Shown here piece after piece: positions 1 to 64,000 of a stretch of DNA of 64,000 nt. Both the position numbers and the translations under genes were made by a program. This stretch comes from Oscillospiraceae bacterium. GTDB lineage: Bacteria; Bacillota_A; Clostridia; Oscillospirales; Oscillospiraceae. Position 1 is the stretch's first letter, and every line of letters begins with the position of its first letter. The stretch is from assembly GCA_017459865.1 (NCBI GenBank), contig JAFUCD010000004.1:72907-136906 (forward strand), read 5' to 3'. Below the pieces are notes generated by a model. That model made no database searches. It was given only the letters and a program-made list of their open reading frames with translations, and was not told the DNA's origin.

Positions 1-1178
1 CGCTCTCGGCAACGCCGATCCCGCGCACGCTGAACATGGCGCTCTCGGGCATCCGCGACATGTCCACGCTCGAGGAGCCGCCGCACGACCGGATGCCGGT
101 GCAGACCTTTGTGATGGAGCACGACTGGAACGTGCTCGTGGACGCGATGCGGCGCGAGCTGCAGCGCGGCGGGCAGGTGTACTACCTGCACAACCGCATC
201 GACAACATCGAGCGCACGGCGGCGCGGCTGATGCAGATGATGGACGGCGTTTCGATCGGCGTGGCGCACGGCAGGATGTCGGAGGATGAGCTCTCCGCCG
301 CGATGACCGATCTCGCCGAGGGAAAAACGCAGGTGCTCGTATGCACGACGATCATCGAGACCGGCATCGACATCCCGAACGTGAACACGCTGATCATCGA
401 GGACGCGGACAAGATGGGGCTTGCCCAGCTTCACCAGCTCCGAGGCCGCGTGGGCCGCTCCAACCGCCGCGCGAGCGCATATCTGACGTTCCGGCGTGGC
501 AAAGTATTGAACGAGAACGCGGAAAAGCGGCTCGCCGCGATCCGGGAATTCGCCGAGTTCAACTCCGGCTTTCGCATCGCGATGCGCGATCTGGAGATCC
601 GCGGCGCGGGCAATCTGCTCGGCGCGGACCAGAGCGGCTCGCTGATCGACGTCGGCTATGACATGTATTTGAAGCTCCTGGAGGAGGCCGTGCTCGAGGA
701 GCGCGGCGAAAAGCCGGTCAAGAAGGCCGAGTGCGCGGCGGATCTCGCCGTCTCGGCAAACATCCCGGAGACCTACGTCCCCTCGCAGGAGCAGCGCATG
801 GATCTCTACCGACGCATCGCGCTCGTGCGCACGGAGCCCGAGGCGGACGATCTGATGGACGAGATCATCGACCGCTTTGGCGATCCGCCGCCGCAGGTGC
901 ACAGTCTCGTGCAGGTGGCGCTGCTGCGCGGCGAGGCCGGTGCCGTCGGCGTGACGGACATCGCGCAGAAAAGCGGCGCGCTGCGCTTTTTGCTGGAGGA
1001 CTTCGACCTCGAGCGCGTGTCGGCGCTGTACGCCCAGCCGCAGTTCAAGGGGCGGCTGCGCGTGGACGCGGGCGCGAAGCCCGGCGTGACGCTGAAGCTG
1101 AAAAATCCCAAGCGCGTGATCGAAGAGGCGCGCGCGTTCATCGCCGCATGGGCGGCCACAGAAAAGACCCCGGACTGA
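1..1178 (+). CDS. mfd: Transcription-repair coupling factor Mfd, C-terminal part (5' truncated by window edge)
   Basis: The frame is open from base 3 and encodes about 391 residues of Mfd, the ATP-dependent translocase that removes stalled RNA polymerase and recruits UvrA. The first visible residues, LSATPIPRTLNMALSGIRDM, are the conserved motif III region of the RecG-like helicase core. They are followed by the second helicase domain, with GIDIPNVNTLIIEDADKMG and QLRGRVGRS (motifs V and VI), and then the C-terminal TRCF domain (about residues 240-380), which normally masks UvrA binding. Roughly two thirds of the usual 1,150-residue protein lies upstream of the window. The gene is 22 bp from the next one on the same strand, an mfd-foldase lipoprotein pairing common in Clostridia. 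Family assignment is secure. Confidence 0.97.
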   Translation, partial: LSATPIPRTLNMALSGIRDMSTLEEPPHDRMPVQTFVMEHDWNVLVDAMRRELQRGGQVYYLHNRIDNIERTAARLMQMMDGVSIGVAHGRMSEDELSAAMTDLAEGKTQVLVCTTIIETGIDIPNVNTLIIEDADKMGLAQLHQLRGRVGRSNRRASAYLTFRRGKVLNENAEKRLAAIREFAEFNSGFRIAMRDLEIRGAGNLLGADQSGSLIDVGYDMYLKLLEEAVLEERGEKPVKKAECAADLAVSANIPETYVPSQEQRMDLYRRIALVRTEPEADDLMDEIIDRFGDPPPQVHSLVQVALLRGEAGAVGVTDIAQKSGALRFLLEDFDLERVSALYAQPQFKGRLRVDAGAKPGVTLKLKNPKRVIEEARAFIAAWAATEKTPD

Positions 1179-1200
1179 TTTTGAAAAGGAGCTCTTTCGT

Positions 1201-2382
1201 ATGAAACGCTATTTGTCGATCGCTCTGGCGCTGGCGCTGCTGCTGGGCGCGCTCTCCGGCTGCGCCGGCGGCACGGAGGTGCGCAGCTATTCCGAGGACG
1301 CGCTGAACGCCGACCCGGGTCAGCGCGTGATGGACGCCTACAGCCCCGACATGGTCGTGATGAAGATCGACGGCACGGAGGTGCGCTGGGACGAGTACGC
1401 CTTCTGGCTGTGCTCCACGGCGAAGGATCTGGCCGACGAGGCGGGCGTGACCGCGATCGAGGACTGGAACGCGGTCAATGACGCCGAGACCGGCGAGACC
1501 TATGCCGACATGCTGCGCAATACGGTCCTGAAGAACGAAAAACAGTTCCACTCGCTGGAGGCCAAGGCGGCGGACTATGGGCTGGAGCTGGGCGAAGAGG
1601 GCGCGGCGTACGTCGAGCAGTCGCTGCAGGAATCACTGGACAGCTTCAGCATCCCCTCCGAGGAGGAGGCAGGCGAGCTGCTGCACAAATATTATCTCGA
1701 CACCGACGTCCTGCGCTATCAGGCGAAGATCGCCTATCTCTATCTGCTGCTGTACCAGGAGATGTTCGGACCCGAGGGCGAAAAGCTCTCGGAGGAGGAG
1801 CTGAACGATTATGTGGCGCAAAACGGCTATATGACCGTCAAGCACATCCTCTTCAGCACCGTGGACGAGAACAACGAGCCGATCGACGAGAGCGCCCTGC
1901 AGCGCAAGCTGGACCGGGCGCAGCGCGTGATCGAGCGGATCCAGGAGATCGAGGACCCGGAGGAGCGGCTGCGGCAGTTCGAGCGCTATATGCGCGACTA
2001 CAACGAGGACCCCGGCGCGGAGCAGTACCCGGGCGGCTATTGCTTCACCGCGGGACAGATGGACGCGGCCTTTGAGACGGCGAGCGCGCAGCTGCAGCCC
2101 TACGAGATCACGCCGGAGCCGGTGCAGACGGAGCACGGCTATCACGTGATCCTGCGCATCCCCACGACGGGCGACGATGTGCTGGACTATAACGAGGACG
2201 GCACGCCCTACCTCCTGCGCTCGGACGCGGCGCAGGCCATCTACACGTCGCTCGTGCAGGCGTGGATCGCCGACGCCGAGGTCGAATGGTCGGAGGGCTT
2301 TGAGGATCTCGATATCCAGACGCTCTTTGCAAAGGAAGAGACCTTCTGGGAAAAAGCAGACATATTCCACTGGTTCCATTGA
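1201..2382 (+). CDS. PpiC/PrsA-SurA-like peptidyl-prolyl isomerase lipoprotein
   Basis: 393 residues. The N-terminus has a lysine/arginine start, a hydrophobic stretch and a lipobox (GALSGC, Cys at about residue 21), so the product should be a lipoprotein anchored on the outer face of the membrane. A SurA-N-like helical region is followed by a parvulin-type rotamase domain at about residues 205-315, with the typical VKHILFSTVDENN start and an HGYHVILRI end. It probably helps exported proteins fold. The Shine-Dalgarno AAAAGGAG lies just before the ATG, and a strong terminator follows the stop. The fold is clear; the client proteins are unknown. Confidence 0.88.
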   Translation: MKRYLSIALALALLLGALSGCAGGTEVRSYSEDALNADPGQRVMDAYSPDMVVMKIDGTEVRWDEYAFWLCSTAKDLADEAGVTAIEDWNAVNDAETGETYADMLRNTVLKNEKQFHSLEAKAADYGLELGEEGAAYVEQSLQESLDSFSIPSEEEAGELLHKYYLDTDVLRYQAKIAYLYLLLYQEMFGPEGEKLSEEELNDYVAQNGYMTVKHILFSTVDENNEPIDESALQRKLDRAQRVIERIQEIEDPEERLRQFERYMRDYNEDPGAEQYPGGYCFTAGQMDAAFETASAQLQPYEITPEPVQTEHGYHVILRIPTTGDDVLDYNEDGTPYLLRSDAAQAIYTSLVQAWIADAEVEWSEGFEDLDIQTLFAKEETFWEKADIFHWFH

Positions 2383-2390
2383 AAACAAAA

Positions 2391-2433
2391 CATGCCGCAG
2401 GGGAGAGCTTTTTCGGCTCTCCCCTGCGGCATG
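2391..2433. terminator. Bidirectional rho-independent terminator
   Basis: A perfect 18-bp inverted repeat (2391-2408 and 2416-2433) encloses a 7-base loop. A T-rich tract follows on both strands: TTATTTCTTC on plus and TTTTGTTTTC on minus. It ends the foldase gene from the left and the UPF0291 gene from the right. Confidence 0.85.
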
Positions 2434-2640
2434 TTATTTCTTCTTCTTTTTCAGCGGGACGATGGTGCCGTCCGGGTTTTCGATGCGGAGGCTCTCGAGC
2501 GTCTCGAGCGTGCCGCGGCGCCATTCGGCGAGATATTCCTCGCGCAGCGCCTGCCGCTCGGTCTTCTCCGCCTCGGTCAGCTCCCGCTCGCGGGAGATGC
2601 GCGTCAGCTCGCTGATGCGGTCCATTTTTTCCTGTGTCAT
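2434..2640 (-). CDS. UPF0291 (DUF896, YnzC-like) small protein
   Basis: 68 residues matching the UPF0291/YnzC family: a two-helix hairpin with RISELTRISRERELTEAEK, then LREEYLAEWRRGTLETL, and a lysine-rich tail ending in five lysines. In Bacillus the family is SOS-associated or of unknown role, and no function can be assigned from sequence. It is convergent with the foldase gene and shares its terminator; the lysine codons overlap the T-tract on the plus strand. A Shine-Dalgarno AAAGGA precedes the ATG on the minus strand. Confidence 0.85.
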   Translation of the reverse strand: MTQEKMDRISELTRISRERELTEAEKTERQALREEYLAEWRRGTLETLESLRIENPDGTIVPLKKKKK

Positions 2641-2659
2641 ATACGGTTCCTTTCATCGT

Positions 2660-2730
2660 GTAGGGCGGGGACCTGTGCCCCGCCGTTTGTGCGTCGAATG
2701 TCGGCGGCGGGCCACGGGCGCCCGCCCTAC
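2660..2730. repeat. Long imperfect palindrome, REP/BIME-like (copy A, divergent)
   Basis: GTAGGGCGGG at 2660-2669 is exactly inverted as CCCGCCCTAC at 2721-2730. Smaller internal palindromes lie between them (GGGGacctgtgCCCC and GGGCGCCC). The outer arms resemble the GTAGGGCG ends of the repeats near 7.8, 11.6, 11.9 and 12.5 kb, but the inside differs. It sits between two genes on the minus strand. Confidence 0.6.
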
Positions 2731-2740
2731 GGCGAACGTA

Positions 2741-4099
2741 TTAATTCTTGAGCGAATGCAGCGGCGCGGGGATGCGTCCGCCGCGGGCGACGAAGGCCGC
2801 CGGGCTGCAGTCGTTCACCGGCATGACCGGCGCCGTGCCGAGCAGGCCGCCGAAGTCCACGCGGTCGCCCACGGTCTTGCCGGGCGCGGGGATGATGCGC
2901 ACGGCGGTGGTCTTGTTGTTCACCATGCCGATGGCGGCCTCGTCCGCGATGACGGCGGAGATCGTCTCGGCGGTCGTGTCGCCGGGAACGGCGATCATAT
3001 CGAGCCCGACCGAGCAGACGCAGGTCATGGCCTCGAGCTTCTCAATCGTGAGCTTCCCCGCCTCGGCGGCGGCGATCATGCCCGCGTCCTCGGAGACCGG
3101 GATGAACGCGCCCGAAAGCCCGCCGACGTGGCTCGACGCCATCACGCCGCCTTTTTTCACGGCGTCATTGAGCATGGCGAGCGCCGCCGTCGTGCCGGGC
3201 GCGCCGACGGACTCGAGCCCCAGCTCCTCCAAAATTGCCGCGACGCTGTCGCCCACGGCGGGCGTCGGCGCAAGCGAGAGATCGACGATGCCGAACGGCA
3301 CGCCGAGCCGGTGCGCCGCCTCCTGCGCGACGAGCTGCCCCATGCGCGTGATGCGAAAGGCGGTCTTTTTGATGGTCTCCGCCGCGACGTCGAAGCTCTG
3401 CCCGCGCACGGATTTCAGCGCGTGCTCGACGACGCCGGGACCCGAAACGCCGACATGGATCTCACACTCCGGCTCGCCCACGCCGTGGAACGCGCCAGCC
3501 ATGAAGGGGTTGTCCTCCACGGCGTTGCAGAACACGACGAGCTTGGCGCAGGCCATGCCGCCATTGTCTGCGGTGAGCGCGGCGGCGCGCTTGATGACGC
3601 GGCCCATTTCGGCGACGGCGTCCATGTTGATCCCCGCGCGGGTGGAGCCGACGTTCACGCTGGAGCAGACAAAGTCCGTCTCGCTCAGCGCCTCGGGGAT
3701 GGAATCGATGAGCACACGGTCAGAGGCCGTCGCGCCCTTCTGCACGAGGGCGGAAAAGCCGCCCAAAAAGTTCACGCCGATCTCCTTTGCCGCGCGGTCG
3801 AGCGCCTTGGCGTAGGGAACGTAGTTCCTTGCCCCCGTGCCCGCGCCGACGAGGGCGATGGGCGTGACGGAGACGCGCTTGTTCACGATCGGGATGCCGA
3901 ATTCGGCTTCGATATCCTCGCCGGTCTTCACTAGGTTCCCCGCGAGGCGGCAGATCTTGTCATAGACCTTGGCGCAGCTTCTGTCGATGTCCGTATCCGC
4001 GCAGTCGAGCAGCGAAATGCCCATCGTGATCGTGCGGATGTCGAGATGCTGCTGGTCGATCATCTCGATCGTCTGTAAAATCTCATTTCTCTGGATCAT
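2741..4099 (-). CDS. PFL-like family protein, DUF711 (UPF0210)
   Basis: 452 residues, full length for UPF0210/DUF711, a family structurally related to pyruvate formate-lyase-like barrels but of unproven function. Recognisable family segments are the N-terminal [16 protein letters not shown], the central [12 protein letters not shown] and the late [17 protein letters not shown]. The gene lies 9 bp downstream of the ACT-domain gene on the same strand. This UPF0237-UPF0210 pair is very widely conserved and almost certainly one operon, which suggests that the ACT protein senses a ligand for the DUF711 protein. The substrate is unknown. Confidence 0.9.
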
Positions 4100-4108
4100 G
4101 GCGGCGCC

Positions 4109-4378
4109 TCAGATTCTGTGCATGGCGTTGAACACTTCTTCCCGCTGGGCGCGGATCTGCAGACCGCGCTCCTGCCCCTCGGCGTCGAGGAGCCTGGCAA
4201 GCTCGCCGAAGGGTACCGTGCACGCCGAGGCGTCCACGAGCATGATCATGGTGAAATATTCCTGCAGAACGGTCTGACTGATGTCGAGCACGTTCACGCC
4301 ATAGCGCGCGAGGATATCGCAGACGCTCGCGATGATGCCGACCTTGTCTTTGCCGATCACGGTGACGATAGCACGCAT
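4109..4378 (-). CDS. ACT domain protein (UPF0237)
   Basis: 89 residues forming a single ACT domain (RAIVTVIGKDKVGIIASV, then VLDISQTVLQEYFTMIMLVD), the small-molecule-binding fold seen in amino-acid-responsive regulators. It precedes the DUF711 gene with a 9-bp gap, the conserved UPF0237-UPF0210 arrangement. It lies 12 bp downstream of the HD phosphohydrolase gene, so all three are probably co-transcribed from the promoter near 5.0 kb. The ligand is not known. Confidence 0.88.
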   Translation of the reverse strand: MRAIVTVIGKDKVGIIASVCDILARYGVNVLDISQTVLQEYFTMIMLVDASACTVPFGELARLLDAEGQERGLQIRAQREEVFNAMHRI

Positions 4379-4390
4379 AGAGAAGCCTCC

Positions 4391-4960
4391 TTACATCATT
4401 TCAAATTCATCGAGCGATTTTTCGAACGCCGGGATGAAGTGCGCCAGAAAATAGTCCACCTCCGGCAGCGCCATGCGTTCGAGCGCGGCGCGCGTCTGCT
4501 TTTCGGCGGCCAGGAATTCGTCGTTTCCGGCGCGGCGCTCGGCGATGCACTTGACGTACGCCGAGAGCTTGTCCGCTGCCTTCACGAGCGGCGACTCCGT
4601 CATGGCCGCGCGGTAGGCGCCCTGCATCTCGTCCGGCAGCATGGCGATGAGCTTTTCCACCGCCAGATGCTCCACCTCGTGGTAGGCGTGTGTGATCTCT
4701 TTGTTATGATACTTGATCGGCGTCGGCAGATCCCCAGTAAAGATCTCGCTCGCGTCGTGGAAAAGCGCCTGCGTCACGAGGGCGTTGACGTCGCATTCCT
4801 TCCCCAGCACGTCGCGGGAGATGACGCCCAGCGCGTGGGCGAACACGGCCACCTCGTGGCTGTGCTCCTGCACGTTTTCGGGGATGGCGCTGCGCATGAG
4901 TCCCCAGCGCCCGATGTATTTCATGCGGCTGATGAGCGCGAAAAAGCCGGAATCCTGCAT
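4391..4960 (-). CDS. HD-domain 5'-nucleotidase, YfbR-like
   Basis: 189 residues. The HD-superfamily metal ligands are visible as NVQEHSHEVA, then ALFHDASEIFTGDLPTPIKY, which is characteristic of YfbR, a 5'-deoxynucleotidase that dephosphorylates dNMPs. The start at 4960 is chosen over one 18 codons upstream because AAGGAG lies 9 bases before it. It is the first gene of the YfbR-ACT-DUF711 run. A sigma-A-like promoter (TTTACA, 17 bases, TAAAAT) lies 30-60 bp upstream on the minus strand. Confidence 0.85.
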   Translation of the reverse strand: MQDSGFFALISRMKYIGRWGLMRSAIPENVQEHSHEVAVFAHALGVISRDVLGKECDVNALVTQALFHDASEIFTGDLPTPIKYHNKEITHAYHEVEHLAVEKLIAMLPDEMQGAYRAAMTESPLVKAADKLSAYVKCIAERRAGNDEFLAAEKQTRAALERMALPEVDYFLAHFIPAFEKSLDEFEMM

Positions 4961-4991
4961 ATCGATCTGCTCCTTGAAAATAGTACGAGCT

Positions 4992-5020
4992 ATTTTATCA
5001 TGGCGGCGGCACATTGTAAA
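4992..5020 (-). promoter_or_regulatory. Sigma-A promoter for the yfbR-ACT-DUF711 operon
   Basis: On the minus strand, a -35 TTTACA (plus 5015-5020) and a -10 TAAAAT (plus 4992-4997) are separated by 17 bases. It is divergent from the typA promoter. Confidence 0.6.
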
Positions 5021-5032
5021 GCCGAAAAACTA

Positions 5033-5061
5033 TTGCATTTTCAAAGGGTTGATGCTACAAT
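5033..5061 (+). promoter_or_regulatory. Sigma-A promoter for typA
   Basis: A -35 TTGCAT (5033-5038) and a -10 TACAAT (5056-5061) are separated by 17 bases, 46 bp before the typA start codon. Confidence 0.65.
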
Positions 5062-5106
5062 ACACGTTTGTGTGAAGAAACAGATTCCAATGAAAGAGTG
5101 ATCCCA

Positions 5107-6924
<1,818 letters not shown>

Positions 6925-6935
6925 ACGAAATGCCT

Positions 6936-6966
6936 ACAGCGCCCTTCTGAGTCGGAAGGGCGCTGT
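6936..6966 (+). terminator. Terminator after typA
   Basis: A 12-bp perfect stem (6936-6947 and 6955-6966) encloses a 7-base loop. The downstream tract is only weakly T-rich (TGTTG), so termination may be partial. Confidence 0.6.
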
Positions 6967-7040
6967 TGTTGAAAAGGAAGACGGCGTTTGGTATATTAAT
7001 AATAGAAACATGTGATGATGCCGGTTGGGGGTGCGTGCGC

Positions 7041-7742
7041 ATGAATGTTCGAACGTATCTGTTACGCCTCAAAAGAGCTGCTGTACTGGAAACCGTGTGG
7101 ATATGTCTACTGATGAGTGAGCTGATCCTTGCCATCGGGCTGGCAGTTCTAAACTCCGGACAATGGCGCTTCTCAGCGGCGCTGGTTATTGCTGCAGCGA
7201 TAGAAACCTTGGCGTACTTGCTGTATGTACGCAGCGAATCACGGATGCTCAAAACCTATGCAAATCCGCTTGCATTTCCCGTTCCGCAAAATAGGATTGC
7301 CAATGTCTCGCAGGGCAAGCTCGGACAGATGATAGATAAATCAGCCTATCTGTTTCTGGAGACATCGGAAAGCGGCGCTGTACGGGAATTGATACAAATC
7401 ACAGAACGATTTGATGCAAAGCAGCTCGGGACAGAGCGAAAACGGTTGAACAGAATCATCAACAAACGCTTCAACGTGTCGAGCACGATGACGCTTTACG
7501 CGAAAGATTATCGTGTCAATTTGGTGGTGTTTGAAACTTCGCGGAAAGCGGCGGAACAGTGGGTCAACGCGAATGCGGAACAACTCTTGCGGCGAAGCGA
7601 GGCAATCATCAACGCTGCGATCGACGGAGATGCGAACGAACTTTTGTTCCCCGCCCTGCAGGAGCGCATTGACCTGAGACAATTTCAAAGATACAGGGCT
7701 GCCTTGTTTTTATTAGAGAGTCAATTTGGATTTGAGATATAG
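7041..7742 (+). CDS. Unrecognised membrane protein with two N-terminal transmembrane helices
   Basis: 233 residues from the ATG at 7041, chosen because a G-rich stretch (GGTTGGGGG) precedes it; the frame is open further upstream. Two hydrophobic segments at about residues 18-40 and 48-70 are followed by a soluble, basic and charged domain of about 160 residues. There is no cysteine cluster or nucleotide-binding motif that I recognise. Codon use is less GC-rich than in typA, hinting at a faster-evolving or acquired gene. It stands alone between the typA terminator and a repeat-filled gap. Function unknown; the C-terminal domain is probably cytoplasmic. Confidence 0.6.
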   Translation: MNVRTYLLRLKRAAVLETVWICLLMSELILAIGLAVLNSGQWRFSAALVIAAAIETLAYLLYVRSESRMLKTYANPLAFPVPQNRIANVSQGKLGQMIDKSAYLFLETSESGAVRELIQITERFDAKQLGTERKRLNRIINKRFNVSSTMTLYAKDYRVNLVVFETSRKAAEQWVNANAEQLLRRSEAIINAAIDGDANELLFPALQERIDLRQFQRYRAALFLLESQFGFEI

Positions 7743-7794
7743 GCACAAACAGCACCCGTACCCCAGAACAAGGGAGCAGAAATCAATCAGAACA

Positions 7795-7865
7795 GCGCGG
7801 TGTGGGCACCGCGCCCTACGATGGGAAGACCCCGTCTCCGTAGGGCGCGATGCCCACATCGCGCC
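7795..7865. repeat. REP/BIME-like inverted repeat, copy B
   Basis: The left half 7795-7819 (ending GCACCGCGCCCTAC) and the right half 7840-7865 (starting GTAGGGCGCGATGCCC) are inverted relative to each other and separated by 20 bases. Each half is itself an imperfect palindrome. It is nearly identical to copies C (11.6 kb) and E (12.5 kb). The gene-free gap 7743-8143 holds this repeat, the asnS remnant below and the promoter region of the symporter gene. Confidence 0.85.
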
Positions 7866-7875
7866 TTTCCCGCAG

Positions 7876-7975
7876 GGTCTTGAAATTTCGCGTTGCCGCA
7901 GGGACTCGGATGCGGCTGACGCCTGTAAGGCACATGACCACGCGCCCAAAACCCACGTTGAGCGATGAACCCGTT
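7876..7975 (-). pseudogene. Decayed fragment of the asnS 3' end
   Basis: On the minus strand this stretch translates to a string including VVMCLTGVSRIR and ending TRNF. It aligns with the tail of the intact asparaginyl-tRNA synthetase at 12.6 kb ([12 protein letters not shown], ending GNAEF), with substitutions and a short deletion. The DNA between repeat B and this fragment (TTTCCCGCA) also matches the junction between repeat E and the real asnS stop. The unit copied was therefore repeat plus asnS tail. It is too short and too eroded to be functional. Confidence 0.7.
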
Positions 7976-8143
7976 TTTGCAGCTCGAGGGAGCATCAGCC
8001 TGCGTTTCGCTAAGAACCCGCTAAGATTTACAAAATGTTCATAATTTGCTTGTTTTTCTCAATCATGGACCTTACAATTTGAGTGGAGAGCGGGCGGACA
8101 CACAGGTTCGCCCGAAAACATTATTGAGATATGGAGGCAAAAC

Positions 8144-9607
8144 ATGGACAACAACGCAACCAACCAACGCGGTTCGTTTGGTTCGAACCTGGGGTTCCTG
8201 ATGTCCGCCATCGGCTCTGCGGTCGGTCTGGGCAACATCTGGGGCTTCCCGTACAAGATGGGCGCCTGCGGCGGCTTCACGTTCCTGCTGGTCTATCTGG
8301 CGCTGGCGGTCTTCGTCGGCTTCGCGATCATGCTCGGCGAGCTGGCGCTCGGCAGAATGACGGGCTTCGGTCCGGTGAACGCCTATAAGGCGGTCTCGAA
8401 GAAATTCAAGTGGATCGGCTGGCTCGCCATCATCGCGCCGTTTCTGATCATGACGTTCTATTCGGTGCTCGGCGGCTACTGCATCTGGTACATCATCATC
8501 AACGTCAAGGGACTGTTTGCCGGTATGCCCGGCAGCGAGAGCTTCGGCGCGATGCTCACGAGCCCCATGCTGCAGATCGGCATGATGGTGCTGTTCATGC
8601 TCATCTGCTGGTTCATCAACCTCAACGGCGTCGGCGGCGGCATCGAAAAGTTCAACACCGTCGGTATGCCGGCGCTGTTCGTGATGCTCGTCATCATCAT
8701 CGTCAAGGCCTGGACGCTGCCGAACGCGGGCGAGGGTCTGAAGTTTATGTTCGTGCCCGGCTACGCGGTCAAGAAGGGCTTCATTGCGGAGGCTCCGAAC
8801 ATCGTCTCCGTCCTGGCTACGGCAGGCGGGCAGATGTTCTTCTCGCTGTCGCTCGCGATGGGCGCGATGATCACCTACGGCTCTTACCTCGACAAGAAGG
8901 AAAATCTGCCGAAGAACTCTCTCATCATCGTCATCTCCGATACGCTCGTCGCGCTGATGGCGGGTCTCGCCGTCATTCCCGCCGCCGTTGCCAACGGCAT
9001 CAACCAGGGCATGGCGGTCGGCGACATCAAGCTCAACGGCCCCGGCCTGCTGTTCAGCACGCTGCAGGACGTGTTCCAGAACATGGGCGCCATCGGCGGT
9101 CTGTTCGGCATCATCTTCTTCCTGCTCGTTCTGATCGCGGCGATCTCCTCCGCGATCTCCCTGATCGAGGCGGTCTCCGTCACGTTCATCGACCGCGCCT
9201 CGGCGAAGGGCAAGGAGCCCAGCCGCCCGCGCACGGTCACGCTCGTCTGCGTCATCATCACGGCCATCGCCTGCCTCGTCGCGGCGGACGGTCTTGGCAG
9301 CAACGGCTTCGCCCCCTGGCAGTTCTTCGGTCAGGGCGAGGATGCGGTCGCCGGTTGGAACGACTGCTGGCTGGACTTCATGGACGTCTGGTCTGAGGGC
9401 GTCATGATGCCGCTCGGCGCGATGCTCATGTCGATCATGGTCGGCTGGGAGCTGAAGCCCAAGTTCTTCCATCAGGAGATCGATTCCGGCTACTCCGGCG
9501 GGATCCACGGCTTCTGGGGCTTCTGCATCAAGTGGATCTGCCCGATCGTGATGTTCTTCATCCTGCTGGCGCAGGTGGACGGCTTTTTCGGCTTTGGCTG
9601 GTTCTAA
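8144..9607 (+). CDS. Neurotransmitter:sodium symporter (NSS/SNF) family transporter
   Basis: 487 residues with about 11-12 transmembrane helices. The NSS signature is in TM1: SAIGSAVGLGNIWGFPYKMG, which contains the unwound, Na+-binding GLGNIWGFPY segment. Bacterial members such as LeuT, TnaT and MhsT import amino acids with sodium, and about 11 helices is typical of prokaryotic forms. GGAGG lies 8 bases before the ATG. A strong terminator follows, so it is probably monocistronic. The substrate (a hydrophobic or aromatic amino acid?) cannot be decided from sequence. Confidence 0.93.
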   Translation: MDNNATNQRGSFGSNLGFLMSAIGSAVGLGNIWGFPYKMGACGGFTFLLVYLALAVFVGFAIMLGELALGRMTGFGPVNAYKAVSKKFKWIGWLAIIAPFLIMTFYSVLGGYCIWYIIINVKGLFAGMPGSESFGAMLTSPMLQIGMMVLFMLICWFINLNGVGGGIEKFNTVGMPALFVMLVIIIVKAWTLPNAGEGLKFMFVPGYAVKKGFIAEAPNIVSVLATAGGQMFFSLSLAMGAMITYGSYLDKKENLPKNSLIIVISDTLVALMAGLAVIPAAVANGINQGMAVGDIKLNGPGLLFSTLQDVFQNMGAIGGLFGIIFFLLVLIAAISSAISLIEAVSVTFIDRASAKGKEPSRPRTVTLVCVIITAIACLVAADGLGSNGFAPWQFFGQGEDAVAGWNDCWLDFMDVWSEGVMMPLGAMLMSIMVGWELKPKFFHQEIDSGYSGGIHGFWGFCIKWICPIVMFFILLAQVDGFFGFGWF

Positions 9608-9658
9608 ATCAATAACCGCTTGATTCGAACCGTTTCTCTTTTTTCCATTTTCCAAAGC

Positions 9659-9707
9659 AACCACGCGTTTACCGCCCCCCTCCAAGGGCGGTAAATGTGT
9701 GGTTTTT
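9659..9707 (+). terminator. Terminator after the symporter gene
   Basis: TTTACCGCCC (9668-9677) pairs with GGGCGGTAAA (9686-9695). An outer AACCAC/GTGGTT extension (9659-9664 and 9699-9704) leads into a T-run. Confidence 0.75.
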
Positions 9708-9792
9708 GTGCTAAGAAATCGCAAAGTTCGTCCGGGTGCGGTCGGATCTGCACAGCGGATGTGGTACAATGACTGTTCGGGGAGGGGCTGAC

Positions 9793-10854
9793 ATGAAACA
9801 ACAAACGCGGCTTTCACAGGGCGTGCGCGACGCGCTGATCTCGGCGGGGATCTTTCTCGCGGCGACGGGCGTCTGCGCGCTGATGGCCCATATCCACGAC
9901 GACAACAACCCCTTTGCGCCGCAGGTGTTCACGCTGGCGGTCGTGCTCATCTCCTATTTCACGCGCAGCTATGTGCCGGGCATCGTCTGCTCTCTGCTGG
10001 GCGTGGTATGTGTGAACGTGCTGTTCACCTATCCGTTTTACCGGATGAATTTCACCGCGACGGGCTATCCGCTCACGTTTGCGGTGATGCTGTTCGTGTC
10101 CGTGCTCGTGAGCGCGCTCACGACGCGGGTAAGGCGCGAGGAGCAGCTGCGCTTTGAGATCGAAAAGGAAAAGCTGCGGGCGGGGCTGCTGCGCGCCGCG
10201 TCGCACGATCTGCGCACGCCGCTGACCGGAATCATCGGCTGCAGCTCCGCGATCCTGGAGCAGGACGCGCTCTCGGACGCGGAGGTGCGCGCGCTGGTCC
10301 GGGAGATCCGCACCAGCGCGCTGTGGCTGCGCCGCGTGACGGAAAACATCCTCTCCGTGACGCGCTTTCAGGAAGGCGTTGTGCTGCACACAGAGCCGGA
10401 GACCGTCGAGGAGGTGCTCGGCAGCGCGATCCGCAAGTTTCGCCGCAACACGGGCAGCACGCTCTCGGTCACGGTCGGGAGCGACACAGAGTTTTTGCTC
10501 GTGCCGATGGACGGACTGCTCATGGAGCAGGTCTTCATCAACCTGCTGGACAATGCGGCGCGCCACGCCGCGGGCGCGACGCGGGTCGCCGTCACGATGG
10601 CACGGGACCGTGACCGCGCGGTGATCACGTTTGCGGACGACGGCTGCGGGATCCCGCCGGAGCGGCGCGGCACGCTTTTTGAGCCCGGCGCGCCCAGCAC
10701 ATCGGCTGACGGCGGCATGGGCATCGGGCTGAGCGTATGCCGCGCTATCGTCGAGGCGCACGGCGGTACGATCGGGCTTGCAGCTTCGGCAGACGGCGCA
10801 AGCTTTGTGATCCGTCTGCCGCTGGACACGTTGGAAAAGGAGGAGACAGAATGA
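9793..10854 (+). CDS. KdpD-like sensor histidine kinase (short form)
   Basis: 353 residues. A compact DUF4118-type membrane domain with three to four hydrophobic segments (about residues 16-110) is followed by a HisKA domain with the phospho-acceptor His138 in ASHDLRTPLTG. A HATPase domain follows (NLLDNAARHA, FADDGCGIP, MGIGLSVCRAIVEAHGG). It corresponds to the C-terminal half of KdpD: the N-terminal KdpD and USP domains that sense K+ and c-di-AMP are missing. The start is fixed by GGGGAGGGG. Its stop overlaps the start of the response regulator (ATGA), so the pair is translationally coupled. No kdpFABC genes are nearby. Confidence 0.9.
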   Translation: MKQQTRLSQGVRDALISAGIFLAATGVCALMAHIHDDNNPFAPQVFTLAVVLISYFTRSYVPGIVCSLLGVVCVNVLFTYPFYRMNFTATGYPLTFAVMLFVSVLVSALTTRVRREEQLRFEIEKEKLRAGLLRAASHDLRTPLTGIIGCSSAILEQDALSDAEVRALVREIRTSALWLRRVTENILSVTRFQEGVVLHTEPETVEEVLGSAIRKFRRNTGSTLSVTVGSDTEFLLVPMDGLLMEQVFINLLDNAARHAAGATRVAVTMARDRDRAVITFADDGCGIPPERRGTLFEPGAPSTSADGGMGIGLSVCRAIVEAHGGTIGLAASADGASFVIRLPLDTLEKEETE

Positions 10855-11555
10855 TCCGGGACAAGGTTCTCGTCATTGAAGACGACACGGCGATCCGCCA
10901 GTATCTGAAAACGACGCTGCACGCCCATGGATATGACGTTTTGCTGGCGGAGACCGGCAGAAGCGCCATGCAGACGATCACCTCCCATTGTCCGGATGTG
11001 ATCCTGCTGGATCTCGGGCTGCCGGACACGGACGGAGGCGAGATCATTCGTTCCGTGCGCGCATGGTCGCGCACGCCGATCGTGGTCATCTCCGCGCGCG
11101 ACACAGAGCTTGACAAGGCGAAGGCGCTGGACATGGGCGCGGACGATTATCTGACCAAGCCCTTCGGGACGGTGGAGCTGCTGGCGCGTATCCGGACGGC
11201 GCTGCGCCACACATGCACCGCCGTCGAGGACGAGGGACTCGCCCTGACGGGCTTCTATCGGGTCCGGGATCTCGCGATCGACTATAAGCGCCATCGCGTC
11301 ACACGCGCCGGCGAGGAGATCCGGCTCACGCCGAACGAGTTTCGCATCGTGGCGCTGCTCGGCAGGCACGCGGGACAGGTGCTCACCTATCAGACCATCA
11401 TGCGGGAGATCTGGGGACCCGCCGCCGTGGGCGACAACAAGGTCCTGCGCGTGCACATGGCGAACATCCGCCGCAAGCTGGAGCGCACGCCCTCCGAGCC
11501 GGAATACATCTTCACGGAGCTCGGCGTTGGTTACCGCATGGCGGAGGAGGAATAA
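10851..11555 (+). CDS. OmpR/KdpE-like response regulator
   Basis: 234 residues: a receiver domain with acidic pair Asp11/Asp12, phospho-acceptor Asp54 (ILLDLGLPD) and Lys103 (LTKPF), then an OmpR winged helix (LTPNEFRIVALLGRHAG, DNKVLRVHMANIRRKLE). The spacing and sequence are closest to KdpE. It is coupled by a 4-bp overlap to the sensor gene. Target genes are unknown; the sodium symporter upstream is a plausible one, but no shared operator is evident. Repeat copy C follows 10 bp after the stop. Confidence 0.92.
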   Translation: MIRDKVLVIEDDTAIRQYLKTTLHAHGYDVLLAETGRSAMQTITSHCPDVILLDLGLPDTDGGEIIRSVRAWSRTPIVVISARDTELDKAKALDMGADDYLTKPFGTVELLARIRTALRHTCTAVEDEGLALTGFYRVRDLAIDYKRHRVTRAGEEIRLTPNEFRIVALLGRHAGQVLTYQTIMREIWGPAAVGDNKVLRVHMANIRRKLERTPSEPEYIFTELGVGYRMAEEE

Positions 11556-11565
11556 AAAGAATATC

Positions 11566-11638
11566 GGCGCGGTGTGGGCACCGCGCCCTACAGGGAAAGC
11601 AGATCCTTCTCCGTAGGGCGCGATGCCCACATCGCGCC
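11566..11638. repeat. REP/BIME-like inverted repeat, copy C
   Basis: The left half 11566-11591 and the right half 11613-11638 are inverted relative to each other with a 21-base spacer, almost identical to copies B and E. It lies between the response-regulator gene and a convergent small membrane protein gene, and could act as a bidirectional transcript-end hairpin. Confidence 0.85.
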
Positions 11639-11665
11639 GTTTGGTTTTGCCAAAAAGACACGCTG

Positions 11666-11902
11666 TTATTCTTTCGGAAGCGCACGTCTGATCAGAAACA
11701 GCAATATGGTTACGGCGAATGAAATAAGACCGATCAGTTGGACCTGTCCGAGCGTGAGATCAATATGGAAAACGCGCAGAAATTTTTCATATCCGACAGA
11801 ACCGAACAATTCAAAAACAATCCCCGAAATACCAATAAGAAGCCAAGGGAGCGCTGCGATCATCATAAGTAATGTGACAACATGTTTTATGGTTTTTCGC
11901 AT
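11666..11902 (-). CDS. Small membrane protein, unrecognised
   Basis: 78 residues with two hydrophobic helices (about residues 8-30 and 49-70) and a basic C-terminus (IRRALPKE). The start at 11902 is supported by GGGAGG about 12 bases upstream on the minus strand; a longer frame exists upstream but runs into a repeat. I recognise no family. Its AT-richer codons differ from the surrounding core genes, and it lies between repeats C and D, so it may have travelled with them. Confidence 0.5.
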   Translation of the reverse strand: MRKTIKHVVTLLMMIAALPWLLIGISGIVFELFGSVGYEKFLRVFHIDLTLGQVQLIGLISFAVTILLFLIRRALPKE

Positions 11903-11922
11903 TTTATGAGACGCCTCCCATC

Positions 11923-12000
11923 CGTAGGGCGCGTGTGAAAAGACCCCAAATCTATGATTTGGTCGGTCGTTCCATGCGTAAGCTATGCCCACATCGCGCC
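11923..12000. repeat. REP/BIME-like half repeat interrupted by 52 bp (copy D)
   Basis: GTAGGGCGCG (11923-11932) and ATGCCCACATCGCGCC (11985-12000) are the two parts of the right-half repeat unit of copies B, C and E, split by 52 extra bases. The inserted piece contains its own inverted repeat (GACCcCAAATC...GATTTGGTC). The left half unit is absent. It ends 11 bp from the stop of the RAYT gene. Confidence 0.75.
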
Positions 12001-12011
12001 GTGTCTATGTA

Positions 12012-12476
12012 TTATATTTCCTCATAATACCGATCCAAAGCCCATTTGTCTGGGTTCAAATCGATATAATTCCAACAGTTCAGATAATCTTGCTCGTCCC
12101 GAATGATATGGTCGTGAAACGAGGTCTGCCAGAGCGGTTTTCCGACGGATTTTGTCACCAGCGTTTTGAAGGAACGAATCAAGCTTGAAATGTCGCGGCG
12201 GTCGGGATTTGATGCATCATCCAGAAGAAGCAGCAGATGAATGTGATTCGGCATAATCACATAGTTCTGCAGACCCGGTATACGCAGCGCGTGGCGCTCC
12301 GCGATTTGCCCAATGTTTGTTAAAGCGATTGTTGCGGGGACTGTCGCGCCGTCGCCGGGGACAACGCATGACAGAAGCGGTTTTCTGCCAGCTGTACAGA
12401 TCGTAATGAAGTAAGCGCCGTTTCTTGAATAATCATATCCGGGCAGGCGCAGATGTTTTCGGGAAGGTTTGTGCAT
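12012..12476 (-). CDS. REP-associated tyrosine transposase (RAYT, Y1_Tnp/IS200-like)
   Basis: 154 residues. The RAYT start motif RLPGYDYSRNGAYFITICTA, the HUH metal site NHIHLLL (His78, His80) and a C-terminal tyrosine region QDYLNCWNYIDLNPDKW are all present, so the fold and active site look intact. RAYTs are single-copy domesticated relatives of IS200/IS605 transposases that cut REP palindromes. Here the gene is bracketed by REP-like copies D (11 bp after the stop) and E (33 bp before the start), the arrangement called a REPtron. The start is the ATG at 12476, where homology begins; the frame extends 16 codons further upstream. Confidence 0.9.
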   Translation of the reverse strand: MHKPSRKHLRLPGYDYSRNGAYFITICTAGRKPLLSCVVPGDGATVPATIALTNIGQIAERHALRIPGLQNYVIMPNHIHLLLLLDDASNPDRRDISSLIRSFKTLVTKSVGKPLWQTSFHDHIIRDEQDYLNCWNYIDLNPDKWALDRYYEEI

Positions 12477-12508
12477 GAGGCATCTCCTTTGCGCTGCGTG
12501 CGAAAATC

Positions 12509-12580
12509 GGCGCGGTGTGGGCACCGCGCCCTACGATGGGGATAACCCTTTTTCGTAGGGCGCGATGCCCACATCGCGCC
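12509..12580. repeat. REP/BIME-like inverted repeat, copy E
   Basis: Inverted halves at 12509-12534 and 12555-12580 with a 20-base spacer. It lies between the RAYT start and the asnS stop, and is the copy whose flank (TTTCCCGCA, then the asnS end) reappears at 7866. Confidence 0.85.
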
Positions 12581-12594
12581 TTTCCCGCAATCGC

Positions 12595-13989
<1,395 letters not shown>

Positions 13990-14001
13990 GCTGTCACCTC
14001 A

Positions 14002-14889
14002 TTATACGATTATTTTCACTGCGGAGGGATGGTTCACCAGATGCACGACCTGGTGCGAGCCGCCGTCCTCCCCGTCCCGGGTCCAGGCGATCGGCTTGTC
14101 GAACGTGACGGTCAGATCCGCCGACTGCAGCAGGATCACGTTCACGCCGTCATATTTCTGCCCCAGCAGCCCGGAGGCGCTCCGGGTGAAGTCGGCAAAG
14201 CTCTTCGGCGTCGGCACGAGCAGGACCTCAAACTTGCCGTCCGAGAGGCTCACGAGATCCTTTTTCAGCTTTACGACGCCGGCGACGCGCGTGGAGTTCG
14301 ATACGCCGCCGTATAGGACGTCGCCCTCGACCGTGCCGCCCTCATAGTCGATGCGGACATGGATGCTCTCCAGCTTGGAAAGCGCCCCCGCCGCGTGCAG
14401 CATATAGGCCAGATAGCCCAGCGCCGCCTTTTCGTTCTGCGGGGTCGCGTAGCTCACCTCTGTGAACGCGCCGAAGGCCGCGACATAGGTGAAATACGCG
14501 TCGTTCTGGAACCCGCCGACGTCGAAGGGATGCGGCGTGCCCTGTGCGATGACCAGCGCCGCCTCGACCGTGTCCTTGGGCAGTCCCAGCGTGTTCGCCA
14601 CGTCGTTCGTGGAGCCCAGCGGGATATAGCCGAGCGGCGGCGGATCCGGGATCTGCATCAGGCCAGCGATGACCTCGCTGAGCGTGCCGTCGCCGCCGAT
14701 GCAGGCGATCGTGTCAAACTGCGGCGCAAACTCCGCCGCAAAGCGTGTGGCGTCGCCCTGCGCCTCGGTGAAAAACACCGTGGTGCGGTAGCCGCCCTCG
14801 CTGAAAATACGCATCACATCGCCGAAGCCGTCCTTATAGCGGGCCTTCCCGGCAACGGGATTTATGATGAGCATGAGTTTCTTTTTCAT
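14002..14889 (-). CDS. Diacylglycerol/lipid kinase (DagK/YegS family)
   Basis: 295 residues. The DAGK catalytic domain starts LMLIINPVAGKARYKDGF, followed by the nucleotide-binding IACIGGDGTLSEVIAGLM and LGYIPLGSTNDVANTLGLP. These are the hallmarks of soluble lipid kinases such as DgkB and YegS, which phosphorylate diacylglycerol or related lipids at the membrane. Length is normal for the family. It probably shares a transcript with asnS (12-bp gap). The exact lipid substrate is not decided. Confidence 0.92.
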   Translation of the reverse strand: MKKKLMLIINPVAGKARYKDGFGDVMRIFSEGGYRTTVFFTEAQGDATRFAAEFAPQFDTIACIGGDGTLSEVIAGLMQIPDPPPLGYIPLGSTNDVANTLGLPKDTVEAALVIAQGTPHPFDVGGFQNDAYFTYVAAFGAFTEVSYATPQNEKAALGYLAYMLHAAGALSKLESIHVRIDYEGGTVEGDVLYGGVSNSTRVAGVVKLKKDLVSLSDGKFEVLLVPTPKSFADFTRSASGLLGQKYDGVNVILLQSADLTVTFDKPIAWTRDGEDGGSHQVVHLVNHPSAVKIIV

Positions 14890-14966
14890 ATTGTGCTCCC
14901 TTTTGGGTTATCGTATGAAGCTGCCGACCGGATGGGTGCGGCGATCAGTTCCGTGTATCCCATAAC

Positions 14967-14998
14967 GAAAAAAGGCATGACCATGATGGCCATGCCTT
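14967..14998 (-). terminator. Terminator after rpsT
   Basis: AAGGCATG (14972-14979) pairs with CATGCCTT (14991-14998). On the minus strand the stem is followed by TTTTTTCG. An inner ATGGCCATCATGGT stretch can extend the hairpin. Confidence 0.75.
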
Positions 14999-15009
14999 GT
15001 ATTTCGAGA

Positions 15010-15273
15010 TCAGCCAAGCTGGTTCATCTTCTGCGCCATCGCGGATTTGCGGTGCGCGGCCTTGTTCTTGTGGATCAGACCCTTGGACGCAGCGCGGTCA
15101 ACAGCCTTGACAGCAACTTTATAGGTACTGACGGCGGCGTCATGATCGCCAGCGGCAACAGCGGCGTCAAACTTCTTCAGATCTGTTTTCAGCGCCGACT
15201 TCGCGGCCTTGTTGATCAGATTCTGACGCTTGGACTTGATGTCATTTTTCATCACAGACTTGATGTTCGGCAT
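15010..15273 (-). CDS. rpsT: 30S ribosomal protein S20
   Basis: 87 residues, typical S20: basic, all-helical, starting MPNIKSVMKNDIKSKRQNL, with KGLIHKNKAAHRKSAMAQ near the end. It binds 16S rRNA early in 30S assembly. It stands alone on the minus strand with its own terminator and is divergent from gpr, the usual rpsT-gpr neighbourhood of Clostridia and Bacilli. The shared gap 15274-15474 is AT-rich and must contain both promoters. Confidence 0.97.
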   Translation of the reverse strand: MPNIKSVMKNDIKSKRQNLINKAAKSALKTDLKKFDAAVAAGDHDAAVSTYKVAVKAVDRAASKGLIHKNKAAHRKSAMAQKMNQLG

Positions 15274-15474
15274 TTCCTAATCGTCACCTCCTACCATAAA
15301 GTATACAGTCAATTTCTGACTTGGCAGTATTCTGCATTTGTTGATACTATCACGAAAGCGCTGAAAAATCAAGTATTTTTTTCATTTTTTCTTGATTTTG
15401 TATACGCTTGTGTCTGCGGGAAAAACTGAACACAAGATGATGTGTTTTTTCGGCAATATGGAGGAGATTTTTCT

Positions 15475-16323
15475 ATGGACCATCCTGTTCGGACCGACCT
15501 TGCGGTCGAAGCGAGAGCCCTGCACGCGGCAGATGCCGCGCTCTCCGGCGTCACAGCGGAGGAAACGCTGCGCGACGGCTTTTCCGTAACCACGGTGCGG
15601 ATCACATCGGATGCAGGTTCAGATGTATTATGTAAACCAAAAGGCGTGTATCACACGGTCTCACTGGAGCCGGTGCTGCGCCGGGAGGACGATGCGTTTG
15701 CGCGTGCGGTCGGCGTGCTGTCCGTGCTTTTACGGCAAACGCTCCCCCTCTCGCCGGATATGACGGTTTTTGTTGTTGGGCTCGGCAACCGGGCGATCAC
15801 GCCGGATGCGGTCGGTCCTGTGTCAGCCGAGCAGATTCTGGCGACGCGGCATCTGCGGGAACAGCTTCCGGACTCGTTCGGCAAACTTCGCAGCGTTTCT
15901 GTTCTGGCGCCCGGTGTGCTGGGTATGACCGGCATAGAATCGGCAGAGATGGTTCGAACGCTCTGTAAACAGGTCGGCGCTGACGCGGTCGTTGTGATCG
16001 ACGCGCTTGCCTGCTCTGAGGCGGAGCGTCTGTGCCGCACGGTTCAGATCACCGACGCCGGGATCGTTCCCGGCTCCGGCGTTGGGAACGATCGCGCGGC
16101 GTTTGACCGGGACGGGCTCGGCGTTCCTGTGGCCGCGGTCGGTGTGCCGACGGTCATGGATGCCGGGATCGTCAGCGAGACGGACTCGTTGAACGGCCTG
16201 TTCATCACGCCGCGCGATATCGATGCTGTTGTGAAGGATTTTTCAAAAGTTGTGGCTTATGCGGTCAATCTCGCGCTGCAGCCCGAGCTCACGATCTCTG
16301 ATCTGGATCTTTTGCTCTCCTGA
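15475..16323 (+). CDS. gpr: Germination protease GPR (spore protease)
   Basis: 282 residues. GPR degrades the small acid-soluble proteins of the spore core during germination. The N-terminal RTDLAVEA resembles the propeptide cleavage region, and VVGLGNRAITPDAVGP plus the later PGVLGMTGIE and GNDRAAFD are family signatures. The ATG at 15475 follows GGAGGA and replaces an in-frame ATG 11 codons earlier. The length is short compared with Bacillus GPR (about 370 residues) but usual for Oscillospiraceae-like genomes. It marks the organism as coming from a sporulating lineage. Confidence 0.93.
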   Translation: MDHPVRTDLAVEARALHAADAALSGVTAEETLRDGFSVTTVRITSDAGSDVLCKPKGVYHTVSLEPVLRREDDAFARAVGVLSVLLRQTLPLSPDMTVFVVGLGNRAITPDAVGPVSAEQILATRHLREQLPDSFGKLRSVSVLAPGVLGMTGIESAEMVRTLCKQVGADAVVVIDALACSEAERLCRTVQITDAGIVPGSGVGNDRAAFDRDGLGVPVAAVGVPTVMDAGIVSETDSLNGLFITPRDIDAVVKDFSKVVAYAVNLALQPELTISDLDLLLS

Positions 16324-16326
16324 AGT

Positions 16327-16342
16327 TGTTTCACGTGAAACA
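16327..16342. promoter_or_regulatory. parS centromere site 1
   Basis: TGTTTCACGTGAAACA, an exact match to the 16-bp Spo0J/ParB binding site, 4 bp after the gpr stop. Confidence 0.95.
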
Positions 16343-16372
16343 TCCTCAGAAGAAGCTCGTTTCACGAAGGAT

Positions 16373-16388
16373 TGTTTCACGTGAAACA
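16373..16388. promoter_or_regulatory. parS centromere site 2
   Basis: A second exact TGTTTCACGTGAAACA, 46 bp from the first, centre to centre. A half-site GTTTCACGA lies between them at 16359-16367. Both sites lie upstream of parA and so can also seed ParB loading next to its own operon. Confidence 0.95.
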
Positions 16389-16403
16389 GCCCAGAAAGAC
16401 ATA

Positions 16404-16432
16404 TTGCAAAAAAAGAATATCCCTGTTATAAT
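16404..16432 (+). promoter_or_regulatory. Sigma-A promoter of parAB
   Basis: A -35 TTGCAA (16404-16409) and a consensus -10 TATAAT (16427-16432) with a 17-base spacer, 15 bp downstream of parS site 2. Confidence 0.7.
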
Positions 16433-16460
16433 GATGCCAACCATTTAACAGGAGATTATC

Positions 16461-17276
16461 ATGGCCAAAATCATTGCCGTGGCGAACCAAAAAGGCGGCG
16501 TGGGGAAAACGACGACCTGCGTCAATCTGACGTGCGCCATGAAGAAACGCGGCAAACGCGTTTTGCTGGTGGACTGCGACCCGCAGGGCAACAGCACCTC
16601 CGGCATGGGCGTGGACAAGCAGAGCACGCCGAACTGTTATGATATGATGATCAACGGCGCGGCCGCAGCCGACTGTATTCGCACCACGAAATGGGGCGAT
16701 GTGCTGCCCGCGAACGTGAACCTGTCCGGCTGTTCGGTAGAGCTGGTGCAGGTCCCGCAGCGGGAATATGTGATGAAAAACGCGATCTCAACGGTCGCGG
16801 ACCGGTATGATTATATCTTCATCGATTGCCCGCCGTCGCTGGAGCTGCTCACGATCAATGCGCTGACCTGCGCGACCGGGGTACTGATCCCGGTGCAATG
16901 CGAATATTACGCGCTGGAGGGCATCGCCGATCTGGTGCGCAGCATCAAAATGTGCAACCGCGGGCTGAACCCCGAGCTCGGGATCGAAGGCATCGTAATG
17001 ACGATGTACGACGGCCGCACCAAGCTTTCCGATCAGGTCGTGACCGAGGTGAGACGTTTTTTCGGCAAAAAGGTGTACAAGACCATGATCCCGCGCAACG
17101 TACGGCTCTCGGAGGCTCCGAGCCACAGGAAACCCGCGATCGCCTATGACAAGGAGTCGAAGGGCTCCCGCGCCTATCTCCATCTGGCGTCAGAGATAAT
17201 CAAGCGAGAGGAAAAGGCAGCCGAAAAGGCAAAAAAAGAGAAAGCCAAAGCGGAGGAAGCAGATGGCAAAGGATAA
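16461..17276 (+). CDS. parA: Chromosome-partitioning ATPase ParA (Soj)
   Basis: 271 residues. The deviant Walker A motif is in AVANQKGGVGKTTTCVNL, and Walker A' and B motifs are in RVLLVDCDPQGNSTSGM and YDYIFIDCPPSLELLT. There is no N-terminal HTH, so this is the chromosomal type Ib (Soj-like) form. It works with ParB and parS in origin segregation and in control of replication initiation. The C-terminal tail is very lysine- and glutamate-rich. The gene overlaps parB by 14 bp. Confidence 0.96.
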   Translation: MAKIIAVANQKGGVGKTTTCVNLTCAMKKRGKRVLLVDCDPQGNSTSGMGVDKQSTPNCYDMMINGAAAADCIRTTKWGDVLPANVNLSGCSVELVQVPQREYVMKNAISTVADRYDYIFIDCPPSLELLTINALTCATGVLIPVQCEYYALEGIADLVRSIKMCNRGLNPELGIEGIVMTMYDGRTKLSDQVVTEVRRFFGKKVYKTMIPRNVRLSEAPSHRKPAIAYDKESKGSRAYLHLASEIIKREEKAAEKAKKEKAKAEEADGKG

Positions 17277-18156
17277 GAAAAAAGGGCTCGGAATGGGTCT
17301 GGACGCGCTCTTCGGCGAGGAATTCGAAACGACCGCCGCAGAGGAAAAAGACACGACCGAGCTTCCGATCGCAAAGATCGAGCCGCGCGCCGATCAGCCG
17401 CGAAAGCATTTTGATGAGCAGGCGCTGCTGGACCTGAGCGAGTCCATAGAGAAGCATGGCTTGATCCAGCCCATTACAGTACGCCCGCTCGACAGCGGAT
17501 ACTATCAGATCATCGCAGGCGAACGACGATGGCGCGCCGCACGCAAGGCGGGGCTGGAGACCGTTCCGGTTCACATCATCACAGCCGACGAGCAAAAAGC
17601 CATGGAGATGGCGCTCGTCGAAAATCTGCAGCGCGAGGATCTGAATCCGATCGAAGAGGCGCTGGGCTATCAAACGCTGCAGAATGAATACGGCATGACA
17701 CAGGACGCCGTTGCGAAAACGGTGGGACGATCGCGACCAGCCATTGCAAACGCGCTGCGTCTGCTGGGTCTCAGCGAGCCTGTGCGGGAACTGGTCGAAT
17801 CCGGGATGCTGTCCGCCGGACACGCCCGCGCACTGCTGCCGCTGGAGGACAGCGAGCTGCAGCTGGAAGCGGCAAACGCAGTCATTGCCAAGGAGCTGTC
17901 CGTAAGAAGAACGGAGTCGCTTGCAGCAGAGCTCCTGAAGGAAAAAAAGGAGCCCGCGAAAAGCAAGCCGCCGGCCGTAGACTATCTCGGAGAGTGCGCG
18001 CGCGAGCTGGAGCAAACGCTCGGACGACGCGTCCGCATGACGCAGGGCAGAAAAGGCGGGCGCATCGAACTGGAATTTTATGATGCCGACGACCGCGAGG
18101 CGCTGCTCGAGGCGCTGAAGCAGCTGCCGCGGCTGACACGCAGATATGAAAAGTGA
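17263..18156 (+). CDS. parB: Chromosome-partitioning protein ParB (Spo0J)
   Basis: 297 residues. The N-terminal KKGLGMGLDALFGEE motif contacts ParA. The ParB/Srx CTPase-clamp domain has IEPRADQPRKHF and the CTP-binding GERRWRAARKAGL, and LVENLQREDLNPIEEA leads into the HTH that reads parS (QDAVAKTVGRSRPAIANALRLL). A C-terminal dimerisation domain follows. Two exact parS sites lie 0.9 kb upstream. This is a complete, functional-looking partition system, distinct from the shorter ParB-like proteins of the mobile elements. Confidence 0.96.
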   Translation: MAKDKKKGLGMGLDALFGEEFETTAAEEKDTTELPIAKIEPRADQPRKHFDEQALLDLSESIEKHGLIQPITVRPLDSGYYQIIAGERRWRAARKAGLETVPVHIITADEQKAMEMALVENLQREDLNPIEEALGYQTLQNEYGMTQDAVAKTVGRSRPAIANALRLLGLSEPVRELVESGMLSAGHARALLPLEDSELQLEAANAVIAKELSVRRTESLAAELLKEKKEPAKSKPPAVDYLGECARELEQTLGRRVRMTQGRKGGRIELEFYDADDREALLEALKQLPRLTRRYEK

Positions 18157-18192
18157 TACGCAAACTTGATATAGAGGAGATAAAACAGAAAC

Positions 18193-19500
18193 ATGATCGA
18201 CATTCGACTGATACGTGAGAATCCCGACCTGGTGCGGGAAAATATCAAAAAGAAATTTCAGGACGCCAAGCTGCCGCTGGTCGATGAGGTGCTGGAGCTG
18301 GACAAGGCCAACCGCGCCGCGATCAACGAGGCGTCGAATCTGCGGGCACAGCGCAACAGCCTATCCAAGCAGATCGGAAAGCTGATGGGACAGGCCAAAA
18401 AAGACCCCTCCAAGCTGGAGGAGGTCGAAGCCATCAAGGCGCAGGTTACCGCGCAGGCGGAGCGTCTCGCGGAGCTGGAAAAGGAAGAGGAAGCGCTGAA
18501 CGCGAAGATCCGCGATATCATGATGCGCATTCCGCAGATCATCGACGAATCCGTGCCGATCGGCCCGGATGACAGCCACAATGTCGAGGTACAGCGCTTC
18601 GGTGAGGCATCCGTACCGGACTTCCCGATCCCGTATCACACCGAGATCATGGAGTCCTTCGACGGCATCGATCTGGATGCGGCGCGCCGTGTCTCCGGCA
18701 ACGGATTTTATTATCTCATGGGCGATATCGCCCGGCTGCACGAGGGCGTGCTGGCATACGCCCGCGATTTTATGATCGACAAGGGCTTTACCTATGTGAT
18801 CCCGCCGTTCCTGATCCACGGCGCTGTCGTGGAGGGCGTCATGTCCTTCCCCGAAATGGACGCCATGATGTATAAGATCGAGGGAGAGGATCTCTATCTG
18901 ATCGGCACGTCCGAGCACTCCATGATCGGCAGATATATCGACCAGATCCTTCCCGAGAGCGCGCTGCCGCAGACGCTCACGAGCTACAGCCCCTGCTTCC
19001 GGAAGGAAAAGGGCGCGCACGGCATCGAGGAGCGCGGCGTCTACCGCATCCATCAGTTCGAAAAGCAGGAGATGGTGGTCGTCTGCAAGCCCGAGGACAG
19101 CATGTACTGGTACGAAAAGCTGTGGCGGAATTCCGTCGAGCTCTTCCGCAGCCTGGATATCCCGGTCCGCCAGCTGGAGTGCTGCTCCGGCGACCTTGCG
19201 GATCTGAAGGTGAAGAGCTGTGATATCGAGGCATGGAGCCCGCGCCAGCAGAAGTTCTTCGAGGTCTGCTCCTGCTCCAACCTCGGTGACGCGCAGGCCC
19301 GCCGCCTCCGCATCCGCATCAAGAGCGAGGACGGCAAGAATTATCTGGCGCATACCCTCAACAATACCTGCGTCGCCCCGCCGCGCATGCTGATTGCGTT
19401 CCTGGAGAACAACCTGCAGCCCGACGGCACCGTCCGAATCCCCGAGGTCCTGCGTCCCTACATGGGCGGCAAGGAAGTCCTCATCCCCAAGTCGAAATAA
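18193..19500 (+). CDS. serS: Seryl-tRNA synthetase
   Basis: 435 residues, the normal length. The N-terminal tRNA-binding coiled coil (about residues 30-105) is followed by the class II core: motif 2 CFRKEKGAHGIEERGVYRIHQFEKQEMV and motif 3 NNTCVAPPRMLIAFLENN. It charges tRNA-Ser and tRNA-Sec. It follows parB after 36 bp, with no obvious T-box leader in that short gap. A weak GCCG-AA-CGGC hairpin with five T's follows the stop at 19501-19515. Confidence 0.97.
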   Translation: MIDIRLIRENPDLVRENIKKKFQDAKLPLVDEVLELDKANRAAINEASNLRAQRNSLSKQIGKLMGQAKKDPSKLEEVEAIKAQVTAQAERLAELEKEEEALNAKIRDIMMRIPQIIDESVPIGPDDSHNVEVQRFGEASVPDFPIPYHTEIMESFDGIDLDAARRVSGNGFYYLMGDIARLHEGVLAYARDFMIDKGFTYVIPPFLIHGAVVEGVMSFPEMDAMMYKIEGEDLYLIGTSEHSMIGRYIDQILPESALPQTLTSYSPCFRKEKGAHGIEERGVYRIHQFEKQEMVVVCKPEDSMYWYEKLWRNSVELFRSLDIPVRQLECCSGDLADLKVKSCDIEAWSPRQQKFFEVCSCSNLGDAQARRLRIRIKSEDGKNYLAHTLNNTCVAPPRMLIAFLENNLQPDGTVRIPEVLRPYMGGKEVLIPKSK

Positions 19501-19553
19501 GCCGAACGGCTTTTTCGAATAGACAAGCATTTCAATAGAAAGGAGAACAAAAA

Positions 19554-19949
19554 ATGAGCAAACTCGTCAGCGAATTCAAAGAATTCATCATGAAGGGCAA
19601 CGTGCTCGATATGGCGGTCGGCGTCATCGTCGGCGGCGCGTTCGGGTCCATCGTCAGCTCTCTCGTGGAAGACGTCCTCGGCCCCATCATCGGTCTGATC
19701 GTCGGCGGTCTGGAGTTCAGCAAGCTGAGCTTCGGTATTGGCGACGCCCAAATCATGTACGGCAACTTCATCCAGGCGATCATCAACTTCCTGATCGTCG
19801 CGCTCGTCATCTTCGCGCTCGTCAAGGCCGTGAACAAGGCCCGCGACCTCGCCTCGAAGAAGGAAGAAGAGAAGCCCGAAGAGCCCGCCGGTCCCACGAC
19901 CGAAGAGCTGCTTGGCGACATCCTCGCAGAGCTGAAGAAAAAGCAGTAA
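19554..19949 (+). CDS. mscL: Large-conductance mechanosensitive channel MscL
   Basis: 131 residues. The N-terminal amphipathic helix (VSEFKEFIMKGNVLDMAVGV), TM1 (IVGGAFGSIVSSLVEDV), the periplasmic loop, TM2 (FLIVALVIFALVKAVN) and the charged C-terminal helix are all in order. It forms a pentameric pressure-release channel that opens on hypo-osmotic shock. AAAGGAGAAC precedes the ATG. Confidence 0.96.
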   Translation: MSKLVSEFKEFIMKGNVLDMAVGVIVGGAFGSIVSSLVEDVLGPIIGLIVGGLEFSKLSFGIGDAQIMYGNFIQAIINFLIVALVIFALVKAVNKARDLASKKEEEKPEEPAGPTTEELLGDILAELKKKQ

Positions 19950-19990
19950 GCGCCCGACACGGAATTACATAAATTCCCAAATATTTCTGC

Positions 19991-20034
19991 TTGACACCAC
20001 AGGGCTTATATGCTATTATATATAAGCCCTGTGG
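19991..20034 (+). promoter_or_regulatory. Promoter of the initiator tRNA gene inside a 14-bp inverted repeat
   Basis: A consensus -35 TTGACA (19991-19996), a 17-base spacer and a -10 TATTAT (20014-20019). CCACAGGGCTTATA (19997-20010) is exactly inverted as TATAAGCCCTGTGG (20021-20034), so the palindrome covers the spacer and the start site with the -10 in its centre. Confidence 0.75.
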
Positions 20035-20049
20035 GGCAGAAGTCAATAT

Positions 20050-20125
<76 letters not shown>

Positions 20126-20129
20126 TGTC

Positions 20130-20168
20130 GAGTGAAGATAACGGATTTCGTTATCTTCACTCTTTTTT
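20130..20168 (+). terminator. Terminator after tRNA-fMet, overlapping the left boundary of the mobilizable element
   Basis: A 14-bp perfect stem GAGTGAAGATAACG (20130-20143) with CGTTATCTTCACTC (20149-20162), a GATTT loop and six T's. The right arm matches, in the same orientation, the sequences at 44885-44898 and 60611-60624 beside the other element boundaries (CGTTATCT, one variable base, CACTC), so it may also be half of an attachment site. Confidence 0.8.
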
Positions 20169-20203
20169 GTTGCAGCGGCAAGGTTTTTGCCTTGCTGCTT
20201 TTC

Positions 20204-21913
<1,710 letters not shown>

Positions 21914-22159
21914 TCAGCCCTCCTTTCCGGCAGCCGAACAGGCATCTTCACCCGTCAGCATACCTTCTTCCGTAAAGGCTGACAAATCTGCAAAGTCACT
22001 GCCGATATAGTGGCGCAGGCAGTGGGACAGCGTTTGTTGATCGTTCCGGTGGTAGTCCACTGGGACATACCGGGACGCCACGGTATACCGGACGCCGTTG
22101 ACGGTGTATTCCTGCTCGTCATGACCGATGCCGACGATAAAGACAGGTTCGCTGTTCAT
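21914..22159 (-). CDS. Small conserved element protein, function unknown
   Basis: 81 residues, containing YTVNGVRYTVASRYVP and ending in an acidic and glycine-rich tail. A shorter relative with the same pattern (FSVENGHTVYDVRTFY) occupies the same position in element 2 (62500-62655). AAGGAGG precedes the ATG, and the gene is coupled to the recombinase gene (TGA-ATG). Its constant place between ParB and the recombinase suggests a part in excision or its control, but that is inference. Confidence 0.7.
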   Translation of the reverse strand: MNSEPVFIVGIGHDEQEYTVNGVRYTVASRYVPVDYHRNDQQTLSHCLRHYIGSDFADLSAFTEEGMLTGEDACSAAGKEG

Positions 22160-22171
22160 TCAGAGCCCTCC

Positions 22172-23011
22172 TTATCTGGTGTCGCGGTCTCGGTAGCGCT
22201 GCTTTTTCAGCAGGTTGAGACCGGCGATAATGTCTTCTTTGATTTGCTTATCCGTATAGTCGGCGGGGAAGTAGGAACGAAAATCATCCCGCCGCAGACG
22301 GATCTGCTCCCGCTGGTTTGGCTTCGGCTCGGACAGGACTGACGCGACAATCTTCGCGGTATCTCCCGCATAAAGCATTTCGCTCTCTTTTCGCATCCGA
22401 CATGCCTGTGAGTAGGACGGTGTGCAGTCATAGAGTTCGATGGCGTCCGCCACGGCGCGTTGTTCGTGTTGCGACAGATACGAGAGTTCAACACCGACTG
22501 AAAAAGCAATACGCCCTTCATCCATCAGCGTGAGCAGCGGCGGGATCAGATGCGTAAGGCGGATATAGCGTTTAACCTGCCTGCCGCTGTCCTCCTCTGA
22601 AATAGCATCGACGGTCAGCTTCGGGCCAAGTTGGCCCGAAGTCCTGCCCTGATGCTTCAGTGCGTCAAACTTCATCTTATAAGCAAACGCCTTTTCACTC
22701 GGGAGAATGTGCTCCCGGTGGAGATTGCTGTCTACCAGCTGAATGGCAGCTTCCTCACGGCTGACGGCATGAACAAAGGCAGGAACCTCAACGATCCCTG
22801 CCTTCTGCGCTGCCCGGAGCCTCCGGTGGCCGGAGATGACTTCATATTCATTTGGTGCATCTTCCAGTGGCCGAACGATCAGCGGCGTGAGAATGCCGAG
22901 CTCCCGGACGCTCTCCACGAGGGCGTCCATTTCGGCGTCGTCCCGCACCTGATAGGGATGACCCTCAAACGGGTGCAGATTTGCAATTGCAATATTGGTT
23001 GTGGTATTCAT
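22172..23011 (-). CDS. ParB-like nuclease/partition-domain protein, element 1
   Basis: 279 residues. The ParB N-terminal domain has NLHPFEGHPYQVRDD, ILTPLIVRPLED, the nucleotide-binding motif SGHRRLRAAQKAG, and VDSNLHREHILPSEKAFAYKMK. A degenerate HTH region follows. Such proteins are standard in Clostridium-type mobilizable elements and may stabilise or regulate the excised circle. It overlaps the relaxase stop by 4 bp (ATGA). It is clearly homologous to 62657-63493 in element 2. One difference is a gap and different residues around positions 100-125, the segment of the putative HTH. Confidence 0.9.
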   Translation of the reverse strand: MNTTTNIAIANLHPFEGHPYQVRDDAEMDALVESVRELGILTPLIVRPLEDAPNEYEVISGHRRLRAAQKAGIVEVPAFVHAVSREEAAIQLVDSNLHREHILPSEKAFAYKMKFDALKHQGRTSGQLGPKLTVDAISEEDSGRQVKRYIRLTHLIPPLLTLMDEGRIAFSVGVELSYLSQHEQRAVADAIELYDCTPSYSQACRMRKESEMLYAGDTAKIVASVLSEPKPNQREQIRLRRDDFRSYFPADYTDKQIKEDIIAGLNLLKKQRYRDRDTR

Positions 23012-24363
23012 CTTTCATAACTCCTTTGTGTTCTGTGTCGTTCGGGAATGGGCTGTTCCCGCTGTTTCAGTTCGTTGTCATAGACCAAATCGAGCGTTTC
23101 CTGCATATGAAAAGACCGCGCCTCCACGGACTTGGCGAGCTTCAGTTGCTCACGCAGAGCCGTGATCGACGCGGTCTTTTCGGTTTTCTGCTGCCGCAGC
23201 GATTCCTTTGTTTCGGGATCGGCACGGCGCATTTTGTTTTGTATGGATGCGCGCTCGGCGGTCATCTGATCGAGCGCTGCCTGTTTTTCTGCAATGAAGG
23301 CCTGCAGCTCATCCATGGTTTCAATTCCAGTCTCACCGAGAAAGCATGTTTCCCTGTCATACTGATCCAGCTTCCGCAGCTCCTCCCGGAGGAAGGGGCT
23401 GTTGGGTTTGTAAGCCGTTCCCTTCGGGAGAATACCGAGCTGATAGCAATAGTACAGATACAGCCGATAGATGTGCGACGGCCTCTGATGCGGTTGATGG
23501 GCATGGCGCAGGTGCTCGGGAACATCAGTCTGCCAACAGACAACCGCCTTCTTCGTCTGACTTGGATGCGATGCCAGGAACCGATACATGTTTTCCGGCA
23601 CCCAGCGCTTATCCAGCGTGTCCAAACGCGTGAAGTGCGTATATTGTGGCAGCCGGATGCGGTAATGTACGCGGTCGGAGAAGTCTGTGATATATCCCAG
23701 CCGTCGAAGATATGCCTCCGCGTCCTGCAGCGTGCAGCTGTTTTGAAACGCCTCCCGAATGTCCTCGCGGTAGACGTTATACCGGGTCGGCTTGCCGTCC
23801 TTCTCATCAAAATACGCGGGACGGGACGGCGCCTTATGCGGTACGGGAACGACGGACAGACCATGCACCTGACAGTAATAGTCCGACACACGACGCATCC
23901 ATTCGATCTCTTGCTTGGAGTGGTTATACTTCTTCCCATCCACGAAGGACACGGAATTGAAGACAAAGTGGTTGTGCAGGTGATCTTTGTCCAAATGGGT
24001 CGTGACGATGATTTGAAAGCGATCGCCCCACATAGCCTTTGCGGTCATGACGCCGATCTCATGACACAGCTCCGGCGTGACCTCGCCGGGCTTAAAGCTC
24101 TGGTAGCCGTGCCAGGCGATGTATCCGTCGGTCTTGTGAAACTGCTTCTTGGTCAGGATCATCTGCTGCACGGCGGTCTCTCTGATGCAGTTGATGGCGG
24201 TGACGAATTGACCGTCTGCTGTCGCTTCGGGACGTTCCACATACCGGGCTGCGTTCCAGAGATCCTCCAGATCCGGAATGGGGCAGGTTTTCTCCGGGTT
24301 CTCGGCGTAGTCGATCACGTCCTGAATGTTGCCGGAAATATGCCATAGTTTGGTCGTCGCCAT
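23008..24363 (-). CDS. MOBP-type relaxase/mobilization nuclease
   Basis: 451 residues. The relaxase domain carries the three-histidine signature THLDKDHLHNHFVFN (about residues 117-131). The N-terminus (TTKLWHISGNIQDVIDYAEN) is typical of relaxases of this clostridial family. The C-terminal third is a coiled-coil, arginine/lysine/glutamate-rich region. It nicks the oriT and pilots the strand into a recipient using a helper conjugation system. Its start overlaps the mobC stop (TGATG), and its stop overlaps the parB start. Confidence 0.93.
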   Translation of the reverse strand: MATTKLWHISGNIQDVIDYAENPEKTCPIPDLEDLWNAARYVERPEATADGQFVTAINCIRETAVQQMILTKKQFHKTDGYIAWHGYQSFKPGEVTPELCHEIGVMTAKAMWGDRFQIIVTTHLDKDHLHNHFVFNSVSFVDGKKYNHSKQEIEWMRRVSDYYCQVHGLSVVPVPHKAPSRPAYFDEKDGKPTRYNVYREDIREAFQNSCTLQDAEAYLRRLGYITDFSDRVHYRIRLPQYTHFTRLDTLDKRWVPENMYRFLASHPSQTKKAVVCWQTDVPEHLRHAHQPHQRPSHIYRLYLYYCYQLGILPKGTAYKPNSPFLREELRKLDQYDRETCFLGETGIETMDELQAFIAEKQAALDQMTAERASIQNKMRRADPETKESLRQQKTEKTASITALREQLKLAKSVEARSFHMQETLDLVYDNELKQREQPIPERHRTQRSYER

Positions 24364-24668
24364 CAGGACACCTCCTGGTCCAGCGTGTATGCTTCCTGCA
24401 GCTCTACGATGCTGCGCTCCAATCGGTGCGCTGCTTCTTTGAATTGCGGAGAGAGATTCGCTGCACGCAACATCATTTCATGGATGTCGTAGAGCTGCTT
24501 CATCACGTCCCAGAACTGCTTGGGCGGGATGGCCTCCGAGGATTTGCCGTCGATAAGGGAGCAGATATACTTTGACTGCGACATCCCGCGATCCTTTGCC
24601 AATCGTTCCAGCTTGCGTTTGAGCTTCGGCGGAAGTCGGATCGTGGTTTTCATGGTTTCGTGTTTCAT
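24363..24668 (-). CDS. mobC: MobC-like relaxosome accessory protein (ribbon-helix-helix)
   Basis: 101 residues. The N-terminus TTIRLPPKLKRKLERLAKDRGMSQSKYI is an RHH DNA-binding fold, followed by a helical region ending in an acidic tail. It probably binds oriT and helps the relaxase open the strands. The ATG at 24668 is the natural N-terminus; the frame upstream has no support. It is the first gene of the mobC-relaxase-parB-small protein-recombinase run. Confidence 0.85.
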   Translation of the reverse strand: MKHETMKTTIRLPPKLKRKLERLAKDRGMSQSKYICSLIDGKSSEAIPPKQFWDVMKQLYDIHEMMLRAANLSPQFKEAAHRLERSIVELQEAYTLDQEVS

Positions 24669-24704
24669 AATGATTACTCCTTTGTAAATTTGAACGGGGG
24701 TATT

Positions 24705-24748
24705 CAGGGGTGCTCCCCTGGGACGAATGGATTGTGACGGCACAATCC
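24705..24748. other. Candidate oriT: two adjacent inverted repeats upstream of mobC
   Basis: CAGGGG-TGCT-CCCCTG (24705-24720) is followed by GGATTGTG-ACGG-CACAATCC (24729-24748), then GCTACCCTTATGG. Paired inverted repeats directly upstream of mobC-relaxase genes are the usual oriT layout for MOBP elements. The nick site itself was not identified. The rest of the gap to 24960 contains no convincing gene. Confidence 0.45.
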
Positions 24749-24934
24749 GATGCTCGCTACCCTTATGGACAGGGGCGGGACGCCTCCATCCAACAGATAA
24801 GAAACATGCAGCCGCACATGAAAAGGGGTGTCACTTTTTGGGAAAGGTATCGCTACAAATCGTGTGCGATTCCTCAGCCGGTTCCACTTCGGATAATCGT
24901 TGAAGGGCGAGGGGCGAATGAAAACCGGCTGAGA

Positions 24935-24953
24935 AAGGGTGTACGTTCGTACG
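24935..24953 (+). repeat. 19-bp inverted repeat, left copy (primase gene flank)
   Basis: AAGGGTGTACGTTCGTACG, containing a GTACGTTCGTAC near-palindrome. Its exact reverse complement lies at 26331-26349. The two copies enclose only the primase/helicase gene. Confidence 0.8.
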
Positions 24954-24960
24954 ACCAATG

Positions 24961-26295
24961 TCACAGCATGCGGCATATTCCTTTGTAACCTCGCAGCCGC
25001 CTTCGATCCAGATAGAGGTTGTTGGTCGGCTCCAGACCGTATTTCTGTGCCTGCATCCCCATCTGCTGAACAAAGCTGCCCATGGACATGGTGTGATACG
25101 CGTTTTCCTCGCACCAAGTCTGATAGACCTCATAGAGATCCCTGGTGCTGCACTGATACCCTTCGCCGATGCGGATGTAGCCTTCGGATTCCAGAAATCC
25201 GGTTACGGTGTTGCTCTCGTAGATGCTGTCCTCCAGATTGCGCTTCGCTCGTTCGCTTTCCGTGAAGTGAAAGTCGTTTTTCAGCAACCGGCGCAATCCC
25301 TCCAGCGCCCACAGAAAGATGCCGTCGATCTCTGAGAGCAGCTTTTCTGACAGATACGGATCGTCCACTCTGTTTTCCGGCCGATCCTTTGTCTTCAGAA
25401 TAAGCTGCCGGCGATAGAATCCGTCACTGCGGTCATACAGCGATTTCAGCGACCCGTTGCCGAATCCGATCAGCCGTGCGTACATGGCACCCTGATAGCT
25501 CTGGATGCCCTTTCGCTCTAAATCCATAGGAGTCTCCGCTGTGACGATGGCCTTGATGATGTTTGTCTCCGGGAGCGCTTCGAGCTTCATGTCGTCGTCC
25601 ACCAAGAGGAGCTTGTGCTCCAGATCCGCTCTGGCAAAGCGGTTTGTTGCAACCTTCGCGATGCTTCCGGTGTTGAGAGAGCTTCCGAACAGAGCGGAGA
25701 GGACGACGCCGATCCGGGATTTGCCTTCGCCGCCACGGCCAACGATCATCAGCATTTTCTGCCCTCGGGTGGAGGGAATCAGACAGTAACCGATATACTC
25801 CTGCAAGGTAGGGATGTCCTCCGGATACAGCAGCTCATGGAGAAACTGCAGCCATCGCTTCGGCTCCGGCGCATCGGGGAGATAGGACACAGGGAGGCGG
25901 CTGACGCAGACCTCCTTTTCTGTGGACAGTGTACCGTCCACAAACAGAGTGCCGTTTGCGACGTGGATACGGTCTGCAAGCGCAGGAATCGACGCGCAGT
26001 AGGCTTCCGACTTCAAGACCTCGAACAGCGCCGGCACTTTCTTGGCAAGACCGTTGTGGATATACGGTTTCAGCCGTTTGTAGATCTCGCTTTTCAGCAG
26101 GCCTTCGTCTGCGATCCATCCGTCCACGCCGAAAAACTTGCGGTTCATGCATACCATTGGCAGTTCTGTGAGAAGATCCTCACAGAACAGCACCTCATCG
26201 ACGCCGCCGTTCAGCAGCCAACGCGGCGCTTCCTGCTCCGTGTCGGCCTGGATTGCCTCATCCACAGGGGAGAGGACTTGGTTTTCTTTGTTCAT
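24961..26295 (-). CDS. Phage/plasmid primase P4-type superfamily III helicase
   Basis: 444 residues. A D5/P4-like N-terminal region is followed by an SF3 AAA+ helicase: Walker A GRGGEGKSRIG (about residue 185), a B-motif region with LLLVDDDMK, and a C-terminal winged-helix part. It lacks an obvious N-terminal primase active site, so it resembles the helicase half of P4 alpha. It probably replicates the excised circular form. AAAGGAG lies 9 bases before the ATG. The gene sits exactly between two 19-bp inverted repeats and ends 8 bp from the left one. Confidence 0.87.
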   Translation of the reverse strand: MNKENQVLSPVDEAIQADTEQEAPRWLLNGGVDEVLFCEDLLTELPMVCMNRKFFGVDGWIADEGLLKSEIYKRLKPYIHNGLAKKVPALFEVLKSEAYCASIPALADRIHVANGTLFVDGTLSTEKEVCVSRLPVSYLPDAPEPKRWLQFLHELLYPEDIPTLQEYIGYCLIPSTRGQKMLMIVGRGGEGKSRIGVVLSALFGSSLNTGSIAKVATNRFARADLEHKLLLVDDDMKLEALPETNIIKAIVTAETPMDLERKGIQSYQGAMYARLIGFGNGSLKSLYDRSDGFYRRQLILKTKDRPENRVDDPYLSEKLLSEIDGIFLWALEGLRRLLKNDFHFTESERAKRNLEDSIYESNTVTGFLESEGYIRIGEGYQCSTRDLYEVYQTWCEENAYHTMSMGSFVQQMGMQAQKYGLEPTNNLYLDRRRLRGYKGICRML

Positions 26296-26330
26296 AGTAT
26301 TTTTCTCCTTTAATCATGATTGGTTTTTGG

Positions 26331-26349
26331 CGTACGAACGTACACCCTT
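26331..26349 (-). repeat. 19-bp inverted repeat, right copy
   Basis: CGTACGAACGTACACCCTT, the exact reverse complement of 24935-24953, 36 bp upstream of the primase/helicase start codon. It may be an operator or replication-origin iteron. The rest of the gene-free stretch 26350-26618 contains a hairpin at 26444-26463 (CCTGC-CGTA-GCAGG, T-run on minus) and nothing else I can support. Confidence 0.8.
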
Positions 26350-26618
26350 CACTGCTCTCTTTTTCAGCCAGTAGAGTATTTGCAGCCCTCCTCTCATATA
26401 GATTTGGCTGGAAAAAGTGGGGGCAGTTATCAACAAATAAAAAGCACCTGCCGTAGCAGGCGCAGCGCGTGTGGTTTGCTAGAACATATGACCAATCCTT
26501 TCTGAGGGAAGGCGTCCCTCTATATGGGCAACGGCACTTCTACCCCCGAAATGTTCCTGAGATTTGATTTTTTATAGAAAAAAGCGACATCGGCGTCATT
26601 TGTGTCATAAACGCAAAA

Positions 26619-26652
26619 AGCGCCTGCAGGGGGTTACCCTCTGCAGGCGCTC
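26619..26652 (-). terminator. Terminator of the sigma-region-4-like gene
   Basis: AGCGCCTGCAG and CTGCAGGCGCT form an 11-bp perfect stem. On the minus strand the T-run GCTTTTTGCG follows. It overlaps the stop codon region of the gene ending at 26651. Confidence 0.8.
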
Positions 26653-27559
26653 AATCGGATTCCTTATTGAATTGTTCGTAAGCCTCGCCGATCTTTTTCA
26701 GTCGTTTCAGAACGGCGCTGTGTGTTTTGAAGCCGGTTTTCTCCGCGATCTCTTTCATCGTGTACCCCTGTGCACGGAGCATCAGGATGCGACGATCGGT
26801 CGGATCAATGGCTTCGAGAAACTGCTCTGTGTCAACCAGCGCAATCACCGCATCCTCGAGCTTGCGACCGGGAGCTCCGAACTTAAGCGGAAAGCTCTCA
26901 AATGGGTTTTTGCAGTTGTCTTCATCTCTCTCTTCTTCCTCCCGCAGCCGCTTTGCGCGCTCTGCCTCCAGAGAGCACTCCGCATGGGGCGATCGAGTGT
27001 GGTACCACGAACGGTAAAAGTCACGCTTCTTATTGCTGTTGCGGCGGTCGAAATCTTCCGGGCATCGAAACTCATTCGCGGTTTGAAGGACGGCGTTCAG
27101 ATGATGCTTTTCCATCGCAGCGGGAACGATCTGCGACAAATGAATATGAAACTCTTCCAGAGGAACATAACCGAAGGTTAGGTGCCTGGCACTGCGATAC
27201 AGCGTCTCAGCCGAGGGAATGATACCGCTGTCCAGCAGCTCCTGCACCCAGTATCCGCAGGAATGCGCAATAATGTATTCCGGCGCATAACCCGAGTAGG
27301 CCTCCATGAGTCCCTTGAAGCCGAGATGATTCCAGACCATGTAGGCGTAGCTGTCCATCATGAGCTCAAGAAACAGGTCGCTCTCGACCGCACGGATCAC
27401 GTTCCAGTCGGTGAAATACGCGTCGATGCGTCGAGGCAGCTGCAGCTCCGGTGGAGCACGTTCTACAAGCTCCTTCGGGAGGAACAGATATGCCGGGATG
27501 TATTCGGAGTTGCGATAGGGCGTGATTTGGCCGTTTTTCCGTTTCAGCTGGATCGGCAT
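26651..27559 (-). CDS. Element protein with C-terminal sigma-70 region 4-like HTH
   Basis: 302 residues. The last 55 residues (DPTDRRILMLRAQGYTMKEIAEKTGFK and on) read as a sigma-region-4/LuxR-like HTH. The first 200 residues match no family I know; they are aromatic-rich (SYAYMVWNHLGFKGLMEAYSGY), followed by a charged linker. The start is the third in-frame ATG because AAGGAG lies 9 bases before it. It may regulate the minus-strand backbone or replication genes. It lies upstream of the primase/helicase and is divergent from the defence cargo. Confidence 0.6.
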   Translation of the reverse strand: MPIQLKRKNGQITPYRNSEYIPAYLFLPKELVERAPPELQLPRRIDAYFTDWNVIRAVESDLFLELMMDSYAYMVWNHLGFKGLMEAYSGYAPEYIIAHSCGYWVQELLDSGIIPSAETLYRSARHLTFGYVPLEEFHIHLSQIVPAAMEKHHLNAVLQTANEFRCPEDFDRRNSNKKRDFYRSWYHTRSPHAECSLEAERAKRLREEEERDEDNCKNPFESFPLKFGAPGRKLEDAVIALVDTEQFLEAIDPTDRRILMLRAQGYTMKEIAEKTGFKTHSAVLKRLKKIGEAYEQFNKESD

Positions 27560-27722
27560 ATGCATCCGCTCCTTCCTGTTTAGCGTGTTGCCGGAGCGAG
27601 GGAGGGAGTCTCCCATGCTCCGACGATATTCTAACAGGAAACGAGTCCCATAAACGGGACTCCGAGAACTTGATATTCGTTTTTGTGGCGAAATCTTTAA
27701 AATTGCCTGGAATAATCTCGTA

Positions 27723-27780
27723 TTGATTTTAGATTGAAGATATATTATAATTAGAGATACTTAGAGTTAAAATTAGAGAT
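27723..27780 (+). promoter_or_regulatory. Promoter with three tandem 10-bp operator-like repeats upstream of the AlbA_2 gene
   Basis: A -35 TTGATT (27723-27728), 17 bases, and a consensus -10 TATAAT (27746-27751). The unit TTAGAGATAC begins at 27751 and is repeated as TTAGAGTTAA (27761) and TTAGAGATAA (27773), covering the predicted start site. A protein bound here would block the promoter. The same unit occurs four times at 29468-29508. Confidence 0.7.
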
Positions 27781-27796
27781 AACAGGAGGAGATTAT

Positions 27797-29461
27797 ATGG
27801 AATACCCGAGGAAAGAATCTCTTACCGTAGAATTCAAAAGTGATCTGCGTGTGTATCCCTTGAACAAATTATATGAGGATCTTGTTGGATTGGCAAATAC
27901 GGATGGCGGCGTGCTGTTTCTCGGAATGGAAGATAACGGATCTCCTACCGGTGTGGATGTGCAGCACAAAAACTGTCAGGAGATGGAGGCTCGAATTCAG
28001 GATAACACGATTCCGGCGCTGTTTGCGAAAGCAACTATTGTTCAGCTGGATGGCGTTGACGTTCTGATGCTTGAGGTTCCGATTTCAAGGCAGCTTATGA
28101 TGACATCTGAAGGAAAGTATCTCCGGCGCCGTTTGAAACGGGACGGAACCCCAGAGACGGTTGCTCTAAAACCGTATGAAATACTCCAGAGGCTGTCCTA
28201 TATTCAGGCAATTGATCCTTCGGCACAAGTAGTGGAAGACGTGGAGGCTGAGCGCGCGCTTAGTCCGCTGGAACGAGAGCGACTGCGCAATATGATTCGG
28301 ATTTACCACGGCGACGCATCTTTGCTGGAGCTTTCTGATGATGAATTGGACGGGGCGCTGGGATTCGTACGAGAGCGCGACGGAAAGAGATATCCCACGA
28401 TTGCCGGTCTTCTGATGATCGGAAATGAAACCTATATCCGGCAGTGCGTTCCCAGTCATGAGGTTTTATTTCAGGTTCTGGATGGCGTAAATGTTCTGTC
28501 AAATCCGCCGGCGATGCACGCCTCTCTGCTGCAGACATTTGAAAAGGTCGATCTTTTGTTTCAGTCACGGATAGTGGAACAGGAGCTTCAAATTGGCATG
28601 TTCCGCGTTCCGATTCCGAACTATGAAAAAGACGCCTTTCGCGAGGGCTTTGTAAACGCTTTGGTGCACAGAGACTATTTTCGCGTTGGCGCCGTTCAGG
28701 TGCAGCTTCAGCGTGACTCTCTCACGATCGCAAGTCCGGGCGGATTTATGGAGGGCATCACATCCGAAAACATTCTGACGGCAGCCCCAACGCCCCGCAA
28801 TGCGCTTTTGGCGGAAGCCGTAAAGCGAATCGGTCTTGCTGAGCGAACCGGGCGCGGAATTGATAAAATATATATTGCAATGCTGAGAAGCGGGCATGCG
28901 ATTCCTGATTTTTCTGCCTCGACGAACACATCTGTCGTTTTGAAGCTCAATAGTGCAGAGCTGGACGAAAACTATATTAAAATGATCGTTCTGGAAGAAG
29001 AGCGGCTGCAGAAGGCCATGCCGGTTGATGCGCTGATTGTCCTTTCGGTCCTGAAAACAGAACGTCGCGCAACGCTCAAATTCCTTGCATCTAAGATTCA
29101 AAAGGATGTATCGGAAGCGAGAAGTGTTGTGGAGTGGTTGATCGAGCTCGGGATGATCGAAGGCGTTGGAAACGGCAGCGCTCGGCGATATATGCTCAGC
29201 TCAAAGGTATATTCCATTACAAATAATAAAGCCGGATATACCCGTCAGAGAGGATGGGATACGCTTCAGGAGCGGGAGCTGATCCTTGCTCACATGGACA
29301 AATATCATGAGATCGACCGTCAAGGTGTTGTCGAGCTTTGCAGATGTACGCCAAACCATGCATCCTGGCTGCTGCGGCAACTAACAGCCTCCGGAGATTT
29401 GGAGCTTGTTGGAAGCGGCAGGTTTGCAAAGTATGTTTTAGCAAACAAAGATCATCTCTAA
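27797..29461 (+). CDS. AlbA_2/Schlafen-type putative transcriptional regulator with GHKL-like ATPase segment
   Basis: 554 residues. The N-terminal AlbA_2 domain (about 5-125) has SLTVEFKSDLR and DLVGLANTDGGVLFLGMEDNG. A GHKL-like ATP-binding region (about 270-390) reads EGFVNALVHRDYFRVGAVQVQ, then ASPGGFMEG and GRGIDKIY. C-terminal winged-helix modules make up residues 400-554. Proteins of this architecture often stand beside restriction-modification and BREX loci, where some act as regulators; here that role is inferred. AGGAGG precedes the ATG. Tandem TTAGAGATA repeats flank the gene on both sides, suggesting that it controls itself and the helicase gene downstream. Confidence 0.8.
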   Translation: MEYPRKESLTVEFKSDLRVYPLNKLYEDLVGLANTDGGVLFLGMEDNGSPTGVDVQHKNCQEMEARIQDNTIPALFAKATIVQLDGVDVLMLEVPISRQLMMTSEGKYLRRRLKRDGTPETVALKPYEILQRLSYIQAIDPSAQVVEDVEAERALSPLERERLRNMIRIYHGDASLLELSDDELDGALGFVRERDGKRYPTIAGLLMIGNETYIRQCVPSHEVLFQVLDGVNVLSNPPAMHASLLQTFEKVDLLFQSRIVEQELQIGMFRVPIPNYEKDAFREGFVNALVHRDYFRVGAVQVQLQRDSLTIASPGGFMEGITSENILTAAPTPRNALLAEAVKRIGLAERTGRGIDKIYIAMLRSGHAIPDFSASTNTSVVLKLNSAELDENYIKMIVLEEERLQKAMPVDALIVLSVLKTERRATLKFLASKIQKDVSEARSVVEWLIELGMIEGVGNGSARRYMLSSKVYSITNNKAGYTRQRGWDTLQERELILAHMDKYHEIDRQGVVELCRCTPNHASWLLRQLTASGDLELVGSGRFAKYVLANKDHL

Positions 29462-29467
29462 GTTCAA

Positions 29468-29508
29468 TTAAGAGTAACTTAGAGATACTTAGAGAAAGTT
29501 AGAGATAA
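29468..29508 (+). promoter_or_regulatory. Four tandem 10-bp repeats directly before the SNF2 helicase start
   Basis: Units begin at 29468 (TTAAGAGTAAC), 29479 (TTAGAGATAC), 29489 (TTAGAGAAAG) and 29499 (TTAGAGATAA), ending two bases before the ATG at 29511. A further inverted copy (ATCTCTAA) lies in the last codons of the preceding gene. There is no good ribosome site, so binding here, at DNA or RNA level, could control translation as well. Confidence 0.75.
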
Positions 29509-29510
29509 TC

Positions 29511-32336
29511 ATGATAACGAAGTATCACGCCAAATATTATGCGACCGTTTTGTCGAACCAAGCCATCGGCGGGCAGATCGACAGTTTGTCGCAGTCGCTC
29601 TTGAATGCCGCTGTGGATATCAATCCGCACCAGATCGAGGCAGCGCTGTTTGCGTTTCAGTCTCCGCTGTCCAAGGGCGTCATTTTTGCAGATGAGGTCG
29701 GTCTTGGCAAGACGATTGAAGCAGGTCTTGTTCTCTGCCAGTATTGGGCAGTCGGAAAGAGAAAGATCATCGTGATCTGTCCCGCTTCGATCCGGAAACA
29801 GTGGGGATATGAGCTCACAGAAAAGTTTGGTATCGAAAACGAAGTGCTGGATGCCAGAAACTACCGGGATTATGAGCGGCGGGGCTTGGACCCGCTTGAT
29901 CAAAAAAAGGTTGTGATCTGCTCCTATAACTTTGCCGCACGCAAAAAGGATGAGATCAAGCGGCATGGGTTTGACTTTGCCATCATCGATGAAGCGCATA
30001 AGCTGAGAAATGTTTATAAAAAGAAGGCAAAAACAGCACAGGCGATCAAAGAAGCGCTCTCCGATGTGAAAAAGCTGCTTTTGACAGCCACACCGTTTCA
30101 GAATTCCCTCATGGAGCTGTTCGGGCTCACCAGTGTTGTGGATGACAACATCTTTGGCGACGCGCGCTCCTTCCGTGCGGAGTATGTGTATGATGAGAAT
30201 CTGTCGGACCTTCGGCAGCGGCTTTTGCCCTATTATAAGCGCACACTGCGCCGGGATGTGAGGGAATACATCAACTACACGAATCGCCTTCCGATCACGC
30301 AGCAGTTTGACGCCACGGATCTGGAATCGAAGCTGTACGAGGATGTTTCCGAATTTCTGCGCCGAGAGGACATTTATTCTGTCCCCAAGCGTCAGCGTAT
30401 GCTGACTACGATGATCATCCGGAAAATACTGGCGTCGTCTACCTATGCGCTCATCGGAACGCTGAGGACGGTGAAAGCCCGCCTGGAGCAGATGCTGAAC
30501 AATGAGGCTGTTCGGCAGCTCACACTGGCAGATTACATGGATGAGGACGAAGCGGAGCTATATGAGGAGGATGACGACGAGGAAAACCTGCTGGAAGACG
30601 AAAAGATCGATCTCGATAAGCTCCGGGAAGAGATCCATACCATAGAGGGATTTATCGAAACTGCGCTGAAGATCCAGCATGATTCCAAGTCGGAAGCACT
30701 TTTGCAGGCGCTTGACCAGTCGTTCCAAATGCTGCCAAAGACCGGTGCGAAGCAAAAAGCCCTCATTTTCACCGAATCCACGCGGACGCAGCAGTATCTG
30801 AAGGATTATTTGAATCAGCATGGTTACGCAGGAAAGATCGTAACCTTCAACGGCTCCAACAACGATCCCGATTCCAACGCGATCTATGATGCCTGGTTGT
30901 CCGAGAATGCTTATAACGGCAAGGCGAGCGGCATCAAGGCAGCGGATAAACGCGTCGCATTGGTGGAGCATTTCCGGGATGAAGCGGAAATCATGATCGC
31001 CACGGAAGCGGCGGCGGAGGGCCTGAATCTGCAGTTCTGCTCTTTGGTGGTCAACTATGATCTGCCGTGGAACCCGCAGCGAATCGAGCAGCGCATCGGC
31101 CGCTGCCACAGATACGGTCAGAAATGTGACGTTGTGGTCGTCAATTTCGTGAACCGGCGCAATTATGCGGATGTCCGAGTTTATAACCTGCTGCTCGACA
31201 AATTCCATCTGTTCGATGATGTGTTTGGGGCATCTGACGACGTGCTGGGCCAGGCGGACGCAATAGACTTTGAAAAGCGCATCTGGGAGATCTATCAGGA
31301 ATGCCGCACGGAAGCCGAGATCAACGCAGCGTTTGAAAAGCTCCAGCAGGATCTGCAGGACCAGATCAACGAGAAGATGAAGGATGTGCGCGAGCAGGTT
31401 CTCGAGCACTTTGATATCGGTGTTCAGGAGCGGCTGAAGCTTGCCAAAAGCGAGACCGGCGCGTTCCTGAATCGGTACGAGCACATCTTTTGGGAGTTGA
31501 CCAAGTATATTCTCGGAAAAGATGCAGAGTTTGACGATGAAACGCATGCCTTCCGCCTGCTGCGGCCGATTGTTGGGTGCAGAACCGGAAAGTATGAACT
31601 CCTGTCCTGCGTGACGGATGGGATTCCGTATCGCCTTTCGCATCCGCTGGCGCAGTATGTTCTGCAGACGGCCTTGTCGCTGCAGACTGAGGACGGCGCT
31701 GTTACCTTCCGTGAGAACGATCTGGCGCTGAAGGTGACGCTGCCGGATTATCTGAAAAACCAGTCCGGCTATCTGGTCCTTTCCCATTTGGCGGTCTCTG
31801 CCTTTGACGATGAACAGTATTGCCTCTTTACCGCTTTTACAAAGGACGGGAGATTCCTCACGCAGGAGGATTGTGAAAAGCTGTTCCTCTGCGGCGGTGC
31901 GGAGACGGTGCTTCGGGAGATTTCGCCGGAAGTCCGCCGGAAGCTGGGCGTCAATTCCGTACAGCACACCAAGAGCAAGCTGCAGCAGATCGACAGCCGC
32001 AATCTGGAATACTTCCGCGATGAGGAAGAGCGCATTTTCCGCTGGGAAAAAGATCTGATCGAGAGCATCGAGCGTGAGTTGGATATCGTAAAGCGCGCGA
32101 TTCGGGAGCAGGAGCGGCTGTCCCGCAGCGCAGCAAATATGGAGGAAAAGCTCGCCATCACAAAGAAGATCGATGAGCTGGAACGGCAGAAGCGCAAGAA
32201 ACGCAATGAGCTTGCTGACCGCGAGGACGAGGTCAGCGCGCAGCGCCGACGCATGATCGAGGAGCTTGATCGCCGAAAGGTTCAGAAAACCGCAACGGAT
32301 GACATTTTCGTCATTGCCTGGAATGTCGTTTCATAA
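29511..32336 (+). CDS. SNF2-family helicase of a putative defence operon
   Basis: 941 residues. The SF2/SNF2 core has Walker A in IFADEVGLGKTIEAGLVL (Lys68), DEAH in FAIIDEAHKLRN, TATPFQNSLMELFGL, and the C-terminal helicase motifs ATEAAAEGLNLQFC and QRIGRCHRYGQK. An acidic insertion (about 345-365, runs of E and D) lies between the lobes. A long C-terminal extension ends in a coiled coil (about 860-930) rich in R, E and K. Helicases like this one are found with DISARM (DrmD) and with type III-like Mod/Res genes. Here it precedes an HTH-Mod-Res cluster, and it probably translocates on or remodels foreign DNA. Confidence 0.9.
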   Translation: MITKYHAKYYATVLSNQAIGGQIDSLSQSLLNAAVDINPHQIEAALFAFQSPLSKGVIFADEVGLGKTIEAGLVLCQYWAVGKRKIIVICPASIRKQWGYELTEKFGIENEVLDARNYRDYERRGLDPLDQKKVVICSYNFAARKKDEIKRHGFDFAIIDEAHKLRNVYKKKAKTAQAIKEALSDVKKLLLTATPFQNSLMELFGLTSVVDDNIFGDARSFRAEYVYDENLSDLRQRLLPYYKRTLRRDVREYINYTNRLPITQQFDATDLESKLYEDVSEFLRREDIYSVPKRQRMLTTMIIRKILASSTYALIGTLRTVKARLEQMLNNEAVRQLTLADYMDEDEAELYEEDDDEENLLEDEKIDLDKLREEIHTIEGFIETALKIQHDSKSEALLQALDQSFQMLPKTGAKQKALIFTESTRTQQYLKDYLNQHGYAGKIVTFNGSNNDPDSNAIYDAWLSENAYNGKASGIKAADKRVALVEHFRDEAEIMIATEAAAEGLNLQFCSLVVNYDLPWNPQRIEQRIGRCHRYGQKCDVVVVNFVNRRNYADVRVYNLLLDKFHLFDDVFGASDDVLGQADAIDFEKRIWEIYQECRTEAEINAAFEKLQQDLQDQINEKMKDVREQVLEHFDIGVQERLKLAKSETGAFLNRYEHIFWELTKYILGKDAEFDDETHAFRLLRPIVGCRTGKYELLSCVTDGIPYRLSHPLAQYVLQTALSLQTEDGAVTFRENDLALKVTLPDYLKNQSGYLVLSHLAVSAFDDEQYCLFTAFTKDGRFLTQEDCEKLFLCGGAETVLREISPEVRRKLGVNSVQHTKSKLQQIDSRNLEYFRDEEERIFRWEKDLIESIERELDIVKRAIREQERLSRSAANMEEKLAITKKIDELERQKRKKRNELADREDEVSAQRRRMIEELDRRKVQKTATDDIFVIAWNVVS

Positions 32337-32350
32337 CTGAACAAAATGAA

Positions 32351-32379
32351 AAAGAGCGCCATTTTCGGCGCTCTTTTTT
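32351..32379 (+). terminator. Terminator after the SNF2 helicase gene
   Basis: AAAGAGCGCC (32351-32360) and GGCGCTCTTT (32367-32376), loop ATTTTC, then more T's. It separates the regulator-helicase transcript from the HTH-Mod-Res transcript. Confidence 0.85.
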
Positions 32380-32403
32380 CATGTTTGGCTTGCGTCACAA
32401 CGG

Positions 32404-32433
32404 TTAGTATGTTAGTATGTAAACATACATACT
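32404..32433 (+). promoter_or_regulatory. Operator-like repeats upstream of the HTH gene
   Basis: A direct repeat TTAGTATG-TTAGTATG (32404-32419) overlaps the palindrome AGTATGT-AAACAT-ACATACT (32414-32433). It is immediately upstream of GGAGGAGG and the HTH gene, as expected for an autoregulated repressor. Confidence 0.65.
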
Positions 32434-32452
32434 TTTTGGAGGAGGTGAGAGA

Positions 32453-32788
32453 ATGTCAAATGAAAAAGAAGCCTTCGGCGCATTGCTTCGGAGGCTGATA
32501 AAAGATGCTGGTATCACGCAGAGTGAGTTTTATGAGCGCGCGGAGATCACGAAACCATATTTTTATGACATTCTTCGGGGCAACCCGCCTCCGCCATATT
32601 TACAAAAACTGTTCATGGAAATTTTGAAAGCGCCGCATCAGGATGTCCTTACGTTTTATGATTTAGCGGCGCATATACGAGAAGAGCTTCCGGCAGACGT
32701 GCAGTTGGCAGTGAAGGAACACACTTCTCTGATCCCGCAATTTCGTGCTTTGATTGAACATACAGAACAGGAGAAACACCATGAATGA
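32453..32788 (+). CDS. XRE-like HTH regulator of the Mod/Res operon
   Basis: 111 residues. Residues 8-60 form a helix-turn-helix domain (LLRRLIKDAGITQSEFYERAEITKPYFYDIL). The C-terminal half is helical and acidic. Such controller-like proteins often time the expression of modification and restriction genes. It is preceded by GGAGGAGG and a palindrome that it could bind, and overlaps the Mod start by 8 bp, so all three genes are one transcript. A related layout in other genomes places a DUF4391 gene in this slot; this protein is not DUF4391. Confidence 0.8.
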   Translation: MSNEKEAFGALLRRLIKDAGITQSEFYERAEITKPYFYDILRGNPPPPYLQKLFMEILKAPHQDVLTFYDLAAHIREELPADVQLAVKEHTSLIPQFRALIEHTEQEKHHE

Positions 32789-35700
32789 GAGAATGAAGCG
32801 ATTCACCGATCTGATGCGTCAGATCTTCGAGCTGGATAAATCCGATCTGGATTTCGGAATTTACCGCATCATGAACATCCGCAAAGCGGAGATCGAGCGG
32901 TTTCTGACGGAAGGTCTGCCGGAGAAGGTGCATGATACGCTTGCTCCGTTCGCGCAGGGGGATCAGGACGAGATCAAAGCCCGCATGGCGCAAATAGAGC
33001 AAGCTTTGGGTGACGTATCAGCCATTCCTGATGCAGTCCCCATGAAGGCGGAATATCTGCAATTGCAGAAGCAGCTCGCTGAGGGTACGGATCTTGCCGC
33101 GTTGGAGACGGACGTCTATTCTGCGCTGTATTCCTTCTTCAACCGGTACTATGAAGAGGGCGATTTCATCTCCAAGCGCCGCTATAAGGAGGGCGTCTAT
33201 GCCATTCCGTATGAGGGCGAGGAAGTAAAGCTCTATTGGGCGAATCAGGATCAGTATTACATCAAGACCAGCGAAAACTTCAAGGACTATACTTTCCTCG
33301 TCGGGGATTATACCGTTCACTTCCGGCTGGTGGACGCCACGACCGAGCAGAACAACAACAAGGAGCAGGCGGACAGCAAGCGCGTCTTCATGCTCTTTAC
33401 GGAGGATGAGGAGAATTATCCCGGCATCCGGACCTTCGAATACAACGATGAGACGAAAGAGCTGATCATCCGTTTTGTTTTCGATATTCCGGAGGATAAG
33501 AAGCGGAAGTATTTCGATGAGAACTACGCAGCGATCCGCAGCTTCGTCTTTGATAATCATCTCCCCATGTGGCAGGAGCTGCTTGCGCCGATCGCGACTG
33601 GGAAGGGCAAGGAGACGACAGACCTGCTGCAGAAGCATCTGAAAGGCTACGTTGCCAAGAACACCTTTGACTATTTCATTCATAAGGATCTTCGCGGCTT
33701 TCTGTCCCGGGAGCTGGATTTCTATATCAAGAGTGAGATCATGCATCTGGATGATCTGGATACCGGGAACGAAGCGCGCGTGGAGACGTATCTCGCCAAG
33801 ATCCGCGCGGTGAAGCGCGTCGGCAAGATCATCATCGATTTCCTCGCGCAGATCGAGGATTTCCAGAAAAAGCTCTGGCTGAAAAAGAAATTTGTCGTCG
33901 AGACGAACTGGTGCATGACGCTCGACCGCGTGGATGAATCCTTCTGGCAGGAGATCATTGAGAATCGGGCACAGATCGAAGAATGGATCGCCATGTACGC
34001 CATCGATGAGGTGGAGCCCGCCATTGGAGTGGAAGGCTGGACCGATCCGCCCAGCATGGAATTCCTGCGCCAGAATCAGAATCTGCTGATCGATACAAAG
34101 CATTTCAGCGATGATTTCAAGATGAGGTTGGTAGCGACAATCGATCATTTGGATGAACAGACCAGCGGGTTGATGATAGATTCCGACAATTATCAAGCGC
34201 TCAAACTTTTATATGATAAGTATTATAAGTGGTTCAATAATGTTCACATTGATCCTCCGTATAATACGGACACGAGCGGCTTTTTGTATAAAAACAACTA
34301 TCGTCATTCCAGTTGGGCGAGCATGATGCTTGACAGACTAATTCTTGCGGATCAGATGCTTGAGGACGAAGAAGGCTCTTTACAATGCCATATTGATGAA
34401 AATGAATATGAGCTATTGTTTAATATTTTTAGTCAAATCCCAAGGCAGAACGCGGGTACAATAATATGGGATAAGCTCAATCCAATGCTAGGTCGCAAAG
34501 GAGTAGCAACCCAGCATGAGTATGTTGTATTTCGATCAAATTTTGACAAATCTATTTATGCAAGAAACGACAACATTGATAGAATTTTTGCCTATGAAGA
34601 AGCCGCTATAGCACACCATAACGGGATTAATGAGGAGAGCAGGAAAGAATTTGCTTCTATGCTCAACAAAGATGAAAAGCTTTCAGGAGGAGATAGAGCA
34701 TATCATTTCATTGACGACGATGGAAATGTATTTCGTCTTGTGGCAATGGGTGCACCAGAAAAGCGAACAGATCCCAAATATTTCATTCCGTTGATTCATC
34801 CTGTAACAGGAAAGCCTTGCCCAGTGCCTTCAAATGGGTGGTCGAGAAAACCTGAAACGATGGAGCAAATGATTAAAGATGAAACTATCGTTTTTGGAAA
34901 AGACGAGAGCACACAGCCGCAAAAGAAAGTAATTTTGTCTCGTGCTGGGGAGAGGCAAATATCGTCAGTATTAGAGAATGGTAAAAGCGGAAAAGCGGAC
35001 TTGGATAAATTGGGATTTGATTTTCCGTATGCTCATCCAGTTTCTTTATATGAAACTTTAATATCAGCCAATCACGGAACTCATATTTTAGATTTCTTTG
35101 CAGGATCTGGTACAACCGGACATGCAGCAATCAATTTAACCCGAGGGGATGGCAAAAGTAGAAAGTATTGTCTTGTAGAAATGGGAGAATACTTTGATAA
35201 AGTTACTAGACCCCGCATGCAAAAAGTTGTTTATGCTGCCGACTGGAAAGATGGCAAGCCTCAGAATCGCAATACCGGAGTTTCCCAAATCATCAAGTAT
35301 ATGCGTCTGGAAAGCTATGAAGATGCCCTCTCCAACATAAGTCTCAACGATGACGTTTCTCACGGCATGGTCAGCCTGTTCGATGAGGAGTATCTCATCC
35401 ACTACATGCTGGATCTGGAGAGCCGGGACAGCCTGCTGGACATGGAGGCGTTCTGCGAGCCCTTCTCCTATCAGATGAAGATCACCGAGAAAAACGAATG
35501 CAAGACACGCCCGGTCGATCTGGTGGAGACGTTCAACTATCTCATCGGCCTGACCGTGGTGCGTCAGGGAGCCGCTTCGTATTTTGCCGCGAAGCCGTCC
35601 GAGGAGGCTGCCTATGAGGGCGCCGTCGATCTGGTGAAAGATTTTGGAGGGGAATATGCGTTCCGGCAGATCGAAGGCACGCTCCCGGATGGCAAACGCG

Positions 35701-35921
35701 CGCTCGTGATCTGGCGCACCGTGACGGATGACGTTCTGAAAAGCAATGCCGCGCTGGATGCCTATTTCACCAAGTACCGCATCAATCCCGCCGACCGCGA
35801 ATACGATGTGATCTTTGTCAACGGCGACAGCAATCTGGAAAATCTCCGTACTGCCAATGAGAGCTGGAAGGTTCAGATGACCGAAATCGAATTCAAGCGG
35901 CGCATGTTCGAGGAGGCGTGA
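32781..35921 (+). CDS. Type III-like DNA adenine methyltransferase (Mod)
   Basis: 1,046 residues. Motif IV is in NNVHIDPPYNTDTSG (about residue 490) and motif I in ILDFFAGSGTTGHAA (about 772), the beta-class order of type III Mod proteins, with the target recognition region between them. The long N-terminal 480 residues and the C-terminal 220 residues are not catalytic and probably contact Res. The start at 32781 gives MNERMKRFTDLMRQ, overlapping the HTH stop. The segment from about 34170 to 35260, from motif IV through the recognition region to past motif I, is visibly AT-richer than the rest of the gene, suggesting replacement of the specificity core by recombination. Confidence 0.92.
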   Translation: MNERMKRFTDLMRQIFELDKSDLDFGIYRIMNIRKAEIERFLTEGLPEKVHDTLAPFAQGDQDEIKARMAQIEQALGDVSAIPDAVPMKAEYLQLQKQLAEGTDLAALETDVYSALYSFFNRYYEEGDFISKRRYKEGVYAIPYEGEEVKLYWANQDQYYIKTSENFKDYTFLVGDYTVHFRLVDATTEQNNNKEQADSKRVFMLFTEDEENYPGIRTFEYNDETKELIIRFVFDIPEDKKRKYFDENYAAIRSFVFDNHLPMWQELLAPIATGKGKETTDLLQKHLKGYVAKNTFDYFIHKDLRGFLSRELDFYIKSEIMHLDDLDTGNEARVETYLAKIRAVKRVGKIIIDFLAQIEDFQKKLWLKKKFVVETNWCMTLDRVDESFWQEIIENRAQIEEWIAMYAIDEVEPAIGVEGWTDPPSMEFLRQNQNLLIDTKHFSDDFKMRLVATIDHLDEQTSGLMIDSDNYQALKLLYDKYYKWFNNVHIDPPYNTDTSGFLYKNNYRHSSWASMMLDRLILADQMLEDEEGSLQCHIDENEYELLFNIFSQIPRQNAGTIIWDKLNPMLGRKGVATQHEYVVFRSNFDKSIYARNDNIDRIFAYEEAAIAHHNGINEESRKEFASMLNKDEKLSGGDRAYHFIDDDGNVFRLVAMGAPEKRTDPKYFIPLIHPVTGKPCPVPSNGWSRKPETMEQMIKDETIVFGKDESTQPQKKVILSRAGERQISSVLENGKSGKADLDKLGFDFPYAHPVSLYETLISANHGTHILDFFAGSGTTGHAAINLTRGDGKSRKYCLVEMGEYFDKVTRPRMQKVVYAADWKDGKPQNRNTGVSQIIKYMRLESYEDALSNISLNDDVSHGMVSLFDEEYLIHYMLDLESRDSLLDMEAFCEPFSYQMKITEKNECKTRPVDLVETFNYLIGLTVVRQGAASYFAAKPSEEAAYEGAVDLVKDFGGEYAFRQIEGTLPDGKRALVIWRTVTDDVLKSNAALDAYFTKYRINPADREYDVIFVNGDSNLENLRTANESWKVQMTEIEFKRRMFEEA

Positions 35922-35923
35922 GC

Positions 35924-38900
35924 ATGGCAAGACGACAAACCACGCCTGAAGTCCCGTTTGACGATCAGCTGATCCTGTTTCGCTATTTCCTGCGGGAGCT
36001 GGGAATCCATTCCCTTTCCGATCTCGGGAGAAAGCTGAACACGACGGAATACGAGGGCGTCAACGAGAGCGGGAACACCTGGTTTTATGAATATCTCGCG
36101 CAGATTGCCCGCAGAAACGGCGGCAATGTGAGCGCCGATCGGCTGCGGCTGTATGATGAGAACATTTGCCGCCACACGAAGCAGATCGGCGAAAAGCGCG
36201 GGAAGCTGCAGTGGAAATACTTTCAGTATCTCTCGCTGCTCTTTACGGAGATCTATCTGGATCGCTATTTCTCCGACAGAGACGGTTTCTGCAAAGACCT
36301 GAATGCGTTTCTGGCGGAAGTCAGCACGGACTCCCTCGGCCTGATCCAGTTTGAGCCCTATACGCCGGAGAAGATGAACAAGCTGGCGTTCATGTGCGCG
36401 ACCGGCAGCGGCAAGACGCTGATCATGCATGTGAACATTCTCCAGTTTCTGCATTACTTCCGCAGAGCAAAGCGGCTGAACAGCAGGCTTTCGATCAATA
36501 AGATCATCGTGCTGGCGCCGAACGAGGGCATGAGCAAGCAGCATCTGGAGGAACTGAAGCTGTCCTCGATCCCCGCCGCCATGTTCGACAAGGACAGCGG
36601 ATTCACCGTGCAGCGGGAAGACGTCCTCGTGATCGACATGAACAAGCTCAAGGAAGAGGGCAAGGTCAAAACGGTCTCGGTCGACAGCTTTGAACAGAAC
36701 AATCTGGTGCTGGTGGACGAAGGGCATCGCGGCCTCTCCGGGAACGTGTGGTACGATTATCGCACCAGACTTTCCGCCGACGGGTTTTCCTTCGAGTATT
36801 CTGCGACGTTCAAGCAGGCGCTGAATGCCAACGCCCGCGGCAGCACCGCCAAGGCGAAGGAAGAGCGGGCACTGATGGAGGAATACGGGAAATCCATCCT
36901 CATGGATTATTCCTACAAGTATTTCTACGAGGACGGATACGGCAAGGATTACCGGATCTACAATCTCAGAAGCAGCATTGACGATGAACAGCGATTGCTG
37001 TATCTGACAGGATGCCTTTTGTCCTTCTATCAGCAGATGAAGCTGTACCGCACCGCAGGCGCCTCGCTCCGAGACTTTCACATTGAGCAGCCGCTGCTGG
37101 TATTCGTCGGCAATCGCGTGACGTCCACGACTTCAAAGGATGAACTGACGGATGTTGAAGAAGTGCTGCGGTTTCTGGATCAGTTTGTGCGAAACAGAGG
37201 GAAGTCAACAGGTCGGATCGCGGATGTATTGAACAATGAAACTGGTTTGGTGGATGAAAACAGCGACGATCTGTTCTATGGGGATTTCTATGCCCTGCAG
37301 CATATTTTTGGCTTAACTCCGGACGCAAATGTGGTGTTCGATGATATCCTTCGCTTGGTGTTCAATACGGATACCGGCGCGGAGGAGCCGCGGCTGCATC
37401 TGGCAAACATCAAGCAGGTTCCGGGCGAGATCGGGCTGAAGATCGGAGAATATGGAGATTATTTCGGCGTGATCAGCATCGGCGATACCGCAGGCTTGAT
37501 CAAGCTGTGCGATCAGCAGGGGATTCCGTCAAAAACAGAAGAATTTATTTCCGCCTCGATGTTCCGTTCGATCAACAGTAAGGATTCCAGAATCAATCTG
37601 CTGATCGGCTCCCGGAAGTTCACCGAAGGTTGGAACAGTTGGCGTGTCTCTACGATGGGGCTGATCAACTTCGCCAAGGGCGAGGGCTCGCAGGCCATTC
37701 AACTGTTTGGTCGCGGTGTGCGTCTGAAGGGATATCAGGGCTGCCTGAAGCGATCCCGCAAGCTGGAAGACCGAAGCGCGGCCGTGCCGAAGGATCTTGA
37801 GATTTTGGAAACGCTCACGATTTTCGGCATCAAGGCGCAGTATATGGAGGACTTCAAAAAGTATCTGGAGCTGGAAGGCGCCCCGACCAACGAGAAGCCG
37901 CTGGAGTTTACGCTGCCTGTGATCAGCCGATACAAGGAGGTTGCAGACAAAAAGCTCCATGTGATCAAGGTCAAGGACGGCGTCAATTTCAAGAAGCAGT
38001 CGAAGCGGCTGGTTTTGACAGCGCCTGATGATGGGTTCCTGCGTTATCTGCTGCGCAGCAAGACGAAAATCGACTGCCGCAGCAAGATCCAAACGATCGA
38101 TTCCACGACCAGCATGAAGATGGAATCCGCCCCGGAGGAGCATACGCTGCCGGAGGAATGCCTGCCGTTTCTGGATTACGTGCGCATTTTCGAGGAGCTT
38201 GAGTTATATAAAAACGAGAAGTTTTATTATAATATCAGCATCGTGAAGGATGAGCTGATCGGAATCCTGAAGACAGAAGGATGGTATGCTCTGCTGATCC
38301 CTGCCAGCCATCTGAAGGTCAATTCTGTACCGAGACTGGAGGCGGCGACGGATTACGCGGTCATGGCGCTGAAGTCCTACATGGATAAATTCTACCGCTA
38401 TGAAAAAGCGCGTTGGGAAGCGCCGTGGCTGGAATATGCGGTGCTGGACGCCTCCGATAACAATTTTGTAGATGAATACTCGATCAAGTATGATCGGCAG
38501 GGTGACTTCGATCACACCGGCGAGGAGCTTGGAGCCTTCATCTCTGAAATCAGCGCGATCCTAACTGAGCAGCAGGGAATAGACGGCTACGAAAAGCGCT
38601 TTAAGGATCGGCTGGTGCTGTTCGATTTCCGATCCCATCTGTATGCGCCGCTACTCTGTCTTCAAAAGAGCGGATTGAAGATCCAGGTTTCGCCGGTCAG
38701 TCTGAACGAGGACGAAAAGAAGTTCGTGGATCTGCTCAAAGCCTATGTTGACGGCGAACCGGCGCTGCTTTCCGGGAAGACGCTGTATCTGCTCCGGAAT
38801 AAGAGCAAGGTGGGTATGGGATTCTTCGAGGCTGGCAATTTCTACCCGGACTATATTCTCTGGATCGATGACGGCGATACGCAGTATATCTCTTTTGTAG

Positions 38901-39163
38901 ATCCGAAGGGCCTGCTGCAGGTTTCTCATGACGACCCGAAGATCGAGTTTTACAAGACGATCAAGGATCTGGAAGCACGTCTCGCTCCGACGGCGCAGGA
39001 TAAGCGAATCGTACTGAATTCGTTCATCATGTCCGGCACAAGCGGCGTGCTGCTGAGCGACCGATGGAACATGGAAAAACCGGCGCGGGAAGCAAAGAAC
39101 GTATACACACTGGATAACCCCGAATGTGTGCAGGCAATGATCGAAAAGATCCTGCAGGCATGA
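35924..39163 (+). CDS. Type III-like restriction subunit (Res), DEAD-type helicase-nuclease
   Basis: 1,079 residues. SF2 helicase: Walker A in FMCATGSGKTLIMHV (about residue 159), DEGH box in LVLVDEGHRGLSGN (about 264), motif VI region QLFGRGVRLKGYQG. Near the C-terminus is a PD-(D/E)xK nuclease signature: YPDYILW (about 977), then SFVDPKG (about 991). AGGAGG at 35911-35916 favours the ATG at 35924 over a GTG at 35918. It should cut DNA after translocation when paired with Mod. A strong hairpin terminates the operon just past the stop. Confidence 0.92.
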   Translation: MARRQTTPEVPFDDQLILFRYFLRELGIHSLSDLGRKLNTTEYEGVNESGNTWFYEYLAQIARRNGGNVSADRLRLYDENICRHTKQIGEKRGKLQWKYFQYLSLLFTEIYLDRYFSDRDGFCKDLNAFLAEVSTDSLGLIQFEPYTPEKMNKLAFMCATGSGKTLIMHVNILQFLHYFRRAKRLNSRLSINKIIVLAPNEGMSKQHLEELKLSSIPAAMFDKDSGFTVQREDVLVIDMNKLKEEGKVKTVSVDSFEQNNLVLVDEGHRGLSGNVWYDYRTRLSADGFSFEYSATFKQALNANARGSTAKAKEERALMEEYGKSILMDYSYKYFYEDGYGKDYRIYNLRSSIDDEQRLLYLTGCLLSFYQQMKLYRTAGASLRDFHIEQPLLVFVGNRVTSTTSKDELTDVEEVLRFLDQFVRNRGKSTGRIADVLNNETGLVDENSDDLFYGDFYALQHIFGLTPDANVVFDDILRLVFNTDTGAEEPRLHLANIKQVPGEIGLKIGEYGDYFGVISIGDTAGLIKLCDQQGIPSKTEEFISASMFRSINSKDSRINLLIGSRKFTEGWNSWRVSTMGLINFAKGEGSQAIQLFGRGVRLKGYQGCLKRSRKLEDRSAAVPKDLEILETLTIFGIKAQYMEDFKKYLELEGAPTNEKPLEFTLPVISRYKEVADKKLHVIKVKDGVNFKKQSKRLVLTAPDDGFLRYLLRSKTKIDCRSKIQTIDSTTSMKMESAPEEHTLPEECLPFLDYVRIFEELELYKNEKFYYNISIVKDELIGILKTEGWYALLIPASHLKVNSVPRLEAATDYAVMALKSYMDKFYRYEKARWEAPWLEYAVLDASDNNFVDEYSIKYDRQGDFDHTGEELGAFISEISAILTEQQGIDGYEKRFKDRLVLFDFRSHLYAPLLCLQKSGLKIQVSPVSLNEDEKKFVDLLKAYVDGEPALLSGKTLYLLRNKSKVGMGFFEAGNFYPDYILWIDDGDTQYISFVDPKGLLQVSHDDPKIEFYKTIKDLEARLAPTAQDKRIVLNSFIMSGTSGVLLSDRWNMEKPAREAKNVYTLDNPECVQAMIEKILQA

Positions 39164-39165
39164 AA

Positions 39166-39203
39166 AATCGCCGATGCGCGTTCTGCGCATCGGCGATTCT
39201 TTT
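39166..39203 (+). terminator. Terminator of the HTH-Mod-Res operon
   Basis: AATCGCCGATGCGC (39166-39179) and its exact complement (39185-39198), loop GTTCT, then CTTTTC. A second palindrome (TTGGCGCC at 39210-39217, GGCGCCAA at 39233-39240) follows. Confidence 0.85.
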
Positions 39204-39248
39204 CGTGAATTGGCGCCTCACCTGGCACCTGGGGCGCCAAGGAGTCAG

Positions 39249-39473
39249 TTATCCACGCGGCGGACAGGGATCGTTACCGTGAGAATCCTTCGCACGGATC
39301 TTTCCGTCAACCCCGTGAATCACAAGTTCGGAATGCTGATTTCTCGCAATGCCTCTCGCGATTGCGATTGCCTCAGCCTGCGTTGCGGTGCGAGCGGTTG
39401 CTCTCGTGTTCCCGGCACCTTTGACCTGCCAGCCGCCGGCGGCGTGACGGGTGACATGCTGATTCTTACCCAT
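39249..39473 (-). CDS. DUF2188 domain protein
   Basis: 74 residues. The whole protein matches the DUF2188 pattern: KNQHVTRHAAGGWQVKGAGN, then ATQAEAIAIARGIARNQHSEL, then HGVDGKIRAKDSHGNDP. The family is small, common on plasmids and mobile elements, and of unknown function; one view is that it binds nucleic acid. The ATG at 39473 is where family homology starts. It is followed by a DUF3892 neighbour upstream on the same strand, and both resemble mobile-element accessory genes. Confidence 0.8.
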   Translation of the reverse strand: MGKNQHVTRHAAGGWQVKGAGNTRATARTATQAEAIAIARGIARNQHSELVIHGVDGKIRAKDSHGNDPCPPRG

Positions 39474-39487
39474 GAAAGCACCTCCGA

Positions 39488-39769
39488 TCAGACACGCGGC
39501 AAGCTGAGCAGATTGTCGCGCGTGGTCCCGTTGGGAGTTGAGCGAACGTACTTCTCGTAGTTGGGACTCAGAGCGGTGACTAGATTGGGGTAAGGATAGA
39601 TGTTTACCTTGATGGTTCCAGGATGCTTCCGGAGATGATCGTATACAGCAGCCTTCTTGTAAAAGCCGGGGTTGGGACACCCAGAGATGTAGATCTGATC
39701 AATCTCCAGCAGATCATTGGAATGGAAGCTGTAAGGCTTCATTTTGATTGACGTTGCAAAATATGACAT
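39488..39769 (-). CDS. DUF3892-like small protein
   Basis: 93 residues; the N-terminal FATSIKMKPYSFHSNDLLEI and QIYISGCPNPGFYKKAAVYD lead to a short KVNIYPYPNLVTAL segment, similar to the DUF3892 family of unknown function. Genes of this family often accompany DUF2188 and restriction loci. It lies 14 bp upstream of the DUF2188 gene on the minus strand, so the two are probably co-transcribed. AAAGGA lies about 6 bases before its start on the minus strand. Confidence 0.6.
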   Translation of the reverse strand: MSYFATSIKMKPYSFHSNDLLEIDQIYISGCPNPGFYKKAAVYDHLRKHPGTIKVNIYPYPNLVTALSPNYEKYVRSTPNGTTRDNLLSLPRV

Positions 39770-39882
39770 GATAGTCCTTTCTGCCTAATAGGCGGTCGTG
39801 TGCTTGTACCGACATCTATATCAGCAGACAAATAAGAAAAATCGCCTTATGAGGGAAACGCATTTTTGTGAACTATTGCGTC

Positions 39883-40007
39883 TTGAGCCAGAGGAGAATC
39901 CGTGATACACTTGTAGGCGTGAGAAAGGAGTAGTGCGACGATTGAACCAACGGAGCTCTATTGACTCACGATAACAGCGCGATGGGTGCCAGCCGTCGCG
40001 CTTTTTT
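39883..40007 (+). ncRNA. Candidate leader RNA/small RNA with promoter, short ORF and attenuator
   Basis: A -35 TTGAGC (39883-39888), 17 bases, and an extended -10 TGATACACT (-10 at 39906-39911) predict a start near 39918. A terminator GCGCGA (39977-39982) with TCGCGC (39996-40001) and six T's ends it after about 90 bases. AAAGGAG (39924) precedes a tiny reading frame (GTG at 39933 or TTG at 39942; stop 39972-39974; ends NQRSSIDSR). AGTGCGACG (39932-39940) can pair with CGTCGCGCT (39994-40002), competing with the terminator. This fits attenuation. The remaining gene-free stretch 39770-40200 holds nothing else I can support. Confidence 0.5.
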
Positions 40008-40200
40008 CTTTGTCTGGCAACTTGCATTATAACAAATGCCTAACGGAAAATCAATATCTTGGGTGCAGATCATTTGATTAAACTATATGTTGTGTCAATT
40101 TCGACGCGTTCCTCGGCTTTTTGCACAAATCTGTATAGATTGGAATTAAGAAGCACGGTGAGCTAAAGAGACTTTTCACACAGGAAGGAGGTGAATTCCG

Positions 40201-40527
40201 ATGAGTAAATACACAGACGATGAGATCCGTGCCATGAAAAAGATCACATGCAAAATTGCGGCGGACTATCTTGGGATCGCTCCGATGTCCGTCAGCATCG
40301 GTATGCAGCAGAACCTGCTTCCGATCGGTTTTGCCATTCATCATGAGGACCGGTATTCAGACAGTTGGTCATACAACATCATCGCGGAGCGGTTGATTGC
40401 CTACAATCACGGCACCATCAACGAGGTGCAGGTGGAGGGGATCGAGCGCAATCTGGAGCGGATCATAAGTGAATTTTCGGAAATGAAGAAGGATCTGAGT
40501 TTTTTATTGCGCGCCAAGCAAGATTGA
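40201..40527 (+). CDS. Small element protein, possible DNA-binding/excisionase-like
   Basis: 108 residues. The first half (DDEIRAMKKITCKIAADYLGIAPMSVSIGMQQNLLPIGFAI) resembles the helix-turn pattern of excisionase-type MerR-like proteins found in clostridial elements. The second half is a helical, charged region. AAGGAGG precedes the ATG. It lies about 190 bp downstream of the candidate attenuator RNA. A role in excision or gene control is possible but not shown. Confidence 0.6.
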   Translation: MSKYTDDEIRAMKKITCKIAADYLGIAPMSVSIGMQQNLLPIGFAIHHEDRYSDSWSYNIIAERLIAYNHGTINEVQVEGIERNLERIISEFSEMKKDLSFLLRAKQD

Positions 40528-40634
40528 AAGAGGTGAAAGCGGCACGAAAACAGCGAGAACAGATTCAGGAAAGAGCAGAAGCGCAGGCTGCATTTTATTA
40601 TGACGCATTGAGATATAAGGTGGGAGGTGAGTCT

Positions 40635-42236
40635 ATGGAAAAGAAAACGATTTCTTTTCAGCGGGAACAGCTGTATCAGGAAATCTGGGAGATTTCGCTC
40701 TCCAAAGTCGCAAAAAAATATGACGTTCCGTACGCAAAGCTGAAGGACGCCTGTGTGCAGGCAAATATCCCACTACCATCCCTGTCGTATTGGGGAAATC
40801 TCCAGTGCGGGAAAGAGGTGAGCAAAACGCCTCTGCCGCCATCGGATCAGCAGGAGATTTCCGTAACATTCTCTTATCGCGTGAATACGAATGCGTTGGG
40901 TGCGCTTCTGGAGAAAGAATCAGAAAAGGCAGCATCCCCGGAGCCGGAAAAGAGTTCGGATCCGCCACAAAAAACAGAGCGGGCACCAATAACGGCAACC
41001 CCTGCAGGAAACAAAAATTTGTATGATAGGGAAACACTTTATCAGGAAGTTTGGGAACAGCCTGTCACAAAAGTCGCTGCGAAATACGGAGTGTCGGATG
41101 TCATGATCCGCAAGGTGTGCATTGCGCTAAATGTTCCGCTGCCGCCTCGCGGTTACTGGGCAAAAAAGCAGGCAGGGCAGAAGCTGGAGAAAACACCGCT
41201 TCCGGTTACAGCAGACAGGACAGAGATTGCAGGCAGGCGGACGAATCAGCAGACGGAACCGGCTCCCGCTGAGAGCATGATGGACAGGCTTGCATTTCTT
41301 CCGGATGAGGAACGCAGTCGTTTGCTTCAGACGGCGCTGGCGCTGCAAGCGTCACCGGATGTCAAAAAATTACACCCGATCCTCCAACAGCATAAAGCAG
41401 CATTTCACGCATGGGGAAAGCAGCACCCACGAGATCCGTATGCGGACTGGAAACGGAATTCCTATAGCCCGAAGCCTAAGGATGAGCCTCCTCTTTGGGA
41501 ATGCGTCTCAGAGGAGACGCTTCCGAGAGTGTATGGCATTCTTGATCCGCTCTATCGTGCGGTCGAACGATTGGGCGGAAGCATTCAAAAGGACCTCACC
41601 ATGATAATACGCGGCGAGCAGGTTGCGCTTGGTATCTCAGAGGGCAGAGACAAAACCGCGCATGTTCTGACAAAAAGCGAACAGAAGGAACTGGAGCAGT
41701 ATGAGCGTGACAAGCTGAGACGCTCCTACGTTTGGGAGCCAAAATTCCGAAAGTACGACTATATTCCAAACGGGAAGCTCCGCATCTCTGCATATGGTGA
41801 CAGCTTTTTCCGGGATACCAACACATCGGGCGTGGAAGAGCGCATCGGGGAGATCCTGCTGGCGCTCTATATGGAATCTGAGCGCGTGCGCATCGAACGA
41901 GAGAAGCGGGAGGAAACCCAGCGCAAAGCGAAAGAGGAAAGGCGGCAAAAAGAACTCCGCCGCCAGCGGTATAATGACGAAATTGACCGCTTGGATGCAC
42001 TGCTCAACGAGGCGTCTGACTTTCAAATAGCCTGCAAAATCCGCGCGTATGTTGCTTCGGTTGCGTCAAAATCGGATTTGAGCGATGCTGAGAAGGAATG
42101 GATTGCATGGGCAACGGCGAAGGCAGACTGGTATGATCCGACCGTTGCGGCCGTTGATCCTGTGTTTGGGAAGCGAGACCATGGGGAAAGCACTGAGCAA
42201 AAGAGACCGACCAAGAGAGGCCACTACTACTGGTAA
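40635..42236 (+). CDS. Hypothetical protein with a duplicated HTH-like module
   Basis: 533 residues. Two copies of a 55-60-residue module are visible. Copy 1 (about residues 8-68) is FQREQLYQEIWEISLSKVAK and on to IPLPSLSYWGNLQCGK. Copy 2 (about 143-203) is YDRETLYQEVWEQPVTKVAA and on to VPLPPRGYWAKKQAGQ. Each ends in a K-TPLP motif, and each looks like a DNA-binding HTH followed by a YWA/N clamp. The C-terminal part is helical and very charged (about 410-450), with a conserved-looking LPRVYGILDPLYRAVERLGG segment. The start at 40635 is fixed by GGGAGGTGA; a TTG at 40524 is less likely. I recognise the module as recurrent in bacteria but know no function. Confidence 0.65.
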   Translation: MEKKTISFQREQLYQEIWEISLSKVAKKYDVPYAKLKDACVQANIPLPSLSYWGNLQCGKEVSKTPLPPSDQQEISVTFSYRVNTNALGALLEKESEKAASPEPEKSSDPPQKTERAPITATPAGNKNLYDRETLYQEVWEQPVTKVAAKYGVSDVMIRKVCIALNVPLPPRGYWAKKQAGQKLEKTPLPVTADRTEIAGRRTNQQTEPAPAESMMDRLAFLPDEERSRLLQTALALQASPDVKKLHPILQQHKAAFHAWGKQHPRDPYADWKRNSYSPKPKDEPPLWECVSEETLPRVYGILDPLYRAVERLGGSIQKDLTMIIRGEQVALGISEGRDKTAHVLTKSEQKELEQYERDKLRRSYVWEPKFRKYDYIPNGKLRISAYGDSFFRDTNTSGVEERIGEILLALYMESERVRIEREKREETQRKAKEERRQKELRRQRYNDEIDRLDALLNEASDFQIACKIRAYVASVASKSDLSDAEKEWIAWATAKADWYDPTVAAVDPVFGKRDHGESTEQKRPTKRGHYYW

Positions 42237-42241
42237 GAAAA

Positions 42242-42275
42242 GCAATCCCGCTCCGGGTGACCGAAGCGGGATTGC
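42242..42275. terminator. Terminator between the converging 533-residue gene and tnpV
   Basis: GCAATCCCGCT (42242-42252) and AGCGGGATTGC (42265-42275) form an 11-bp perfect stem. The minus-strand continuation is TTTTC, so it ends the tnpV transcript at least. Confidence 0.75.
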
Positions 42276-42279
42276 TGCA

Positions 42280-42624
42280 TCAATTGTAAATCAGATTGGA
42301 CATTACGACTTCTTCTGCACAGTTTTGGATGGAATTCATTTTCTGCACCCAGGCCATCTGGTCCTTTGCCTTCATAGCTTCAGTGATGCCTTCGCGTTTG
42401 ACCATCTGCTTCATCAGACGATCAAGCATTTCCTCTGCGCTGCTGTCTACATCCTCCAAATGGGCGTTAAGTGTTCCGCTCATCTGCATGGCGTCATATA
42501 TAGGCCGCTGATGTTTGCGGAGAAACTGCCTTCTGCGTTCGCCCCAGATGCCGATCTTTGGTGACACGGGTGCAATCAGATCCGGGATCAGATAATCGCC
42601 TTCCCAATGGTATGTCAGCTTCAT
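42280..42624 (-). CDS. tnpV: TnpV-like transposon-encoded protein
   Basis: 114 residues. The TnpV family pattern is visible from YHWEGDYLIPDLIAP through GIWGERRRQFLRKHQRPIYD and ending MNSIQNCAEEVVMSNLIYN. TnpV occurs on Tn4451-type clostridial mobilizable elements with unproven function. Its start codon overlaps the stop of a 58-residue gene (ATGA), and GGAGGAGG lies 8 bases before the ATG. A terminator follows. Confidence 0.85.
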   Translation of the reverse strand: MKLTYHWEGDYLIPDLIAPVSPKIGIWGERRRQFLRKHQRPIYDAMQMSGTLNAHLEDVDSSAEEMLDRLMKQMVKREGITEAMKAKDQMAWVQKMNSIQNCAEEVVMSNLIYN

Positions 42625-42797
42625 TTGAAAAACCTCCTCCAAAACGACTCCACCTCCGGTGCGTCGATCACGCGGAGAATCAGTAACTCCAGCTCCCGCT
42701 TCTGCGGATCGCCATCCGCCGTCGCGTTGCGCATATCGTACAGTCCGCGCACAATGGCTCTTTGTTCATCAAGGTTCATGCGAATGACTAGTTCCAC
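42621..42797 (-). CDS. 58-residue protein coupled to tnpV
   Basis: A short frame from GTG at 42797. The codons read VELVIRMNLDEQRAIVRGLY and then a helical, acidic stretch ending FWRRFFK. The start is supported by AGGAGG placed 8 bases upstream on the minus strand. The stop overlaps the tnpV start (ATGA), so the two are translationally coupled. I recognise no family. It is too short for standard gene callers at common cut-offs. Confidence 0.65.
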   Translation of the reverse strand: MELVIRMNLDEQRAIVRGLYDMRNATADGDPQKRELELLILRVIDAPEVESFWRRFFK

Positions 42798-42919
42798 AAG
42801 AAAAACCTCCTCTGCGATTCTGGCACTATTGTACCGAATGGCAGGGGAGGTTGTCGAATGTGTGAATATCGCGTATAAAAAAGCATGGTTAAATGAAAAT
42901 TGATGGAATAGGGCGCTAC

Positions 42920-42948
42920 TTGAAAATAGAGATATGTAGATGTAGAAT
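42920..42948 (+). promoter_or_regulatory. Promoter of the retron RNA
   Basis: A -35 TTGAAA (42920-42925), 17 bases, and a -10 TAGAAT (42943-42948). The predicted start, about 7 bases on, falls at 42955, the first base of the a1 arm. Confidence 0.75.
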
Positions 42949-42954
42949 ATTATC

Positions 42955-43118
42955 GGAAATAGAGGGGTTGTTTTTCGTTAGCGTTACGCAACGTTTGTTT
43001 CAAAGGCCAGAACAATGTTCCGCCTTTTGCCCTTTCAAAGACCTTCCAAGCGAGCGGTCTTTTACTATTTGACGGTTAAGCTTCAAATGCGTCAGAAGGT
43101 TGAGCCCCTCTATTTCTT
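42955..43118 (+). ncRNA. Retron msr-msd RNA (predicted)
   Basis: a1 GAAATAGAGGGG (42956-42967) is the exact reverse complement of a2 CCCCTCTATTTC (43105-43116), closing about 160 bases. The msr part has two short hairpins: CGTT-a-GCG-TTA-CGC-AACG (42976-42993) and AAAGGC...GAAC-AAT-GTTC...GCCTTT (43002-43027). The msd part has AAAGACC/GGTCTTT (43037-43062) and TGACG/CGTCA (43070-43094), with an alternative long-range ACCTTC/GAAGGT pairing (43041-43046 with 43095-43100). The position just before the RT gene and the promoter at a1 match known retrons. Confidence 0.8.
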
Positions 43119-43132
43119 TTCTGAGGTGAAAT

Positions 43133-44833
43133 ATGGAAAGCAAAGAAATCAAGACCAAATTTTTTCAACTCAAAACACGCACCGATGTCGCGGACATTCT
43201 TGGAATTGATGAAAGAAGCTTGCGGTTCTTTCTTTTCAAGGTTCGTCCAGAGAATATGTATATTCGCTTTCAAATTGCTAAACGCGGTGGAGGGTTCCGA
43301 GAAATCTGTGCGCCAAACCGAAAACTTAAATCGATACAGCGAAAACTAGCAGATATATTAGAGATCGTTTATCGAGAAAAAGCGTGCGCGTATGGTTTTG
43401 TTAGAGGAAAGAATATCGTTCAAAATGCGAGGAACCATACAAAAAGCGAGTTAGTTTTGAACATAGATCTCAAAGACTTCTTCTCACAAATTCATTTTGG
43501 CCGTGTGCGAGGAATGCTAATAAAGCCGCCGTATGGGCTAGGAGAAGAAGCTGCGACAACTATTGCACAAATTGCTTGCCTTGATGGAAAGTTGCCTCAA
43601 GGTGCCCCTTGCTCGCCTGTTATTACAAATATGATTTGTGCATCTTTAGATAACCAACTAATGAGGTTAGCAAAAAAGACAGGGTGTATTTATACGCGAT
43701 ATGCCGATGACATCACTTTTTCTACAAATAAAAAGCAGTTTGATGATGAAATTATATTCTTAAATGGGGGTTCATTGGAACTAGGGAAAGGTCTTTCAAA
43801 TGTTTTGACAAAAAACAGCTTTATCGTCAATCCTGATAAAATAACGCTCAGAGCAAAAAGCTCACGGCAAGAAGTAACAGGTCTAGTTGTCAATCAGTTC
43901 CCTAATTTGAGAAGAGAATATGTGAAACAGCTCCGGGCAATTATATACAATTGCTCTAAAAATGGGGTGTATCATACAGCGCAACAGTATATAGAAAAGG
44001 GCTTTTGTAATAATACGAAGATAGCTACAGTAGTGCATGACCCAAATCATAGAGAAGAAGTTGAAAATTGGTTTCGGCAAGTTATTGTTGGAAAGATAAA
44101 CTATATCCGTCAAATAAAAGGCGCTGGTCATGCAACATATAAAAGCTTTGCTTTGAGGTACAATCGTCTCGTTGGAGAGGACTTTTTCGAAGTGCCGCAA
44201 GACGACCTTTTGGCAGAATTGATGAGATCTGTTTATGTTTTGGAGAGCGAAGAAAGGCAGGGGAGTGGATTTGCGGTAAAAGGAATCGGACTGTTCACTT
44301 CCAACCATGTTACAGGCGATGGAGCTAAATATGAAGTATTTCTTCCTGACGGGCAAGGCGACGTCGAAATAAAGGGTATTATTTCAAATGGAGATAATTT
44401 GATTGATTCGGATGATACGATCGACTTTGCTCTCTTTGATGTACCCTTTGCCAATGAAAGCAATCTGGAGATAGGCGATAGCGACGAAGTAAAATTCGGC
44501 TCAGATGTTATTATTGCATCGTTTCCTGACTATGCAAAAGGTAATTCTGTGCGCATTGAACACAGAACAGTGGCGGGAGAAGCGCGGCTTTTTGGCTCAA
44601 AAATTATTATTATTGATGGTGTAATTTTCCACGGTGCAAGTGGTGGCGTTGTAGTAAACGACAAAAACAAAGTGATAGGAATTGTTAAAGCAGGAATTCA
44701 GGATGCGGTTTCAAAAGACGAATTGCTTTCAAACCAGCGACATGGTTTCGTTCCAATTAATTTAGTAATGCAGCATATTAGGGAGCATCAACGGCCGGCT
44801 TCCGAAGAAAACCATCAAGAGACAATGACATAA
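43133..44833 (+). CDS. Retron reverse transcriptase fused to a trypsin-like serine protease
   Basis: 566 residues. The RT domain covers about 1-310, with the retron region X motif NARNH (98-102), IDLKDFF (Asp112), QGAPCSPVITN, the catalytic YADD (190-193), and the region Y VTG triplet (248-250) that separates retron RTs from group II intron RTs. After a linker (about 320-370) comes a protease domain with an apparent triad: His392 (TSNHVTG), Asp431 (TIDFALF) and Ser503 (FHGASGGVVV). The RT should make msDNA from the adjoining RNA, and the protease is probably the toxic effector released on phage infection. The gene is much more AT-rich than its neighbours. A fused protease is one of the rarer retron effector types. 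Confidence 0.9.
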   Translation: MESKEIKTKFFQLKTRTDVADILGIDERSLRFFLFKVRPENMYIRFQIAKRGGGFREICAPNRKLKSIQRKLADILEIVYREKACAYGFVRGKNIVQNARNHTKSELVLNIDLKDFFSQIHFGRVRGMLIKPPYGLGEEAATTIAQIACLDGKLPQGAPCSPVITNMICASLDNQLMRLAKKTGCIYTRYADDITFSTNKKQFDDEIIFLNGGSLELGKGLSNVLTKNSFIVNPDKITLRAKSSRQEVTGLVVNQFPNLRREYVKQLRAIIYNCSKNGVYHTAQQYIEKGFCNNTKIATVVHDPNHREEVENWFRQVIVGKINYIRQIKGAGHATYKSFALRYNRLVGEDFFEVPQDDLLAELMRSVYVLESEERQGSGFAVKGIGLFTSNHVTGDGAKYEVFLPDGQGDVEIKGIISNGDNLIDSDDTIDFALFDVPFANESNLEIGDSDEVKFGSDVIIASFPDYAKGNSVRIEHRTVAGEARLFGSKIIIIDGVIFHGASGGVVVNDKNKVIGIVKAGIQDAVSKDELLSNQRHGFVPINLVMQHIREHQRPASEENHQETMT

Positions 44834-44855
44834 AGGCTGCACGTTATGGTTTGAA

Positions 44856-44905
44856 GAACCTGTTCGTTGCCTATAAACCAAATCCGTTATCTACACTCGT
44901 ACCAG
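44856..44905 (+). other. Right-boundary sequence of element 1 (attachment-like)
   Basis: CCTGTTC at the left, then ACCAAATCCGTTATCT (44877-44892) and CACTCG, about three-quarters identical over nearly 60 bp to 60590-60645 beside element 2. CGTTATCT-N-CACTC also occurs at 20149-20162 at the left end of element 1. It lies between the retron stop and a terminator and is the best candidate for an att site or a shared target sequence. Confidence 0.55.
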
Positions 44906-44907
44906 TA

Positions 44908-44942
44908 AAAACCCCTGAAATCTCGAAGATTTCAGGGGTTTT
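44908..44942. terminator. Strong bidirectional terminator at the element/chromosome junction
   Basis: AAAACCCCTGAAATC (44908-44922) and its exact complement (44928-44942) with a TCGAA loop, giving T-runs on both strands. On the minus strand it ends the CoA ligase transcript. Confidence 0.85.
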
Positions 44943-44986
44943 ATTATATCTGTTGATTTGGGGAGTCCTGGGATTCGGATACGATT

Positions 44987-46162
44987 TCATGTGATGCTGC
45001 GCTTTCCGGCGATCAATGGACGATCCTCCGGTTGTACCGGGCGGAGCGACCAAGCGGCTGCGAGATCCGGGAGCGCAGAGGGCGCTTCACCGCAGGTGAG
45101 CACCTCCAGATGCAGGCCGTCCGGGCGCTGCTCGGCGCGGTAATCCGCGACCCACGGCAGGGAGAACATCGTGTTTTCCAGTCTCAGGAACGCCTCCGCG
45201 TCGAGGCGCGAGACCGTGTCCAGCCGCCGGATCTCGCTCCCGCAGGGGCAGGGGCCCGGCAAGATGCGAGCCCGATCGCCGGTGCGGTAACGGATCATCG
45301 GCATGACCTCCATGCCGATCGTGGTGATGACGAGCTCGCCCCATTCGCCCTCCGGGAGCGGCGCGCCGTCGGAAGACACAATCTCCGCGATCACGTGGTT
45401 TTCCCGCAGATGCATGCCCGCGTGCGCCGGGCAGGTGATTGCCCCGCCGAGCGCCATCTCCCGCGAGCCGTAGTGCGGAAAGAGCGCGGAGCCGAGCAGC
45501 GCCTCCGCGCCGCGCACCACCGCTTCGGGGCAGGCGTCGCCGCTCACGAGCGCGCGGCGGAGACTCCCTCTGCCGCAGACCCGCAGCAGGCTCAAAAGCG
45601 GCACCGGCATGCCCACAAACGTGTCCGGTCGCTCCTGCTCCAGGATCTCAGCAAGCTCAGCATAGCTATTCCCGACGCCGACGCGCAGCGGCTTTGCCTC
45701 GAGACGCTCAATGGCCTCCGCGATCAGCTCACCGAGCCCGTTCGGGCCGGAGAAGGGGAAGCAGATCATCGTGACGCTGCCGGGGAAGATCAGCTCGCCC
45801 AGCCCCGCCGTGAACAGCTGCACCGCGCGCTCCAGATCACCAGCGGTGTAAAACAGCCGCTTGGCGGCTCCGGTGGTGCCGCTGGTGCGCTCGGTGATCA
45901 CACGCTCCACCGCGCTCTGGGAGAGCAGCAGCATACTGCTTCCGTGTTCTGCAAGATCTTCTGCAGTCGTGAACGGCAGCGCCTTCAGATCGTCCAGAGA
46001 ACGCAAAGACGCCGGCAGGTCTCGGTAGAACCCCTGCCGGTCGTATTCTTTTTTCAATAGCGCGTTGAGCTTTCTCAGCTGCATGGCCTCGATCTCCTGT
46101 CGGGAGGTCGAGGCCATGGCTTCCTGCTTACGAATCAGCGCGTCCAGCCGCGTGATGGTCAT
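44987..46162 (-). CDS. AMP-dependent CoA ligase-like protein (DVU_1553 family)
   Basis: 391 residues. The adenylate-forming motif is TSGTTGAAKRLFYT, followed by FPFSGPNGLGELI, LFPHYGSREMALGG and MIRYRTGDRARILPGPCPCGS. It resembles phenylacetate-CoA ligase but is shorter and in the DVU_1553-like group found with molybdopterin aldehyde oxidoreductases. Its acyl substrate is unknown; it may activate a carboxylate made by the oxidoreductase, or act in cofactor assembly. It is the last gene of the minus-strand operon, and its start overlaps the upstream stop (ATGA). Confidence 0.8.
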   Translation of the reverse strand: MTITRLDALIRKQEAMASTSRQEIEAMQLRKLNALLKKEYDRQGFYRDLPASLRSLDDLKALPFTTAEDLAEHGSSMLLLSQSAVERVITERTSGTTGAAKRLFYTAGDLERAVQLFTAGLGELIFPGSVTMICFPFSGPNGLGELIAEAIERLEAKPLRVGVGNSYAELAEILEQERPDTFVGMPVPLLSLLRVCGRGSLRRALVSGDACPEAVVRGAEALLGSALFPHYGSREMALGGAITCPAHAGMHLRENHVIAEIVSSDGAPLPEGEWGELVITTIGMEVMPMIRYRTGDRARILPGPCPCGSEIRRLDTVSRLDAEAFLRLENTMFSLPWVADYRAEQRPDGLHLEVLTCGEAPSALPDLAAAWSLRPVQPEDRPLIAGKRSIT

Positions 46163-46587
46163 TCCAGCAGATCCTTTTCCTCCAGCAGCTCCATGACCGT
46201 CTCATAGGTGAAGGCCATGATCTGCGGGCAGTGCTTGCCGCGCTGTGTGAAGTCTCCGTGCAGTACGCACATGCACTCCGTGCCGCCGTACCGCTCTGTG
46301 AGGAACTCCGTAAACCGGCGCACAAATTCTGCCAGCACCTCCCGGTGCAGAGGGTGATCCGCGCCGTCCGGCTCGCGTTTGCCGGTGAAGTAGGAGACCA
46401 TGCAGGCGCCCGCGGTCAGACAGCCGCAGGTGTTGCTGGTGAAGCCTACGCCGCCGCACAGGCCGCCTGCCGCGCCGACCAGCGCGGGGTTATCCTCACC
46501 CACGGTCTCCAGCAGCAGCTTCATCAGGATCTGCGAGCAGAAATAGCCGCATTGCGCGTGCGTCATGATCCGTTCCATCAGTTCCAT
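46159..46587 (-). CDS. C-GCAxxG-C-C family redox protein (DVU_1555-like)
   Basis: 142 residues. The cysteine pattern of the C-GCAxxG-C-C family is visible in HAQCGYFCSQI, GGLCGGVGFTSNTCGCLTAGACM and TECMCVLHGDF, suggesting metal or Fe-S binding. The start at 46587 is used because AAAGGA lies 8 bases before it. It is in the operon of the aldehyde oxidoreductase and probably delivers electrons or a metal centre; neither has been shown for this family. Confidence 0.82.
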   Translation of the reverse strand: MELMERIMTHAQCGYFCSQILMKLLLETVGEDNPALVGAAGGLCGGVGFTSNTCGCLTAGACMVSYFTGKREPDGADHPLHREVLAEFVRRFTEFLTERYGGTECMCVLHGDFTQRGKHCPQIMAFTYETVMELLEEKDLLE

Positions 46588-46591
46588 GTGA

Positions 46592-47092
46592 TCAGTCCTT
46601 TCTCGCAATCAGCATCCAATATGTGCTCTTTCCCTTCGGGGCAGGGCAGGGGTCATCGGTGCCCTCCCAGATCGAGCGGAGATAATACGCCCGCCACGCT
46701 TTCGTCCAGTCTTCCTTGTGGATCACTTTGAGTCCCGCCGCCTCCAGCAGAGGCTCGGGATCTTCAAAGAAGAGGTCTGCCAGCAGCAGCTTGCCGCCGG
46801 GCTTCAATAGTCTTGTGCTCTCTCTGATTGCTCCGGGCACGTCGCCGGAGACGAAAAAGGCGCATTCACTCATCACAGCGTCGAAGCTGTTGTCCGAAAA
46901 GCCGGTGTGTTGGAGATCTCCTTCCTCCACGGCCGGCGCGGCCTTTTTATCGACGCCGGATGCGTCGAAGCCGAGACGCCGAAGCAGCCGCACACCGTCG
47001 CCGTCGCCTGCGCCCAGATCCAGCACCCTCGCGCCGGGCTGCAGATCTGCCAGATCGATCAAATGTCTGGTGTCTCCGGGATGCCGCGTCAT
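46592..47092 (-). CDS. SAM-dependent methyltransferase (DVU_1556-like)
   Basis: 166 residues. The Rossmann SAM site is GARVLDLGAGDGDGVRLLRRLGF, followed by an acidic GVDKKAAPAVEEGDLQ and LLKPGGKLLLADLFFEDPEPL. It is class I, short, without a substrate domain. The start at 47092 overlaps the stop of the redox protein gene (ATGA). Some databases call members of this operon position TrsM; I use that only as a pointer. The target, perhaps a cofactor intermediate, is unknown. Confidence 0.82.
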   Translation of the reverse strand: MTRHPGDTRHLIDLADLQPGARVLDLGAGDGDGVRLLRRLGFDASGVDKKAAPAVEEGDLQHTGFSDNSFDAVMSECAFFVSGDVPGAIRESTRLLKPGGKLLLADLFFEDPEPLLEAAGLKVIHKEDWTKAWRAYYLRSIWEGTDDPCPAPKGKSTYWMLIARKD

Positions 47093-47307
47093 TTGTCCTC
47101 CAGGGCCTTTTCCACAGAGAGCACCTTGCCCAGCGCCAGAGACTCCGGCACATAGACAAACCCGCACTTGGGGCAGACCGGCAGCTCCACGGGAAAGCCG
47201 TTGTCCAGATAGAGGAACTTTGCCTTGCCCTTTTCCAGCGGCACGCCGCACTTCAGGCATTGGAGCTTGCCCTCGGGGTCTATGGTGTAATAGCTTCTCT
47301 CGTCCAT
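47089..47307 (-). CDS. Small zinc-ribbon-like redox protein (DVU_1557-like)
   Basis: 72 residues with two CxxC pairs (LQCLKCG and PVCPKCGF), the pattern of rubredoxin or zinc-ribbon proteins, and no signal peptide. It matches the DVU_1557 redox protein described in the same kind of operon. Its start overlaps the end of the upstream oxidoreductase gene, and its stop overlaps the methyltransferase start. Its role in electron transfer is inferred. Confidence 0.78.
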   Translation of the reverse strand: MDERSYYTIDPEGKLQCLKCGVPLEKGKAKFLYLDNGFPVELPVCPKCGFVYVPESLALGKVLSVEKALEDK

Positions 47308-49604
47308 CAGCCCTGCCTCCTTACTACCTGCATCCGGTGGCTGTACGCCCGGTGCACGATATAAGCATCCGCACCGTCTTCCGTGAAGCTGACCCAGAAG
47401 GTCGTGTTGCCGATGCGTGTGCGGGCGATGATGAGCCCGCTTTCGCCGTCCAGCACAGCCTCGCCGGTCTCGCGCATGGCGCGTAGCACATTTTCCACGT
47501 CCTCGGTGAGGATCATGCGCTGATCCATCATCGCCCGGGCCTCCGGGGTGTAGGTCACTTTGAATTCCGGCTCCATGCCCTTGGTCTCCTCGTTCCAGTA
47601 TTCCAGCAGCAAATCCCGCTTCAGCGCGCGGCGATTGCGCCGTTTTTCGCTGATGTCCGGCGCGTCCTGTGCATCCTTGCCGTAGACCAGCTCCAGCAGA
47701 TGGTGCGTTTCCTGCCCTGCTCTGGCGAACCGGTCGCGGCAGGCCATGCAGTAGGTGATCCAGGGCCCGTCGCCGCGAGAGATGCACTGCTCCGTCAGCT
47801 CCGAGGCGACCTCCGGATTCGCGTAACCGGCTAGACCGCCGTAGCCGCAGCAGGGCGCGCGGTCCAGAGCGTCCGTCGGCTCTGTCAGCGCACATCCCAG
47901 CTGCTTTGCAAGGCTTCGGATCGCGTTTTGGGTTTCGCTGTCGCCTCTGGCGCCGCAGGCGTCGTGGAGCGCGGCGGGGCGGTCGAGCCCCTTCGCGCCC
48001 TCCGGCAGACCGCGCTGCAGCAGCATGTCCCAAATGCCGACGACCTGCAGCCCCTCGTGCCCGCGGAGCTGCTTTGCGCAGGTGGGGCAGCCCGCGATCA
48101 CGATGGGGTCGCCCAGCTTGGAGAGCTCAGAATCCAGAAACGCCTCTGTCTGTTCATAGATCTCCGTGCGCCCCGCCCAGTCGGCGATGGCGCCGCAGCA
48201 GCCCAGCATGAGCGCCACGCCGCCCTCCAGCCGCGTGGAGAGATCCTCCCACGCCGCGCGCACCGTCTCCGGCGCGACGGCCGCGGCCTGACAGCCGGGG
48301 AAGAACACGTAGCGGCAGGTCTCATACCCCGGCTGGGGCCGGGAGAGGAAAGCCTCTTCATTGGAGAACAGCATGTCCAGCAGCGCGAACTCGTGGGGCG
48401 CCAGGGCCATCTTGTCCGTGGCGACCATGTTCTCCCGCGCCATGTGGCAGACGCGCGCCATGTCCATGCCGTTGGGGCATACCGCCGTGCACTGGCCGCA
48501 GAGCGCGCAGGAGTTCATGGGCTTGTTCAGCTGATGGTCGCCCATGATGATCTGCGTGTTGTTGTAGATCTCCCGCGCCAGCAGGCCGGGGTGCTTGCCG
48601 TAATGCCGCAGATAGGCGCAGGTTTTCAGACATTCCTCGCAGCGGCACTGGAGGCAGCGCTTGGCCTCTTCGATGGCCTGCTGGCGCGTGTAGCCCTCCG
48701 CAGCGCCCGGTACGCGTTGCAGCGCCCCGGCGGCAGAGAGATCGGTGTAGAGCCTGCTCTCGCTCGGCCCCTCATGCCCGCGGGTGTTGCGGGGGTCGAG
48801 CTTCTGCGCCAGACGATCCGCGGTCAGCGCCGCCTTTTTCGCGCCGAAAGCCGCGTCCATCACGCCGCTGCCGCAGCCCATGATCAGATTTTCCGGCTCA
48901 TAAAGCATGACTTCCGGCGTGCATTCCGCTTCGGGGAAAAAGATCTTTGCCGCCGCCTCCGACACGCAGAGGATCTGAAACGCTCCGCGCTTTTGCTCGA
49001 AGAAGTCCGGCGTCAGTTCACAGCCGAACTCGAAACGAATTTCCTTCCGCTTCAGCCGTTTCAGCTCCAGGTCGAAGGCCGTCTCATCCAGAAAAGGCGC
49101 AGCGCCGCGCAGATACGTCTCCTCGTCCGGCTCAGCGCAGAACACCGTGACCGGATACATCTTCTTTTCCAGCTCGCCGGCGAGAAAGAGCGCGAACAGG
49201 CCCGAGCCGAAGACCGCTGCCTTCTGCTTTTTGGTGCTGCGAAACACGCCGCCCAGTTTGGACTGCTCGCCGAAGCGGGCAGCGGCTGCCTCCACCGCTC
49301 GGATGGCGACGCCGTCGCCGCGCTCACAGAGGCGGCATTTGGCCTCGCACGGCGCCTCGCAGCCATGCGAGAGGATGAGCGGGAATGGCGCGATCTTTTC
49401 ATACAGCTGCAGCGCTTTTTTGAAGTTCCCCGCAGCCGCCGCTTTCAGCAGGGCGCGGGTGTCCAGCTTCAGCGGGCAGGCTGCATTGCAGAAGGGGGGC
49501 TGCTCATAGACGCAGCGTTCCACCATGCTGTCGATCTCCTCTTTGGAGATCTTGCTGACGTTATAGACATGGGTCGAGCCACGCTCCGGAATTCTGCTTG
49601 TCAT
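47307..49604 (-). CDS. Dicluster-binding pyridine-nucleotide-type oxidoreductase (DVU_1558-like)
   Basis: 765 residues. The N-terminal cysteine-rich module (PPFCNAACPLKLDTRALL, HGCEAPCEAKCRLCERG) is like the GltD/PreT Fe-S domain. A Rossmann region follows (KAAVFGSGLFALFLAGELEK). A dicluster segment (RCLQCRCEECLKTC, SCALCGQCTAVCPNG) and a C-terminal CCG-type region like heterodisulfide reductase B (LGCCGAI, GCPTCAKQL, APCCGYGGLAGY) complete it. It probably passes electrons from the aldehyde oxidoreductase to a carrier. The ATG at 49604 follows GGGAGGGATCGCC. An in-frame upstream ATG is not used. Confidence 0.85.
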   Translation of the reverse strand: MTSRIPERGSTHVYNVSKISKEEIDSMVERCVYEQPPFCNAACPLKLDTRALLKAAAAGNFKKALQLYEKIAPFPLILSHGCEAPCEAKCRLCERGDGVAIRAVEAAAARFGEQSKLGGVFRSTKKQKAAVFGSGLFALFLAGELEKKMYPVTVFCAEPDEETYLRGAAPFLDETAFDLELKRLKRKEIRFEFGCELTPDFFEQKRGAFQILCVSEAAAKIFFPEAECTPEVMLYEPENLIMGCGSGVMDAAFGAKKAALTADRLAQKLDPRNTRGHEGPSESRLYTDLSAAGALQRVPGAAEGYTRQQAIEEAKRCLQCRCEECLKTCAYLRHYGKHPGLLAREIYNNTQIIMGDHQLNKPMNSCALCGQCTAVCPNGMDMARVCHMARENMVATDKMALAPHEFALLDMLFSNEEAFLSRPQPGYETCRYVFFPGCQAAAVAPETVRAAWEDLSTRLEGGVALMLGCCGAIADWAGRTEIYEQTEAFLDSELSKLGDPIVIAGCPTCAKQLRGHEGLQVVGIWDMLLQRGLPEGAKGLDRPAALHDACGARGDSETQNAIRSLAKQLGCALTEPTDALDRAPCCGYGGLAGYANPEVASELTEQCISRGDGPWITYCMACRDRFARAGQETHHLLELVYGKDAQDAPDISEKRRNRRALKRDLLLEYWNEETKGMEPEFKVTYTPEARAMMDQRMILTEDVENVLRAMRETGEAVLDGESGLIIARTRIGNTTFWVSFTEDGADAYIVHRAYSHRMQVVRRQG

Positions 49605-49629
49605 GGCGATCCCTCCCGATTGGAAACAT

Positions 49630-49657
49630 GGGGATGTGGACGAATGTCCACATCCCC
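49630..49657 (-). other. Perfect hairpin between the aldehyde oxidoreductase and the dicluster protein genes
   Basis: GGGGATGTGGAC and its exact complement (12-bp stem, GAAT loop) lie in the 85-bp gap. On the minus strand no T-run follows, so it is more likely an RNA processing or stability element than a full terminator. Confidence 0.6.
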
Positions 49658-49689
49658 AATATACCATGGTTTCTCAGATTTGAACAGTC

Positions 49690-52452
49690 TTACGCCTCAA
49701 GCGCTTTGAGCGCGGCGAGCACCTTGTCCGGCGTTGCCGGGATGCGGGTCACGCGGGCGCCCGTGGCGGCGAAGATGGCGTTGAGGATGGCGGGATGCGG
49801 CGCATCCAGCGGAGCCTCGCCGCAGCCGGCCGCACCGTACGGGCCGGAGGGACGATAGGTCTCGTTGTAGTGCAGCTCGATGTCGTCCGGAACGTCGTTC
49901 GGATACGGGATGCCGCACTTCATGAGGCTCACGTGCTTCGACAGATCCTCGAAGTCCTCCGTCAGCGCGAGGCCGATGCCCTGCGCGAGACCGCCGTAGA
50001 AGTTGCCGTCGACAAGGAGCTTGTTCATGATCGTGCCGACATCGGCCACGCAGGTGAATTTTTCCACCTTGACCTTGCCGGTCTGGGTGTCGACACAGAC
50101 CTCGGGCAGGAAGATCGTGTACATGTAGGTCGCGAAGGGCTCGCCCTGGGCGGTGTCCTGATCGATCGGGTGGTCGGCGCAGAAGGTGGTGACCCAGTTG
50201 CCCTCGACCTTGAGCTGCTTGCCGTCGGCGACCATCTCGTCGTAGGTGCGGTAGGTGCCGTCGTCCTTCTTCATCTCGGCGAGCAGCGCTTCGGCGGCGA
50301 GACGGCAGGCGTTGCCGCTCATGACCTGCGAGCGGGAACCGCCGGCGGGGCCGGAGTTCGGGGTGAGCTTCGTGTCGTTCATCACGAGGCGGATCTGCTC
50401 GGGCTTGATGCCGGCCTGACGCAGGGTCTCATGCGCGGAGACGAGCGCGCCCATGTCGGCGCCCTGACCGTGATCCTCCCAGGAGACGTAGATCGTGACC
50501 GTGCCGTCGGGATTCAGCTCCGCGAAGGCGGAGGAGGTGTCCACACCGTCGAGGCCGCAGCCGTAGACGCCGAGGGAGACGCCGATGCCGTACTTATAAC
50601 GGCCGTCGGAGGCGGCGTTCTTCTCCTCGCAGCGCTTCTTTCCGGCGTAGTACAGCGGGCGGGCCTTCTCAAAGAGGGCCTCCTCGCAGTAGACCTCCGG
50701 GGGATAGCCGGTCGGGATCGTGGTGCCCTCAGACTCCTTGTAGCAGTTCATGGCGCGCATCTCGAAGGGATCGATGCCCATCTTGGCGGCAAGGCAGTCG
50801 ATGGCGATGTCGGAGCCCATGAAGGACTGCGGCGAACCGTAGGCGCGGAAGGCCGAGCCCCAGGCGTGGTTCGTGAAGACGGTCTGGCTCTTGTTGCGGA
50901 TCGAGGGGATGCCGTAGCCCGCGCCGGTGAACTGGCTCAGACGCATGGTCAGCAGATCGCCGAACTCGGAGTACGGGCCGTGGTCGACGTAGTTGTCGCC
51001 CCAGAGGGCCAGCAGCTTGCCGTCCTTGTCGGCGGCGAGCTTGATGTGCATGAAGGCGGGGGAGCGCTTGCCGGTGTAGGTGATGTTCTGGAACTGGTTG
51101 AAGACCAGAGAGACCGGACGCTCGCAGATCTTCGCCGCCGCACCGAGGATGGCCTCGTTGGTGGGGGAGAACTTATAGCCGAAGGTGCCGCCTGCGTGGT
51201 TCTGCACCAGACGGAGCTTCTCCATGGGAACGCCGATGCCGCCTGCGATCATGGGCATGTGCAGGTGGATGCCGATGGACTTGGAGTGCACGGTGACCAT
51301 GCCGTCCTCATCGATGTAGGCGTAGCCGCAGTCGGGCTCCAGATGCAGATGGGGCTGGCGGGAGCAGTAGCTCTCGATCTCGACCTGCTGCTCGTCAGGG
51401 ATGCTGTCCCAGTCAAAGTCGGGACCCTTGATGCAGTTGGTCTCGAAGAAGACGTTGGGGGTGCCGGGATGGATCTCGATGGCGTCGGGGGCCATGGCGT
51501 CCGGGGCGCTCATGTAGGCGGGCAGCTCCTCGATCTCCACCTTCACGGCGTCGGCCGCGGCACGGGCGTGAGCCTCGGTGTCAGCAGCCACGATGGCGAT
51601 GGCGTCACCGAACTGGAAGATCTTGTCGGAGCAGAGCACCGGGCGCTCAAAGCCGTCGGTCTTGTTGTGCTTCGGCAGCATGACGAGGCCGTTGATCTGG
51701 TTGGTGCCGCCGGCAGCCAGAATGTCCTTGTAGGTGATAACCTTGAAGACGCCGGGCATCTTCTCGGCCTCAGAGGTGTCGATGCTCTTGATGTTCGCGT
51801 GGGAGACCTTCGCCTGAGTCAGGGCCAGACGGAGGGTGTTCTCCGGCATCTTCAGTGCGTCGTCAGCGCCGAAGTCCCAGGTGCCGGTGACCTTCTGGGC
51901 GGCGGAGGGACGGATGTACTTCGTGCCCTTGATGCTGTCGCCGGTGGGCTTGAAGACCAGATCCTCCTTGGTCATCTCTCCGCGCAGCACGGCGGCGGCG
52001 TCCATCACCGCGTCGATGAGGGGCTTATAGCCGGTGCAGCGGCAGAGGTTGCGGGTCTTGTTGAACCAGTCGCGGACCTCTTCTCTGGTGGGACTGGGGT
52101 TCTGCTCCAGCAGCACCTTGGCGCTGATGATGAAGCCGGGGGTGCAGAAGCCGCACTGTGCGCAGCCGTGGGCCATCCAGGCCACCTGCAGGGGATGCAT
52201 ATCGCTGAGGGTGCCGACGCCCTCGATGGTGGTGATCTCGGCGCCGTCGGGTACACGGCTCGTCTTATAGATGCAGCTCTTGGTGACCTTGCCGTTCATG
52301 ATCACGTTGCACGCGCCGCAGTGGCCTTCGCCGCAGCCGATCTTGCAGCCGGTGAGCAGCAGGTGCTCGCGCAGCACGGTGGCGAGCGTTTCGTCCTGTT
52401 CCATGACGAGCTTGCGCTCCACGCCGTTGATGATCAGTGTTTTCCGAATCAT
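49690..52452 (-). CDS. Molybdopterin-dependent aldehyde oxidoreductase (Mop/XdhA-type)
   Basis: 920 residues. The N-terminal plant-type 2Fe-2S domain has CKIGCGEGHCGACN (about 40-53). A second 2Fe-2S domain follows (CAQCGFCTPG, then CRCTG). The large molybdopterin domain contains AGGTFGYKFSPTNEAI and GSAFRAYGSPQSFMG, and has no FAD domain. That is the single-subunit plan of Desulfovibrio aldehyde oxidoreductase. It oxidises an aldehyde or N-heterocycle with water as oxygen donor; the substrate is not predictable. It is likely part of the operon starting at 52743. Confidence 0.92.
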   Translation of the reverse strand: MIRKTLIINGVERKLVMEQDETLATVLREHLLLTGCKIGCGEGHCGACNVIMNGKVTKSCIYKTSRVPDGAEITTIEGVGTLSDMHPLQVAWMAHGCAQCGFCTPGFIISAKVLLEQNPSPTREEVRDWFNKTRNLCRCTGYKPLIDAVMDAAAVLRGEMTKEDLVFKPTGDSIKGTKYIRPSAAQKVTGTWDFGADDALKMPENTLRLALTQAKVSHANIKSIDTSEAEKMPGVFKVITYKDILAAGGTNQINGLVMLPKHNKTDGFERPVLCSDKIFQFGDAIAIVAADTEAHARAAADAVKVEIEELPAYMSAPDAMAPDAIEIHPGTPNVFFETNCIKGPDFDWDSIPDEQQVEIESYCSRQPHLHLEPDCGYAYIDEDGMVTVHSKSIGIHLHMPMIAGGIGVPMEKLRLVQNHAGGTFGYKFSPTNEAILGAAAKICERPVSLVFNQFQNITYTGKRSPAFMHIKLAADKDGKLLALWGDNYVDHGPYSEFGDLLTMRLSQFTGAGYGIPSIRNKSQTVFTNHAWGSAFRAYGSPQSFMGSDIAIDCLAAKMGIDPFEMRAMNCYKESEGTTIPTGYPPEVYCEEALFEKARPLYYAGKKRCEEKNAASDGRYKYGIGVSLGVYGCGLDGVDTSSAFAELNPDGTVTIYVSWEDHGQGADMGALVSAHETLRQAGIKPEQIRLVMNDTKLTPNSGPAGGSRSQVMSGNACRLAAEALLAEMKKDDGTYRTYDEMVADGKQLKVEGNWVTTFCADHPIDQDTAQGEPFATYMYTIFLPEVCVDTQTGKVKVEKFTCVADVGTIMNKLLVDGNFYGGLAQGIGLALTEDFEDLSKHVSLMKCGIPYPNDVPDDIELHYNETYRPSGPYGAAGCGEAPLDAPHPAILNAIFAATGARVTRIPATPDKVLAALKALEA

Positions 52453-52485
52453 AGCATGTCCTCCTTTTATGTCGTTGGTTTTCGT

Positions 52486-52743
52486 TTACTTCGTGTGTCC
52501 GCCGCAGGGGTCATGGTCAAAGCCCTTGCCGGTGAGATCGCGGAGACGTTCCAGCCCTCTTGCGGAATAGAAGACGAGCTGCGATGTGCTCCCGTCCAGA
52601 TTCTCTCCGCTCAGACGCAGCAGGTTCGCGTTTTCGTAAAAGTCGATCGGCAGCTCCCGGCGAAAGACCTCGCCGGTTTTCTCGTCCGTGACCTCCACGA
52701 TGACGCTCCGCGCCGTGATTTCAAACAGCTCCTTGTCGTCCAT
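52486..52743 (-). CDS. 85-residue unknown protein at the head of the oxidoreductase operon
   Basis: Sequence features are an acidic start (MDDKELFEITARSVIVEV), TGEVFRRELPIDFYENANLL and a glycine/histidine-rich end. I recognise no family. The ATG at 52743 is chosen because GGAGG lies 7 bases upstream; the other ATG, two codons earlier, is too close. A sigma-A promoter sits about 40 bases upstream, so this is the first gene of the oxidoreductase operon and is probably conserved with it. Confidence 0.55.
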   Translation of the reverse strand: MDDKELFEITARSVIVEVTDEKTGEVFRRELPIDFYENANLLRLSGENLDGSTSQLVFYSARGLERLRDLTGKGFDHDPCGGHTK

Positions 52744-52780
52744 GGACATACCTCCCCTGCGGATACTGCTTCTATTTTAT

Positions 52781-52810
52781 ATTTTAATAGACATGATCGA
52801 TTTCTATCAA
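52781..52810 (-). promoter_or_regulatory. Promoter of the aldehyde oxidoreductase operon
   Basis: On the minus strand, TTGATA (plus 52805-52810), 18 bases, and TAAAAT (plus 52781-52786), a good sigma-A match. Confidence 0.65.
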
Positions 52811-52818
52811 CTTACAAC

Positions 52819-52853
52819 AAAAAGCAATTCGGAGAAAAACCGAATTGCTTTTT
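52819..52853. terminator. Terminator downstream of the methyltransferase gene
   Basis: AAAAAGCAATTCGG (52819-52832) and CCGAATTGCTTTTT (52840-52853), a 14-bp stem with a short A-rich loop, T-runs on both strands. It ends the 52910-53827 gene on the minus strand. Confidence 0.85.
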
Positions 52854-52909
52854 ATGAATCTTAGACAAAAACGCGCCGAAATGTTCTAAACCTGTCATTC
52901 AGTCCGATG

Positions 52910-53827
52910 TCAGAACGGGATGACCAACGTGCCTGTGATGTCGCAGAGCGGCACGCCGGCAAGGCGCTGCCCGGTTTCCGCTTCATATCGCGCGAGTGCC
53001 TCCCGCACACCGGGGAGGCCGGGGTGGTTCCAGTCGTGCAGCAGGAGATACCCTCCCTGTTCCATGCGCGGCACGAACCAGCGCAGCCCCGCGAGCGTGC
53101 TCTCCTCCAGATCCGCGTCGAGCGAGACGAGGGCGAATCGTTCGTTTTCAAGTCCCGCTGCGGTCGCGGGAAAGAGCCCTGCACGGATGACGGCCTTATC
53201 CGCTCTCGGCAGACGGCGCAGCACCGCTTCGGCAGAGGCGTTCTCATGCGCCTCGGCGAGCCCCTCCGGCGCAGCCTCCGCAGGGTCGAAGCCCGCGAAC
53301 GTATCAAACAGGTACAGCCGTCGCTCCGGCAGCAGCGCGTTCATCGCCGCGGCGAACTCCCCGCGAAAGACGCCGAGCTCCGCCATCGCGCCGGGCACGG
53401 CGCCCAGCGCCCGTGAGATCGCCTCGAGCGTTTTGTACCGCACCCAGTCACCCGGCGCGGCAAGGGAGCCATCGTCCCAGAGCGGCGCGCGCACCGGTAC
53501 CTCCTGCCGCTGCAGCCGTTCGACAAAGGCATCGCCCAAGGCTGCCCGCGCCGCGTCGTAGGAGCGGTTGCGGTCGATGAGCGCCAGATGATTTTTCAGA
53601 TACAGCACCTTCTCCGGCGAGAAGGGAAAGGCCGGCGCGTCCTTTGCCGTGACGATCAGGAGGTCAACGGTGCGCTCCGCGAGCATCGATATGGAGATGA
53701 CGGGCCGCCCGAGAAAGGTCTCCCGCGTCGGCTGCGATTCCACGAAGGCCGCGATGCGCGTTGGCTCGAGCGTTTCACGCGTCAGCTCGCCTGCGCCGCA
53801 GCCCGTGCCGTAAACATAGATTTCCAT
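52910..53827 (-). CDS. TylF/macrocin-O-methyltransferase-like protein
   Basis: 305 residues. The N-terminal 100 residues form a Rossmann-like GTGCGAGELT domain seen in sugar/lipid-modifying proteins. The C-terminal two thirds match TylF-type SAM methyltransferases: VPGAMAELGVFRGEFAAAMN, LYLFDTFAGFDPAE, and FALVSLDADLEESTLAGLRWFV. These usually methylate hydroxyls on sugars or polyketides. It stands between the two arms of the molybdenum-hydroxylase locus but is on a separate transcript, with its own terminator. Its link to the locus is only positional. Confidence 0.8.
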   Translation of the reverse strand: MEIYVYGTGCGAGELTRETLEPTRIAAFVESQPTRETFLGRPVISISMLAERTVDLLIVTAKDAPAFPFSPEKVLYLKNHLALIDRNRSYDAARAALGDAFVERLQRQEVPVRAPLWDDGSLAAPGDWVRYKTLEAISRALGAVPGAMAELGVFRGEFAAAMNALLPERRLYLFDTFAGFDPAEAAPEGLAEAHENASAEAVLRRLPRADKAVIRAGLFPATAAGLENERFALVSLDADLEESTLAGLRWFVPRMEQGGYLLLHDWNHPGLPGVREALARYEAETGQRLAGVPLCDITGTLVIPF

Positions 53828-53888
53828 GCCGTTCCCTCCTTTGTCTGTAGTTTATCACACATTTCACAATAAAATCGACTGTTATTTC

Positions 53889-53931
53889 TTTACAAATCGG
53901 ACTGTCGGGTTTATACTTAAGAAAACTTAAG
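53889..53931 (+). promoter_or_regulatory. Promoter with paired CTTAAG palindromes for the cofactor-maturation operon
   Basis: A -35 TTTACA (53889-53894), 17 bases, and a -10 TATACT (53912-53917). CTTAAG appears at 53916-53921 and again at 53926-53931 within a repeated ACTTAAGAAA, ten bases apart, over the predicted start site. Confidence 0.6.
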
Positions 53932-53948
53932 AAAATGGAGGGACTGCC

Positions 53949-54896
53949 GTGCAGAGCCGTACGGATCGCCCGGAGACCGCCGCGCTGATCGTGGCGGCGG
54001 GCATGAGTTCGCGCATGGGCGACTTTAAGCCCATGCTCACCATCGGCGAGATGAGCATCGCCGAGCGCGTGATCACCACGTTCCAGCAGGCGGGCGTGCA
54101 TCGCATCGTCGTCATCACGGGCTATCAGGCTGAGCTGCTGGAGCACCACCTCGCGGGTCGCGAGGTCGTCTTCCTGCGCAATGAGCGCTATCGGGAGACG
54201 CAGATGTTCGACTCGGCCTGCATCGGCCTGCAGTACCTGCGCGGGAAGTGTGACCGCGTGCTCTTCACGCCGGTGGACATCCCGCTCTTCACGGCGGCGA
54301 CGGTGCGCGCTCTGATGCGCTCTGATGCATCACTTGCCTGCCCGGTCTGCGAGGGGAAGCCCGGTCACCCGACCATGATCTCGGAGCGTCTCATCGACGG
54401 CATTCTCGCAGACTCCGGGGAAAACGGCCTGCAGGGGGCGTTTTCGCGCTGCGGCGTGCGGATGGAGCAGGTTCCCGTCTCCGATCCCGGCGTCCTCCAC
54501 GACGCGGACACGCCCGATGATTACCAAAATCTCCTCCGCTATCACAACGAGCAGCTGGTTCGCCCGGTGGTGCAGATCTCGCTGGCAAGGGAGAAATCGT
54601 TTTTCGATTCCCGCGCCGCCATGCTCCTCGCCCTCGTGCAGGAGACGGGCTCGGTGCGCATGGCCTGCCAGCGGATGCAGCTGAGCTACTCGAGCGGTTG
54701 GAATGTGATCCGCACGCTGGAATCCCAGCTTAGCCGCCCGCTGGTGGAGCGCTCGCAGGGCGGCGCAGGCGGCGGGAAGAGCAGCCTTACCCCGGCGGGG
54801 AAGCAGCTGCTCACACAGTATGAGGATTACGTCTCTGCAGTCCGCACCCAGGCGGAGGCGCTCTTTGACGACTATTTTCGCGGGGTGCTGGAATGA
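53949..54896 (+). CDS. NTP transferase-HTH fusion (DVU_1551-like, MocA-type plus ModE-like domain)
   Basis: 315 residues. The N-terminal MobA/MocA-like nucleotidyltransferase (LIVAAGMSSRMGDFKPML, VLFTPVDIPLFTAATV, GHPTMISERL) adds CMP or GMP to molybdopterin. The C-terminal 100 residues are a ModE/LysR-type winged helix (LVQETGSVRMACQRMQLSYSSGWNVIRTLE). The start is GTG with GGAGGGACTGCC before it. The two domains link cofactor synthesis to transcription. It is the first gene of the plus-strand maturation operon. Confidence 0.88.
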   Translation: MQSRTDRPETAALIVAAGMSSRMGDFKPMLTIGEMSIAERVITTFQQAGVHRIVVITGYQAELLEHHLAGREVVFLRNERYRETQMFDSACIGLQYLRGKCDRVLFTPVDIPLFTAATVRALMRSDASLACPVCEGKPGHPTMISERLIDGILADSGENGLQGAFSRCGVRMEQVPVSDPGVLHDADTPDDYQNLLRYHNEQLVRPVVQISLAREKSFFDSRAAMLLALVQETGSVRMACQRMQLSYSSGWNVIRTLESQLSRPLVERSQGGAGGGKSSLTPAGKQLLTQYEDYVSAVRTQAEALFDDYFRGVLE

Positions 54897-55912
54897 GAAA
54901 GATCTTCCTTCTGCGCCACGGAAGACCGGATTTCCCGCTGGGGATGCGCCCCTGTCTTGGGCATACGGATCTGCCCCTCGGCGCGCTCGGGCGCATGCAG
55001 GCCTGCCGCGCGGCGAGGTGGCTGGCGTCAAAGCAATTCGAGGCGGTCTATGCCAGCCCCCTCAAAAGAGCGTTGGAGACCGCGAAATATTGTTCCGATG
55101 ACCTGCGCATTTTACCGGATCTGCGGGAGATCGACTGCGGCGACTGGGACGGATTGGATTTTGAAGAGATCCAGCGCCGCTGGCCGGAGCTCTACGCTGC
55201 GCGCGGCAAAGATCTCTCCCTCCCGATGCCGAACGGCGAGACGGTCGACGCAGTGCGGGAACGCGCCCAAAGGGCGCTGCAGCAGATTCTCGCGGAGACG
55301 ACGGGGGACGTGCTCATCGTGGCGCACAGCTTTGTGATCCGCACCCTTTTGGGCGACCTGAACTGCCGTCTGCCCTATGCCTCCGTGACGGTCTTGGGCG
55401 ACCCGGAATGCGTCGGCTTCGTGCCGGAGGAACCGCTCACAGAGCTTCTGGCGGAGGCGCTGCTCAAGGCGGCTGCCCCCGGGGAAAAAATCCAGGCGCA
55501 CTGTCATGCCGTGGCGAAAGAGGCGCTGCGCATCGCGGAGCGTTTGCCCATGAAGCTGGACGCAGCGCTTCTGGTTTCCGCTGCGCTGCTGCACGATGTT
55601 GCCCGCGCAGAACAGCACCATGCCGAGACCGGTGCCGCCTGGCTGCGGGATCTGGGCTATTCCGCTGCAGCAGAGATCATCGAACAGCACCACGATTTTG
55701 CGGGAACAACCCTGAACGAAGCCGCGATCCTCTATCTGGCGGACAAATGCGTCCTGGAGGATCGCGTGATCCCGCTCGCGGAGCGGTTTACAGCAAGCGA
55801 GGCCAAGTGCCGCACCGAGGAGGCGAAGAAAGCGCACGCGCGCCGTCAGAAAGCGGCGGAGCGGCTGCGCGAGGAAGTCAACACCCTGTGTCAAACGGAG
55901 GTAGTACAATGA
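54893..55912 (+). CDS. Histidine phosphatase-HD domain fusion
   Basis: 339 residues. The N-terminal phosphoglycerate-mutase-like domain has LLRHGRPDFP (His8) and AHSFVIRTLLGDL. A linker around residue 170 leads to an HD domain (AHCHAVAKEALRIAERL, ALLHDVARAEQHHA). The fusion is unusual but fits the operon slot before XdhC seen in related loci. It may hydrolyse a phosphorylated cofactor or nucleotide intermediate. It overlaps the previous gene by 4 bp and the next by 4 bp. Confidence 0.82.
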   Translation: MRKIFLLRHGRPDFPLGMRPCLGHTDLPLGALGRMQACRAARWLASKQFEAVYASPLKRALETAKYCSDDLRILPDLREIDCGDWDGLDFEEIQRRWPELYAARGKDLSLPMPNGETVDAVRERAQRALQQILAETTGDVLIVAHSFVIRTLLGDLNCRLPYASVTVLGDPECVGFVPEEPLTELLAEALLKAAAPGEKIQAHCHAVAKEALRIAERLPMKLDAALLVSAALLHDVARAEQHHAETGAAWLRDLGYSAAAEIIEQHHDFAGTTLNEAAILYLADKCVLEDRVIPLAERFTASEAKCRTEEAKKAHARRQKAAERLREEVNTLCQTEVVQ

Positions 55913-56925
55913 AAATGATGTTTCAAACAATAGCACAGCGCCTGCGCGCCGGAGAGGATCTCGTGCTCGTCACGGTAGTGGCCTCCTCCGGCTCCACCCC
56001 CAGGGGCGCGGGCTCCAGAATGCTCATTTCCAAAACCGGGCGCATCTGCGGCACGATCGGCGGCGGCGCGGTGGAATATCGCTCCGAGCAGCTCGCACAG
56101 GAGGTGCTGCAGAGCCGGAAGAGCCGCGAGCAGAGCTTTCTGCTCACGAAGAACGATGTGCAGGATCTCGGCATGATCTGCGGCGGCGATGTGCAGGTGT
56201 TTTTCCACTTCCTCGCCGCGGGCGACGAGCATGTCCTTGCCCTCGCGGAGGCTGCGGAGGCACTCTTCGCCGAGGGGCACGATCTCTGGCTCGTGTCCGA
56301 GCTCTCCGCTGGCGGCAGTCTGGGGCTCTATTCCCGCGAGCGCGGCTTTGTCGGGCTGGATGTGCCCGAGGCGCTGCGCGACGCCATGCGCCGCCGTCCC
56401 GTGCGCGAGGAACTCGACGGGCGCGACTTCTATGTGGAGCAAATTCAAAGCTCTGGGCGGGTACTGGTCTTCGGCTGCGGCCATGTGGCGCAGGCGCTCG
56501 TGCCCGTGCTCGCCGGGGTCGGCTTTCGCTGCGTCGCCATGGACGACCGCGCGGAGTTTGCGAGAAAGGATCTGTTCCCCGATGCGGAGGATGTGCGCCT
56601 GATCGATTTTACGAACCTTGCCGCCTCGGTCACAATCACGCCGGAGGATTATATCTGTGTGATGACGCGCGGTCACGCGTTCGACGCCGTCGTGCAGGCG
56701 CAGGCGATGATGAGCCCCGCCTGTTACATCGGCGTCATCGGCAGTCGCCGGAAGATCGCGGGCGTCACGGCGCGGCTCAAGGAGGAATACGGCTTTGCGG
56801 ACGCGGAATTTGACCGCGTCACGTCGCCCATTGGCCTTGCCATCCGCGCGGAGACGCCGGAGGAGATCGCCATTTCCATCGCGGCGCAGCTCATCGCCCT
56901 GCGCGCGGAACGAACCGGAAGATAG
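55909..56925 (+). CDS. XdhC-like molybdenum-hydroxylase maturation protein
   Basis: 338 residues. The N-terminal XdhC/CoxI domain (LVTVVASSGSTPRGAGSRML, GTIGGGAVEY) is followed by the Rossmann XdhC_C domain (VLVFGCGHVAQALVPVLAGVGF, CVMTRGHAFDAV, YIGVIGSRRKIAG). XdhC binds and sulfurates the molybdenum cofactor before its insertion into the hydroxylase. It is in the middle of the maturation operon. It can be read as the chaperone for the oxidoreductase encoded 3.5 kb away in the divergent arm. Confidence 0.92.
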   Translation: MKMMFQTIAQRLRAGEDLVLVTVVASSGSTPRGAGSRMLISKTGRICGTIGGGAVEYRSEQLAQEVLQSRKSREQSFLLTKNDVQDLGMICGGDVQVFFHFLAAGDEHVLALAEAAEALFAEGHDLWLVSELSAGGSLGLYSRERGFVGLDVPEALRDAMRRRPVREELDGRDFYVEQIQSSGRVLVFGCGHVAQALVPVLAGVGFRCVAMDDRAEFARKDLFPDAEDVRLIDFTNLAASVTITPEDYICVMTRGHAFDAVVQAQAMMSPACYIGVIGSRRKIAGVTARLKEEYGFADAEFDRVTSPIGLAIRAETPEEIAISIAAQLIALRAERTGR

Positions 56926-56939
56926 AAAGAAGACGAACC

Positions 56940-57965
56940 ATGCCAAAATTTGCAGTTATCAGTGGCTTTCTCGGTTCCGGGAAAACCACGGTCATGATGG
57001 CGCTGACCAAGCACGATCCCGCCGTCGCCATGATCTCGAACGATCTCGGCGAGGGCGTGGAGCTGGCAGATCATCGCTTTGCCAAGCTCTCCGGCTGCAG
57101 CGCCGATCAGATCACGGACGCGTGCATCTGCTTCTGCCACGACCGGCTGATCGAAACGGTGGAGGCGCGATTCGCCGAGGGGAAGACTCTCGTCGTATCG
57201 GACATTCCGGGCTTCGGCGTCGGCGCGCTGGAGCACGTCTACCACGGCCTCGCGGGAAAGCTCGATTTCGCGCCCTTCACGGTGCTCGTCGAGCCCGCAA
57301 CGATCCAAGCGCTCCGAGCCGGAGGGGATCTCGCGCACATCCAGGACGCCCAGCTGCGGGAGGCCGATCTCATCGTGCTGAATAAATGCGACCTCCTCAC
57401 GCTGGAGGAGGCCGCCGAGGCCTGCGCATATCTCGCCGAATGCTATCCCGAGGCGGAGGTGCTCCCCGTCAGCGCCCGCCGGGGCGTCGGGATCGACGCG
57501 CTCTGCCGCGCTTTGCGCGAGGGCAGCGCCTCCATGCGCCACCCCGAGATCGACTATGACGGCGATCTGCTCCAAAACGAGATGGCGAGCCTGAGCGAGG
57601 CCTATTATCAGTATCACGCCCGCGTCTGCTGCTTCGACTTTGACGGCACGGCGTATCTGCGCGATCTCGCCGAGGAGATTACCTTCACGCCATACAGACC
57701 CGTGCGCGTCCCGCACTTAAAGCTCCTTGCCTGGACGCCGGACGGAGATTACGGCAAGGTGGATTGGATGAGCGGACAGGCGCTTCAGATCACGCGCGCG
57801 TTCGCTCGTCCGTGCACGGAGCTCGCCGTCGTCATCAACGCGACGGCGGCGTGCGAGGCCAAGATGCTCGACAGCATGATCTCCGTCGCGGAGCAGACCG
57901 TCTCTGACCGCTTCCAGCTGGAGACCACCGTGCATAAGCGTGAATGCTTCGGTATGGGAGAGTGA
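56940..57965 (+). CDS. CobW/HypB-like GTPase
   Basis: 341 residues. The P-loop GFLGSGKTTVMMAL (about 9-22), VSDIPGFGVGALEH (switch region), IVLNKCDLLTLE, and a cysteine cluster ACICFCHD (about 61-68) are visible. This is the G3E/CobW group, metal-insertion and cofactor-assembly GTPases. It precedes the radical SAM gene by 1 bp and probably supplies or inserts metal or drives a cofactor-transfer step. The metal is not identified. Confidence 0.85.
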   Translation: MPKFAVISGFLGSGKTTVMMALTKHDPAVAMISNDLGEGVELADHRFAKLSGCSADQITDACICFCHDRLIETVEARFAEGKTLVVSDIPGFGVGALEHVYHGLAGKLDFAPFTVLVEPATIQALRAGGDLAHIQDAQLREADLIVLNKCDLLTLEEAAEACAYLAECYPEAEVLPVSARRGVGIDALCRALREGSASMRHPEIDYDGDLLQNEMASLSEAYYQYHARVCCFDFDGTAYLRDLAEEITFTPYRPVRVPHLKLLAWTPDGDYGKVDWMSGQALQITRAFARPCTELAVVINATAACEAKMLDSMISVAEQTVSDRFQLETTVHKRECFGMGE

Positions 57966-57966
57966 C

Positions 57967-59256
57967 ATGAGCGAGATCATCCGATCCACGCGCTCCGTCT
58001 GTCCCGTGTGCCTGAAAAATCTCCCCGCCGCGCTCTGCCGCGAGGAGGACGGGCGCGTATATTTAGAAAAAACCTGCCCCGCGCACGGCGATTTCCGCGC
58101 GCTCGTCTGGCAGGGAAAGCGGGATCTTGAAGCGTGGCTGCTCTCCGAGCCCGCGATGGCAGAGGGAGAGGGGCAGTGCTGCCCGTCGGACTGCGGGCTC
58201 TGCGGCGATCATCAGGCCGGGAGCTGCTGTGTGCTGCTCGAGGTCACGCGCCGGTGCGATCTGCGCTGCCGCTTCTGCTTTGCCGACGGCGGGAGCGCGC
58301 AGGAAGACCCGACGGCGGAGACGATCGAGGCTGCGATCACAGACATCGTCCGCCAATGCGGCCCGGTGCTGCTGCAGCTGAGCGGCGGCGAGCCGACGCT
58401 GCGGGACGATTTGCCCCGCCTTGTCCGCTTTGCAAAGGACGCCGGGTGCAGCTGCGTGCAGCTGAACACGAACGGCTTGCGTCTCGCGACGGATCCGGAC
58501 TATGCCGCGCGCCTCGCCGAGGCGGGGCTGGACATCGTCTTTCTGCAGTTTGACGGGGTGGACGATCAGATCTATGAGACCCTGCGCGGTGCGGCGCTGC
58601 TGAAAGAGAAGACGGAGGCGATCCGCGTCTGCGATGCGTTCCGTCTCGGCGTCACGCTCGTGCCCACCGTCGTGCCCGGCGTGAACGACCGCGCGCTCGG
58701 CGAACTCGTTCGCTTTGCGTGCGAACACGTCCCCGCCGTGCGCGGCGTGCATTTTCAGCCCGTGAGCTATTTCGGGCGGCACGACGCCGCACCGGATGCG
58801 CGCTATACACTTGACCGGCTCATGGCGGATCTGAGCGCGCAGGCGGGTATCCCCGCGGACGCCTTTCTCCCCTCGCGGTGCGATCATCCGCTCTGCGGGT
58901 TCCACGCGGCGTTCCTGCTGGAGGAAAACGGCAGCCTGCGCCCGCTTGCCCGCTTTCAGCACGCCTCGCGCACGCGGGGAAAGGCGCAGGACAACCGCGC
59001 CTATGTCGCCAAGCACTGGCGGCGCGCGCCGGAGGAGCCAAAGCCGGATCTTTCCGGCGAGATGGATTTTGACACCTTCCTCTACCGACTGCGCCAGCAG
59101 AGCCTCACGCTCTCGGCCATGGCGTTTCAGGACGCGATGAATCTGAACGTCGAGCGGCTGCGCCAGTGCACGCTGCATGTCTACCGCGACGGCGCGATCG
59201 TGCCGTTTTGCGCAAACTATCTGACGCCAATAACAGCAAGAGGTGATTTGGAATGA
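57967..59256 (+). CDS. Radical SAM protein (TrsS-like)
   Basis: 429 residues. The N-terminal cysteine module has CPVCLK and CPAHG (11-40), a second CCPSDCGLCGDHQAG segment (71-85), and then the radical SAM site CDLRCRFC (Cys97, 101 and 104). The N-terminal form resembles Tes/MJ0619-like radical SAM proteins, and a relative in DVU-type operons is often a selenoprotein called TrsS; this copy has no in-frame TGA. It overlaps the next gene by 4 bp. A cofactor-modification role is inferred. Confidence 0.82.
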   Translation: MSEIIRSTRSVCPVCLKNLPAALCREEDGRVYLEKTCPAHGDFRALVWQGKRDLEAWLLSEPAMAEGEGQCCPSDCGLCGDHQAGSCCVLLEVTRRCDLRCRFCFADGGSAQEDPTAETIEAAITDIVRQCGPVLLQLSGGEPTLRDDLPRLVRFAKDAGCSCVQLNTNGLRLATDPDYAARLAEAGLDIVFLQFDGVDDQIYETLRGAALLKEKTEAIRVCDAFRLGVTLVPTVVPGVNDRALGELVRFACEHVPAVRGVHFQPVSYFGRHDAAPDARYTLDRLMADLSAQAGIPADAFLPSRCDHPLCGFHAAFLLEENGSLRPLARFQHASRTRGKAQDNRAYVAKHWRRAPEEPKPDLSGEMDFDTFLYRLRQQSLTLSAMAFQDAMNLNVERLRQCTLHVYRDGAIVPFCANYLTPITARGDLE

Positions 59257-60272
59257 AACTGGTCAAAACCGTCGACGCCGTCGGCCATGTGCTGTGTCAT
59301 GACATGACGCAGATTATCCCCGGCGTGACGAAGGACGCCCGCTTCCGCAAGGGCCACGTTGTAACTACAGAGGACATCCCGGTGCTCCTGAGCATGGGCA
59401 AGGAGTCGCTGTATGTCTGGGAGAAGTCCGAGGGTATGCTCCATGAGGATGAGGCGGCTGAGCGTCTGCGCGCGCTGTGCCAGAACAGCGGCATGCGCGC
59501 CAGCGCCCCCAAGGAGGGCAAGATCGAGCTGACCGCGGAATTCGACGGGCTCTTTCGTGTGGACGTCGAGCGGCTGGAGGCTGTGAACAGTCTCGATGAG
59601 ATCATGATCGCGACGCGCCACGGCAACACGCCCGTCAGGGAGGGAGACAAGCTCGCGGGCATGCGCGTGATCCCGCTGGTCATTGCGGAAGATCAGCTGC
59701 GCGAGGCCGAGACCGTCTGCGGCGACAAGCCTCTGCTGGAGCTGCTGCCGTACAGACTCAAAACCGCTGGCCTTGTCACGACCGGAAACGAGGTCGCCAA
59801 GGGGCTCATCGAGGACGCCTTCACGCCCGTCATCATCCGCAAGCTCCAGCGCTTCGGCATCGAGGTGACGCACCACTGCACGCCCGGCGACGATATGGAC
59901 GCCATCACGCAGGCGGTGCTGGACTATCACGCGGCAGGCGTGGACATGGTGCTCTGCACGGGCGGCATGAGCGTCGATCCCGACGACCGCACGCCCGGCG
60001 CGATCAAGGCCACCGGCTGCGAGATTGTCACCTACGGCGCCCCGGTGCTCCCGGGCGCGATGTTCCTGCTCGGGTACTTTGACGACGGCATGCCCGTCAT
60101 GGGTCTGCCGGGCTGCGTCATGTACGCCAAGACCACGATCTTCGACCTGATGCTCCCGCGCATCGCGGCGGGCGTGCGCGTGACGAAGCGGGATCTGAAA
60201 AAGCTCGGTCACGGCGGGCTGTGTCTCAGCTGCCCCACCTGCACCTGGCCGAACTGCGGCTTCGGGAAATAA
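59253..60272 (+). CDS. MoeA-like molybdopterin-binding protein
   Basis: 339 residues. The MoCF-binding region with TTGNEVAKGL and LCTGGMSVDPDDRTPGAI (about 170-245) is the MoaB/MoeA-like fold that binds molybdopterin. The N-terminal 170 residues form a MoeA-type domain (VGHVLCHDMTQIIPGVTKDA). A cysteine-rich C-terminus (LCLSCPTCTWPNCGFGK) is unusual for MoeA and may hold a metal. It is the last cofactor gene of the operon and probably inserts or activates molybdenum. Confidence 0.87.
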   Translation: MKLVKTVDAVGHVLCHDMTQIIPGVTKDARFRKGHVVTTEDIPVLLSMGKESLYVWEKSEGMLHEDEAAERLRALCQNSGMRASAPKEGKIELTAEFDGLFRVDVERLEAVNSLDEIMIATRHGNTPVREGDKLAGMRVIPLVIAEDQLREAETVCGDKPLLELLPYRLKTAGLVTTGNEVAKGLIEDAFTPVIIRKLQRFGIEVTHHCTPGDDMDAITQAVLDYHAAGVDMVLCTGGMSVDPDDRTPGAIKATGCEIVTYGAPVLPGAMFLLGYFDDGMPVMGLPGCVMYAKTTIFDLMLPRIAAGVRVTKRDLKKLGHGGLCLSCPTCTWPNCGFGK

Positions 60273-60296
60273 TGTCGACAGAAAGGATGGAAAACG

Positions 60297-60581
60297 ATGC
60301 TGACATGGAATGTGACCTATCACTGCAAGCCGGGGCAGAGAGACGCTTTCTATCAGGCGCTTTGCGCGCTTGGCGTCCGGGCAAACTCCAGAGCGGAGGA
60401 CGGCAACTGCCGCTACGACTATTACTTTGCGGCCGAAGCGCCGGACGATTTGCTGCTGGTAGAGACGTGGACCACGCCGGAGCTCCAGCAGGCGCACTGC
60501 CAAACGGAGAAATTCGCGCAGCTGCAGAAATGCAAGGCGCAGTTCTGCAACGGCGTGGAAATTGAGAAATTCACCTGGTAA
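60297..60581 (+). CDS. Putative quinol monooxygenase (ABM domain)
   Basis: 94 residues. The whole protein matches a YgiN-like antibiotic-biosynthesis monooxygenase domain (LTWNVTYHCKPGQRDAFYQA, LLLVETWTTPELQQAH). These small dimers oxidise quinols or similar compounds without a metal. It follows the MoeA-like gene by 24 bp and may be the last gene of the operon. Function in the locus is unproven. Element 2 begins shortly after. Confidence 0.75.
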   Translation: MLTWNVTYHCKPGQRDAFYQALCALGVRANSRAEDGNCRYDYYFAAEAPDDLLLVETWTTPELQQAHCQTEKFAQLQKCKAQFCNGVEIEKFTW

Positions 60582-60589
60582 AAGGCCTG

Positions 60590-60645
60590 TTCACCGCCTG
60601 CAGACCAAATCCGTTATCTGCACTCGAACCACTAAAAAACCCTGT
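60590..60645 (+). other. Left-boundary sequence of element 2 (attachment-like)
   Basis: CCTGTTC...GCCT...ACCAAATCCGTTATCT (60604-60619) and CACTCG, then ACCA and a TAAAAA run, closely similar to 44856-44915. The region 60646-60728 contains only a hairpin (AAGGGTGCAGT at 60690-60700 with ACTGCACCCTT at 60713-60723). Confidence 0.55.
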
Positions 60646-60728
60646 ATTCTCAACGGATTCAGGTCATAAGGATGCTTTTCCTTGTGAGGAAGGGTGCAGT
60701 TCTAGAAAGAGGACTGCACCCTTTCGCT

Positions 60729-62465
<1,737 letters not shown>

Positions 62466-62499
62466 TTACAATGCCCGGCGGGATTGTGCAAATGTACCG

Positions 62500-62655
62500 T
62501 CAGGTAATTTGCGTCTTCAGGAGCAGCATGATCTGCTCCAGCATGCTTTGCCTGCCTTTATCGCAGTAGAAGGTTCTCACGTCGTAGACGGTGTGGCCAT
62601 TTTCAACAGAAAACCGGTCGGATTCGGGAACATCCACATAAGCAGCCATGTTCAT
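62500..62655 (-). CDS. Small conserved element protein (element 2 copy)
   Basis: 51 residues from the ATG at 62655. The FSVENGHTVYDVRTFY segment matches the 81-residue protein of element 1 in position and pattern. The downstream frame ends LLLKTQIT. The start overlaps nothing; it lies 1 bp from the parB-like stop. Confidence 0.55.
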   Translation of the reverse strand: MNMAAYVDVPESDRFSVENGHTVYDVRTFYCDKGRQSMLEQIMLLLKTQIT

Positions 62656-62656
62656 G

Positions 62657-63493
62657 TTATCTTGCACCTCGATCCCTCCTCCGTCGATAGTCGGCTTCGA
62701 CCAAGCGCAGGATTGCATCGGAAATCTGCTTTGGCGTATAGCTTGAAGGGAAGTATTTCTTGAGATCAGCATATTGAAAGCTGACCGTCTCCCGCTGATT
62801 GGGTTTTTCTTCCGAGAGAATCGCCTCGATGCGATTGCGGACACCGCCAGCTTCACTCTCCCGGTGCATCCGGCAGGCCTGCGAATAGGACGGCGTGCAG
62901 TCATACAGCGCAATGGTATCCAGTACGATGCGCTGTTCCTCGATTGTGAGATAGGACAGCTCCACGCCCACGGTGAAGGCGATGCGGCCTTCGTCCAGCA
63001 GATCCAGCAGACCGGGCAGCAGATGGGTCAGGCGGATGTAACGGTGGATTTGGTTTCGGCTGTCACCGGTCTGCTCCGCCATCTCCTCATAGCTGTTCAA
63101 CCTTTTCCCAACTTGGGAAAAGGTGCGCTGTCCCTGCCGGTTCATGGCGTCCAACTTCATCTTGTAAGCGAACGCTTTCTCGCTCGGAAGGATTTGCTCC
63201 CGATGGAGATTGCTGTCCACCAGCTGGATGGCGGCCTCATCGCGGTCCACAGCATGAATAAAGGCAGGGACTTCCTTGAGCCCTGCCTTCTGTGCTGCCC
63301 GGAGCCTCCGGTGGCCGGAGATGACCTCGTACTCCGCTGCGGTATCCTCCAGCGGACGGACGATCAGCGGCGTGAGGACGCCCTGCTCCTGAATGCTCTC
63401 GATGAGGCGATTCATTTCGTCGTTGTCCTGCACCTTATAGGGATGGCCCTCAAAGGGGTGAAGGCTCTGAATGGGAATGTAGATTGCTTGCAT
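62657..63493 (-). CDS. ParB-like protein, element 2
   Basis: 278 residues, clearly homologous to the element 1 protein over its whole length: SLHPFEGHPYKVQDNDEMNR, ILSEEKPNQRET and the SGHRRLRAAQKAG motif. The segment at about 100-125 (QGQRTFSQVGKRLNSYEEMA) differs most from the copy in element 1. It is likely to serve the same partition or regulatory role. It is 41 bp from the relaxase stop rather than overlapping as in element 1. Confidence 0.9.
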   Translation of the reverse strand: MQAIYIPIQSLHPFEGHPYKVQDNDEMNRLIESIQEQGVLTPLIVRPLEDTAAEYEVISGHRRLRAAQKAGLKEVPAFIHAVDRDEAAIQLVDSNLHREQILPSEKAFAYKMKLDAMNRQGQRTFSQVGKRLNSYEEMAEQTGDSRNQIHRYIRLTHLLPGLLDLLDEGRIAFTVGVELSYLTIEEQRIVLDTIALYDCTPSYSQACRMHRESEAGGVRNRIEAILSEEKPNQRETVSFQYADLKKYFPSSYTPKQISDAILRLVEADYRRRRDRGAR

Positions 63494-63534
63494 GGTGTTT
63501 CTCCTTTTTCATTTTGTTCTCATTAACATGTTTT

Positions 63535-64000
63535 TCAGCGCTCCCGGCTGCGGTTTCGTTCCCGCTGAAGCGCCTGGGTTTCCATTTTCCGTTCGGTCTC
63601 GAGGGCCTGCTGCATGGCCGGGATCTGCGCCTCGATGTCCCGTGCGGTTTTCAGATCTTTCCGGAGCGGTTTCATCTGCTCTGAGATGGCGCTGCTCTTT
63701 TGCTTCAAATGCTCCTGCTCTGTCGGATCAGATGTTCTGCGGAGTTTGTTGCGGACGCTCTGCCGCTGCGCTTCGAGATCGGCGATCTGCTCTTGTGTCT
63801 CGCTGATGAACGCGCGCAGCTGGGTATCTGTTTCAATACCATTCTTCGCCATCAGGCGTACCTGCTGATCGTACCGGTCGAGCTTCGCTGCCTCCATGCG
63901 CATCTCCGGCGAGAGCGGACGGCAGCGTGCCTGCTCCGCCTCCGGGCCGGTCAGTCCGGCAACGCGCGTGATCAGGAAGAACAGCAGGCTCACCCAGACC
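63535..64000 (-). CDS. Relaxase, C-terminal part (truncated by window edge)
   Basis: About 155 residues of coiled-coil tail: ETQEQIADLEAQRQSVRNKL, TEQEHLKQKSSAISEQM, and a basic end. It matches the tail of the element 1 relaxase (DPETKESLRQQKTEK region). The frame is open to the window end, so the catalytic N-terminal half lies beyond it. Confidence 0.75.
   Translation of the reverse strand, partial: VWVSLLFFLITRVAGLTGPEAEQARCRPLSPEMRMEAAKLDRYDQQVRLMAKNGIETDTQLRAFISETQEQIADLEAQRQSVRNKLRRTSDPTEQEHLKQKSSAISEQMKPLRKDLKTARDIEAQIPAMQQALETERKMETQALQRERNRSRER

Follow-up and report, generated by a model that had tools for sequence, protein, structure and literature searches.

A sequence-complete type XI retron joins a reverse transcriptase to an HtrA-like protease

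The window under study, a 64-kb stretch of DNA from an Oscillospiraceae bacterium, carries on its forward strand a gene in which a reverse transcriptase (RT) is fused to a trypsin-like protease and, just upstream, a non-coding RNA bounded by the repeats a1 and a2. The features of the locus are:

42920..42948, + strand: promoter-like site TTGAAA-17-TAGAAT (10/12 matches), ending 7 nt before the RNA
42956..43116, + strand: msr-msd non-coding RNA, 161 nt from the 5' end of a1 to the 3' end of a2
42956..42967, + strand: a1 repeat, perfect 12-bp complement of a2
42970, + strand: predicted branching guanosine (putative role), in the TTG after a1, conserved in the alignments
42976..42993, + strand: msr RNA stem-loop CGTTAGCGTTACGCAACG, both-sided change in 1 of 6 pairs
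42999..43103, + strand: putative msd template region, limits approximate, placed by retron RNA anatomy; the msDNA would be the minus strand
43093..43103, + strand: conserved motif CAGAAGGTTGA just before a2, probably the template start
43105..43116, + strand: a2 repeat, pairing with a1
43133..44833, + strand: RT-protease fusion gene, retron type XI (566 aa, P0001, ATG start)
43274..43885, + strand: RT domain, residues 48-251, with YADD at 190-193 (Pfam and predicted fold)
44261..44683, + strand: trypsin-like (HtrA-like) protease domain, residues 377-517, with His392, Asp431 and Ser503
44908..44942, + strand: terminator-like hairpin 3' of the gene, 16 pairs

The promoter-like site is weak, with 10 such sites in the region against 5.2 (sd 2.1) expected, and the count of terminator-like sites (2 found, 2.3 expected) is not significant. 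The fusion ORF is open throughout from ATG to stop, without an internal stop. Pfam places RVT_1 at residues 48-251 (E 1.2e-21) and Trypsin_2 at residues 377-517 (E 4.1e-12), so that the RT and C-terminal protease, which a sequence-only reading of this DNA had assigned to one gene, indeed share one 566-aa ORF. The RT motifs given in that reading are exact (NARNH at 98-102, YADD at 190-193, VTG at 248-250); we take NAxxH (region X), YADD and VTG (region Y) to be marks of retron RTs, and their conservation was measured here. Its triad of His392, Asp431 and Ser503 is likewise exact, and the apparent completeness of this triad is backed by conservation in homologues. The three residues are identical in all 155 aligned sequences (120/120 listed protein homologues and 35/35 loci), a figure that speaks to retention of the triad in proteins possessing the domain and not to how frequent the domain is, since the loci (33 of 80 genome loci and 2 of 21 viral loci) were selected for matches past residue 500 within one open frame and thus for reaching the protease.

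In PADLOC, the best model for the fusion is RT-Protease_XI (PDLC02959/02960), which scores 539.5 bits over residues 9-549 and is covered nearly whole; the runners-up, RT-TIR_XII (402.3 bits, residues 7-348) and RT-Toprim_I-C (368.5 bits), both cover the RT part only. Type XI is also the number that the earlier reading had given as one to check. As in retron type XI, a single gene encodes an N-terminal RT and a C-terminal trypsin-like protease, and we observe no difference in architecture. Type XII (RT-TIR) is a single-gene fusion too, but it has a TIR domain where the window fusion has a protease. Among solved proteins, retron Ec67/Eco2 is nearest in sequence (E 6.8e-65, residues 14-282), and the best NCBIfam model, retron_Ec67_fus, stays under its cut-off (350.7 versus 450 bits) because the effector differs. 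A group II intron RT was considered and rejected, with TIGR04416 at 50.9 bits against a cut-off of 300 and an E value of 2.1e-5 against that for Ec67; placement among group II intron RTs, named earlier as a finding that would speak against a retron, is thus contradicted by both model scores and solved-protein E values. In the predicted model, the protease domain adopts a chymotrypsin-type fold with the His-Asp-Ser triad. It does not reach the HtrA family score in NCBIfam (TIGR02037, 30.6 bits versus a cut-off of 416.2), and it differs from HtrA/Deg proteases in its fusion to an RT and in that no PDZ domain is found among the Pfam matches of the fusion.

Relatives of the fusion are numerous in the protein database, where 3961 proteins lie at E 1e-3 or better among the 8000 scored, and the window protein represents eight member sequences from four contigs. 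All 120 listed proteins contain both Pfam domains; among the 119 listed relatives, P0002 is 86% identical to the window protein and the others are 45-54% identical. We placed the RT, as had been suggested, in a phylogeny, here of 101 RT domains (93 of 101 loci and 8 of the 120 proteins), with a bootstrap that had not fully settled. The window RT lies among protease-fused retron RTs, inside a clade of 16 protease-fused rows with support of 100/100. Eight rows of this clade have named origins, seven being Clostridia or Bacillota and one being labelled Tenericutes. Protease-fused rows make up 41 of the 101, and this label needs seven changes on the tree, of which the starred branches force only one, a pattern compatible with a single origin of the type as well as with several. 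Searches at E 1e-80 of 394 genomes from one order and 398 from one phylum each recover a single genome, the centre genome itself, which indicates that the retron is rare in species representatives. Among plasmids, 5 of 155 matching records cover at least 80% of the query, at 32.0-33.1% identity, and no phage record has a DNA match to the retron locus. On the side of more distant fusions, 11 alphaproteobacterial protease-fused retrons (L047, L048, L050, L051, L052, L053, L055, L058, L060, L061 and L072) form their own clade with support of 100/100; their upstream stem arms lie closer together, with a span of 113-126 nt between them that often ends at the start codon chosen by the script. Two of the 21 loci on viral-collection contigs (L081 and L098) are RT-protease fusions about 33% identical to that of the window.

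The RNA upstream of the fusion has a definite order: a1, TT, G42970, five T/U, the hairpin, a spacer, the msd, CAGAAGGTTGA and a2. The excerpted text of PMC12405507 describes the Eco2 RNA as a1/a2 repeats, an rG15 branch point, four single-stranded bases, one hairpin, a single-stranded stretch and the template. Relative to a1 and the hairpin, G42970 occupies the position of rG15 in Eco2, and in the Ec67-like plasmid retron L104 the RNA elements, as judged by eye, follow one another as in the window. Because the order matches both Eco2 and L104, we infer the branch point to be G42970 and the template start to lie near 43103, by analogy to these retrons. The span proposed earlier started at 42920 and therefore ahead of the ORF rather than at it; its part at 42920-43132 does hold the retron RNA, which had gone undescribed.

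We searched for upstream stems in the window and in those protease-reaching loci that had a usable start (33 of 35, all but L009 and L010), and 16 of these 34 sequences were each compared with 60 shuffles. For the a1/a2 stem of the window, 0 of 60 shuffles reach the observed stem score. The same holds for 12 of the 16 sequences in all (the window, L001-L008, L025, L031 and L056, with L006 and L007 being near copies); in L081 the stem is reached by 1 of 60 shuffles, and in the distant L022, L027 and L032 (18, 33 and 29 of 60) it is not above chance. The letters of the stem vary between loci while its pairing is preserved. In a consensus fold from 10 sequences (the window, L001-L006, L008, L009 and L056, out of the window and 35 loci), 15 of 23 pairs have compensatory change, and 14 of the 16 pairs of the outer stem have change on both sides. 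Pairing cells reach 92.0%, whereas shuffled alignments give 78.8% and slid ones 49.5% at most; this comparison is biased towards the unslid version, as the consensus structure was derived from the same alignment. Changes on both sides affect 37 cells, shuffles giving 11.1 and none of 500 being as high, and further pair types are no commoner than in shuffles (249/500). Fold energy alone gives a moderate signal for the RNA (z -2.68, 2 of 200 shuffles as good), and the fold of the would-be msDNA (43000-43104) is not significant (z -1.59, 12/200). The msd part is not conserved, so comparison lends no support to hairpins within it.

A covariance model (A3), built from eight sequences including the window, has one match in the 64-kb window up to E 10, at 42954-43118 with 114.4 bits, the window being a building member. 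Run over 92 of 104 loci, it recovers all seven loci used to build it as well as L007, a near copy, and among non-building loci it matches L009 (108.4 bits, E 2.6e-20) and L010 (30.1 bits, E 0.002). Weak matches (21.3-26.4 bits, E 0.012-0.15) occur just 5' of the RT in L019, L034, L077, L078 and L054, whose own match to the fusion stops short of the protease; three further matches with E > 1 are taken as chance. Up to E 10 the model misses the L104 RNA; the resemblance to the Eco2 RNA is therefore one of layout and not of score. The RNAs of distant protease-fused loci are missed as well. No Rfam family reaches its gathering score near the locus; two matches below that score are on the minus strand and were taken as chance. 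The exact 22-nt msr motif has no occurrence in the viral contigs. Judged by its inverted repeat, the shuffles and the single covariance match, the retron RNA is more than a chance arrangement. With RNA, RT and protease all located, the earlier claim of a complete retron with a protease-fused RT is supported: as far as sequence can tell, the locus is complete, well typed and a further member of type XI.

The surroundings of the fusion were compared across 34 loci, namely the window and 33 of the 35 protease-reaching loci (the near copies L007 and L072 being left out), several of them on incomplete contigs. Among 383 ORFs of at least 70 aa (BLASTP, E 1e-6), no dedicated partner or substrate gene was found beside the fusion; besides the fusion itself, the most widely shared neighbour family is present at 4 of 34 loci, its L002 member reading as a histidine kinase, and the next at 3 of 34. 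The lack of a recurring neighbour argues against a co-encoded pro-enzyme of the AVAST/Hachiman kind. In the window, the retron is found within a probable mobilisable element (20126-44945) that adjoins a tRNA-Met gene (20050-20125) and encodes a serine recombinase with DUF4368 (20204-21913, - strand), ParB, a relaxase, a DUF5906/D5 primase-like protein and a sigma-like protein; from this gene content it would be a mobilisable element with several defence genes. The element ends were not found, with no same-strand word of at least 11 nt shared between 19951-20250 and 44701-45100. A defence-like cassette at 27797-39163 includes a Schlafen/AlbA_2 protein, a DrmD-like SNF2 helicase, an N6/N4 DNA methylase and a type III restriction subunit, and is possibly a DISARM/type III hybrid; its SNF2 helicase is close to DISARM DrmD (678.6 bits, under the cut-off of 950). 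Between the cassette and the retron, a 570-aa ORF with a TTG start (40524-42236) contains the repeated motifs LYQEIWE..SKVAKKYDV and LYQEVWEQPVTKVAAKYGV and finds no match in Pfam, NCBIfam or PADLOC. G+C content is 39.8 and 41.2% in the two kilobases of the retron and mostly 47-56% in the element, where the kilobase from 34001 stands at 41.7%; beyond it, the 15 kb starting at 45001 range over 56.9-67.9%.

Protease-fused retron RTs are already in print (excerpts of PMC12405507), and the available part of a 2026 commentary (PMC13158370) states that retron effectors beyond NAD hydrolases and nucleases are still to be characterised. Among the displayed matches from the open literature, we found no experimental work on protease-fused retron RTs; the word 'protease' is absent from the main text of PMC12548924 and from PMC8934634, which has a single 'trypsin'. 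The class is thus known, though little studied, and the located RNA together with the lack of an experimental paper in our search makes the locus more than another annotation. Consisting of a roughly 160-nt RNA and a single protein of 566 aa, it is a compact test case, whose RNA ends, hairpin and likely priming base are now located and for which a covariance model is available to find others.

As a plausible mechanism, which we regard as fairly likely, the complete type XI retron would hold an HtrA-like protease in check by means of its msDNA, and a phage would free the protease, which then stops the infection. This reading builds on the gene, the fusion, the triad, the predicted fold and the RNA with its covarying stem described above. 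The excerpted account of Eco2 (PMC12405507) has the RNA helping to build a trimer, proposes that msdDNA occludes the Toprim effector, and reports denB mutations in escaping phages; in Eco8, Ec86 and Ec83, msDNA is described as the effector's latch (PMC13158370, in part). By analogy to these four retrons, the type XI protein may be held inactive by its own msDNA. The RT would prime on the 2'-OH of G42970 and copy roughly 90-100 nt of the msd into branched msDNA, as in other retrons, and RT, msr RNA and msDNA would then form an oligomer like that of Eco2, with the protease domain held inactive at the position of Toprim. Both the oligomer and the inhibition would be carried over from Eco2/Ec67 (type I-C), whose effector, a Toprim RNase, is unrelated to the protease of the window; in the predicted fold, structural similarity to Eco2 ends near residue 356, and the model (pTM 0.70) does not fix the domain arrangement. 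Cleavage, binding or modification of the msDNA by a phage product would loosen the assembly, and the freed protease could cut at least one cytosolic host or phage protein, so that the infection is stopped and the cell is lost. The substrate may be a widely present protein, as expected from the absence of a recurring dedicated partner gene, or the fusion itself, rather than a co-encoded pro-effector. Should the protease prove to be the effector, the protein that it cuts would reveal a new vulnerability of the cell in abortive infection.

The identity of the toxic step is where other readings diverge. The freed protease of the type XI retron could activate a zymogen encoded elsewhere in the genome, the product of which kills. 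According to the excerpts of PMC12799240, Hachiman and AVAST have been shown to use pro-nucleases that a protease activates, and Lamassu and DRT are reported to contain the gene pair too; retrons are named there just within a list of immune systems. AVAST and Hachiman resemble the window fusion in using a trypsin-like protease within an anti-phage system, but there the protease acts on a pro-nuclease encoded by a paired gene, and the 34 loci compared here have no recurring partner; we therefore consider such a zymogen unlikely. Alternatively, the protease could cut its own fusion, for example in the linker at about 350-370, and thereby free the domain or switch the RT off, the toxic step lying elsewhere. 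Protease and tether do belong to one chain, and model confidence dips at residues 351-360 (block mean 75), yet we identified no conserved candidate site for self-cleavage and residues 355-366 are variable; we consider this scenario unlikely too.

A further alternative denies the locus any activity, viewing it as a decaying or silent retron copy that is cargo of the mobilisable element. Its low G+C content relative to most of the element fits a separate arrival, but the kilobase from 34001 is likewise low. In one of seven genome relatives examined (L009), a TAA inside the match shortens the frame; L002 was flagged too, yet its frame is open for 563 aa and the stop may be the gene's own end. The window copy itself is open from ATG to stop with intact RT and protease motifs and an intact RNA, and a relative as close as P0002 exists, so that we give decay very little weight.

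Returning to the msDNA-held protease, a more specific version can be put forward tentatively. HtrA proteases are themselves trimers, and an Eco2-like trimer could therefore present or block a ready HtrA-type trimer. The branched DNA-RNA molecule would hold a probably trimeric, inactive HtrA-like assembly, phage disturbance would lead to killing proteolysis, and the lineage with Val497 might differ in its P1 choice from the Arg497 majority. Residue 497 lies six positions before the catalytic Ser and presumably corresponds to trypsin 189, which forms the base of the S1 pocket. It is Val in the window protein and P0002; among the 120 listed proteins, Arg is found in 106, Lys in 4 and His in 3. 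At nine near genome loci it is Arg in five, Thr in three and Ser in one, and across all 35 loci no residue dominates. HtrA prefers small or aliphatic P1 residues. If the equivalence to trypsin 189 holds, the prediction would be that most near relatives prefer an acidic P1 residue and the Val497 lineage a small or aliphatic one, in which case close relatives would differ in substrate choice on the same scaffold. Residue 478 is also distinctive: it is Arg in the window protein, common to P0002, and Cys in 113 of the 120 listed proteins.
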